From: an uncultured beta proteobacterium
GTDB lineage: Bacteria; Pseudomonadota; Gammaproteobacteria; Burkholderiales; Burkholderiaceae
Reading direction: 5' to 3'
DNA length: 35,920 bases
NCBI GenBank assembly: GCA_903837335.1
Contig: CAILUH010000006.1
Coordinates: 1 to 35,920, forward strand
This document shows, in pieces, positions 1 through 35,920 of this stretch (position 1 is the stretch's first letter; the number at the start of each line of letters is the position of its first letter). The notes beneath the pieces were generated by a model. It was not told the origin of the DNA. It saw only the letters and a list, made by a program, of their open reading frames with translations, and ran no database searches. The position numbers were made by a program, and so were the translations under genes.

Positions 1-818
1 ACAAAAATGGAGAGTTCGGCTAAGTCGGGTGCAAATAGCGAGGTCATACTGTAGACAATTCCCACCAGCAAGCCTGCAACTACAGCGCCAACGGGTGATC
101 CCATGCCACCAACAACTGTGACTACGAAAGACTCTGCCAAAATAGGAATTCCCATTTCGGGATTAACCGAGCGCGTCGGTGACGCTAAGATGCCAGAGAG
201 ACCTGCAATCGCAGTACCAACCGCAAATACCAATAACCAAACCTTGGCAATATCGACGCCTAAAACCTTCAGAATTTCTTGATCCCGTGAGCCTGCTTTA
301 ATAATTAAGCCATAGCGGGTTTTTTGAATGAATAGCCAGATACATAAAATGATCACCGCTGTTGCTGCGATTAAAAAGAGGCGGTATTTAGGAAAGTAAC
401 CAAAGCCGACATTCACTGAGCCGGTAAGACCCTCGGGCGTAATGGAGGGCATACCTTCAATGCCAAAAATAATCCGGGTCAATTCAATTAAGACATACGA
501 GAGACCAAATGTAAGTAGTAGTGGGTAATCAATTCCACGACCATACATTGGGCGCACTAAAAATCGCTCGGTGAATAAGCCCATCACACCCGTAATAAGA
601 GGAACTACGAGCAAACTAAACCAAAAGCTACCTGTTAAACCTAAAAAATAGACACCCAAAAATGCGCCGACCATAAAAAATGCACCATGGGCAAAATTCA
701 CTACTGTTAGCATGCCAAAAATTAAGCAGAGACCCAGAGCCAGCAAAGCATAAATACTCCCGAGGGCAATCCCCGTGAGTATTTGCATGCAGAGTAGGTC
801 GAGGGTTAATCCAGTCAT
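1..818 (-). CDS. livH: Branched-chain amino acid-type ABC transporter permease (LivH family), 3' end outside window
   Basis: This gene is absent from the ORF track because it runs off the left edge. Reading the minus strand gives a continuous hydrophobic protein containing ILTGIALGSIYALLALGL, NFAHGAFFMVGAF and a cytoplasmic loop GSRDQEILKVLGVD. These are hallmarks of LivH-type inner-membrane permeases of the HAAT family, which move amino acids, urea/amides or aromatic acids with a periplasmic binding protein. About 270 residues are visible and the C-terminus is missing. Three in-frame ATGs are possible (830, 818, 788), none with a good Shine-Dalgarno. ATG 830 directly abuts the U-tract of a terminator, so 818 or 788 is preferred. 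It lies downstream of the binding-protein gene in the same direction, so the two are probably partners; livM, livG and livF would be expected to the left. The family call is secure; the substrate is unknown. Confidence 0.9.
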   Translation of the reverse strand, partial: MTGLTLDLLCMQILTGIALGSIYALLALGLCLIFGMLTVVNFAHGAFFMVGAFLGVYFLGLTGSFWFSLLVVPLITGVMGLFTERFLVRPMYGRGIDYPLLLTFGLSYVLIELTRIIFGIEGMPSITPEGLTGSVNVGFGYFPKYRLFLIAATAVIILCIWLFIQKTRYGLIIKAGSRDQEILKVLGVDIAKVWLLVFAVGTAIAGLSGILASPTRSVNPEMGIPILAESFVVTVVGGMGSPVGAVVAGLLVGIVYSMTSLFAPDLAELSIF

Positions 819-830
819 AACGTTTGGCAT

Positions 831-869
831 TAAAAAACCGATACCCATTTCAAGTGCATGGGGTATCGG
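831..869 (-). terminator. Intrinsic terminator between the binding-protein gene and livH
   Basis: Read on the minus strand, a 9-bp perfect stem (CCGATACCC / GGGTATCGG, 838-846 and 861-869) with a 14-nt loop is followed by six U residues (837-832). It lies after the binding-protein stop and ends next to the first possible livH ATG. Its position inside a presumed operon suggests partial termination, giving more binding protein than permease. The opposite strand has only a weak T-tract. Confidence 0.8.
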
Positions 870-894
870 CCTTTAATTGGCTACAGTTATTTTC

Positions 895-2133
895 TTAAAC
901 TTTAAATCCTAGTTCAGCGCAGCTACGCATATTTTCTTCTGATGTGGGGTCAATTTGTAAAATATTGAAGACGTCGTACTTATCTTTCATATTTTTTGAT
1001 TTTGAGTCGATCAGAATCACTGATTGCACTGCTTGATGATCACACTTGCGGTAATACTCAGGGCCTTTATACCAATCATATTTCAGCTGCTCTAGGGCAG
1101 TAATAACTTTTGGCGTATCGGTGGACTTTGCATTTTTAATGGCTTGCAAAATACTGCGAATACCTGAATAACCTAAGGCGCCGTAATCGGATGGCACCGC
1201 GCCACCATAGGCTTTGCGGAAACGATCGTTAAATATTTTGGCGCTTGGAATACGATCTTCTAGACCCCAGTAATAGGATGTGCCGCCCATGATGCCTTCG
1301 AAGGCCTCTGGACCGCCTGCTTGACGCGCGGTATAGAGCAACACAGGAGTCACAATTTTCATGCTATTTTTTAAGCCAAAGTCGGTACATTGCTTGGCGG
1401 AATTAACCAGGTCACGTCCAAAGTTACAAAGCACCAAAATATCAGGATTTAAGGCTTTAATGCGCGGTAAAAATGCGGAGTAATCAGCGGCACCAAGGGG
1501 GTGACGAATATCAGCCAAGGTAGTGGCGCCCATCTTTTTGCCAGCCCGTTCAAAAGCGCGCACCATTTCATGGCCGTAAGCATAGTCAGCAGTGAGAAAA
1601 ACAATTTTTTTGCCAAAGCGGGGAATTGCATAGCGCGCGACTGCACCAGCAGTCATGGTGGGGTTAAGCGCTTCGTGAAAAGTGTAGATGCTCCAATCTT
1701 TTACTTCATTAATTGCATCCGATTGGCTAATCGAGTTAAAAATGACTTTACGTTCTTTGCAAACTGCATTAATTGATAGCTGTGTGGCAGCAGATAAAGA
1801 GCCAACCACATAATCGACTTTATCTTTTTCAATTAACTCTAAAGTGCGGGTAGCCGCTTCGCCAGGGTTTAATTTGTCGTCGCGTACCAATAATTCTGCT
1901 TTGCGACCATTAAAGCCGCCAGCCTCATTAAATTCTTTAATGGCCAATTCAGCAGCCCGGGCTTGATCTTGTGCTTCTGCTGAAAAGGCGCCTGTTAACG
2001 GCGTGGGAAAACCGATCTTAATTGGCGCAGTTTGCGCTTTAGCAATATTGAACCAAAATGGGGTTGAAGCGACGGCTGCGCCCCCAATGAGAAGTTTACG
2101 GCGCTGAGGGTTTGTGTTTGGTTTGTGGCTCAT
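895..2133 (-). CDS. ABC transporter periplasmic substrate-binding protein (LivK/AmiC-like, Peripla_BP_6)
   Basis: This 412-residue exported protein starts with an RR motif (QRRKLLIGGAAVAS) and a hydrophobic stretch ending at AKA-QT, compatible with a Tat-type or long Sec signal. The mature part begins with IKIGFPTPLTGAFSA, the usual opening of type I periplasmic binding proteins for branched-chain amino acids, amides, urea and some aromatic acids. AGGFNGRKAELLVRDDKLNP and the later YGHEMVRAF segment fit the same fold. An AGGAG ribosome site lies five bases before the ATG. It follows the FAD monooxygenase by 49 bp and precedes livH, which suggests it captures the substrate of the catabolic genes. 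The ligand cannot be read from sequence; a leucine transporter is the alternative. Confidence 0.9.
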   Translation of the reverse strand: MSHKPNTNPQRRKLLIGGAAVASTPFWFNIAKAQTAPIKIGFPTPLTGAFSAEAQDQARAAELAIKEFNEAGGFNGRKAELLVRDDKLNPGEAATRTLELIEKDKVDYVVGSLSAATQLSINAVCKERKVIFNSISQSDAINEVKDWSIYTFHEALNPTMTAGAVARYAIPRFGKKIVFLTADYAYGHEMVRAFERAGKKMGATTLADIRHPLGAADYSAFLPRIKALNPDILVLCNFGRDLVNSAKQCTDFGLKNSMKIVTPVLLYTARQAGGPEAFEGIMGGTSYYWGLEDRIPSAKIFNDRFRKAYGGAVPSDYGALGYSGIRSILQAIKNAKSTDTPKVITALEQLKYDWYKGPEYYRKCDHQAVQSVILIDSKSKNMKDKYDVFNILQIDPTSEENMRSCAELGFKV

Positions 2134-2145
2134 GGTGTCTCCTTC

Positions 2146-2161
2146 ATAAAAACGTTTTTAT
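2146..2161. promoter_or_regulatory. Perfect 16-bp palindrome before the binding-protein gene
   Basis: ATAAAAACGTTTTTAT reads the same on both strands and lies immediately upstream of the AGGAG ribosome site of the binding-protein gene, in the 49-bp gap after the monooxygenase. It could be an operator or an RNA hairpin affecting translation. AT-richness makes a chance origin possible, so function is only a suggestion. Confidence 0.35.
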
Positions 2162-2182
2162 ATTGAAATGAAATGCTAATTT

Positions 2183-3448
2183 TTAAATCTTAACTGAATG
2201 CTGAAATTCTGGTGGTACAGCCTTACCTTCTGCTAATAATTGACTAATATCGACAGCAGTTTCTGACATTACCGTATTGGCATTGCGTTTGACGGTATGG
2301 GCAGGCAGATCCGCTGTATTTCCTTGTTTGCCTTGAGCTTGCATATAGCATCCCAGGTACTGCGCCCGTTTAACAACCTGCTGACCTAGGGTAAGGCGGG
2401 ACGTTTCATAGGCTAGCAAGGCTTGCGGGGTTGCTCCAAAGGTGGCAATGCAACTAGCAATCACCCGTGCTTCATCACCGGCTTTGGTCACTCCCATGCC
2501 AACATGGGGGCGACCAACAAAGGCGGCATCACCCATCAGCGCGACGCGATTAAAAGCAATTTGCTGCGAATAGACGTCGTAAATAGCCTGCAAAAAGGGC
2601 TGTGGGGTTTTTTCGATGACCTCCGCAAATTGCGGTGCCAAAATAGCGCGCGCGGTTTCTCGCATCCGAGCGATATGGCGCCATGCAACTTTGGCAGGAG
2701 GAATACCGAGTGGATAGGTAATACCATCGGTATCAGTAAGTAATTCAGTCAGCTCGGTAGTTGCATCAGCTGGCCGATACCAGACAAAGTTATAACGGCG
2801 CTGACCGGCACGGGTATCGTTACCCGAGCCCGCCACAGGATAGCCGAGCATTTGCTCACCACTAGGTAAACAAAAGCCAAAATAATTAAAAAGACTCGCG
2901 CGCGTGTAATTTGACAACACGCTTTCATCACAAACGCCACGCCATGCAATGTAACCGGCATATTCAGGTTGTACCATTGGCGCAAGTTGGGCGCGAACCC
3001 CAGAGCGAATGCCATCAGAAGCAATGAGCAGTTCGGCCGCATATTCACTCTTATCTTCGCAAGTGATGTTGACAGCACTGTCGGTTTGCGTAAGACCAAT
3101 AATCGTTTTACCTTGCAAATATCGTTCAGGGGGGAATTGATTTTTAAGTAGGTGGTAGAGCCTGCTCCACGAAGTTAAGATTTGCGGCAACACGATTTCA
3201 TCCAGGCAATCGCCAGCGGCACTTAAGGTCACCCGTTTCTCAACCCGCACCCCAAGCGATTCACTCGCGGGTACGCCTGCAATAATGAGGGCTTCTGCCA
3301 ATGCATCGTGGGTTACGATCCCCGCACCACGGCCGTCAAGTGAGCCCAAGGCCTTTTCCAAGATAGTTACATCGTGGCCTTGACGCAGCAGCATATTGGC
3401 GACAAAAAGTCCACCTAAAGAGCCACCAGCAACGACTATTCTTGCCAT
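2183..3448 (-). CDS. FAD-dependent aromatic monooxygenase resembling 2,6-dihydroxypyridine 3-monooxygenase
   Basis: This is a 421-residue single-component flavin hydroxylase of the PHBH class. The N-terminal FAD fingerprint is AGGSLGGL (residues 7-14), with Ser where most members have the second Gly. The DG motif is ASDGIRSGVR (143-152). The second FAD motif is ALMGDAAFVGRPHVGMG (303-319). The AGYIAWRG segment (164-171), the RPHVGMGVTKAGDEA region and the GGS fingerprint are, from memory, close to the 2,6-dihydroxypyridine hydroxylase of bacterial nicotine breakdown. Such enzymes use NAD(P)H and O2 to hydroxylate an already hydroxylated ring. It sits 7 bp after the VOC gene in an operon with TetR and opposite a molybdenum hydroxylase, the same pairing of enzyme types as in the nicotine pathway. 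The class is secure; the substrate is inference. Confidence 0.85.
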   Translation of the reverse strand: MARIVVAGGSLGGLFVANMLLRQGHDVTILEKALGSLDGRGAGIVTHDALAEALIIAGVPASESLGVRVEKRVTLSAAGDCLDEIVLPQILTSWSRLYHLLKNQFPPERYLQGKTIIGLTQTDSAVNITCEDKSEYAAELLIASDGIRSGVRAQLAPMVQPEYAGYIAWRGVCDESVLSNYTRASLFNYFGFCLPSGEQMLGYPVAGSGNDTRAGQRRYNFVWYRPADATTELTELLTDTDGITYPLGIPPAKVAWRHIARMRETARAILAPQFAEVIEKTPQPFLQAIYDVYSQQIAFNRVALMGDAAFVGRPHVGMGVTKAGDEARVIASCIATFGATPQALLAYETSRLTLGQQVVKRAQYLGCYMQAQGKQGNTADLPAHTVKRNANTVMSETAVDISQLLAEGKAVPPEFQHSVKI

Positions 3449-3455
3449 TACGGGT

Positions 3456-3914
3456 TTAGCCTTTTACGTCTAAAGCCGCTTTTTCAGCCGCGGGATAATT
3501 GAGCTCAATGACAATCCCATTGGGGTCATCGAGGAATATTTGATGCAATTTTAAAAGTGGCACAGTACGTTCACGGTAGGGTACCGCTAGGGTTTTTAAT
3601 TTGCTCAACATGGACCCTAAGCCTGCGGCTAAAAAAGCAATGTGATCAATTGCCCCAGAGCCTTGTAGAGAGGAAAAATCACGGTCGCCTAAATATTTTT
3701 TTAAGCCCTCAGGATCATTCTTATCGATGGCAATGAGATGTAGAACTGCATTGTTGTAATCATTATCTGCACCGCTATAAAGCCAAACACCAGGAAATGG
3801 AAAATCCGGACGAGGGCCTTTTTTTAAATCTAAAACTTGGGAATAAAAAGCCACTGTTTTGTCAATTTCTAAACTACGAATAGAAAAATGATTCAGAATT
3901 AATTGCGCCATCAT
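3456..3914 (-). CDS. VOC-fold (glyoxalase/bleomycin resistance/dioxygenase) protein
   Basis: This is a 152-residue protein of the vicinal oxygen chelate superfamily. NHFSIRSLEIDKTVAFYSQVLDL opens the first beta-alpha-beta module and GAIDHIAFLAAGL opens the second. Likely metal ligands are H9, H59, H91 and E137 (IVIELNY). The H9-H91-E137 set matches the two-His-one-Glu pattern of VOC metalloenzymes. Its ATG overlaps the TetR stop (ATGA), so the two are translationally coupled, and the monooxygenase follows after 7 bp. In this operon it could be a lyase, an isomerase or a small ring-opening dioxygenase. Single-domain VOC proteins are too diverse to decide. Confidence 0.85.
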   Translation of the reverse strand: MMAQLILNHFSIRSLEIDKTVAFYSQVLDLKKGPRPDFPFPGVWLYSGADNDYNNAVLHLIAIDKNDPEGLKKYLGDRDFSSLQGSGAIDHIAFLAAGLGSMLSKLKTLAVPYRERTVPLLKLHQIFLDDPNGIVIELNYPAAEKAALDVKG

Positions 3915-4591
3915 GACCTCGCTGAAGATGTAAAGAGATTTTGTGCTGATAAAAGATAGGAATAAATTCGATCCCGAATAATTGCCTCATCCGTATCCGG
4001 CGATACCGGGCTATAAATCGCTTGACCATAGATCCAGCGGCGGATGCCAATATAAAAAATACCACCATGTAAACCCATCAAGAGCTCTAGCTCACGGTTA
4101 CTTGGCTTAGCGCGGGTATTGCGTTGACAATATTTACGGGTTTCTCGGATGAGGCGAGGGATTAAACGCGAGCGCAAGGATTCGAAAAAACGATCGCTAA
4201 TGGCGTGGTCGCTTAAGCCCGAATAAATAAGAATGCGCACAAAGTCGTAAGTGAGAACGCTGGTAGAGTAATCGAGATAAAAGGCGTTTAACTTGGCTTC
4301 TGGCTGCAGCGTTTTATCGTCTAATAAATCTTCCCATTCGGTTTTCCAGCGGCGTTCAAAAACCTCTTGATAGACCTTTTTAATCAACGCATCTTTGGTA
4401 GGAAAGTAATGGTAGAGGAGGGTATGGGTAATACCCAGTTCTTCGGTAAGGTTACGCAATTGTCCGTCCATGCCATAGCGGGCAAAAAATTGAATTGCGC
4501 CATCGATAATTTGTTTTTGCCGGTCAACTGTGTTCATCCGCCGCCGCAGAGCAGGGGGCTTGTCTAAAACTACGTTCGCGATCAATTCCAT
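3911..4591 (-). CDS. TetR/AcrR-family transcriptional regulator
   Basis: This 226-residue protein has the N-terminal TetR helix-turn-helix: QIIDGAIQFFARYGMDGQLR, then LTEELGITHTLLYHYFPTKD (about residues 49-67), ending in the YHYFPTKDAL recognition-helix signature. The remainder is a variable ligand-binding domain. It is the first gene of the leftward operon and faces the molybdenum hydroxylase genes across 110 bp, so it probably controls both directions and itself. An inverted repeat in that gap is the likely site. The track start at 4591 has no obvious ribosome site. ATG 4537 (MNTVDRQKQ, residue 19) is an alternative start that still keeps the whole DNA-binding domain. The effector is probably a pathway substrate, by inference. 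Confidence 0.9.
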   Translation of the reverse strand: MELIANVVLDKPPALRRRMNTVDRQKQIIDGAIQFFARYGMDGQLRNLTEELGITHTLLYHYFPTKDALIKKVYQEVFERRWKTEWEDLLDDKTLQPEAKLNAFYLDYSTSVLTYDFVRILIYSGLSDHAISDRFFESLRSRLIPRLIRETRKYCQRNTRAKPSNRELELLMGLHGGIFYIGIRRWIYGQAIYSPVSPDTDEAIIRDRIYSYLLSAQNLFTSSARS

Positions 4592-4612
4592 GGCTTTAAG
4601 GGTTTATCCTCA

Positions 4613-4631
4613 TTTGGTCTTATTGACCAAA
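4613..4631. promoter_or_regulatory. Candidate TetR operator: TTTGGTC-N5-GACCAAA
   Basis: A perfect inverted repeat with 7-bp arms and a 5-bp spacer lies in the 110-bp divergent region between the TetR gene and the coxG-like gene. The same half-site recurs about 25 bp further on as GACCAcTTGGTT (4654-4665) in the opposite arrangement. Size and position fit a TetR-family operator; binding is not shown. Confidence 0.6.
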
Positions 4632-4651
4632 AGTTCAATAATGGATCATTG

Positions 4652-4681
4652 TTGACCACTTGGTTGATAAGACTCTATTCG
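4652..4681 (+). promoter_or_regulatory. Possible promoter of the molybdenum hydroxylase operon
   Basis: TTGACC (4652-4657) matches a sigma-70 -35 box in five of six bases. TATTCG (4676-4681), 18 bp later, is a weak -10 box; TATAAA at 4682 is closer to consensus but too far away. The -35 box falls inside the second copy of the GACCA/TTGGT half-sites, so a bound repressor would cover it. The call is tentative. Confidence 0.3.
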
Positions 4682-4701
4682 TATAAACCCGAGGAGAATG
4701 A

Positions 4702-5175
4702 ATGGAACTTAATGGCGAGCAGTTTATTGCCGCATCTGTACCTGCTGTTTGGCGGGGCTTAAATGATGTCGCAGTCCTGGGGAAGGCTATACCTGGTTGC
4801 GAGGCAATTGAGCGCATTTCACCTGAAGAGGTACATGCAAAGGTGATGTTTAAGATTGGCCCTGTTCGCGCTCGGTTTGCTGGCAAGCTTTTACTTTCTG
4901 ATGTGATTGAAGAAAAATCGTGTTCGATGGCGTTTGAAGGATCGGGTGGTGCAGCTGGTTTTGCTAAAGGGCGCTCGCGGGTTGAATTAATTAGTGCTGA
5001 GGGAGGCACTTTGGTGAGCTTTACGACGGAGGCCTCAATTGGCGGGAAGTTAGGGCAAATTGGGGGCCGACTCATTAGCGCTTCGGCAAAAAAAATTGCT
5101 GATGATTTTTTTGAAGCTTTCGCCAAAGAATTAAATCCACTCGCTAGTGAAATCACCGATGGGGGAGAAGCATGA
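4702..5175 (+). CDS. CoxG-like SRPBCC-family protein (carbon monoxide dehydrogenase subunit G family)
   Basis: This 157-residue protein is of the CoxG family. It opens with MELNGEQFIAASVPAVWRGL, continues with the VLGKAIPGCEAIERI segment typical of CoxG, and has an amphipathic C-terminal region (GGRLISASAKKIADDFFEAF). CoxG proteins have an SRPBCC (START-like) hydrophobic-pocket fold. In carboxydotrophs one helps anchor the molybdenum hydroxylase to the membrane, and homologues accompany many non-CO xanthine-dehydrogenase-family enzymes. A GAGGAG ribosome site lies just before the ATG. Its stop overlaps the next ATG (ATGA), so it is coupled to the FAD subunit. It is the first gene of the rightward operon, possibly under the TetR gene opposite. 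Confidence 0.85.
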   Translation: MELNGEQFIAASVPAVWRGLNDVAVLGKAIPGCEAIERISPEEVHAKVMFKIGPVRARFAGKLLLSDVIEEKSCSMAFEGSGGAAGFAKGRSRVELISAEGGTLVSFTTEASIGGKLGQIGGRLISASAKKIADDFFEAFAKELNPLASEITDGGEA

Positions 5176-6029
5176 AAGCGGCAGCATTTGATTACATTAA
5201 AGTGCAATCGATTCCTGAGGTTTTGGCTTTAATGCGAGAGCACGGCGATGATGCGCGTTTAATTGCTGGCGGCCAAACATTATTGGCTACCTTAAACATG
5301 CGCTTATCCGAGCCGCAGTTACTAATTGATATTACGGAACTTACCGAATTAAAAGGCATTGAATTAAGTGGCGAGCATTTATGGGTCGGGGCTTTGGTAA
5401 CGCATACTGAAATTGAAGACGCCGCCCTAATTAAGAAATACGCACCAATTTTACAAGCAGCAGCCCCGCACATTGCGCATCGGGCTATTCGTAACTTGGG
5501 TACTTGGGGTGGTTCACTAGTGTATGGAGATCCAGCGGCAGAGTGGCCAGCTTGTAGTATTGCGGTGAATGCAGCAATGGTCGTACGCGGTTTGCAGGGC
5601 GAGCGTCGTATTCCAGCGCGCGATTTTTTTGTCGATCTATACACCACTGCTTTAGCACCAGATGAAATTTTAATGGGTACCGAAATTCCCTTGGCAAACG
5701 CAAAAGACGTTTTCTCTTTTCAAGAATTGGCGCGGCGCCATGGCGACTATGCTGTAGCAGGCTTAGCTGCGGTAGCAAAAAAAACCGGTCAAGCTCTTAG
5801 CGACTGTAACTTTGTTTTTTTCTCTGTAGCTACTACGCCGGTAGCTGCGGTACAAGCGCAAAATCTAGTCAATGGCCAAGTGGTGAACGCTGAATTAATC
5901 ACTGCAGCAGTTGCAGTGGCACGTGCGGAGATTGAAACCATGGAGGATATAACCAACAGCGCAGCAGCAAAAAGTCATTTGGTAGGCGTACTGCTAGAGC
6001 GCGCTTTAAAAAAAATGTTGGCTGATTAA
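5172..6029 (+). CDS. Xanthine dehydrogenase-family FAD-binding (medium) subunit
   Basis: This 285-residue medium subunit of a molybdenum hydroxylase carries FAD and passes electrons from the iron-sulphur subunit to an acceptor. IAGGQTLLATLNMRL (31-45) and TWGGSLVYGDPAAEWP (111-126) are the two FAD pyrophosphate-binding loops of the CoxM/CutM family. The usual AGG[QT]SL and T[IL]GG patterns are present with Trp in the second (TWGGS). Length is normal for the family. It overlaps the coxG-like stop by 4 bp and is followed by the 2Fe-2S subunit after 41 bp. The order G-M-S-L differs from the M-S-L order of classical cox operons only by the leading G gene. Confidence 0.93.
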   Translation: MKAAAFDYIKVQSIPEVLALMREHGDDARLIAGGQTLLATLNMRLSEPQLLIDITELTELKGIELSGEHLWVGALVTHTEIEDAALIKKYAPILQAAAPHIAHRAIRNLGTWGGSLVYGDPAAEWPACSIAVNAAMVVRGLQGERRIPARDFFVDLYTTALAPDEILMGTEIPLANAKDVFSFQELARRHGDYAVAGLAAVAKKTGQALSDCNFVFFSVATTPVAAVQAQNLVNGQVVNAELITAAVAVARAEIETMEDITNSAAAKSHLVGVLLERALKKMLAD

Positions 6030-6070
6030 ATTAGAGCGTCTTGCGCTAGAGTTAATTAAGGAAAATAAGA

Positions 6071-6556
6071 ATGAATCCAAAAATTCCGATTGATATGATT
6101 GTGAATGGAAATAGAGTCCAGGCTGAAATCGAGCCACGCCGTCACTTGGTTGATTTTTTAAGGGAAGATTTAGGCTTAAAGGGCCCTCACTTGGGCTGCG
6201 AACAGGGCGCCTGTGGCGCATGTACCGTGCGGGTCGACGGACAAATCGTGCGTGGTTGCTTGTATTTAGCAGTACAAGCCAATGGCAAAGTGGTTGATAC
6301 CGTAGAGGGCTTAACTGCACAAGGTGCCTTAACTGAATTACAAGATGCTTTTATGCGGCGCAATGCTATGCAATGCGGGTTTTGCTCTTCGGGCATGTTG
6401 TTGTCGGCTGCTGAATTGATTGAGCAGCAACCTCAAGCTACGCGCGAGCAAGTGCGCGAGTGGATTTCTGGCAATTATTGTCGTTGTACTGGCTACCATT
6501 CTATTGTGGATGCCATCATGGATGTATTGGAGGCGCAGCGTGAACAAACCGAATGA
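6071..6556 (+). CDS. Xanthine dehydrogenase-family 2Fe-2S (small) subunit
   Basis: This 161-residue small subunit has two [2Fe-2S] clusters. The plant-ferredoxin-like N-terminal cluster uses C43, C48, C51 and C63 (LGCEQGACGACTV then RGC). The alpha-helical C-terminal cluster uses C102, C105, C137 and C139 (QCGFCSSGM and YCRCTGY). All eight ligands are present, so the subunit should be functional. AAGGAAAA before the ATG is the probable ribosome site. Its last 17 bp overlap the start of the large-subunit gene, implying coupled translation. It relays electrons from the molybdenum centre to the FAD subunit. Confidence 0.95.
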   Translation: MNPKIPIDMIVNGNRVQAEIEPRRHLVDFLREDLGLKGPHLGCEQGACGACTVRVDGQIVRGCLYLAVQANGKVVDTVEGLTAQGALTELQDAFMRRNAMQCGFCSSGMLLSAAELIEQQPQATREQVREWISGNYCRCTGYHSIVDAIMDVLEAQREQTE

Positions 6557-8936
6557 TCTTGCAGGATTAGTACTTGATCCTGTTACTGCCGACCAACGTT
6601 ACATTGGCGAGAGTGAGCCACGCCGTAGTGCCAAACGCTTATTAGAGGGCCAAGGTACGTATGTTGATGATCTACAGTTTCCACGTATGGGTCATGTGGT
6701 GTATTGGCGTTCGCCGGTTGCGCATATGCAGATTTTGCAAATCCATACTGCCGCAGCGCGTAACATGCCAGGCGTTTTAGCGGTCGTAGATGGTGTACAG
6801 ATGGCGACCATCTGCAAGCCTTGGGTCGCTACTTTAAGTCATCTTGCTGGGATGAAATCAGCCCCGCAACACGCTTTAGCGATTGAACGCGCTTGCTGGC
6901 AAGGGGAGCCCGTAGTTGCAGTAGTCGCAGATACCCGTGCACAAGCCGAAGATGCTTTACAACTCATTGAGGTGGAATGGGAGGAGTTACCTGCCGTGGT
7001 CTCTATGCTGACTGCTTTAGATCCTGAAACACCTTTGATTCATCCGGAGTTAGGCGATAACCTGTGTTTTAGTCGCACTCTAGATGTAGGACAGGTCGAT
7101 GCGCAGTTTGCGACTGCCGAGATTGTGGCTGAAGCTACTTTTGGGTTTGGACGACATACCGGGGTTACGCTTGAGCCCCGTTGTCAAATTGCAGATTACA
7201 ACCCCGGCGATGGTCGCTTAACGGTCTATCATTCGCAGCAAGCCCCGCACATGATGCAAGATCTCTATTGCCGGCAATTTGGTTTGGCTGAATCGGATGT
7301 GCATGTCATTTGTAAAGATGTTGGTGGTTCATTTGGGATTAAAGTGCACGCCTATCCCGATGATTTTGCAACTGTTGGTTTGGCTATTTTATTAGGGCGC
7401 CCCATTAAATTTGTGGCTGACCGTCTAGAGTCATTTACCAGCGATATTCATGCTCGTGAACATCAAGTGAAGGGACGTATTGCAGTTAATAAGCAGGGCG
7501 ATATTTTGGCTTTCGAGATTGATGATCTCACAGCAATTGGCCCCTATTCAATGTTCCCGCGCACCAGTGCAATTGAAGGCAATCAAGTGGTTAACTTAGT
7601 TGGCGGCCCTTATAAGCACCAACATTATCGCGCCCAACTGCAGGTGGTGTTTCAAAATAAAACCCCCACTTGTCAATACCGCGGCGTAGGTCATCCCATC
7701 GCTTGTGCTGTTACAGAAGGTTTAGTGGATTTAGCAGCAGAAAAATTACAAATGGACCCTTTAGCTTTTCGGCGGCGCAATGTGATTCCGGATGATGCCT
7801 ATCCATGCTCGGGAGCCTCGGGAATTAAGTTAGAAATTCTCTCGCATGAACAATGTTTGCGCACCATTGAAAAAATGATGAATTACACCGAATTGCGCCA
7901 AGAGCAAGCCACGCTTCGAAAAAAAGGCATTTATCGGGGTATCGGTTTTGCTGCCTTAATTGAATTAACCAATCCCAGTGCAGCATTTTATGGTGTTGGC
8001 GGGGCCCGCATTGCTTCGCAAGATGGCGCTACGGCTAGACTCGACCCATCAGGGGTGGTGAGTATTATGGTGGGTGTAGGTGAACAGGGCCAAGGCACCG
8101 AAGGTATATATGCGCAAATTGCCGCGGATGCCGTTGGAGTGCCGATTACAGATGTGCGGATTATTACGGGTGATACGGCCGTAACTCCTTATGGGGGTGG
8201 CACCTGGGCATCCCGTGGCGCTGGAATTGGTGGCGAAGCAGTGTTGTTAGCAGCGCAGGCTTTACAAGAAAATATTTTGCGTTTAGCTGGCGCTATTTTG
8301 CAGCGTGATACCGCTGAATTGCTGGTGCGACGGAGTCAAATTATTGATAAAGCGACCGGCCAAGCAGTGCTACCATTTTCAGAAATAGGGCGCATTGGTT
8401 ACTTCCGTACCGATACCCTTCCAAATGATTTTAAAGTGGACTTAATGGTGACCCGCCATTATGCACAACGGGATTATCCATTTATCTTTACCAATGGCGT
8501 ACAAGCCTCTTACGTTGAAGTAGATATCGATACCGGGTTTGTTACTTTGCTTAAGCATTGGGCAGTTGAAGATTGTGGGCGGGTATTGAACCCGATGTTG
8601 GTAGATGAGCAAGTTCGCGGGGCAATTGTGCAAGGCATCGGTGGCGTACTCTATGAAGAGTGTCTTTATGATGACAGCGGCCTGTTACGCAATGGGAATA
8701 TGGCTGATTATTTGGTGCCCATGGCAAATGAAATGCCCGATATTGAAGTGGCACATGTCCAAACACCTACGGCCTCTTCGCAATTAGGGGCCAAAGGCGC
8801 TGGTGAAGCTGGTACTGCTGGCGCACCAGCGGCGGTGATGAATGCCATTAACGACGCCTTAATGCCATTTAACGTTAAGGTATTTGAGCAGCCCATTACC
8901 TCGGAAAAAATTCTTCGCGCCTTAGGCAAAATTTAA
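6540..8936 (+). CDS. Xanthine dehydrogenase-family molybdopterin-binding (large) subunit, not CO dehydrogenase
   Basis: This is a 798-residue catalytic subunit carrying molybdopterin cytosine dinucleotide in this family. I place the start at GTG 6540, not the track start 6420, because TTGGAGG precedes it by six bases and the upstream reading would add a hydrophobic tail lying inside the 2Fe-2S gene. Landmarks are GGSFGIK (262-268), the active-site loop CQYRGVGHP (378-386) and the conserved GEAG with the probable catalytic base E756. The AYRCSFR loop of form I CO dehydrogenase is absent, so CO oxidation is very unlikely. Relatives hydroxylate aldehydes, purines or N-heteroaromatics. Maturation genes (XdhC/CoxF type) are not in the window. 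The substrate is undetermined. Confidence 0.93.
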   Translation: MNKPNDLAGLVLDPVTADQRYIGESEPRRSAKRLLEGQGTYVDDLQFPRMGHVVYWRSPVAHMQILQIHTAAARNMPGVLAVVDGVQMATICKPWVATLSHLAGMKSAPQHALAIERACWQGEPVVAVVADTRAQAEDALQLIEVEWEELPAVVSMLTALDPETPLIHPELGDNLCFSRTLDVGQVDAQFATAEIVAEATFGFGRHTGVTLEPRCQIADYNPGDGRLTVYHSQQAPHMMQDLYCRQFGLAESDVHVICKDVGGSFGIKVHAYPDDFATVGLAILLGRPIKFVADRLESFTSDIHAREHQVKGRIAVNKQGDILAFEIDDLTAIGPYSMFPRTSAIEGNQVVNLVGGPYKHQHYRAQLQVVFQNKTPTCQYRGVGHPIACAVTEGLVDLAAEKLQMDPLAFRRRNVIPDDAYPCSGASGIKLEILSHEQCLRTIEKMMNYTELRQEQATLRKKGIYRGIGFAALIELTNPSAAFYGVGGARIASQDGATARLDPSGVVSIMVGVGEQGQGTEGIYAQIAADAVGVPITDVRIITGDTAVTPYGGGTWASRGAGIGGEAVLLAAQALQENILRLAGAILQRDTAELLVRRSQIIDKATGQAVLPFSEIGRIGYFRTDTLPNDFKVDLMVTRHYAQRDYPFIFTNGVQASYVEVDIDTGFVTLLKHWAVEDCGRVLNPMLVDEQVRGAIVQGIGGVLYEECLYDDSGLLRNGNMADYLVPMANEMPDIEVAHVQTPTASSQLGAKGAGEAGTAGAPAAVMNAINDALMPFNVKVFEQPITSEKILRALGKI

Positions 8937-8988
8937 GTTTTTTTAAGTCCTGTACTATTGCTAATCTTCATATCAAATTGCGAGAATA

Positions 8989-9768
8989 ATGATGTCTTTT
9001 TTAAGCGGAAAAATTGCTTTAGTGACTGGCTCAACCAGCGGGATTGGATTAGCTATAGCTAAGGCCTTGGCACAGCAAGGCGTTCACGTCATGATGAATG
9101 GTTTTGGTGAAAAAGAAGCTGCCCTAGCAGAGGTTAAAGCCTTTGGAGTAGAAGTAGATTATCACGGCGCTGATATGAGTAAGCCTAAAGAAATTGAAGA
9201 CTTGATTCTGGCAGTTGAAAAACGTTTTGGGTCGCTCGATATTTTAGTCAACAATGCCGGTATTCAGCATGTCGATAAAATTGAAGATTTTCCGGCAGAA
9301 AGATGGGAAGCCGTGATTGCGATTAATCTCAGCTCAGCCTTTTATGCGAGCCACTTTGCTTTACCAGCAATGAAGAAACGTAACTGGGGTCGCATTATTA
9401 ATATTGCTTCAGTGCATGGTTTAGTAGGATCAGCTGATAAGTCGGCTTATGTTGCAGCTAAACATGGAATTATTGGTCTTACAAAAGTAACTGCCTTAGA
9501 AAATGCGCGCACTGGAATTACTTGCAATGCGATTTGCCCAGGTTGGGTACTCACTCCGTTAGTGCAAAAGCAGGTTGATGCGCGCGCTGAACGTGAACAT
9601 ATTTCCAATGAAGCTGCCAAAATTGCTTTGGTCTCTGAGAAGCAGCCTTCAGGCGAGTTCGTCAAGCTAGAGCAGTTGGGTGCGTTAGCCGTCTTCCTCT
9701 GTGGACCAGATGCCTCAGAGGTTAGGGGTGCCGCTTGGAATATGGATGGTGGTTGGGTAGCCCAATAA
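8989..9768 (+). CDS. bdhA: 3-hydroxybutyrate dehydrogenase (short-chain dehydrogenase)
   Basis: This 259-residue cytoplasmic NAD-dependent SDR interconverts 3-hydroxybutyrate and acetoacetate. Visible motifs are TGSTSGIG (13-20), NNAG (88-91), catalytic N113, S141, Y154 and K158, and the HBDH-typical segments YVAAKHGIIGLTKVTALE and CNAICPGWVLTPLVQKQ. The C-terminus GGWVAQ is also typical. Length is normal. The start is at 8989 or the adjacent second Met at 8992. It lies 52 bp after the molybdenum hydroxylase in the same direction and could be part of that operon or belong to polyhydroxybutyrate turnover; the gap holds no clear terminator. The lyase-like gene converges on it with 5 bp between stops. 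Confidence 0.92.
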   Translation: MMSFLSGKIALVTGSTSGIGLAIAKALAQQGVHVMMNGFGEKEAALAEVKAFGVEVDYHGADMSKPKEIEDLILAVEKRFGSLDILVNNAGIQHVDKIEDFPAERWEAVIAINLSSAFYASHFALPAMKKRNWGRIINIASVHGLVGSADKSAYVAAKHGIIGLTKVTALENARTGITCNAICPGWVLTPLVQKQVDARAEREHISNEAAKIALVSEKQPSGEFVKLEQLGALAVFLCGPDASEVRGAAWNMDGGWVAQ

Positions 9769-9773
9769 AACAA

Positions 9774-10694
9774 CTATTGCTGTGGTGCTGCATGTAGCCG
9801 ATCAACCTTACCAGCCATCAGTAGCTGGCTAGGCAGTCTTCGCCCAATGAGGGTTTGCAAGTCCCCCGAGCATTCCAGCAGCAGGTCTAAATTGATATTG
9901 GTAGCGTAGCCCATTAAATCCAACATATGCACTAATTCTTCGGTGCAAATATTACCGGTTGCGCCTGGTGCGTAAGGACAACCTCCCAAGCCACCCAGAG
10001 ATGAATCAAAGCGCACTATGCCGGCCTCAACTGCTGCTAAAGCATTTGCTAGACCCATGCCGCGCGTATTGTGAAAGTGTAAGGTCCATTGGATATGCGG
10101 ATACTTATCTTGTACCACTAAGCAAATGGCTTTGACTTGCGCCGGGTTTGCCATTCCAGTGGTATCGCATATCGTTAGTCCGCGTACCCCTAAATTAGCA
10201 AAGTAATCAATCCAATACATCAGGTCTTGAAGACTGATTGTTCCAGCGATAGGGCAACCAAAGCTAGTGGATAAAGAAACGTTACTCGCTATACCTGCTT
10301 GGTTGGCAAAGGCAATGACCGCATTTAGTGCAGCAGCAGAATCCGTCCGACTCATGCGCAAATTAGCTTGGTTATGAGCCTCACTTACCGACATCACCAA
10401 ATTAAACTCGTCGACCTGAACTTCGGCGGCGCGTTGCGCGCCTTTTAAATTTGGAATAAGGGCGGTATATTCCACTTCTGGCTGACGCGTGATGCCTTGC
10501 ATCACTTGTTCGGCATCCGCCAACATGGGAATTGCCTTGGGGCTGGTAAATGAGCTTACTTCAATTTTTGCGTAGCCGGCATTACTCAGTCGATTAATGA
10601 GCCGAATTTTTTCAGCCGTAGGCACGAACTGAGCTTCAGCCTGAAAGCCATCGCGTGTCACAACTTCCTGGATAAACAGGCGTTTAGGGCTCAT
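9774..10694 (-). CDS. HMG-CoA lyase-family aldolase (hydroxymethylglutaryl-CoA lyase-like)
   Basis: This 306-residue TIM-barrel lyase belongs to the DRE-TIM family, which cleaves 3-hydroxy-3-methylglutaryl-CoA or related citramalyl-type CoA esters to acetyl-CoA and an oxo product. Motifs are RDGFQ (14-18; classical enzymes have RDGLQ), metal ligands D15, H206 and H208 (LHFHNTRG), and the signature GLGGCPYAPGA with catalytic C239. The RDGFQ and EVSSFTSPKAIPM pattern marks a Burkholderiales subgroup whose substrate may not be HMG-CoA. It converges with the 3-hydroxybutyrate dehydrogenase gene; both handle acetoacetate if the substrate is HMG-CoA. The family is secure, the exact substrate is open. 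Confidence 0.88.
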   Translation of the reverse strand: MSPKRLFIQEVVTRDGFQAEAQFVPTAEKIRLINRLSNAGYAKIEVSSFTSPKAIPMLADAEQVMQGITRQPEVEYTALIPNLKGAQRAAEVQVDEFNLVMSVSEAHNQANLRMSRTDSAAALNAVIAFANQAGIASNVSLSTSFGCPIAGTISLQDLMYWIDYFANLGVRGLTICDTTGMANPAQVKAICLVVQDKYPHIQWTLHFHNTRGMGLANALAAVEAGIVRFDSSLGGLGGCPYAPGATGNICTEELVHMLDLMGYATNINLDLLLECSGDLQTLIGRRLPSQLLMAGKVDRLHAAPQQ

Positions 10695-10774
10695 TTTTAA
10701 GAAGGATAATGATAGTTAGAAGGGTGTAAGTACCTATTTTAATTGAGAATAGCGGATTTCTGGCGTTTGCGTAC

Positions 10775-10789
10775 GGAAGATGCTCTTCC
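10775..10789. promoter_or_regulatory. Inverted repeat GGAAGA-N3-TCTTCC in a divergent promoter region
   Basis: A perfect 6-bp-arm inverted repeat lies in the 154-bp gap between the divergent lyase gene and the Urate_ox_N gene. It could be an operator. No other signal in the gap is convincing, and a repeat of this length can arise by chance. Confidence 0.25.
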
Positions 10790-10848
10790 CTGAATCGTTT
10801 ATAGTTACTGCGAATCAAACCGATTGTTTATCAACAGGAGAATTTAAG

Positions 10849-11445
10849 ATGGCTTCAATTCTGACTTCATTAGGGCGTACGGTACTAGCCGGCTTTATCC
10901 TTTTGCTCATTATTATTTTTGCGTTCGGCGGCTTTGCTGGTAATAGCTGGACCTTGTTTACCTTTCGTTGGTTGCATGTCACCTCTGGGGTAATGTGGAT
11001 TGGTTTGTTGTGGTACTTTAATTTTGTCCAAATTCCTTCGATGCCTAAAATTCCTGATGAGCAAAAGCCAGCCATTAGTAAAGTGATTGCCCCTGCGGCT
11101 TTATTTTGGTTTCGCTGGGCAGCTTTAGCAACGGTCGTTACTGGTTTGCTAGTCGCCATTATTAGCGGTTATGTACATCAAGCGTTTACTTTACAGCCAG
11201 CTTTCCGCGCCATTGGGTTGGGAATGTGGATCGCTTTAATTATGGCCTTTAATGTTTGGTTCATTATTTGGCCTAATCAAAAACGGGCCCTGGGAATAGT
11301 GGCAGTTGAGCCTGCTGTCAAGGCAAAATCGGCTCGCGTAGCGATGCTAACTTCACGCATTAACACCGTGTTATCAATCCCAATGTTATTTTTAATGAGC
11401 GCCCAATCCCATAATCAAGGTTGGTTTGTGGCAATCATTTCCTAA
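10849..11445 (+). CDS. Membrane protein with urate hydroxylase PuuD-type N-terminal domain (Urate_ox_N)
   Basis: This 198-residue integral membrane protein has about five hydrophobic segments. RWLHVTSGVMWIGLLWYFNF resembles the Urate_ox_N (DUF989) domain of the membrane urate hydroxylase PuuD, whose conserved histidines lie in the membrane. PuuD itself is about twice as long and ends in a cytochrome c domain; here no CxxCH is present, so this is the membrane part alone. I start at ATG 10849, with AGGAG eight bases upstream, rather than the track start at 10780. Urate metabolism is not otherwise visible. It may be a stand-alone redox or quinone-interacting membrane protein. Confidence 0.75.
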   Translation: MASILTSLGRTVLAGFILLLIIIFAFGGFAGNSWTLFTFRWLHVTSGVMWIGLLWYFNFVQIPSMPKIPDEQKPAISKVIAPAALFWFRWAALATVVTGLLVAIISGYVHQAFTLQPAFRAIGLGMWIALIMAFNVWFIIWPNQKRALGIVAVEPAVKAKSARVAMLTSRINTVLSIPMLFLMSAQSHNQGWFVAIIS

Positions 11446-11450
11446 GTTGG

Positions 11451-11468
11451 TAAATCTTTAAAGATTTA
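11451..11468. other. Perfect 18-bp palindrome TAAATCTTTAAAGATTTA
   Basis: It lies six bases after the Urate_ox_N stop and just before the bidirectional terminator. Both strands read identically. It may be a protein site or simply an AT-rich accident; no gene start is near it. Confidence 0.35.
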
Positions 11469-11474
11469 AGTTAC

Positions 11475-11512
11475 AAAAAACCCACCGCAGAAATCTGTCG
11501 GTGGGTTTTTTT
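11475..11512. terminator. Bidirectional intrinsic terminator
   Basis: AAAAAACCCACCG and CGGTGGGTTTTTTT form a strong stem with an A-run on one side and a T-run on the other. It lies between convergent genes (Urate_ox_N on plus, rubredoxin reductase on minus), so it can end transcription from both. Confidence 0.92.
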
Positions 11513-11525
11513 ATTAGCTTGCCCA

Positions 11526-12698
11526 CTAAATTAAAACAGGGGGTAGTAATTTAGCTAAGGCGGCGCGCTCGGTCGTTGCGGTACCAACTAAGGCAAAGCC
11601 CAATAGCTCACCAGTGACACTTTTAAAGCAGGCTTTCATACCACCTTCTTGGGCGATCGACTCCCAGGTACCCACGGCATCTTTTGCAGGGGGAGAGACC
11701 ACGATTGGCATAGCAGGTGTTTTTACCATCACTGGCATTGCGGGGTAGAGTACAGTTGCTTCTTGTCCTAATAAATTGGGAGCTAAGGCGCGCGCAGCTT
11801 GCATAAGGGGCATGACATACGGCAGAACTAAGCCATCTACTTCGGCGCAATCACCCAATGCATATACTTCAGGTGCAGAAGTTTCAAGCCGACGATTAAC
11901 CTGAATACCCTGCTTAATGCTGAGGCCAGCTAACTTTGCTAAAGTGGTACGCGGTCGCAAACCGACTGCGGAGAGAACCACATCGCTTTGTAAGCGCACA
12001 CCATTTTTTAATTGCACCACTAGAGCATCTTCATGATAGGAAATGGTTTCAATGGTGGTTTCAAAATGCCAGCTTACGCCAGCCTGAGTTAATTCTCTTT
12101 TTAGCTCTTCAGCAGCGCTACTTGGTAGTAGGCGCCCCAGCGGCTGGCTAGCTAAATCAATCACATCGACGGTGTAACCTCCAGCAATTAAATCATTAGC
12201 AAACTCAGTGCCAATTAAACCTGCGCCTAAAATTGCGATACGTTTTTTATTAGTAATGCGCTCGCGAAAAGAGCGATATTCCTCTAAGTCATTTACTGAA
12301 ATCACTTGATCTGCCGCATTTCCTTGCAAGGGCAAGCGAATTTGATCGGCACCCAATGCTAAAACTAATTTGGCATACCCAATCCTGCCTGAAGAGCTGG
12401 TAATACATTGATTTTTAATGTCGATTGCGGTGACCTCAGTATGCGCCAAAATAGTAATACCTAATTGCGCTGCCATTTCTTCACATGAGCCAGTAATTAA
12501 TTGCATGGGCTCTTTTTTTCCAGCAATCGCAGTCGAGAGCATCGGTTTCGAATAAAAGTAAGCTGGCTCACGCGTGATTAAAGTGACAGATATATCTTTA
12601 TTTAATTTGCGAATTTCGCGAATGACGGTGTAACCCGCTAAACCACTACCGATAATGACTATTGGTGCCTCGATCTTAACCAATTTGGACCATTTCAA
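11526..12698 (-). CDS. rubB: Rubredoxin reductase-like FAD/NAD(P)-dependent oxidoreductase
   Basis: This 390-residue two-dinucleotide-domain flavoprotein has FAD site [12 protein letters not shown] (13-24), NAD site [16 protein letters not shown] (about 152-167) and the second FAD motif [12 protein letters not shown]. It should pass electrons from NAD(P)H to rubredoxin, which can feed an alkane hydroxylase or oxygen-detoxifying enzymes. The track start at 12698 is a TTG, lying inside the 3' end of the rubredoxin gene. No ATG is available before the FAD motif; TTG 12683 is a second choice. The 23-bp overlap suggests translational coupling and a fixed ratio of the two partners. No alkane hydroxylase is in the window. 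Confidence 0.88.
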
Positions 12699-12843
12699 AA
12701 TCCGATTTTGCTACACCGCAATCGGGGCATGCCCAGCTATCGGGCACATCAGCCCAAACAGTACCGGGTGCCAACCCATCCTCCGGCAAGCCTAGGGCTT
12801 CATCATAAATAAAGCCACAAACGATACATTGCCACATTTTCAT
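12676..12843 (-). CDS. rubA: Rubredoxin (55 aa, not in ORF track)
   Basis: Reading the minus strand from ATG 12843 gives a 55-residue protein beginning [18 protein letters not shown] and containing [16 protein letters not shown]. The two CxxCG motifs (C6/C9 and C39/C42) are the four iron ligands of rubredoxin, and length and spacing are standard. It is a small cytoplasmic one-electron carrier. An alternative start is the ATG two codons later (12837). It overlaps the rubredoxin reductase gene by 23 bp and was missed by the track because of its length. Confidence 0.96.
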
Positions 12844-12944
12844 GGAAAACCTTTCAAGATATTAAGATAATTAGAGATTGAATGAGTCAGAGTTTATGTC
12901 ATTGCTGTTACGATCGAGTACTAATTTTTTATTAAGGATGAATG

Positions 12945-14045
12945 ATGTCAACCACTGAATTACTTTTTACCCCAGTTAATTTAGGTGCTTTACACCTTAA
13001 AAATCGCGTAGTGATGGCACCCTTAACGCGGATGAGGTCAATTGCCGACGATGTGCCCAATCCATTGTCGATTACCTATTACAGCCAGCGGGCCAGCGCT
13101 GGCTTAATTATTACCGAAGCAACCCAAATTAGCCCCCACGGCAAAGGATATCCGGCTACACCAGGTATTTATTCCCCAGCCCAAACAGCGGCTTGGAAAG
13201 AAATTGTGGCTGCCGTACATGCCAAGGGCGGCTTAATGGTGTCGCAGTTATGGCACGTGGGGCGTATTTCACATACCTCCCATCATCCAGAACATGGTGT
13301 GCCACTCGCGCCTAGCGCGATTGCGCCAGAGGGCGAAACCTTTACCGCCGATTGGAAAACCATGCCTTACGAAATTCCTAAAGCGATGACCGCTGCTGAA
13401 ATCGTCGTGCTTTTGCAAGACTTTAAATTAGCCGCCCAAAATGCAAAAGCAGCGGGTTTTGATGGCATTGAAATTCATTCAGCGAATGGTTATTTGCTTG
13501 ACCAATTTTTGCAAGACGGCACAAATCGCCGGACTGATGCGTATGGTGGTTCAATAGAAAATCGCTGCCGTCTTTTGGTTGAGGTTTTAGACACCGTGGG
13601 CACGGTTTTTCCATTTAATCGTATTGGCTTGCGTTTATCACCTTATGGCACATTCAATGACATGAGTGATAGTGATCCGATTGCACTGTTTACTGCAGTG
13701 ATGCAGCGTTTAAATACCTACGGCCTGGCCTATTTGCATATGATTGAGCCACGCTCTACATCAGCCGGCGGGAATGACCAGGCCTCAGAAGATATGCCGA
13801 TTACAGCGGCATTATTTCGCAAGTCATTTACTGGTGGATTCATTAGTGCAGGGGGCTATACCCAAGCTTTAGCCGAAACTGCTTTAGAAGATGGCTTAGC
13901 GGATGCTATTGCGTTTGGTCGTTTGTATATTTCTAATCCAGATTTAGTGGCGCGTTTTGCACAGCATGCCGATCTCAATCCTTACAATCGGGCTACTTTT
14001 TATGGCGGCGGAGCAGAAGGCTATACCGACTATTCCACGCTCTAG
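12945..14045 (+). CDS. nemA: Alkene reductase / Old Yellow Enzyme family (NemA-like)
   Basis: This 366-residue FMN-dependent ene-reductase reduces activated C=C bonds such as those in enones, N-ethylmaleimide or nitrate esters with NAD(P)H. Motifs (numbered from the track start) are VVMAPLTRMRS (FMN), QLWHVGRISH, and the substrate-binding H179/N182 pair in GIEIHSANGYLLDQFL. NRRTDAYGGSIENR and FGRLYISNPDLVARF are also present. The track begins at ATG 12942, but AAGGA lies at 12934-12938, so the second ATG (12945) has better spacing. It is divergent from rubredoxin across about 100 bp. Likely a general electrophile-detoxifying enzyme; the physiological substrate is unknown. Confidence 0.92.
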   Translation: MSTTELLFTPVNLGALHLKNRVVMAPLTRMRSIADDVPNPLSITYYSQRASAGLIITEATQISPHGKGYPATPGIYSPAQTAAWKEIVAAVHAKGGLMVSQLWHVGRISHTSHHPEHGVPLAPSAIAPEGETFTADWKTMPYEIPKAMTAAEIVVLLQDFKLAAQNAKAAGFDGIEIHSANGYLLDQFLQDGTNRRTDAYGGSIENRCRLLVEVLDTVGTVFPFNRIGLRLSPYGTFNDMSDSDPIALFTAVMQRLNTYGLAYLHMIEPRSTSAGGNDQASEDMPITAALFRKSFTGGFISAGGYTQALAETALEDGLADAIAFGRLYISNPDLVARFAQHADLNPYNRATFYGGGAEGYTDYSTL

Positions 14046-14086
14046 GCTAGCTATGATTAATACCTCATCCTGTTTAGTTGGAAAAA

Positions 14087-14734
14087 TTATTTAGCTGAAT
14101 ATAAATGCGCTGCTAAACCATTGGGGGTGGGCTCACCAATTTTATGTAGCGTATTGACATCAGTATGGTGAAACGGTTCAGTCTTTCCTTTAATCATCAG
14201 AATCGTATCGAGTTGATACGACCACGTGCCCGCAGCATTAAAAATAACTTCGATATGGTATTCAGTCGTTTTAAACGCATATTCAAGAAATGGATTCGAT
14301 GAAATACCTGAAGTTGGATCATTTTGATAGGCACTCAATTTAAATTGATCGACATTGGGATCAACCGTATTTGAGGCCATAGCAATTTGTCCACGCGGAA
14401 TCGCGAGGGTTTGCATCACTAACTGCGTTTTAGGATCCCACAACCAGTAGCCCACTTGATCGTGATACATCTTTATATTTCCGGGCTTAGTAATAAACGT
14501 GTGATATCGCAAGCCATACAGTAATTGGGGCCCATTCGTTTGGGGGTCGATAGGTTGCAGTTCGATATGTTCAACATAGGCTTGTTGTTTAGGCCCTGCA
14601 GCTTTAGGCTTTACGTCCATACCCATGGTCCCCTCCCAAATTCCGGCAAGACGGGTTAGGGGGCCGAGGTTTTTTAGGGTATCGACACTAACGTCACTTG
14701 GCTCGGTATAAATATCGGTTGGAAACTGCTCCAT
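14087..14734 (-). CDS. Nitrobindin-like / FABP-type heme-binding beta-barrel protein
   Basis: This 215-residue protein resembles the nitrobindin (THAP4 C-terminal, FABP-like) group. LTRLAGIWEGTMGMD (residues 27-41) matches the LxGxWxGxG opening strand of that barrel, and FHHTDVNTLHKIGEP near the C-terminus offers histidines where nitrobindin binds heme iron. There is no signal peptide. GGAAG eight bases before the ATG (minus strand) may be the ribosome site. Family members bind ferric heme and NO or peroxynitrite; some homologues have lost heme. It stands alone between convergent and divergent neighbours. The fold assignment is moderate, heme binding is inference. Confidence 0.7.
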   Translation of the reverse strand: MEQFPTDIYTEPSDVSVDTLKNLGPLTRLAGIWEGTMGMDVKPKAAGPKQQAYVEHIELQPIDPQTNGPQLLYGLRYHTFITKPGNIKMYHDQVGYWLWDPKTQLVMQTLAIPRGQIAMASNTVDPNVDQFKLSAYQNDPTSGISSNPFLEYAFKTTEYHIEVIFNAAGTWSYQLDTILMIKGKTEPFHHTDVNTLHKIGEPTPNGLAAHLYSAK

Positions 14735-14792
14735 AACAATTCTTCCAAAGAGTATGATTAAGCTATTAATTGTATTTGATGAGGAGATTTAA

Positions 14793-15080
14793 ATGGTCCA
14801 ACGTTTATCCCAAGTAGTCCTTTCAAGCTGTATCGCTGCTGCTGTAGCCATACCTTCAGGAGCTATCTTTGCCCAGGCTGCTGCGCCAGCCGCTCCAGTT
14901 GCACCTACTGCAGCGCCCGCCCCAAGCGCGGCGCCAATGGCTAGCCCAAGTGCCCCTACAGCTGCTGCGTCAGAAAAAAGCACTAAGCAAGCAAAGAAAG
15001 ATAAAAAAGCCAAGAAAAAGGCTGACAAGAAAGCCAAGAAAAAAACCCCAAAAGCAGGTCAGTCAAATACCGCTACGTAG
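14793..15080 (+). CDS. Small exported Ala/Pro- and Lys-rich protein
   Basis: This 95-residue protein has a Sec signal peptide (VVLSSCIAAAVAIPSGAIFA-QA), a roughly 35-residue Ala/Pro linker and a C-terminal half of repeated KK/AKK units (KKDKKAKKKADKKAKKK). GAGGAG before the ATG supports the start. The mature protein would be strongly basic and disordered. No function is known to me; binding to envelope polyanions or nucleic acid outside the cell is conceivable but unproven. A 72-codon ORF in another frame over the same DNA and a minus-strand ORF are shadows of its biased composition. Confidence 0.75.
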   Translation: MVQRLSQVVLSSCIAAAVAIPSGAIFAQAAAPAAPVAPTAAPAPSAAPMASPSAPTAAASEKSTKQAKKDKKAKKKADKKAKKKTPKAGQSNTAT

Positions 15081-15162
15081 ACCATAATTTAACAATCCAG
15101 TAGGCTTGTAGCGATCGGCTATGGGCCTTAACACGCGATATAAAAATCAGAAGGAGAAGACG

Positions 15163-15993
15163 ATGACTTTTAAATACCTACTTGCTGGTGTAAGAACCAG
15201 TTGCGGCTTGATTACCGCCATCTGTTTAAATTCTGCTCTGGCAGCACAAGCTACTGAAGTGTTGTGGCTGGGACAATCGGCGTTTCGCATTACTAGCCCC
15301 GAGGGCAAAGTGATTTTGGTTGATCCTTGGCTTACACAAAATCCGACTACGCCGGCAAAATGGAAAAACCTCGATGAACTAGGCAAGGTTGATGTTATTT
15401 TAGTTACGCATGCGCACGGTGATCACCTTGGTGATGGGCCAACCATTGCGAAGAAACAGAATGTTCCTTTGTATGGCCCAGCTGGTTTAGATCAATCGTT
15501 GGTGACGTTGGGCGTTTTACCTCCAGCTTTAGCCCCAAGAATGAATAAGTCCGGCACGATCAAGCCAGTGGGCGACAAAATCAAAATTACGATGGTCAGG
15601 GCTGAGCATAGCTCTGAATTACTTTGGAAAAATCCAGAAACTGGCAAAGATGAAACTCATGTTGGTGGCGAGCCGAGTGGTTTTATTATTCAGCTAGAAA
15701 ATGGTTTTACGATTTACCATATGGGCGATACCGGCCTATTTAGTGATATGAAATTAATTGCCGATTTATATCAACCCGATTTAATTCTAGCGCCGATTGG
15801 CGGCCATTACGTAATGGATCCGAAGCAAGCTGCCTATGCTACAAACAACTGGCTGAAGCCCAAATTTGCTATCCCGATGCACTATGCAAGTAACCCATTT
15901 TTAGTGGGAACGCCTGCGCAATATATTGAGGCTTTGGGTAAGTCGGGTACCAAGGTATTGCCACTCAAGCAGGGAGAAGCCGCTAGTTTTTAA
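15163..15993 (+). CDS. Exported metal-dependent hydrolase, metallo-beta-lactamase fold (UlaG/UPF0173-like)
   Basis: The 276-residue protein starts at ATG 15163 with AAGGAG six bases upstream; the track's 15121 start adds 14 unlikely residues. A signal peptide (LITAICLNSALA-AQ) points to the periplasm. The metal-binding motif THAHGDHLGDG is the HxHxDH of the beta-lactamase fold. WLGQSAFRI at the mature N-terminus and YHMGDTGLFSDM are typical of the UlaG/UPF0173 group. PMHYASNPF supplies a late metal-ligand His. Most UPF0173 members are cytoplasmic, so the signal peptide is a noticeable variation. Substrate unknown. Confidence 0.88.
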   Translation: MTFKYLLAGVRTSCGLITAICLNSALAAQATEVLWLGQSAFRITSPEGKVILVDPWLTQNPTTPAKWKNLDELGKVDVILVTHAHGDHLGDGPTIAKKQNVPLYGPAGLDQSLVTLGVLPPALAPRMNKSGTIKPVGDKIKITMVRAEHSSELLWKNPETGKDETHVGGEPSGFIIQLENGFTIYHMGDTGLFSDMKLIADLYQPDLILAPIGGHYVMDPKQAAYATNNWLKPKFAIPMHYASNPFLVGTPAQYIEALGKSGTKVLPLKQGEAASF

Positions 15994-15996
15994 GGA

Positions 15997-16878
15997 TTAC
16001 TCGGCTACGCGAGCGCCCTCAATCTGATGGCGCTTCATAGCCTCGGCAACAAAGCCGGATGCTTTAAGATTCGTAATGACGGCGCTTAAATAGCCAGCAA
16101 TTTCTGCGCTATTGGTGCGCTCTTTCGGGGTGCCAATCGCCTGATTGATAACCATGAAGCGACCTGGCAACAAGCGGACATTGGTATAGCGCTTAGCGTC
16201 AACTTCGAGTTGCTGTTTCACGCCGGCGGCAATATTGCCTTTACCACTCATAAATTCTTCAACTACTACAGGTGAGCTTGCTACTCGTATGAGGCTCGCC
16301 TGTTTAATTTCACGCGTCAGAAATAAATCATAGGCACTGCCTTTACCAACCACAATTTCATTTCCAGGCTGGTCGACCTCATCGTTTTTTTGGAATGGGG
16401 AATTACTCTTCACTAAATAAGCCCCTTCGATTTGGATATAGGGAGGGGTATAGCTAATATCAGCACCTCGCACGGGATCGATCGCAACAAAAATGAGATC
16501 AAGGCTACCATTTTTCATCGCTTCAACAGTAGCGCCAGCACTGTTAAATAACTGAAAATCAAGCGCTACACCCGCCTGTTTGCCAATCGCATTAGCAATG
16601 TCAACTGAAACCCCTTTGGGTAAGGTGGAGCCAGCATCTTGGGAGGCTAAAACAGGATTACCTAAATTGATGCCCACCCGTAATTTTCCCGTGGGTGCAA
16701 AGGCTTGAAGGAGGGTAGGAGAAAGTGGCATGCTGATAAGGGGGTTAGTTTGACTAAAGGCGCCGGTGTAAAAAAAGCCCATTACGCAATAGGCGAAAAA
16801 TCGTAGCGCTTGCTGCCGCCATGCTGAGCGCCCAATCAGGGGCTTAAAAAAATTCATTTTATCCAATCGTGTCATCAT
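15997..16878 (-). CDS. ABC-type amino acid/polar solute-binding protein (SBP family 3)
   Basis: This 293-residue protein resembles HisJ/GlnH-type binding proteins. After a hydrophobic export segment (FFAYCVMGFFYTGAFSQ) it shows GKLRVGINLGNPVLA, GVSVDIANAIGKQAG and the YTPPYIQIEGAYLV region, which are core elements of family 3. Its stop lies three bases from the preceding hydrolase stop (convergent). Two ATGs open the track ORF, and the Met at residue 8 (16857) gives a more normal signal peptide. No permease or ATPase gene is adjacent, so it is an orphan component. It is divergent from tcuB. Ligand unknown. Confidence 0.85.
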   Translation of the reverse strand: MMTRLDKMNFFKPLIGRSAWRQQALRFFAYCVMGFFYTGAFSQTNPLISMPLSPTLLQAFAPTGKLRVGINLGNPVLASQDAGSTLPKGVSVDIANAIGKQAGVALDFQLFNSAGATVEAMKNGSLDLIFVAIDPVRGADISYTPPYIQIEGAYLVKSNSPFQKNDEVDQPGNEIVVGKGSAYDLFLTREIKQASLIRVASSPVVVEEFMSGKGNIAAGVKQQLEVDAKRYTNVRLLPGRFMVINQAIGTPKERTNSAEIAGYLSAVITNLKASGFVAEAMKRHQIEGARVAE

Positions 16879-16890
16879 CGGTCAAAATCG

Positions 16891-16907
16891 ATGATAGTGG
16901 ATATCAT
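16891..16907. promoter_or_regulatory. Inverted repeat ATGATA-N5-TATCAT between divergent genes
   Basis: A perfect 6-bp-arm inverted repeat lies in the 73-bp gap between the binding-protein gene and tcuB. It could be a shared operator, but it is AT-rich and short. Confidence 0.25.
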
Positions 16908-16951
16908 ATGGGCTTGATAATCGGTGTTTTACCTGAGGAACTAGTAGACGG

Positions 16952-18127
16952 ATGCAGCAACTGAATTTATTAGTGGCACAAGCCCAAGCGCTGGGCGCAA
17001 ATGTAGCAGAACCAGCAATCGATCCAGCGGTGGGCGAGGTGGCGCGTATTCTGCAAATTTGTAACGCCTGTCGCTACTGCGAGGGGTTTTGTGCAGTCTT
17101 CCCAGCGATGACGCGGCGCCTTACATTTAGCCCGAGTGACATTCATTATTTGGCTAACTTATGCCATAACTGTGGCGCCTGTTTGCATGCTTGCCAATAT
17201 GCGCCCCCCCATGAATTTGGTGTCAATGTACCCCAGTCGCTAGCGGTAGTTCGTAAGGAAACTTATATTGAATATGCATGGCCAAAGTCCTTGGGAGTGC
17301 TATATCAAAAGAATGGCATCACTTTAGCGCTGGCGAGCTCGCTTGCGCTCATTTTTTTCTTGGTATTAACGCTCGCTGTGAACGGTAACTTAATTAGTCC
17401 AGCACGCAATGGCAACTTTTACGCCGTGTTTTCGCACAATACGCTAGCCTATCTATTTAGCGTCACTTTCCTATTTGCATTACTCGCCTTAGGCATTGGG
17501 GTGAGGCGCTTCTGGCAAAGCATTTCTCCTGGCGGTATGGGTGCTGCCAGATTAGCGGCAAGCGCAGAAGCGGCGCATGATGCCTTCACGTTGAAGTACC
17601 TTGGCGGTGGCCATGGCGAAGGTTGCAATAATGCGGACGATGGTTTTTCCTTATGGCGCAAACGTTTTCATCATTACACTTTTTATGGCTTTTGTTTATG
17701 CTTTGCTGCCACTAGTGTAGCTACGCTATACCACTATGTATTTGGCTGGCAGGCGCCGTATGCAATTGTAAGTCTGCCGGTTATCTTAGGCACATTGGGG
17801 GGCATCGGTTTAGTAATTGGTCCGCTAGGTTTGCTGTATTTAAATTTCACGCGCGCCACGCAGCATGGCGATGCGTCACAAAAGCCAATGGATCGGGGCT
17901 TTATTTTGTTATTGTTATTCATTAGCGTTTCCGGATTACTGTTATTAGCTTATCGCGAGACCGCCGCCATGGCGATTTTATTAGCAGTGCATCTGGGGTT
18001 TGTCATGGCATTTTTTCTTACCATGCCCTATGGTAAATTTGCCCATGGCGTTTATCGGGTTGCTGCGTTATTGAAAAATTCGGTTGAAAAACGCCAAGCG
18101 AATAACTTGATGTTAGGTTCCGAGTAA
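16952..18127 (+). CDS. tcuB: Tricarballylate utilization protein TcuB-like membrane 4Fe-4S protein
   Basis: This 391-residue protein has two complete CxxCxxCxxxC clusters near the N-terminus (C37, C40, C43, C47 and C71, C74, C77, C81), in [11 protein letters not shown] and [12 protein letters not shown] membrane domain of about six helices follows (from about residue 120). This is the TcuB/CitB architecture, which in Salmonella reoxidises the FADH2 of tricarballylate dehydrogenase TcuA and sends the electrons to the membrane. No tcuA or tricarballylate transporter (TcuC) is in the window; the next genes encode a nitroreductase and an unrelated flavoprotein. It may serve a different flavoprotein. 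The family is secure, the partner unknown. Confidence 0.88.
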
Positions 18128-18160
18128 GCAATCTCATGCATTCAATCATAAGGTAAGCAG

Positions 18161-18751
18161 ATGAAACCAAGTCTTAATAATGAAGCCCTAAACCAATTGT
18201 TCACCGAGGCCAGGACGATTCATGTATTCCAGCCATCCACTATTAGTGATGAGCAAATTAAGGCGCTCTATAATTTAATGAAGTGGGCCCCGACCGCATT
18301 TAATGGCCAACATGGACGATTTATTTTTTTGCGCAGCGCTGCAGCTAAGGACCGACTGAAGCCTGCACTTAGTCCTAATAATATTCCCCAAGTGGATAGC
18401 GCAGCTGTCACCGTCATCGTAGCTTACGACAGTCAGTTCTATGAGCATCTACCAAAACTATTCCCTGCTTTTGATGCTAAGCCTATTTATGAAAATAATG
18501 CGGATTTATCGCATGAGAATGGCTTCCGCAATAGTGCTTTACAGGGCGCTTTTTTAATCATGGCGGTTCGGGCTCTCGGTTTAGATTGTGGAGCAATGTC
18601 AGGATTTGATGCGGCAAAAGTGAATGCAATTTTCTTTCCAGATGGTCGTCACCAAGTCAACTTTTTATTAAATATTGGCATCGCTGATCCACAGGGCTTA
18701 TATCCACGCGGTCCACGTTTTGACTTTGCTGAGGTTGCCGAGATTTTATAA
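18161..18751 (+). CDS. rutE: Malonic semialdehyde reductase RutE-like nitroreductase
   Basis: This 196-residue FMN nitroreductase-fold protein has the RutE/HadB hallmarks: TIHVFQPSTISDEQIKALY, KWAPTAFNGQHGRFIFL, the FRNSALQGAFLIMAVRALGL helix and CGAMSGFDAAKVN. RutE reduces malonic semialdehyde to 3-hydroxypropionate at the end of Rut pyrimidine breakdown. No other rut gene is present here, so a general quinone or aldehyde reductase role is equally likely. It starts 33 bp after tcuB with GGTAAG upstream, and its stop touches the GTG start of the next gene, indicating one operon. Confidence 0.88.
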   Translation: MKPSLNNEALNQLFTEARTIHVFQPSTISDEQIKALYNLMKWAPTAFNGQHGRFIFLRSAAAKDRLKPALSPNNIPQVDSAAVTVIVAYDSQFYEHLPKLFPAFDAKPIYENNADLSHENGFRNSALQGAFLIMAVRALGLDCGAMSGFDAAKVNAIFFPDGRHQVNFLLNIGIADPQGLYPRGPRFDFAEVAEIL

Positions 18752-19978
18752 GTGAGCACGCCAGCAATCTGGGACGCAATTATTATTGGCGGCGGCGCTG
18801 CAGGGCTATTTTGTGCTGGTCTAGCTGGTCAACGTGGCAAAAAAATTCTGGTGCTGGATCATGCTGAAGTATTGGGTGAAAAAATCCGCATTAGCGGGGG
18901 TGGGCGCTGTAACTTCACGAATAGCGATTCCAGCTCACAACAATTTTTGTCCCTTAACCCGCATTTTATGAAAAGTGCTCTAGCGCGTTATCCTGCTAGT
19001 GCATTTATTGATTTAGTTAGAGCTTATGGGATTGGGTTTCACGAAAAACAGGCGGGACAATTATTTTGTAATGACTCGGCTAAACAAATCATAGACTTAC
19101 TATTTCAGGAATGCACTAAAGGCCAAGTGCAAATTCGGCATCCGGTAAGCGTCAGTACAATTGAGTCGAAATCATCACACTGGGAAGTGATGACCACCCA
19201 GGGAAACCACAAAACGCATGCAGTTATTCTTGCTACCGGTGGCTTACCCGTTCCCGCAATTGGTGCCAGTAGTTTTGCTTTAGATCTTGCTAGGCAATTT
19301 AATATTGACGTGGTTACGCCACGTGCAGCATTGGTACCCCTGTCGTTTACAGCCAAGGCGTTTTCTCAACTCGATTCTTTGGCAGGATTAAGCCTGCCGG
19401 TCACTATTCGCTCGGGGATAAAAGGGCAGCAGTATGGAGCCTGTCTATTTCATGAGGATTTATTATTAACCCATAAAGGTATTTCAGGCCCAGCTGTGCT
19501 GCAGGCAAGTAGTTATTGGGAAGAGGGCGAGCCCATTGAAATTGATTGGTTGAGTAACGGTGCTGGTGTGCATGGCGCGAAACTATTTGATGAGATTTTT
19601 TCTGCCAACGCCAACCGTCTTAAAACCACTGACAATATTTTGGCGAGTGTGATGCCGCAGCGACTAGCAAAAATGTTTACCGAGCAAGCGGGCTTATTGA
19701 GCAAGAAATGGACTGAAGTTGGCAAGATTGAGCAGCAGGCTTTAAAAGCTAGCCTCACAGAATGGCGAGTTAAGCCGGCTGGTACGCTAGGATGGAATAA
19801 AGCTGAAGTTATGCGTGGCGGTGTAAGTACCGACGCTTTAAATGGCCAGACCATGATGTCGCGTAATCATGCGGGCCTGTACTTTATTGGCGAATGCGTT
19901 GATGTAACAGGCCATTTAGGAGGCCATAATTTCCAATGGGCCTGGTCTAGCGCCTATGTCTGCGCGCATTCCCTATAG
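18752..19978 (+). CDS. NAD(P)/FAD-dependent oxidoreductase, HI0933/YhiN family
   Basis: This 408-residue flavoprotein starts at GTG 18752, directly after the rutE stop. FAD motif IIIGGGAAGLFCAGLAGQRG is at the N-terminus, followed by the family signature ISGGGRCNFTNS. It ends with GECVDVTGHLGGHNFQWAWSS, which is diagnostic of the HI0933-like (aminoacetone oxidase-annotated) family. FLSLNPHFMKSALARY is also typical. The true reaction of this widespread family is not established as far as I know. Coupling to rutE and tcuB suggests a small redox operon; electron transfer to TcuB is possible but unproven. Confidence 0.9.
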   Translation: MSTPAIWDAIIIGGGAAGLFCAGLAGQRGKKILVLDHAEVLGEKIRISGGGRCNFTNSDSSSQQFLSLNPHFMKSALARYPASAFIDLVRAYGIGFHEKQAGQLFCNDSAKQIIDLLFQECTKGQVQIRHPVSVSTIESKSSHWEVMTTQGNHKTHAVILATGGLPVPAIGASSFALDLARQFNIDVVTPRAALVPLSFTAKAFSQLDSLAGLSLPVTIRSGIKGQQYGACLFHEDLLLTHKGISGPAVLQASSYWEEGEPIEIDWLSNGAGVHGAKLFDEIFSANANRLKTTDNILASVMPQRLAKMFTEQAGLLSKKWTEVGKIEQQALKASLTEWRVKPAGTLGWNKAEVMRGGVSTDALNGQTMMSRNHAGLYFIGECVDVTGHLGGHNFQWAWSSAYVCAHSL

Positions 19979-20053
19979 GGCCAATACGCTGAAATAATAA
20001 AAATGCTGCAATGCAATATTCTGAGCCTAGAAACAGGTTAGAATGCTGTCAGA

Positions 20054-20107
20054 TTAATGGCGTATTTTCAGTTGGCTATATACCTGCTTTCAGTTTAGCG
20101 CCATTAA
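20054..20107 (+). promoter_or_regulatory. Long stem-loop in the leader of the duplicated-domain protein gene
   Basis: TTAATGGCG (20054-20062) and CGCCATTAA (20099-20107) are perfect 9-bp inverted arms around a 36-nt loop, followed by a T-rich stretch and then the ribosome site AGGGG. The loop contains two TTTCAGTT copies. It could be a weak terminator of the upstream operon or a leader structure; no function is established. Confidence 0.35.
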
Positions 20108-20137
20108 CTTTCTTTTTTATTTCTTTTAGGGGTTATC

Positions 20138-20749
20138 TTGAAAAAATCATTACTATTTGCAGCAATGCTTGCAACCGTTACTGCAACCGCATTTGCTCAG
20201 CCAGCTAAACCAGCTATGATGCCAATCGAAGCTGGCGTAGTAGTTATTACAGCCACGGTTGATTCAGTGGATATGAAAGCACGCACTGTCATGTTTAAAG
20301 ATGACAAAGGCAATATGGTTGGAATGCGCGTTTCCAAAGATGTTAATAATTTGGGTAAAGTGAAAAAGGGCGATGTATTTGTAGTTGAGCATGCCGAAGC
20401 TGTTGCCGTAGGCTTAACAGCAGCAGGTAAAGATGCAAAACCTGGCGCTTCAGGCGTTCGCTCTGTACAAATTGCCGGTAAAGGCGGTGCTAAGCCATTT
20501 ACTGAAATTACCGATACCGTTTTTGCAACTGTCAAAATTGCTTCAATTGATGCCGCTTCACGTGTAGTTACCTTCACATTGCCAAGCGGTGAGAAGCAAA
20601 AAGTGAAAGTGGATAAAGCTGTTCTCGGTCTTGAGAAATTTAAAGTTGGTGATGATGTGATGGTTGAGTATGCTGATGAAACAGTAATTACTTTTGTTAC
20701 TCCTCCTGCCGCTCCAGCAGCACCTGCAGCAGCACCTGCAAAGAAGTAA
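20138..20749 (+). CDS. Exported protein of unknown function with two copies of a ~55-residue beta-rich repeat
   Basis: This 203-residue protein begins at a TTG (AGGGG upstream) with a clear signal peptide (KKSLLFAAMLATVTATAFA-QP). The mature part has two similar modules, about 37-93 (ATVDSVDMKARTVMFKD...KVKKGDVFVVEHAEAV) and 130-186 (ATVKIASIDAASRVVTFTL...KFKVGDDVMVEYADET). Each reads as a beta-rich unit: valines, conversion of DxxxRxVxF into K-V-x-K, then VGD/KGD. An Ala/Pro tail (PPAAPAAPAAAPAKK) follows. I do not recognise the family; the pattern suggests an OB-like or carboxypeptidase-like beta fold in the periplasm. An intrinsic terminator follows 32 bp after the stop. Confidence 0.85.
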   Translation: MKKSLLFAAMLATVTATAFAQPAKPAMMPIEAGVVVITATVDSVDMKARTVMFKDDKGNMVGMRVSKDVNNLGKVKKGDVFVVEHAEAVAVGLTAAGKDAKPGASGVRSVQIAGKGGAKPFTEITDTVFATVKIASIDAASRVVTFTLPSGEKQKVKVDKAVLGLEKFKVGDDVMVEYADETVITFVTPPAAPAAPAAAPAKK

Positions 20750-20781
20750 TCTAGCTTGCGGTTTTACCGCTCTAGCTTGAT

Positions 20782-20813
20782 AAACCCATCAGAGTGATCT
20801 GGTGGGTTTTTTT
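20782..20813 (+). terminator. Intrinsic terminator after the duplicated-domain protein
   Basis: AAACCCATCAG and CTGGTGGGTTTTTTT pair with a GTGAT-type loop and a seven-T tail. Upstream, 9-bp direct repeats TCTAGCTTG (20750-20758, 20771-20779) flank a smaller hairpin GCGGT-TTT-ACCGC. The terminator ends 15 bp before the macA start, so macA needs read-through or a promoter within this compact region. Confidence 0.85.
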
Positions 20814-20828
20814 AATTCATTGGTAAAG

Positions 20829-22142
20829 ATGTCAAAAATAAAGTCCTTTTTCTTACGCTTTAAACAACAGCTAAGCCAGAGCTGGTTTGATGTTTTTCTC
20901 GGTCGTTTTAAGCAGCATTTTTTCATGGGGCGCTGGCGTTGGCTTAGTATCAGCTTGATTGCATGCATCCTGATTACGCTCTTGTGGCTAGTGGTGCGCT
21001 CGGTATTTGGCTTCAATACGCCCGATTACCGGACTGCATTAATCGAGGAGGGCCCTCTGGTTGCTTCAATTAATGCCAGTGGCATTTTAAATCCTGTTAA
21101 ACAAGTTACGGTAGGATCACAAGTCACTGGCATGGTAAAAGAATTATTGGTTGATTTTAATTCGCCAGTAAAACAAGGGCAGGTGATTGCCTTAATTGAT
21201 CCACGCGATTTTCAGGCGAAATATGATCAAGCTTTAGCTAATTACACCTTAGCCCAAAAGAATCATCAATTTAACCTAAAGTTAATTGATAAAGGTTTTA
21301 TTTCACCACAAGCCTTGGTGCAGACTGATGCCGCATATAAAACAGCCGAAGCTGCGTTACGTTCAGCTAAAAAATCGCTAGACGATACAGTCATTCGAGC
21401 GCCTGTCGATGGTGTGGTGGTGAAGCGGAGTGTGGAGGTTGGACAGACCGTAGCGGCTAGCTTGCAAACCCCAGAGATTTTTATTATTGCCAAAAATTTG
21501 GCTGAGATGCAGGTAGATACAGCAATTGATGAAGCTGATGTAGGGCGCTTAAGCGAGGGGCTGAATGCCAGTTTTACCGTTGATGCATTTCCTGGACGTA
21601 TTTTTAAGTCAAATATTACGCAAATTCGTAAAGCACCTACCACCATTCAAAACGTGGTGACTTACACCGTGATACTGTCGGCCGACAATCCTGATTTGAA
21701 GCTATTACCCGGTATGACAGCAAACGTGAAAATTGTGATTGATAAGCGGGAAAAGGTCTTAAAAGTACCTAACGCTGCTTTGCGTTTTCGGATGCCGGCG
21801 GCTGGTGATGTGCCTTCAAGTGTCGCGCCATCTAGTGCGGCACCTGCCGCAGGAGCAGCGCGCAAAGGCGCTGGTGGCGCCGGTAACCGCGGCGGCATGC
21901 CGACGATTCGCCGGATCTGGATGTTAGAAGAAGAGGGGCTTCGCTCTAAAGCAGTGCAGCGCATGATTAAAACTGGCTTAACCGATGGCAATTTCACAGA
22001 AATTTTGCCTGATGATGAGTCAAAATTACCGCCTCTAAAAGTCGGCGAGGAAGTAATTATTGGCATTCAATCTCCGGATAGTAAATCTTCTGGCGCTGGT
22101 AGTAGCAGCCCAAGTCGGCCGGCTGGCCCGCGCATGTTTTAA
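20829..22142 (+). CDS. macA: MacA-like periplasmic adaptor (membrane fusion protein) of an ABC-type exporter
   Basis: This 437-residue HlyD-family adaptor has a cytoplasmic basic N-terminus and one TM helix (ISLIACILITLLWLVVRSVF). The barrel-lipoyl region includes GSQVTGMVKELLVDFNSPVKQGQ, a short coiled hairpin (KYDQALANYTLAQKN), and APVDGVVVKRSVEVGQTVAAS, followed by the MacA-typical DEADVGRL segment. The track start (GTG 20802) lies in the terminator stem, so I prefer ATG 20829; ATG 20925 is another option. An Ala/Gly-rich insert (about residues 330-360 of the track protein) interrupts the C-terminal domain. It precedes the ATPase and permease genes, forming a tripartite exporter that needs a TolC-like channel elsewhere. 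Confidence 0.92.
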   Translation: MSKIKSFFLRFKQQLSQSWFDVFLGRFKQHFFMGRWRWLSISLIACILITLLWLVVRSVFGFNTPDYRTALIEEGPLVASINASGILNPVKQVTVGSQVTGMVKELLVDFNSPVKQGQVIALIDPRDFQAKYDQALANYTLAQKNHQFNLKLIDKGFISPQALVQTDAAYKTAEAALRSAKKSLDDTVIRAPVDGVVVKRSVEVGQTVAASLQTPEIFIIAKNLAEMQVDTAIDEADVGRLSEGLNASFTVDAFPGRIFKSNITQIRKAPTTIQNVVTYTVILSADNPDLKLLPGMTANVKIVIDKREKVLKVPNAALRFRMPAAGDVPSSVAPSSAAPAAGAARKGAGGAGNRGGMPTIRRIWMLEEEGLRSKAVQRMIKTGLTDGNFTEILPDDESKLPPLKVGEEVIIGIQSPDSKSSGAGSSSPSRPAGPRMF

Positions 22143-22159
22143 AAACACGACTGCATGAC

Positions 22160-22855
22160 GTGTTAATTCATACTAAAAATTTATGCAAAACTTATGGCAT
22201 GGGCGATCAAATCGTGCATGCCTTAGATCATGTGTCGCTTGATATTGATGAACAAGACTTCGTAGCGATCGTCGGCGCCTCGGGTTCTGGAAAATCCACT
22301 TTTATGAATTTAATTGGCTGCCTTGATCAAGCAACGAGTGGTTCATATCATTTGGCTGGTGAGAATGTGGAAGTGATGGATGCTGACGCGTTAGCCGATA
22401 TACGTAGCCGCCGTATTGGTTTTGTATTTCAACAATTTAATTTGTTACCGCGTACTTCAGCCCTCGATAATGTGGCACTACCATTACTTTATGCCCGAAA
22501 TGGCCCATTAGCCCATTTAGATCAGCAAGCACGGATCGATCATGCACGCGTTCGCTTGGAGCAAGTAGGGCTTGGCAAGCGTTTGACCCATACTCCTGCT
22601 GAGTTATCAGGCGGCCAACAACAACGTGTTGCAATTGCGCGGGCCTTAGTAAATGATCCAGTTTTAATCTTGGCTGATGAGCCTACTGGCGCTCTAGATT
22701 CTAAAACTTCAGTTGAGGTGTTGGAATTATTAACCCGCTTGAATCAGCAAGGCATGACAGTCGTTGTGGTGACCCATTCGCTAGAAGTCGCTGCTTATGC
22801 CAAAAGACAAATTACTTTTCGTGATGGTCAAATCGTTGATATTCAAGTGAATTAA
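22160..22855 (+). CDS. MacB/LolD-type ABC transporter ATPase
   Basis: This 231-residue ATPase has Walker [10 protein letters not shown] (39-47), Q-loop [17 protein letters not shown], signature LSGGQQQR and Walker [13 protein letters not shown]. The [21 protein letters not shown] ending is typical of MacB/LolD/FtsE-like ATPases. It starts at GTG 22160; the ATG at 22155 stops after three codons. It sits 17 bp after macA and 4 bp before the permease. In E. coli MacB the ATPase and the permease are one polypeptide; here they are separate genes. Substrate could be a macrolide, peptide or lipid. Confidence 0.93.
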
Positions 22856-22859
22856 TGTA

Positions 22860-24098
22860 ATGCAACTGGATCTTAAAACCAATTTATCAATTGCCTTATT
22901 GGCCTTACGGATAAATAAATTACGTTCGGTATTAACCATGCTGGGCATAATCATTGGTGTAGCTGCGGTGATTACGATGGTGGCTGTGGGTAGTGGCGCG
23001 CAGGCGCGCGTGAAAGAGCAAATTTCTAGCCTCGGCTCTAATCTCATGATTTTAATTCCAGGCACTTTATTGCAGTCGGGGGTACGTCTAGGCGCAGGTA
23101 ATGCACAAAGTTTGACAGAAGAAGACGCTATCGCCATCGTGCGTGAGGTACCTGAGGTTGCAGTCGCTGCGCCAACTTCGCGGGGCGCTGGGCAAATCGT
23201 CACTGGTAATAATAATTGGGGTACCACTATCTATGGTGTGAAGAATGACTATTTTGATGCGCGGGAGTGGCCCTTGGCTAAAGGCCGCCTATTTGATGCC
23301 GGCGAATTGCAAGGCGCTAGTAAAGTCGTCATATTGGGACAAACGGTGGCGCGCGAATTATTTGAAGATGCTGATCCAATCGATCAAATGGTACGGATAA
23401 AAGGCATTCCTTTTTTAGTGATTGGGGTTGCCGATCGCAAAGGACAGAGTAGTCAAGGTCAAGATCAAGATGACTCGGTGTTTGTGCCTTTATCAACTGG
23501 GCGGCGGCGTTTATTTGGTGAAGCGTTGGGCAGAATTTCGCGGGTTGGGTCGATTATTGTGAAGGTTGGCGCTGGCGAGAGTATGAAACTAGCCGAAGAG
23601 CATATTACTGATTTATTGCGCCAACGCCATCGTATTCAGCCTACAGCTGATAATGACTTTACAGTGCGTAATTTGACTGAGATATTACAAGCGCAAGAGG
23701 CTTCGAGTAAAGTGATGTCGCTTTTATTAGCCGCAGTGGCATCGGTAAGCTTGATGGTAGGCGGTATTGGCATTATGAACATCATGCTAGTTTCAGTAAC
23801 CGAGCGCACTCGTGAAATTGGTTTGCGTATGGCAATTGGCGCGCGCAGTAAAGATATTTTGGCGCAATTTTTAGTTGAGGCGATGACCTTAGCTACTATT
23901 GGCGGCGTGATTGGGGTCTTGTTGGGTGCAATTGCCTCTTTATTAGTAGGCTCGCTTGCAGGTTGGCCAGTCGAGCTATCATTTGCATCGATTGCCCTTG
24001 CAGTCGGTTTTTCTGCCGCAATTGGTATATTTTTTGGCTACTATCCCGCTAAGAAAGCTGCCAATATGCAACCCATTCAAGCTTTGCGTTACGAATAA
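22860..24098 (+). CDS. MacB-like ABC transporter permease (FtsX/MacB core domain)
   Basis: This 412-residue permease has an N-terminal TM helix (LRSVLTMLGIIIGVAAVITMVAVGSG), a large periplasmic MacB-PCD domain (about 45-270), and three C-terminal TM helices with GGIGIMNIMLVSVTERTREIGLR. This is the type VII ABC exporter layout. It lacks its own nucleotide-binding domain, which is supplied by the adjacent ATPase gene. It ends with PIQALRYE, usual for the family. Its stop lies 5 bp from the convergent porin stop. Confidence 0.93.
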   Translation: MQLDLKTNLSIALLALRINKLRSVLTMLGIIIGVAAVITMVAVGSGAQARVKEQISSLGSNLMILIPGTLLQSGVRLGAGNAQSLTEEDAIAIVREVPEVAVAAPTSRGAGQIVTGNNNWGTTIYGVKNDYFDAREWPLAKGRLFDAGELQGASKVVILGQTVARELFEDADPIDQMVRIKGIPFLVIGVADRKGQSSQGQDQDDSVFVPLSTGRRRLFGEALGRISRVGSIIVKVGAGESMKLAEEHITDLLRQRHRIQPTADNDFTVRNLTEILQAQEASSKVMSLLLAAVASVSLMVGGIGIMNIMLVSVTERTREIGLRMAIGARSKDILAQFLVEAMTLATIGGVIGVLLGAIASLLVGSLAGWPVELSFASIALAVGFSAAIGIFFGYYPAKKAANMQPIQALRYE

Positions 24099-24103
24099 TT
24101 ACT

Positions 24104-25561
24104 TCATAGTTCGGCGTGGGCGCGTAGGCCAAAGAAATTGACCGGGCCTCTTGCTGCGTTATAGGCGGGATTAGCAATGCGCTGATAATCGGCAGTTAAG
24201 TAAATTCCTTTATAGAGATTAAAACTATAAAAAGTTTCTGCTATTTGCTCTTGCTTATACTTTAAGGCGCCATCACCGATAAACATCGTGCTCCCGCCTT
24301 GCTGTAAGTAAGTAATTTGCTGTGAAGAGATGCCATTAATTGCAAAGCCAACACCAACAGTATCCTTTTTTCTACCCCAGCTAGCACCTTGAAGAGAAAG
24401 GCCGCCTGAGAGGGAAAGGCTGATATCGGTAAACGCCTGCGTTTCTGTTTGGCCGTTATTCCAGCTCCAGCGAGCAAAGCTACCCAAATTTTCTGTAATC
24501 GCTTGCTCAGCGTTAATCGCATAGCCCCATTTAGTTTGGTAGCCATTACGCACGTTATAGATATTTGGAACGGTATTGGTTTGCTGGCCGAAGTTTACTG
24601 CGTTAGTGTAGGTAGCCATGATGCCGCGATTCTGAAATACTAAAGCCCTAATCTTGCCGGGCAGGTTAAATACTACATGCTGATGTGTTACTTCAGCAGT
24701 ATCGCCATATTGTTGCGTGAGATCGTAGTCTAAATTCAGGCCGTTTGGCGTCTTTGGCATGGCTAGTCTTGACGCACGTACGACCCATGAATCATCATAA
24801 TATTCAGCGACAAAGCCATAGGTATAGCCACGTGAACTTGCCGCATAGTCGTATGCGCCACTGGCCATAATTGACCAATTTAGAAACTGAGTACGCGGAT
24901 CATGGCTATAGGTGTTAGCATCAAAAAAATCTAATGCTGAAAAGGTGCCATAGGACAAAACTAAGCGCCGCTTATCAACATTGCCAGCTAATTGATTGGC
25001 TACCCCTTCAATGTGTTCTTTGCCGCCTCCCAGTCCAATAGTTTGTCTAAGAAACATCCTTGCCATATAATAAATTGGCGGCACTGCAGAGCCTTTTTGT
25101 AATTCGCCATTAGTAAATCCGCCTAAACCGCTTAAATTTGAAAATGGCGTACCCTCAAACATTTCAGGGTTAAGGTATACCTCAGCTCCTTCCCATAAAC
25201 GCCCCCCTAAAAACGCGGTTGCGCTAAAGGTATAGCTGCGTGGTACATCTCCCTCCGTTTTATTCAGCATACTTTTTTCACCATAGTAGGGTGAATTAAA
25301 GTTATTTTTCCACTGTGAAATATAAGTCGACTGTGCGTGAATGCTCCATTGCTCAGTATCATTGGCTAATGGCGTTAAGCTATCAATAATGGGCGTATCT
25401 GCAACGGTTTCAGCAGCATTTACTGGTGGTATGGCAATAAAGGATATAACTAGGAAGCTGAGTAGGGCAGGAAAATTGAGTTGGTACTTTCCCTCCCAGT
25501 GCTTTTTTTGGGTTCGCAGTTGGCCAAGAAGATGGCATGACGGGAACTTGAAATCCAACAT
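24104..25561 (-). CDS. OprB-family (carbohydrate-selective type) outer membrane porin, probably iron regulated
   Basis: This 485-residue protein has a long basic N-terminus and signal segment (LLSFLVISFIAIPPVNA-AE). The body is rich in alternating beta-strand patterns and ends FFGLRAHAEL, the terminal strand of OprB-type 16-strand porins. QWSIHAQSTYISQWKNNFNSPYYG, GGRLWEGAEVYLNPEMFEGT and FNRAYNAARGPVNFFG-like blocks are typical of the carbohydrate porin family. It is divergent from feoAB with two Fur boxes 36-88 bp from its start. That context suggests expression under iron limitation and perhaps passage of Fe2+ or a chelate, though sugar transport is the family's known role. Confidence 0.88.
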   Translation of the reverse strand: MLDFKFPSCHLLGQLRTQKKHWEGKYQLNFPALLSFLVISFIAIPPVNAAETVADTPIIDSLTPLANDTEQWSIHAQSTYISQWKNNFNSPYYGEKSMLNKTEGDVPRSYTFSATAFLGGRLWEGAEVYLNPEMFEGTPFSNLSGLGGFTNGELQKGSAVPPIYYMARMFLRQTIGLGGGKEHIEGVANQLAGNVDKRRLVLSYGTFSALDFFDANTYSHDPRTQFLNWSIMASGAYDYAASSRGYTYGFVAEYYDDSWVVRASRLAMPKTPNGLNLDYDLTQQYGDTAEVTHQHVVFNLPGKIRALVFQNRGIMATYTNAVNFGQQTNTVPNIYNVRNGYQTKWGYAINAEQAITENLGSFARWSWNNGQTETQAFTDISLSLSGGLSLQGASWGRKKDTVGVGFAINGISSQQITYLQQGGSTMFIGDGALKYKQEQIAETFYSFNLYKGIYLTADYQRIANPAYNAARGPVNFFGLRAHAEL

Positions 25562-25596
25562 GTTTTAACGCCAAAATCAAAAAAACGAGCTAAATA

Positions 25597-25615
25597 GCTA
25601 ATAAGAATCATTCTC
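25597..25615. promoter_or_regulatory. Fur box 1
   Basis: Aligned to GATAATGATAATCATTATC, the sequence GCTAATAAGAATCATTCTC matches 15 of 19 bases. It lies 36 bp upstream of the porin start and in the shared porin/feoAB control region. Fur with Fe2+ would repress from here. Confidence 0.8.
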
Positions 25616-25627
25616 AATATAATAGCT

Positions 25628-25646
25628 TATAATGATAATCATTCTT
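25628..25646. promoter_or_regulatory. Fur box 2
   Basis: TATAATGATAATCATTCTT matches 16 of 19 bases of the Fur consensus, including an unbroken run of 15 (ATAATGATAATCATT). It lies 61 bp before feoA and one half-turn-related step (31 bp) from box 1, so cooperative Fur binding over both promoters is likely. Confidence 0.9.
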
Positions 25647-25707
25647 AATAACAATTTACGGTATAGGAAATGCTTGCGTGATTCTAGCTTGTTAATGTGA
25701 AACAACC

Positions 25708-25956
25708 ATGAAACCCATGACTGTGAACCATCTACCTACCGGCTCAGTAAGTCAGGTTGAGCGGGTAAATGCGCCGAGTAATAAGCCAGAATTAGCGCAA
25801 CAATTAGAAGATATTGGGTTTTTACCCGGCGAGCAGGTAACTGTTTTGCGACGTAGCCTACTGGGTGACCCTTTAATGGTACGAATTGGTTCTTCAACCT
25901 TTGCTTTACGGCGCGCCGAGGCTCAATTGATTGAGGTGGCAAATATCTCTCAATGA
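25708..25956 (+). CDS. feoA: Ferrous iron transport protein FeoA
   Basis: This 82-residue SH3-like cytosolic partner of FeoB shows the FeoA core: LAQQLEDIGFLPGEQVTVLR, LLGDPLMVRIGSSTFALRRAEA. Length is standard. Met 4 (25717) is an alternative start. Its end overlaps the feoB start by 4 bp. Transcription is probably Fur controlled from the two boxes upstream. No feoC gene follows. Confidence 0.93.
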   Translation: MKPMTVNHLPTGSVSQVERVNAPSNKPELAQQLEDIGFLPGEQVTVLRRSLLGDPLMVRIGSSTFALRRAEAQLIEVANISQ

Positions 25957-27842
25957 AATCAAGCAAGATTCATTTTTTTGATCGTGATCCACTGCTAGCA
26001 TTATTAGGTAATCCTAATTGCGGTAAAACAGCACTCTTTAATCTACTCACTGGTAGTCGGCAAAAAGTTGCTAATTACGCAGGTGTAACCGTGGAGCGCA
26101 AAGAGGGGCGTCTTACCTTAGCCTCTGGTAAATCACTGCGCATTCTCGATCTACCGGGCGCCTATAGTTTATATCCCCGTTCGCTTGATGAGCGGGTTAC
26201 TTGCAATGTACTGCTCGGGCGTGCCGAAGGCGAAAAGCGCCCTGATTTAGTTTTATGCGTATTAAATGCCACAAATCTGCGGAGAAATTTACGGTTGGTG
26301 TTGGCAGCAAAACGCTTAGGTTTACCTTGCATTGTTTTGCTCAATATGTCAGACATTGCTAAGCGCAACGGCTTAAAGATTCATAGTGCTGATTTAGCCG
26401 CCGAATTGGGTTTGCCAGTGATACCTACGGTTGGCGTAAATGCACATGGCGTTGATGACTTAAGGACTTATTTAGAAGAGCTTGACTGGCTGAATTTACC
26501 AGTATCAACGACGCAAATAAATACCCTGACGAATTACACTGAAACTGATAATCAGCGCGTCCAGCACATATTAGAAAAATTAGCACTCAATGAACTTGTG
26601 CCAGATGTCTTGGCCGATCGTCTCGATCGTGTTTTGCTGCAGCCAATATTAGGCCCCATTATTCTTATTGCGCTACTATTTTTTATTTTTCAGGCGGTCT
26701 TTAGTTGGGCTACTATGCCGATGGAAGCAATTAAGTGGGCCGTTGATGCCACGGCAAGTTTCTTAAGCAGTCATATGCCAGATTCCTGGTTACGCAGCTT
26801 ACTTATTAATGGCATTTTGGCAGGCTTAGGTGGTGTGTTGGTATTTTTACCGCAAATTTTAATCCTCTTCTTTTTTATTTTGTTGCTTGAGGAATCGGGT
26901 TACCTGCCACGCGCCGCTTTTTTATTGGATCGCTTAATGGCAACGGTTGGTTTATCGGGCCGTTCTTTTATTCCCTTGCTGTCAAGTTTTGCGTGCGCTA
27001 TTCCGGGCATCATGGCGACGCGGAGTATTTCTAATCCACGCGATCGTCTGGTAACTATCTTAATTGCGCCGATGATGACGTGTTCGGCACGCTTACCTGT
27101 TTATGCTTTATTAATTTCCGCCTTTATTCCAAACCAAAAGTTATGGGCCACTCTTGATTTGCAGGGTCTCGTCTTATTTTTGCTATATCTTATGGGTATT
27201 GTTGGGGCAATGGCGGTAGCGTGGATTTTGAATCATTTTACTAGTAAACAATTTCAAGTACATGCTTTGATGATGGAACTACCAAGTTATCATTTGCCGC
27301 GTTTGGGTAATTTATTGACTAGTTTATGGCAGCGCTGTGAAATATTTTTGCGTCGGGTAGGCGGGATCATTTTTATCCTCACAGTATGTCTATGGGCGCT
27401 CTCTAGTTTTCCTGCGCCACCACTCGGTGCCAGTGGCGCGCCGATTGAATATAGTTTTGCGGGGATGCTGGGGAAAGCGCTAGCAGTGCTTTTTCAGCCG
27501 ATTGGGTTTAACTGGCAAATTAGTATCGCCTTGGTACCGGGCCTGGCTGCGCGTGAGGTGGTCGTTAGTTCACTAGCCACAGTTTATGCTTTATCCGCAG
27601 CAAATAATAATACGAGTGAAGCCTTGATTCCCTTAATTTCGCAAGCATGGAGCTTAGCCACGGCTCTTTCTTTACTGGCTTGGTTTGTCTTTGCGCCACA
27701 ATGCCTTTCAACTATTGCCGCAGTTAAGCGTGAAACAGGTGGGTGGAAAATTCCCCTGATTATGCTCAGCTATTTATTTGCTTTGGCTTACTTAGCTTCT
27801 TTTGTGACCTATCAAATTGCGCTTCTTTTTGGATGGGGCTAA
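25953..27842 (+). CDS. feoB: Ferrous iron transporter FeoB
   Basis: This 629-residue inner-membrane Fe2+ transporter has an N-terminal G-domain. G1 is GNPNCGKT (19-26), G2 threonine is T46 in NYAGVTVE, G3 is DLPGAYSL (66-73) and G4 is LNMSD. The membrane domain contains the Gate motifs with conserved cysteines (SSFACAIPGIMATR and APMMTCSARLPVY) and LVPGLAAREVVVSS. It is shorter than the 773-residue E. coli protein, as in many betaproteobacteria, mainly in the linker and C-terminus. It is coupled to feoA. Confidence 0.96.
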   Translation: MKSSKIHFFDRDPLLALLGNPNCGKTALFNLLTGSRQKVANYAGVTVERKEGRLTLASGKSLRILDLPGAYSLYPRSLDERVTCNVLLGRAEGEKRPDLVLCVLNATNLRRNLRLVLAAKRLGLPCIVLLNMSDIAKRNGLKIHSADLAAELGLPVIPTVGVNAHGVDDLRTYLEELDWLNLPVSTTQINTLTNYTETDNQRVQHILEKLALNELVPDVLADRLDRVLLQPILGPIILIALLFFIFQAVFSWATMPMEAIKWAVDATASFLSSHMPDSWLRSLLINGILAGLGGVLVFLPQILILFFFILLLEESGYLPRAAFLLDRLMATVGLSGRSFIPLLSSFACAIPGIMATRSISNPRDRLVTILIAPMMTCSARLPVYALLISAFIPNQKLWATLDLQGLVLFLLYLMGIVGAMAVAWILNHFTSKQFQVHALMMELPSYHLPRLGNLLTSLWQRCEIFLRRVGGIIFILTVCLWALSSFPAPPLGASGAPIEYSFAGMLGKALAVLFQPIGFNWQISIALVPGLAAREVVVSSLATVYALSAANNNTSEALIPLISQAWSLATALSLLAWFVFAPQCLSTIAAVKRETGGWKIPLIMLSYLFALAYLASFVTYQIALLFGWG

Positions 27843-27920
27843 TAATTGATGCCCCAGACGCTCTGGTATTCATGAGAAAATAAGACAAATTTTTGTAGTT
27901 GTAAAAAATGGAGAGACAAA

Positions 27921-28742
27921 ATGCCACTCATAGCAAAAAAAGAATATTTACAGATCAGCTTAGTTGGTTTGTGGATTTTTATTGCTAACGGAGTAAGTGC
28001 CGCCAGCGTACAAGAGCAAATGGATCAATCGCCAGAAGTGAAGGCAGCCATAATCGAGCTAGTATTGGCTAATCATATTTTGTACGATCAAAATGCAGTT
28101 GATGGTTATGGTCATATCAGTATTCGTAATCCAATTAATCCGAATACCTTCTTTTTGGCACGTAGTGTTGCTCCCTCTTTGGCACAGATTAGCGATGTCA
28201 TGGAATTTGATATGGATGGTAAGGCGTTAAACGGCGATACTCGTGTGGCTTATGGCGAGCGCTTTATTCATAGCGGCATTTTGCGTAATCGTCCAGATAT
28301 TAATTCAGTTGTGCATGGCCATGCCGCATCCATCTTGCCTTATGGGTTAACGCAAGGTAATTTAAAGCCTGTTTATCATATGAGCGCTTTTTTAGGTGAA
28401 GGAACACCGATTTTTGAAATTCGGGAGTTTGCGCAACCAAGCCCAGATACTGATATGTTTATTAGTAACCCTACTTTAGGTCAAGCACTAGCAAAGACGA
28501 TGGGCCAAAAGAATTTTGTGCTGATGCGCGGGCATGGTTATGCCGCCGCAGGAGAGTCGATACGTCAGGTTGTCTTTCGTTCGGTTTATGCGATTCAAAA
28601 TGCAACCATTCAAACAGAAGCAAGTAAGATGGGTAAGGTCCAATATTTAACGGCTGAAGAAGCAAAAAAATCTCAAGCAACTATTGAAAAAACAATCAAT
28701 CGTCCATGGGAATTATGGAGTTTACGGGTGGGTGGTAAGTAA
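27921..28742 (+). CDS. Class II aldolase/adducin-family protein with signal peptide
   Basis: This 273-residue protein has the class II aldolase fold: VDGYGHISIRNP, the GERFIHSGIL metal/acid segment, VVHGHAASILPYG (H132, H134) and RGHGYAAAG (H205) as metal ligands. A hydrophobic N-terminal segment (LQISLVGLWIFIANGVSA-AS) looks like a Sec signal, placing a normally cytoplasmic enzyme in the periplasm. A similar exported subgroup exists in other proteobacteria, as I recall. GGAGAG lies before the ATG. Its stop overlaps the HAD gene start (TAATG). Substrate unknown, perhaps a hydroxy acid or sugar acid. Confidence 0.85.
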   Translation: MPLIAKKEYLQISLVGLWIFIANGVSAASVQEQMDQSPEVKAAIIELVLANHILYDQNAVDGYGHISIRNPINPNTFFLARSVAPSLAQISDVMEFDMDGKALNGDTRVAYGERFIHSGILRNRPDINSVVHGHAASILPYGLTQGNLKPVYHMSAFLGEGTPIFEIREFAQPSPDTDMFISNPTLGQALAKTMGQKNFVLMRGHGYAAAGESIRQVVFRSVYAIQNATIQTEASKMGKVQYLTAEEAKKSQATIEKTINRPWELWSLRVGGK

Positions 28743-29440
28743 TGTCCTTGCAAGTATTAGCATTTGATGTTTTTGGAACCGTTGTCGATTGGCACGGTTC
28801 AATTACAGAAGAAGTTTCTCAAATGAATCTAAACGTTGATCCGTTGGCATTTGCCACTGCTTGGCGTGATGGCTATAAGCCTGCGATGGCGCGGGTGCGT
28901 TCAGGCGAGTTGCCCTGGACGCGTATCGACGATTTACACTTTATGATTCTTGAGCAAGTGCTGCTGCAGTTCGGTATCACCACATTAAGTGAAACGCAGA
29001 AAAGAGATCTCAATCGGGTATGGCATCGACTAGCTGCATGGCCTGATGCCGTTTTGGGTTTACAACAGCTCAAAAGTAAATACACTATTGTCACTTTATC
29101 GAATGGCAATTTAGGTTTATTGGCTGAGATGGCAAAAAATGCTGACTTACCCTGGGATTTGATTTTATCGGCCGAAGTATTTCGCCATTACAAACCTGAT
29201 CCAGAAACCTATTTGGGGGTAGCGGCTACCTTTGATATTGCCCCCGAGCAGGTAATGCTGGTAGCCACCCATAAAGACGATTTATTAGCGGCCCATAAAC
29301 TCGGTCTGAAAACAGCGTTTGTTGAGCGGCCCTTTGAGCATGGACCCAATCATTTGCGTCAAGATATGCAAGTAGAGACTTGGACTGATTTTCATGCTAA
29401 AGATTTTCTCGACTTAGCACGTCAACTTGGTGCGCACTAA
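28742..29440 (+). CDS. Haloacid dehalogenase type II (HAD superfamily)
   Basis: This 232-residue HAD hydrolase has nucleophile D9 in LAFDVFGTVVDW, the TLSNGN motif II and the FRHYKPDPETY lysine/acid region. VATHKDDLLAAHKLGLKTAFV closes the active site. These match type II 2-haloacid dehalogenases, though many such proteins act on phosphoesters instead. It overlaps the aldolase stop by 1 bp and its own 3' end overlaps the start of the Bug protein gene, so the three form a tight operon. Confidence 0.88.
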   Translation: MSLQVLAFDVFGTVVDWHGSITEEVSQMNLNVDPLAFATAWRDGYKPAMARVRSGELPWTRIDDLHFMILEQVLLQFGITTLSETQKRDLNRVWHRLAAWPDAVLGLQQLKSKYTIVTLSNGNLGLLAEMAKNADLPWDLILSAEVFRHYKPDPETYLGVAATFDIAPEQVMLVATHKDDLLAAHKLGLKTAFVERPFEHGPNHLRQDMQVETWTDFHAKDFLDLARQLGAH

Positions 29441-30479
29441 TTTCCCAGTGCAAAACCGTTTTCAATTGCTAGTCAATTTACTATTTAGTTTGGCATTTAG
29501 CCTTTTTAGTACCGTAAGTTACGCGCAAGCCAATGCCAATAAAAGTACTGTGGGTAGCAGCCCAATAACAGATACAGTAGTTTGGCCTAAAAAGCCGATT
29601 CATCTGGTCGTGAGCTTTACACCTGGGGGCGCACCGGATACTTTGGCTCGTATTTTGGCTGATAGTTGGCAGAAAACGCTGGGAGTAAGCGTCTTAGTTG
29701 AAAATCGTCCTGGTTTTGGCGGCAATATTGGTGCCGACTATGTAGCTAAGAGCGAGGCAGACGGCTATACCTTGTTAATTGGCACGGTTGGCATTCATGC
29801 AATTAACGGTGTGCTTTACGAGAAATTGAGCTATGATCCTAGCCGCGACTTTGCGCCGATTAGTTTTTTAGCTAGCACCCCTAATGTATTGGTGGTGAAT
29901 AAAAAATTAGCTGCTAATAACTTAAGCGAACTCATCACCCTAGCAAAAGCAGAGCCCAATCAACTGACTTTTGGTTCTTCGGGGTCAGGTACTTCGCTGC
30001 ACATGTCGGGCGAGCTATTAAAAGAAATGACCGGAATCCAAATTCGCCATATTCCCTATAAGGGACGAGCGCAATTTTTGCCCGACCTTGTTAGTGGGCG
30101 CATTAATATCGCCTTTGATAATTTGGCTTCGGCTTTGCCATTGATACAGGCAAATGAAATCCGCGCTATTGGCGTTACTTCAGTGCGACGCTCTGCAGCT
30201 GCACCCGATATTCCAACCATCGCCGAGCAAGGGCTGCCTGGATTTGAAGCAGTTTCTTGGTTTGCCTTAGTCGGCCCAATGGGTCTGCCTACTGTTGTAC
30301 AGAATCGACTAAGCCAACTTACTAAAGAAACTTTGCTCCAGCCCACCGTACAAACTAAATTAAGGGCTAGTGGTCTTGAGCCTGCGCCAAATAGCCCCGT
30401 GGAATTAGCGCGTTTTATTGATCAAGAACGGGAAAAATGGGCTGTAATTGTGAAAAAGTCGGGTGCCAAGGCCGATTAG
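29427..30479 (+). CDS. Tripartite tricarboxylate transporter-type substrate-binding protein (TctC/Bug)
   Basis: This protein of up to 350 residues belongs to the Bug family, which is expanded in Burkholderiales. The signal is LLVNLLFSLAFSLFSTVSYA-QA; the core is PIHLVVSFTPGGAPDTLARIL and ENRPGFGGNIGADYVAKSEADGYT. The FTPGGAPD loop binds the carboxylate of ligands in Bug proteins. The start is a TTG at 29427 or GTG at 29430, inside the end of the dehalogenase gene; GTG 29448 is also possible. No TctA/TctB membrane genes are nearby. It may deliver a carboxylate handled by the two enzymes before it. Confidence 0.9.
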   Translation: MVRTNFPVQNRFQLLVNLLFSLAFSLFSTVSYAQANANKSTVGSSPITDTVVWPKKPIHLVVSFTPGGAPDTLARILADSWQKTLGVSVLVENRPGFGGNIGADYVAKSEADGYTLLIGTVGIHAINGVLYEKLSYDPSRDFAPISFLASTPNVLVVNKKLAANNLSELITLAKAEPNQLTFGSSGSGTSLHMSGELLKEMTGIQIRHIPYKGRAQFLPDLVSGRINIAFDNLASALPLIQANEIRAIGVTSVRRSAAAPDIPTIAEQGLPGFEAVSWFALVGPMGLPTVVQNRLSQLTKETLLQPTVQTKLRASGLEPAPNSPVELARFIDQEREKWAVIVKKSGAKAD

Positions 30480-30596
30480 GCTTATTTTTGGTGAGATTAA
30501 ATAAAGCGCTTTGTCAGCTTAGAATAGTTTCAGGCGTTAATAGCTGATCAGCATAGAATATCTACTGACGACCATTGCAGAACTTGTGGAGGGAAT

Positions 30597-31121
30597 ATGC
30601 AAAAAATGATAGAACCTAATTTAACCCAAGCTGAATTTTATCCGCACCCCTTTTTTGGGAAAACAGCCATTATTATTTTGGCAGTTCTATTCGGATTTAT
30701 TGGTTTATCTCACACTAGTCATGCCCAGGCTGGAGCTCATGGTGGTTGGCGGGGCGGGAACGGTAGCGGAGCTGTATGGAATGTTGGCTGGCGCGGAGGA
30801 CCCGCTTACGGTTATGGTGGTGGATATCGTTATGGCTATGGTGGTGGATATCGTTACGGTTATGGTTGGGGCTACCCCTATGCGGTTGCCCCCATTGTTG
30901 TCGGTGCCGGATTTTATGGTGCGCCTGCTTATCCCTATGCCGCTCCATTAGTATATGCACCTCCCGAGCCAATGGTTATGGTTTCTCAACCTCAGCCGAA
31001 CGTTTGGTATTACTGCGCATCGAGTAAAGCCTATTTCCCCTATGTACAGAGTTGTGCAACTGATTGGCAGGTTCTGCCGGCTATGCCGCCCTCTAGTGCA
31101 CATGAAGTAAAGCCGCAATAA
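30597..31121 (+). CDS. Exported Gly/Tyr-rich protein with WYYC...YYPYV-type C-terminal motif
   Basis: This 174-residue protein has a hydrophobic export segment (TAIIILAVLFGFIGLSHTSHA-QA), a Gly/Tyr-rich repeat region (YGYGGGYRYGYGGGYRYGYG) and a C-terminal motif VWYYCASSKAYFPYVQSC with two cysteines. The motif is common in small betaproteobacterial envelope proteins of unknown role. GGAGGGAA supports the ATG. It lies just upstream of a glycine-zipper lipoprotein gene in the same direction. The DNA holds an imperfect 24-bp tandem repeat. Confidence 0.75.
   Translation: MQKMIEPNLTQAEFYPHPFFGKTAIIILAVLFGFIGLSHTSHAQAGAHGGWRGGNGSGAVWNVGWRGGPAYGYGGGYRYGYGGGYRYGYGWGYPYAVAPIVVGAGFYGAPAYPYAAPLVYAPPEPMVMVSQPQPNVWYYCASSKAYFPYVQSCATDWQVLPAMPPSSAHEVKPQ
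30813..30860 (+). repeat. Two 24-bp tandem repeat units (coding)
   Basis: Two units of TATGGTGGTGGATATCGTTA followed by TGGC or CGGT encode YGGGYRYG twice. They differ at two positions. A third partial unit (TATGGTTGGGG) follows. This is recent repeat expansion inside a Gly/Tyr-rich region. Confidence 0.85.
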
Positions 31122-31152
31122 AATCCATTCTTTATTTAATAAAAGGGTTTTG

Positions 31153-31596
31153 ATGAAACGCCTTATTTGCATCACTTTTGGCATAGCCACTACTGTAGTT
31201 GGCTTTACTGCTTGTACTTCTGCGCCAACTGGCCCTACGGTAGCAGTCATGCCAAGAGCAGGTAAGCCTTTTGATGTCTTTCAGAAAGAAGATCAAGAAT
31301 GCAAACAATACGCTACTACCTCTACCGTAGATACTTCCAATGCGGCTTTGAAAGAGGGCGCAACTAGCGCGGCGGTTGGTGCTGCGTTAGGCGCCGTCGC
31401 TGGTGCTGTCATCCAAGGAGGTAATCATCAAAATGTGGGTACAGGTGCCGGCGTAGGGCTATTGGGCGGTGCGGCAATGGGTGCGGCAAACGCAGCAGGC
31501 AAACAAAATCAATCACAAACTCAATACAATATTGCTTATCAGCAATGTATGTATGCCAAGGGCAATCAAATACCAAGCTTTCCAACGCAGCGCTAG
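31153..31596 (+). CDS. Glycine-zipper envelope lipoprotein
   Basis: This 147-residue protein starts at ATG 31153 (AAAGGG upstream); the track's 31150 is a TTG one codon earlier. A signal ends at GFTAC-TSAP, a loose lipobox with C21 as the probable lipidated residue. The middle is a Gly-zipper (GAALGAVAGAVIQGG and GVGLLGGAAMGAANAAG), a helix-pair motif seen in YMGG/OmpA-like and SlyB-type proteins. QQCMYAKGNQIP is a conserved C-terminal pattern of such lipoproteins. Probably an envelope-spanning or stress-related lipoprotein. Confidence 0.8.
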   Translation: MKRLICITFGIATTVVGFTACTSAPTGPTVAVMPRAGKPFDVFQKEDQECKQYATTSTVDTSNAALKEGATSAAVGAALGAVAGAVIQGGNHQNVGTGAGVGLLGGAAMGAANAAGKQNQSQTQYNIAYQQCMYAKGNQIPSFPTQR

Positions 31597-31626
31597 AAAC
31601 GTGCAATGACGATAATTTTTATTGAC

Positions 31627-33018
31627 TTAAGTTACAACTACTGGACGCGTTAACTCAAACCGTTCGGCAGTCCTTCTAAATAAATAGAGTAAAAGTATGG
31701 CTGCTAAGCCAAGGCTAATGCTGTTAGCCAACCAAAATCCACTTGCGCCTTGCATCGACAAGGGAATGCTGCCAGTCAAGTTAAATCCCAAAATATAGCC
31801 GCCACCCAAGCCCACGCCCCAGAGCGATATCGCGTAAATTATCATCGGTAAAAATGCAATACGATAGGCGCGCAAGATAAATGCCGCAGTAACTTGTAAA
31901 GAATCGAAGATTTGATACAAGGCAATGAATAAGAACAAGGGAATTGCAAATTGTTTCACGGCTTCTGGTGGGCTGTACAAATCTAGTAAAAACATACGCA
32001 GAAACCAGACTGCAATTCCAATCACAATACATAATAAGGTAGTAAAGGTAACGGCAGACCAGCCAATTTCTTCGGCGCGATCTTGGCGATTTGCGCCAAT
32101 CGATTGTGAGACGAGTGTCATCGTGGCAATGGAGAGTGAGAGCGGAACCATATAAATAACGGTACCAAGATTAGCCACAATTTGATGGCCCGCTAATGCA
32201 GTGACGCCAAACCGAGCAATAAATAAAGACATGAACGTAAAAGAAGTTACCTCAATGAGATAACTAAAACCAATTGGCGCGCCTAATTTTAAGATCACCC
32301 AAATTCGCTGTAGATTAGGCCAGCTGAATTGTTTAAAGATAGCAAAAGATTGATAAAACCGACCATTCCAGACAATGATTAAGGTGACCAATAGCCATAA
32401 CCAAGTCACAATAACGGTAGCCACTGCGCAGCCTGGCCCACCCATCGCCTCGATACCAAAGCCACCATATATAAATAAAGCATTTAAAGGAAGCTTTAAG
32501 GCTAGCCCAGCAAGTTGTACCGCAGTAATGACTGCCGGTCGTGAGACAGCGTTATGTAGCCCCATTAAAACCCGCATGCCTAAACTTGCTGGCAGGCCAA
32601 TAGCCAAGATCGATAAATACAAATTTGCTTTAGCATGAATTTCTGCGCTAGCTTGGGCAAGGTCTAAGAGGTGATCGGCGTTCAGTAAAACCAGACAGCC
32701 CAATATGGATAGACCAATAGCCAGCCAAGTGGCTTGTCTTACTTCTTCGCCAATTTCATTGAGTCTTTTGGCGCCAAAAAGTTGGCCTGCAATTGGCGCC
32801 AAGGCAGAAACAATGCCGGTTAAGCCAACGTAAATACTAATGAAGATGGCTGAGGCCATCGCTAGGGCTGCTAAATCTTCAGCCGAATAGCGAGCAGTCA
32901 TGGCAGTATCAAGAACTCCAAAAGCGATGACAGCAAGCTGACCAACTAAAATAGGCGTGGCTAACTTTAAAATAGCAGGGACATCTTCGCGCAAACGCGC
33001 TAATTTAAAATGCATCAT
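31627..33018 (-). CDS. MATE-family multidrug efflux transporter
   Basis: This 463-residue membrane protein has about 12 helices in the two-times-six layout of MATE transporters. ATPILVGQLAVIAFGVLDTAMTARY (TM1), GQLFGAKRLNEIGEEVRQ and the second-half MVPLSLSIATMTLVSQSIGA motif are family hallmarks. NorM-type members export cationic drugs with Na+ or H+. It follows the glycosyltransferase gene by 18 bp on the same strand, so they may be cotranscribed. Confidence 0.92.
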   Translation of the reverse strand: MMHFKLARLREDVPAILKLATPILVGQLAVIAFGVLDTAMTARYSAEDLAALAMASAIFISIYVGLTGIVSALAPIAGQLFGAKRLNEIGEEVRQATWLAIGLSILGCLVLLNADHLLDLAQASAEIHAKANLYLSILAIGLPASLGMRVLMGLHNAVSRPAVITAVQLAGLALKLPLNALFIYGGFGIEAMGGPGCAVATVIVTWLWLLVTLIIVWNGRFYQSFAIFKQFSWPNLQRIWVILKLGAPIGFSYLIEVTSFTFMSLFIARFGVTALAGHQIVANLGTVIYMVPLSLSIATMTLVSQSIGANRQDRAEEIGWSAVTFTTLLCIVIGIAVWFLRMFLLDLYSPPEAVKQFAIPLFLFIALYQIFDSLQVTAAFILRAYRIAFLPMIIYAISLWGVGLGGGYILGFNLTGSIPLSMQGASGFWLANSISLGLAAILLLYLFRRTAERFELTRPVVVT

Positions 33019-33036
33019 CTGCAGTGTCCGCGCGCT

Positions 33037-34755
33037 CTACTGCAATTGTTCTTGATAGAGTCGTAACCGTTCATCGCGGTCAGCTGCGCGACGGTCTTCC
33101 CAAAGTAAAGTTAACTTTTCTCGATTTAAGTGTCCCAAACCTTGAACCTCATTAGGGTTGTGGGTAAGTAGCCAAGGGCAATTGAGGTCATCGCGTAAGG
33201 GTAGGCTAGTGAAATAATCAAACGAAGCCAATTGTGAGTACCCTAAATGCGTGGTGTCGATGCAATAGGCCTCTTTGGGAACGGCTTGAGTTAATCGGTT
33301 GGCAACGTATTGGTAGGTCTTAGCGTAGTTAATGGTGGGCAACCAGAGGGTCATTAATAAAACCCACATGAGGGTAGTACCTGAAGCAGAGATAATTAAA
33401 CAACGCCAAATGACTTTAGGGGCGCGCGAGGTGCGCCAGCGAATAACTAAAGCCCACAGCGAAGTGATGATGATGGCAGCAATAAACGTCGTTAAATTAA
33501 ATTCGGCTTGAAAACCCGGAATGTAACGTCCAACATTGCTTGCCGTACTTGCAGGAAAGCCAGTAATTTTGGCAAACCAAATGAGCCAAATCATGAAGCC
33601 AATTACAGTAAAGCTGAGCATGGCAAACCAATCGATAAAGCTGATGAGGTTACGTTTTAGAATGGGTAAGCTAAAAACGGCTAATACGGATAGCGGTGGA
33701 ATCAAAATAATTAAATCATGATCATTTGCTTCGGTGCGAAATAAGTTGTATAGCAGCCCACCGAGCGCAATACCCAAGGGAATGCAGATATGGGGTGCGC
33801 GCCATGCCCCAGCTTTTTTCTGCCGTACCCAATGCACTAATGCAATGAGTGCTAAAGGCCAAACTGGCCATGCATAGAGCCAAAAATTAATACTTAAAAA
33901 ACTGAGCGATTTATATGAGGGATAAGCTTGCATGAGCGGCCAATTCAGCCAGCCTTCGAGTGCATTGGCTTGTTGCACAGCGCTAAGATCGAAATAGAGC
34001 CAGAGCAAAGGCCAGAATATAAGGCCAATAAATCCTAAGGCAATCGATGTAATCGACCAACGAAAGCGGAGGCGAGTATTGCTTGCGGCAACTGCGCTAG
34101 CAGTGCCAATGGCTAATAAAGCCGCCATGATTAAATTGCCTGAGAGAATCACGACGCCAAGCCCAAGGCCTGTCCAGATACCCCCTTGCCATGGTTTGTC
34201 TAAACCACGAATGGTGCCGTAGAGGATGAGACTAACACCCATGAGTTGCGCCATCATTGGCGTAGTTTCATGGGCTTGCTGGGCAATACCGACACAGGCT
34301 AAAAAAATAAGGAGCGCACCGTCAGCCAAGGTCATGCCATATTCTTTTGGATTGGGTTGACCGCCGAGTGCAAAACGCATTGGCTGCACTTCGGGACGTC
34401 GACCGAGCAAATAGCTGGCATACCAAATTGCTAATGCAGCCGCAAAAAAACATAGTGCTGAATAAATACGAGTTGCATTGGCCAAACCCACTAATGGCCC
34501 AATCCAATCCATGAGCAGGGCGCCAAACCAGTAGGGTAGAGGGGCACCCATCGAGGCATCACGACCTGCCAAATGGGGAACCAGCCAATCTTGCAGGCCA
34601 CCTTGATGTAAAGTCCACATCACGCCAAAACCAATAGCGTCTTCGTTCTTCCAGGGATCGCGCTCAAAAAGACCAGCTAAGCCGTACACTAAAGTCAGAG
34701 AAAAAATAATGACTCGTGGTATCGAAGCGGTAGCGGCGGCAGTAAGTTTGACCAT
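33037..34755 (-). CDS. ArnT-like membrane glycosyltransferase (GT-C fold)
   Basis: This 572-residue polytopic protein has an N-terminal luminal loop motif FERDPWKNEDAIGFG. The acidic DPWKNEDA pattern resembles the catalytic loop of ArnT/PMT-type GT-C transferases that use polyprenyl-phosphate sugars. About 12 hydrophobic segments follow, and a soluble C-terminal domain of about 110 residues. It may add a sugar to lipid A, proteins or another envelope component. No undecaprenyl-sugar synthesis gene is adjacent. It lies between the rho/L31 unit and the MATE gene on the same strand; a terminator separates it from L31. Confidence 0.82.
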   Translation of the reverse strand: MVKLTAAATASIPRVIIFSLTLVYGLAGLFERDPWKNEDAIGFGVMWTLHQGGLQDWLVPHLAGRDASMGAPLPYWFGALLMDWIGPLVGLANATRIYSALCFFAAALAIWYASYLLGRRPEVQPMRFALGGQPNPKEYGMTLADGALLIFLACVGIAQQAHETTPMMAQLMGVSLILYGTIRGLDKPWQGGIWTGLGLGVVILSGNLIMAALLAIGTASAVAASNTRLRFRWSITSIALGFIGLIFWPLLWLYFDLSAVQQANALEGWLNWPLMQAYPSYKSLSFLSINFWLYAWPVWPLALIALVHWVRQKKAGAWRAPHICIPLGIALGGLLYNLFRTEANDHDLIILIPPLSVLAVFSLPILKRNLISFIDWFAMLSFTVIGFMIWLIWFAKITGFPASTASNVGRYIPGFQAEFNLTTFIAAIIITSLWALVIRWRTSRAPKVIWRCLIISASGTTLMWVLLMTLWLPTINYAKTYQYVANRLTQAVPKEAYCIDTTHLGYSQLASFDYFTSLPLRDDLNCPWLLTHNPNEVQGLGHLNREKLTLLWEDRRAADRDERLRLYQEQLQ

Positions 34756-34835
34756 CAGTTACACAATTTTAAATATTTTCAGTTTTCAGTTTTAATAGCA
34801 AGCACTTTTATAGCCATTACTCTATGCATACCAAT

Positions 34836-34863
34836 AAAAAAGGCAGCACAGGCTGCCTTTTTT
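34836..34863 (-). terminator. Intrinsic terminator of the rho-rpmE2 unit
   Basis: AGGCAGC and GCTGCCT form a 7-bp stem with loop ACAG, flanked by an A-run and a T-run. It lies 37 bp after the L31 stop on the minus strand. The A/T symmetry means it can also act on the plus strand. Confidence 0.85.
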
Positions 34864-34899
34864 CTACCGCGGGGGATGTGCTGCTTACCCCCAGCAAAA

Positions 34900-35265
34900 T
34901 TATGCGGGTTTTTTAGCGGCAGCTTTTTTAGCCACTGGTTTTTCAGTTGCTTTTGCTTCTTTAGCGGCAGCTTTCTTTTCAGCGGTTTTGGCAGCGCCAT
35001 CACCGGTGGCTTTAGCCACTGCTTTGCTACCAAATTTCTGACGGAATTTCTCAACGCGTCCAGCCGTATCCATAATTTTTTGGGTACCAGTGTAGAAGGG
35101 GTGAGATTCAGATGAGGTTTCAACTTTAGCCAAGGGATACTCTTGGCCGTCTTCCCATTTAATCTTTTCTTTGGTCACAATGGTAGAGCGGGTTTTAAAG
35201 CTAAAGTTATTCGAGACGTCGACAAAGACGACTTCGCGGTAATCGGGGTGAATGCCAGGTTTCAT
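34900..35265 (-). CDS. rpmE2: 50S ribosomal protein L31 type B, with a Lys/Ala-rich C-terminal extension
   Basis: The 121-residue protein begins [20 protein letters not shown] and contains [24 protein letters not shown], the L31 signature. There are no zinc-ligand cysteines, so it is the Zn-independent (type B) paralogue. Normal type B proteins are about 80-90 residues; here about 40 extra residues of Ala/Lys ([25 protein letters not shown]) follow. AAGGAC lies before the ATG. It follows rho on the same strand, the usual Burkholderiales order. Confidence 0.96.
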
Positions 35266-35419
35266 ATTAAGTCCTTTAGCGGGTAGCCGTTTCAGCCCTT
35301 AATTTCAGCCTAAAAAGGCGGAAGAGGGGGAAATACTTGTCCAGGTTTTATTGGGAAAGAAAATTATGCCATGAAATCAATGGGAAAGGCGAACTTTAGC
35401 CTTTTTCAGGCCAGAGTAC

Positions 35420-35920
35420 TTAGCCGCCGCGCCGCATTAAATCAAAGAATTCCGCGTTATTTTTAGTCGATTTGAGCTTATCGACGATAAAGTTCATGGC
35501 TTCAATATCGTCCATATCGGCCAATAATTTGCGTAAAACCCAGATTTTTTGCAGGTTTTCCGCCTTAACCAGCAGCTCTTCACGGCGGGTACCGGATTTA
35601 TTGAGATTAATGGCAGGATAGACGCGGCGTTCAGCTAACCGACGCTCAAGGTGGACTTCCATGTTGCCTGTGCCTTTAAATTCCTCATAAATCAGGTCAT
35701 CCATACGGCTGCCTGTTTCTATTAAGGCAGTAGCAATAATCGTAAGCGAACCGCCTTCTTCAATATTTCGGGCGGCACCGAAAAAGCGTTTTGGGCGTTG
35801 CAAGGCATTCGCATCAACTCCACCGGAGAGCACCTTGCCAGAGGAAGGAACCACGGTGTTATAGGCGCGCGCTAAACGGGTAATCGAATCCAGCAAGATG
35901 ATGACATCTTTGCCCATCTC
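35420..35920 (-). CDS. rho: Transcription termination factor Rho (C-terminal part, cut by window edge)
   Basis: The visible 166 residues are the C-terminal part of Rho's RecA-like ATPase domain: [16 protein letters not shown] (Walker B), [21 protein letters not shown] (Q-loop region) and [22 protein letters not shown] with the arginine finger. It ends with the typical FFDLMRRGG. The start lies beyond position 35920. Rho is the hexameric RNA helicase that ends untranslated transcription. Confidence 0.97.

Follow-up and report, generated by a model that had tools for sequence, protein, structure and literature searches.

A molybdenum hydroxylase and flavin monooxygenase module in Polynucleobacter, putatively for the catabolism of an N-heteroaromatic compound

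The block of twelve genes described here, 11.5 kb long and found in a Polynucleobacter-type genome of 2.0 Mb, is likely (probability about 0.6) to be a discrete accessory unit for the catabolism of an N-heteroaromatic compound, probably an acid or another polar derivative. Such a substrate is supported by the nearest relatives of its two oxidative enzymes, since the flavin monooxygenase (FMO) lies closest to 2,6-dihydroxypyridine hydroxylase (DHPH) and the large subunit of the molybdenum hydroxylase (MoL) to quinoline 2-oxidoreductase (Qor), both enzymes of N-heteroaromatic compounds. It is further supported by other lineages, in which the same molybdenum enzyme clade adjoins luciferase-like, PuuE-like or urate-pathway genes. 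Identities to characterised enzymes are only 30-36%, and the substrate is therefore not readable from the sequence.

Polynucleobacter is one of the commonest freshwater bacterioplankton, and its dissolved-organic-matter diet is poorly known. About half of the genomes surveyed in the genus have the module, cultured and sequenced strains among them, so that its substrate can be sought by setting strains that have it against strains that lack it. Cultured carriers include Polynucleobacter sphagniphilus MWH-Weng1-1, P. finlandensis MWH-Mekk-B1 and, outside the genus, Roseateles toxinivorans DSM 16998. Our search of the open-access literature found no paper on this gene set.

Layout and boundaries of the module

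The window, i.e. the whole stretch of 35,920 nucleotides that was analysed, is one complete contig and contains nine of the twelve genes, LivF, LivG and LivM being the three outside. One strand carries (LivF-LivG-LivM)-LivH-SBP-FMO-VOC-TetR and the opposite strand CoxG-MoM-MoS-MoL (Table 1). Profile searches found intact frames of the stated families for every gene named in an earlier sequence-only reading, which had described a complete three-subunit molybdenum hydroxylase with CoxG facing a TetR-led operon encoding a VOC protein and a LivK/LivH transporter. That reading had placed the cluster at 895-8936. Its right edge stands at the MoL stop codon, because the two flanking genes are adjacent in seven module-free Polynucleobacter genomes, where the site is empty. 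On the other side the unit proved larger and includes LivH, which in complete relatives is followed by LivM, LivG and LivF (SBP-LivH-M-G-F synteny). Among module-bearing Burkholderiales SBP is 72-100% identical. XdhC, a maturation factor of molybdenum enzymes, is also encoded in the genome.

MoL very probably starts at the GTG at 6540, giving 798 aa, rather than where the 838-aa frame begins, because a GGAGG lies at 6529-6533 and a length of 798 aa matches the relatives. Beyond the right edge, the short-chain dehydrogenase gene (SDR) was found in all members of the genus examined, with or without the module, and adjoins a VTT gene in genomes without it. The flanking SDR, HMG-CoA lyase, CopD-like, reductase, OYE, acyl-CoA dehydrogenase and CoA-transferase genes were rejected as pathway members, since such neighbours persist in module-free genomes.

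Table 1. Module genes, candidate operator and right-hand neighbours in the window
Feature	Position	Strand	Description	Matches and remarks
LivH	3..848	-	LivH-type permease, branched-chain amino acid ABC family	PF02653 E 3e-38; contig end truncates 3' end
SBP	895..2133	-	LivK-type periplasmic substrate-binding protein	PF13458 E 3e-82; best PDB 3i09 E 3e-44
FMO	2183..3448	-	FAD monooxygenase, 2,6-dihydroxypyridine hydroxylase group	PRK07236, PF22607, PDB 2VOU
VOC	3456..3914	-	single-domain metalloprotein	PF00903 barely over cut-off
TetR	3911..4591	-	TetR-family regulator, first gene of left operon	PF00440 E 1e-9
TTGGTCTTATTGACCAA	4614..4630		inverted repeat, candidate TetR operator	inside divergent promoter region common to both operons
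CoxG	4702..5175	+	CoxG-like (SRPBCC) accessory protein	PF06240 E 2e-24
MoM	5172..6029	+	FAD-binding medium subunit of molybdenum hydroxylase	PF00941 E 6e-44, PF03450
MoS	6071..6556	+	molybdenum hydroxylase	PF01799 E 4e-28, PF00111; small subunit
MoL	6540..8936	+	molybdopterin large subunit, last gene of module	PF02738, PF20256, PF01315; PDB 1T3Q
SDR	8989-9768			ordinary neighbour, outside module
HMG-CoA lyase-like gene	9774-10694			ordinary neighbour, outside module

The two oxidative enzymes

MoL, MoM and MoS form the large, medium and small subunits of a three-subunit enzyme of the xanthine oxidase family, with molybdopterin, FAD and two [2Fe-2S] domains all above their Pfam cut-offs. MoL was placed by scores, identities and pocket residues. 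Its best solved relative was Qor (PDB 1T3Q, E 1e-133, 36% identity), and the predicted catalytic glutamate E737, invariant in 66 homologues, aligned with Qor E743 and with E748 of Kdh, the enzyme of the nicotine pathway. Throughout the clade H251, R322, E737 and a loop of the form QYR[GA]VGHP (QYRGVGHP in MoL) are conserved, a signature unlike those of Qor, Kdh, CO dehydrogenase (CODH) and xanthine dehydrogenase (XDH). A pocket signature is thus available for a molybdenum hydroxylase clade apart from these characterised enzymes. MoL shares YRGVG and the Thr332 position with Qor of Pseudomonas putida 86, but it is not itself a Qor at this identity and with several substrate-side residues different: Gln and Trp replace Qor Ala369 and Tyr545, and Arg322 is Trp in Qor. 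The quinoline system is not known to include FMO and VOC partners. Nor did MoL reach the xanthine dehydrogenase equivalogs XdhA (389 bits, cut-off 780) and pucD (279 bits, cut-off 784).

With CoxG present, MoL, MoM and MoS might be taken for the Cox operon of an aerobic CO dehydrogenase, the more so as MoL matches CODH large-subunit models (462 bits) and PDB 8uem (E 1e-122) and as a published trait table lists 'carbon monoxide dehydrogenase' for some Polynucleobacter (PMC5018217). The score, however, is far below the CODH cut-off of 950, and in 66 of 66 close relatives QYRGVG replaces the Cys-containing AYRCSF loop of form I CODH (CoxL). The missing cysteine led us to reject a CODH, which would also leave the linkage to uptake, FMO and VOC unexplained; we consider it highly improbable. 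Judged by its loop, the QYR[GA]VGHP clade is distinct from CODH, and such modules can be mislabelled as CO dehydrogenases when they are annotated by similarity to CoxG and CoxL.

FMO scored 437 bits against PRK07236 (cut-off 333) and 111 bits against PF22607 (cut-off 27). Its best solved relative was 2,6-dihydroxypyridine 3-hydroxylase (PDB 2VOU, E 1e-43, 30% identity over 365 aa), the next PDB match following at E 1e-14. These matches assign FMO to the 2,6-dihydroxypyridine hydroxylase group, in agreement with the resemblance first noticed from the sequence, and not to non-aromatic flavoenzymes. Apparent stops in the FMO of some relatives fell within the variable C-terminal end where checked (L066), and these genes were not regarded as pseudogenes.

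The nicotine pyridine pathway of Paenarthrobacter nicotinovorans pAO1 likewise combines a three-subunit molybdenum hydroxylase (Kdh) with a DHPH-type FAD monooxygenase, and Kdh and MoL have Trp and Glu at two equivalent pocket positions (MoL W537/Kdh W551 and MoL E737/Kdh E748). Identities between the two sets of enzymes are, however, only 30-32%, the Kdh loop is AYRAPG instead of QYRGVGHP, and MoL has Ser in place of Glu345, a substrate contact of Kdh. pAO1 carries nicotine-specific genes, whereas the module has a VOC protein and a Liv transporter.

Distribution and partner genes

Among 61 genomes of the genus, FMO and MoL co-occurred in 30 of 31 versus 0 of 30 (Fisher p ~1e-16, uncorrected for shared descent), and the divergent two-operon layout was also found throughout the Burkholderiales, more than chance would give; the two operons form one conserved unit. 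The twelve-gene block is a single unit of gain or loss in the genus. Protein distances were correlated (r 0.90-0.97), for which species descent alone could suffice. P. sinensis and Polynucleobacter sp. UK-Mo-2m-Kol15 have an FMO-VOC pair but no MoL at all, and Rhodobacterales and a further Burkholderiales genome have MoL and transporters but no FMO, so that the two oxidative steps can be separated.

Other partners accompany the molybdenum enzyme elsewhere. A PuuE-like hydrolase lies beside it in Bradyrhizobium, together with a luciferase-like monooxygenase, and also in the P. kasalickyi/P. rarus group. On Methylobacterium plasmids MoL (66%) and FMO (44%) have as neighbours puuE, two uraH and uraD, along with genes for an NCS1 nucleobase symporter and a racemase. 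Luciferase-like oxygenases, PuuE-like hydrolases and urate-type enzymes act on cyclic amides or N-heterocycles. The N-heterocyclic substrate of the sequence-only reading fits these partners; given the genes in Methylobacterium and Bradyrhizobium, it may be of pyridine type or of purine type.

The Methylobacterium set and the recurrent PuuE-like neighbours could point to a purine, with the molybdenum enzyme oxidising a (methyl)xanthine-like compound at C8 and FMO hydroxylating the urate-like product, the two reactions of caffeine dehydrogenase and TmuM in Pseudomonas sp. CBB1. Caffeine C-8 oxidation indeed uses a trimeric molybdenum enzyme followed by an FAD monooxygenase on an N-heterocycle (PMC4408171), and the cluster cdhABC-tmuM-tmuH-tmuD resembles the gene set around the unit in Methylobacterium. 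In the Polynucleobacter module, however, tmuH/tmuD-type genes are missing, as they mostly are from its hosts: UraH and UraD were absent from genome G000 and from the module-bearing Polynucleobacter tested, except G025 (both) and G003 (UraH), and a urate pathway was rejected for the genus on these mostly negative searches. FMO, of the DHPH group, scored 79 bits against the urate hydroxylase HpxO model (NF033623, cut-off 500), and no gene of the Burkholderiales module encodes a nucleobase transporter. The PuuE-like neighbours scored 111-127 bits against a cut-off of 424 and so do not count as allantoinases under that model. No such hydrolase is encoded by G000 or by most genomes with the module, and an obligatory PuuE-like partner elsewhere in the genome was likewise rejected. 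Purine catabolism thus appears unlikely. Riboflavin/lumichrome catabolism was also discarded, as its enzymes do not match the module, and the homarine and trihydroxypyridine literature yielded no matching cluster.

Proposed pathway, VOC protein and regulation

For an N-heteroaromatic substrate, the Liv-type ABC transporter would import the compound and the three-subunit molybdenum hydroxylase, with CoxG, would place water-derived oxygen on the carbon beside the ring nitrogen and so produce a hydroxy/lactam form. A second hydroxylation of the ring, now activated, would be the work of the NAD(P)H/FAD monooxygenase, in the way that DHPH acts on 2,6-dihydroxypyridine, and the VOC metalloenzyme would convert the product, most likely by ring opening or in the step directly after it. 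In the picolinate pic cluster of Alcaligenes faecalis JQ135 and Bordetella a dehydrogenase-type hydroxylation likewise precedes monooxygenation of the pyridine ring (PMC10142695). That cluster differs from the module by its amidohydrolase-type decarboxylase (PicC) and 2,5-dihydroxypyridine branch, both missing here, and by its MarR-type regulator PicR in place of TetR.

The VOC residues H9, H59, H91 and E137 were invariant in alignments of 39 homologues; ring-cleaving dioxygenases of the VOC fold have a His-His-Glu metal triad, for which H9, H91 and E137 are candidates, with H59 as a further invariant histidine. Its AlphaFold2 model (pLDDT 88) had both glyoxalase-type and dioxygenase-type fold neighbours, the solved ones including glyoxalases and fosfomycin-resistance proteins, an assignment by fold only. 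Neither a known ring-cleaving enzyme nor a lower-pathway gene was identified within the module.

One profile and fold match of VOC is deposited as a homogentisate dioxygenase, which would suit an organic acid, aromatic or otherwise, that lacks a ring nitrogen. In that case MoL would oxidise an aldehyde or acid, FMO would be an ordinary aromatic-acid hydroxylase and VOC an extradiol-type dioxygenase. LIV and TRAP transporters often carry carboxylates, and the top NCBIfam score of MoL was for glyceraldehyde dehydrogenase, though far under the cut-off (515 versus 790). Against this, FMO stands much further from the salicylate and other benzoate-type hydroxylases than from DHPH, and such a pathway would not account for the luciferase-like oxygenases and the hydrolases of cyclic-amide type that accompany the molybdenum enzyme clade, so that we hold such a substrate to be rather unlikely. 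Within the preferred N-heteroaromatic reading, we tentatively raise the possibility, itself somewhat doubtful, of a new pathway for a common dissolved freshwater N-heteroaromatic compound, leading from a new molybdenum hydroxylase subfamily with the QYR[GA]VGHP loop through a DHPH-type hydroxylase to ring opening by a single-domain VOC enzyme. In other bacteria the product of the first step would pass instead to a luciferase-like oxygenase together with a PuuE-like hydrolase.

TetR would repress both operons at their common promoter region (4592-4701) until the substrate or an intermediate frees it. The inverted repeat TTGGTCTTATTGACCAA is conserved among Polynucleobacter, and similar sites were found at 8 of 19 distant loci, compared with 15 of 380 shuffled sequences.

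Gene content and limits of the module

The sequence-only reading had described a candidate catabolic cluster pairing a molybdenum hydroxylase with an FAD monooxygenase (FMO). This observation was correct: the reported genes were all present with intact frames and in the families reported, and the limits of the unit are now sharper. The window is a complete contig (C6) of a genome of 2.0 Mb in 295 contigs, and among named relatives it comes closest to Polynucleobacter and uncultured Burkholderiaceae. LivH is truncated by the contig end; complete relatives continue with LivM, LivG and LivF. The GTG listed in the table is most likely the start codon of the hydroxylase large subunit (MoL), giving 798 residues as in relatives.

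Coordinates of features in the window and in compared loci
Feature	Location	Remark
Putative operator	window 4614-4630	TTGGTCTTATTGACCAA
Sequence upstream of MoL	window 6529-6533	GGAGG
MoL start codon (most likely)	window 6540	GTG
Module/SDR junction	window 8936-8989
Three-gene row	window 27921-30479	families assigned by eye from translation
Second MoL operon	L078:8078-11823	genus member G003
Methylobacterium plasmid locus	L163:1174-19838
VOC-FMO pair	L119:9522-12429	Polynucleobacter sinensis MWH-HuW1

FMO was found in 31 of 61 genomes of the genus, with MoL nearby in 30 of these (76-100% identity); the single exception is a fragmented assembly with a contig break inside the middle subunit. MoL was found in none of the 30 FMO-negative genomes (Fisher p 1.4e-16 for the co-occurrence, uncorrected for descent). 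In module-bearing genomes the unit is flanked by VTT-domain and SDR genes, which lie 49-254 bp apart in seven module-free Polynucleobacter genomes (L265-L270, L272), where the site between the two genes is empty and clean. In strain IMCC 30228 an 11,454-bp block from LivF to MoL fits between these flanks with 12 and 51 bp left over. The block was therefore gained or lost as a whole. The same empty-site comparison ruled out SDR, HMG-CoA lyase and other neighbours as members; SDR occurs in all genus members examined. The P. kasalickyi/P. rarus group carries the core among different neighbours, which places it in at least two chromosomal contexts.

A GTDB genome scan yielded 80 loci. The order MoL-MoS-MoM-CoxG, divergent from TetR-VOC-FMO-SBP-LivH-M-G-F, is conserved in Jezberella, Polaromonas, Curvibacter, Hylemonella and others, so that the synteny on which the pathway idea had been staked holds. 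The 110-bp TetR-CoxG intergenic region contains the putative operator of the table; sites resembling it were found in 8/19 distant loci versus 4% of shuffled sequences, and one repressor would likely control both operons. The genome carries two XdhC-type maturation genes. Such genes occur in nearly all module-bearing relatives and also in many module-free ones, and therefore indicate only the capacity to make a molybdenum enzyme.

The oxidative enzymes and the VOC protein

The closest solved structure to MoL is quinoline 2-oxidoreductase (Qor; E 1e-133, 36% identity), followed by CO dehydrogenase-type proteins (CODH) and the nicotine-pathway enzyme Kdh (32%); MoL falls below every NCBIfam cut-off. 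The active-site loop reads AYRGVG in Qor, AYRAPG in Kdh, AFRGFG in Xdh and AYRCSF in CODH (PMC8305194), whereas all 66 close homologues of MoL have QYRGVG at this place, with Arg322, Thr323, Ser324, Trp537 and Glu737 likewise invariant. An acidic group would be well matched by the invariant Arg at the channel. Relatives from Methylobacterium, Bradyrhizobium, Neorhizobium and Rhodobacterales (55-66%) retain QYR[GA]VGHP, His251 and Arg322, and we infer that the clade shares a substrate class. A second MoL operon, 56% identical and with the variant loop SNYRAVGHP, occurs in one module-bearing genus member. In a published table of Polynucleobacter traits, some species are listed with carbon monoxide dehydrogenase (PMC5018217).

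FMO scored above the cut-offs of both PRK07236 and PF22607 and grouped, as the sequence-only reading had proposed, with 2,6-dihydroxypyridine 3-hydroxylase (DHPH; 2VOU), by a wide margin its best solved relative (30% identity). The two have in common the FAD and GD motifs as well as W223-Y224 and R313-P314-H315; HpxO, salicylate and 6-hydroxynicotinate monooxygenases are far more distant.

The VOC protein was modelled by AlphaFold2 as a single-domain VOC fold (pLDDT 88), and H9, H59, H91 and E137 are conserved in 39 homologues. Among the proteins nearest to it in fold are glyoxalases and FosA/FosB, together with a biphenyl-diol dioxygenase-related protein and a VOC entry deposited under the name homogentisate dioxygenase. 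Its gene adjoins FMO in nearly all close homologues, and the pair also occurs in plasmid regions of Cupriavidus, Paraburkholderia and Burkholderia without a module-type molybdenum enzyme nearby. Because the VOC gene stays beside FMO even without MoL, the protein most likely acts directly after FMO, where we propose that it might open the ring. For seven MoL-less loci the whole genomes were searched: MoL lay on another contig in four, and three genomes, including those of two Polynucleobacter isolates, lacked it. Thus the two oxidative steps can be separated. In one MoL-free genome, P. sinensis MWH-HuW1, the VOC-FMO pair is convergent with an alpha/beta hydrolase gene whose best solved relative is 2JBW (E 4e-28; next 3fnb, 2e-26), the 2,6-dihydroxy-pseudo-oxynicotine hydrolase that precedes DHPH in nicotine breakdown.

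Partner genes and the substrate

Partners vary between lineages. A luciferase-like monooxygenase and a PuuE-like hydrolase are divergent from the molybdenum operon in Bradyrhizobium, in some cases with a flavin reductase nearby; a PuuE-like hydrolase adjoins FMO in the P. kasalickyi/P. rarus group, and puuE, uraH and uraD adjoin FMO and the molybdenum operon on Methylobacterium plasmids (L163, L232). In Rhodobacterales and one other Burkholderiales genome, a TRAP transporter replaces Liv. Hydrolases and oxygenases of these kinds take part in the metabolism of cyclic amides and N-heterocycles such as allantoin, uracil and trigonelline, and therefore support an N-ring substrate independently of the likeness to DHPH. 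They do not tell a pyridine from a purine. UraH and UraD are missing from most module-bearing Polynucleobacter, and in this genus a pyridine-type substrate is more likely than a purine-type one. The catabolic-pathway idea withstood both tests that could have refuted it, on the grouping of FMO and on the joint conservation of the two operons; we put the probability of an N-heteroaromatic of some kind, purines included, at roughly three in four. All module enzymes belong to known families; what sets the module apart is the gene combination, the clean gain or loss of the block and the unassigned molybdenum enzyme clade.

On the Methylobacterium plasmids the unit immediately follows puuE, genes for an NCS1 symporter and a racemase, two uraH genes and uraD, and one host came from coffee root. 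Elsewhere in the window, a row of three genes encodes a class II aldolase-like protein that carries a signal peptide, a protein resembling haloacid dehalogenases and a TctC-like binding protein.

Follow-up and report, generated by a model that had tools for sequence, protein, structure and literature searches.

We find that three abutting genes, which encode a class II aldolase-fold enzyme (ALD), a haloacid-dehalogenase family protein (HAD) and a TctC/Bug receptor (BUG), probably form a patchwork and not one pathway. An exported ALD resembling 3-hydroxy-2-methylpyridine-4,5-dicarboxylate decarboxylase (HMPDdc), an enzyme of vitamin B6 degradation, would have been parted from its usual receptor and would now sit beside a separate HAD-BUG pair. 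The genes lie in a stretch of 35,920 nucleotides (the window; contig CAILUH010000006.1 of assembly GCA_903837335.1) from a Polynucleobacter-type genome (G000), and the same-genus relatives are Polynucleobacter. The initial annotation had described three genes that overlap or touch, and we recovered all of them as intact open reading frames, end to end on one strand (Table 1). The ALD stop and HAD start share a TAATG at 28740-28744, and a BUG start at the TTG at 29427 would give it a 14-bp overlap with HAD, with a GTG at 29430 or a later codon as a possible alternative start. The family assignments are well above threshold (ALD against PF00596, 81.1 bits with a gathering cut-off of 22.2; HAD against TIGR01428, 158 bits with a curated cut-off of 125.4; BUG against PF03401, 237 bits with a cut-off of 27). 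BUG combines its TctC domain with an N-terminal leader, and its description as a carboxylate-binding protein holds.

Table 1. Features of the three-gene locus and its upstream region, in window positions.
Feature	Coordinates	Strand	Description
Fur-box-like site, second and weaker	25597-25615		15/19 match, upstream of feoA
Fur-box-like site	25628-25646	+	16/19 match to GATAATGATAATCATTATC, upstream of feoA
feoA	25720-25956	+	PF04023, 69.6 bits; stop overlaps the feoB start
feoB	25953-27842	+	Ferrous iron transporter; TIGR00437, 479 bits; marks the conserved left edge of the variable region
ALD	27921-28742	+	Predicted exported class II aldolase/adducin-fold enzyme, HMPDdc-like; PF00596
ALD signal peptide	27921-28001	+	Predicted Sec-type, 27 aa; cleavage after GVSA, mature start ASVQEQM; core KD 2.53
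HAD	28742-29440	+	Predicted cytoplasmic type II haloacid-dehalogenase family protein; TIGR01428
BUG	29427-30479	+	Periplasmic carboxylate receptor of the TctC/Bug family; own signal peptide; PF03401

The data support the earlier proposal that the aldolase-family protein is exported. We compared 33 orthologue rows (about 27 of them distinct) from 14 of 49 same-genus genomes, Noviherbaspirillum galbum and several metagenome-assembled genomes, and all 33 carry a short, hydrophobic, fast-evolving and mostly positively started leader that ends in an A-x-A-like site before A[STN]VQEQ. Averaged over pairs, the 18 residues that precede the site are 25% identical and the 62 that follow it are 88% identical. 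Because the leader has diverged while the mature start is conserved, ALD is predicted to carry a Sec-type signal peptide, a call based on leader features and this conservation contrast and not on a dedicated signal-peptide predictor. Within the genus and order, most homologues at 40-51% identity have no leader, and a few in other genera have leaders of their own, with an RR motif at four loci (L129, L131, L138 and L139) and without a clear one at two (L143 and L151). The RR-type, Tat-like leaders in other Burkholderiales suggest that export recurs in the family. Searches of the literature gave no relevant report of an exported class II aldolase; to our knowledge, characterized enzymes of this fold are normally regarded as cytoplasmic.

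The nearest solved structure to ALD is 2z7b (Mlr6791; 186 bits, E = 6.5e-54), with all others at 49 bits or less. In the alignment, H132, H134 and H205 correspond to the metal-binding His triad of the superfamily and E113 to its catalytic Glu, and all four are invariant in 13 orthologues. None of the curated NCBIfam equivalogs (FucA, PhtC and others) is reached, the best scores being 69, 67 and 33 against cut-offs of 255, 200 and 264, respectively. Mlr6791, or HMPDdc, is a Mn(II)-dependent decarboxylase (PMC11841055). The label 'aldolase' is loose, because the closest characterized relative is a decarboxylase. Judged by its family, ALD is most likely a periplasmic metal-dependent lyase or decarboxylase that would cleave C-C bonds of oxo- or hydroxy-carboxylates, by decarboxylation or by an aldol/retro-aldol reaction. 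An AlphaFold2 model built from 13 close orthologues had a mean pLDDT of 47.7. A Polynucleobacter proteome study names a class II aldolase, Pnuc_1545 (PMC7522526), which we could not match to ALD.

Comparisons with relatives did not sustain the assertion that genes which touch must share a function: the linkage is absent in relatives, an outcome that the initial annotation itself had named as a refutation. In the closest relative (G037), the order is feoB-HAD-BUG and ALD is missing, at identities of 95% for FeoB, 90% for HAD and 92% for BUG, and its 90-93% DNA similarity to the window on both sides breaks exactly at ALD. A second relative (G001) has lost feoAB and ALD and carries HAD-BUG behind a feoA-like leader. 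Among the 49 same-genus genomes, ALD occurs in 14, HAD in 17 and both in six (one-sided P = 0.33), and the two genes abut in the window only; in G026 and L038 they are separated by about 2-2.5 kb, and in four other genomes (G011, G012, G018 and G034) they are far apart. The HAD orthologues of G037 and G001 have about 18 more N-terminal residues than the shorter HAD of the window, which indicates that the overlap of ALD with HAD originated within this lineage. ALD may have been gained by transfer in the window lineage or lost in G037; a gain takes fewer events and agrees with the truncated start of HAD. A tree of ALD did not resolve the branching of the window, Noviherbaspirillum and the genus clade.

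In relatives, ALD belongs to a different unit. At nine Polynucleobacter loci, it shares 1 or 4 bp with the gene of another receptor, Bug1, and a divergent fumarylacetoacetate-hydrolase-family (FAH) gene usually lies beside it; these overlaps predict that ALD is translationally coupled to Bug1. The usual partners of ALD are consequently Bug1 and FAH, and not HAD and BUG. One genome (G012, locus L114) has the FAH-bug1-ALD unit away from feoB. The clearest functional context is found in N. galbum (L026), where a GntR-family gene and FAH-bug1-tctB-tctA come after an ALD with 77% identity. Its Bug1 shares a mean of 63% identity with the Polynucleobacter Bug1 group when itself included, about 59% when left out, and 29-31% with BUG. 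At the same locus (2520-11588), a tannase/feruloyl esterase gene lies about 1.7 kb upstream of ALD. In the window genome, we found no Bug1 match at E 1e-60, an uncertain absence in a 295-contig assembly that is 96.7% complete; an FAH of the c13 group remains elsewhere in it (75%).

The interval between feoB and a glycine-zipper/MATE pair varies among these relatives. It can hold an FAH with a Tat leader, a divergent FAH, bug1-ALD, an outer-membrane-like protein, further Bugs, HAD, SemiSWEET, another FAH, a lipoprotein alpha/beta hydrolase, an enoyl-CoA hydratase family gene, a DsbB-like gene and a BUG orthologue, and the window has a reduced version of it. At one locus (L108), the FAH-family protein with a Tat leader (4927-5970) and the alpha/beta hydrolase with a lipobox (11812-12864) suggest several exported catabolic enzymes. 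Elsewhere in the window, positions 30597-31121 encode a small protein that looks exported, has Gly/Tyr-rich repeats (YGGGYRYGYGGGYRYGYG) and gave no Pfam match. Positions 895-8936 read like another catabolic cluster, in which open reading frames resemble, by eye, a branched-chain-type binding protein, an FAD monooxygenase, a VOC protein, a TetR-type regulator and a three-subunit molybdenum hydroxylase.

BUG itself is widespread, with orthologues in 42 of the 49 same-genus genomes that usually lie 4-8 kb from ALD or elsewhere, and it is only 30% identical to Bug1. The 2.0-Mb window genome has about 40 TctC/Bug genes and only two TctA genes, both outside the window, which contains neither TctA nor TctB. 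Because Bug genes are so numerous, a Bug neighbour is a weak sign of a specific link. At eight of 11 distant ALD-family loci, a Bug nevertheless lies within about 1.5 kb, as compared to 1.7 loci expected, although these loci are not fully independent and the densities come from first-look candidate counts. Because this association is above chance, proximity to a Bug of any kind may be relevant to ALD.

HAD has the catalytic residues common to type II L-2-haloacid dehalogenases and epoxysuccinate hydrolases (D9, R42, N121, H177 and E199), and its TIGR01428 family also includes epoxide hydrolases. It aligns end to end with 3umc (E = 2.1e-64) and with its second-best solved relative, Rha0230 of RHA1 (3umg), which is an L-2-haloacid dehalogenase (PMC12184663). 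HAD is apparently active and nearer to the PA0810/Rha0230 subgroup, since the catalytic triad is present but two pocket residues of the epoxysuccinate hydrolases differ. We found no leader or export signal in HAD, which is therefore predicted to be cytoplasmic and apart from ALD.

The initial annotation combined the three genes into a dedicated operon, in which exported ALD and HAD would process an unusual hydroxy- or halo-carboxylate and BUG would import it. The genes do abut on one strand, ALD has its signal peptide and HAD exceeds the cut-off for type II haloacid dehalogenases, with an L-2-haloacid dehalogenase among its relatives (3umg; PMC12184663). This arrangement is quite improbable, however, as the trio occurs in this genome only, the closest relative has no ALD, ALD and HAD show no co-occurrence and would act in different compartments, and ALD is paired with Bug1 elsewhere. 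A more novel reading, which we consider less likely than not, is a periplasmic module in which ALD would decarboxylate or cleave a plant- or humus-derived carboxylate, Bug1 would capture the product and an FAH-family enzyme would finish the reaction inside; the fuller cluster in relatives would add the Tat-exported FAH and the lipoprotein alpha/beta hydrolase. The co-orientation and overlapping ends of the three genes, which allow co-translation here, count against a patchwork. Together, the shared 10-15 kb neighbourhood of ALD, HAD and BUG orthologues in G026 and the roughly 2-kb ALD-HAD spacing in L038 make a loose functional tie possible.

Two further explanations invoke iron, although neither feoAB nor the Fur-box-like site figured in the initial annotation. 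Directly upstream of ALD and on the same strand, feoAB ends 78 bp before it, and our scan found no terminator-like site in this gap; across the promoter and terminator scans, sites were no more numerous than in shuffled sequences. The stronger Fur-box-like site is the single match in the window at its score (0.02 expected). Both adjacent sites (25597-25646) are kept in G037, where the stronger is identical, and in each of the other relatives compared the best-scoring site that precedes feoB matches at 13-16 of 19 positions, as compared to a usual best of 10-13 in shuffled sequence. In G037, HAD starts 12 bp after feoB, and in G001, HAD-BUG directly follows the remaining feoA leader, with a weaker Fur-box-like site. 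An iron-regulated feoAB-ALD-HAD-BUG unit, serving iron-carboxylate uptake or carboxylate handling under iron limitation, would account for this layout. We consider it unlikely, because opposite-strand genes break up the region in relatives without deletions, copies of ALD and HAD also exist far from feoB, and the position may be passively inherited. FeoB itself is 74-78% identical in most relatives. It is very improbable that ALD is an Fe(II)-dependent relative of pyruvic oxime dioxygenase (POD) that sits beside feoAB for its iron supply. PODs are Fe(II) enzymes with a class II aldolase fold (PMC11841055, PMC5216522), ALD weakly matches 8iqa, 8il8 and 8ix6 (E of about 1e-10 to 1e-12), and feoAB with its Fur-box-like site lies upstream. 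Yet PODs conserve Gln53 and have lost the glutamate of the FucA Glu73 type (PMC11841055), while in the alignment ALD has His65 in place of Gln53 and keeps that glutamate as E113. ALD also scores far lower against PODs than against HMPDdc, and the ALD-Bug1 pair also occurs away from feoB (L114). A role in heterotrophic nitrification was set aside on the two active-site residues, His65 and E113.

In our preferred explanation, the patchwork, the trio would be a remnant, put together recently, of a variable region for carboxylate use between feoAB and the glycine-zipper/MATE pair of Polynucleobacter. Elsewhere, ALD would work with its dedicated TTT receptor, Bug1, and a cytoplasmic FAH-family enzyme. 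In this lineage, ALD would have lost Bug1 or been separated from it, and would have been relocated behind the Fur-box-preceded feoAB, where it adjoins the pair formed by a cytoplasmic type II HAD and a Bug from a different orthologous group. We infer that all three genes are probably transcribed together, possibly with read-through from the feoAB promoter. Abutting genes in such genomes can thus be chance assemblies. The conserved exported ALD branch, with a TTT receptor of its own, provides a case in which catabolic chemistry that precedes import could be tested in these abundant freshwater bacteria, where Bug receptors number in the dozens.

Compared to known systems, the trio is a modest variant and not a new system. 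The match to HMPDdc (2z7b) spans nearly the whole mature ALD and includes the E..H, HxH and late H residues and an HMxAFxGE stretch; ALD differs from HMPDdc in its signal peptide and its TTT receptor partner. The 3,4-dihydroxyphthalate decarboxylase PhtC (NF053537) has the same fold and is the second-best NCBIfam model for ALD, at 67 bits, but this score is far under the equivalog cut-off of 200. HAD shares the nucleophile Asp, SNG, Lys, AxH-motif His and RPxEhGP stretch of the type II L-2-haloacid dehalogenases PA0810 (3umc) and Rha0230 (3umg). The cis-epoxysuccinate hydrolases have an Asp-His-Glu triad (PMC10869282), which in the CESH[L] type (for example, 8wmt) corresponds to D9, H177 and E199 of HAD, but their pocket Gln and Tyr (Q50 and Y223 of KlCESH) are replaced by F11 and D179. 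BUG matches the Bug/TctC receptor 5oei and the terephthalate-binding protein 8hka over its full length (261 and 258 bits, respectively), and it differs from a complete tripartite tricarboxylate transporter in having no TctA or TctB beside it.
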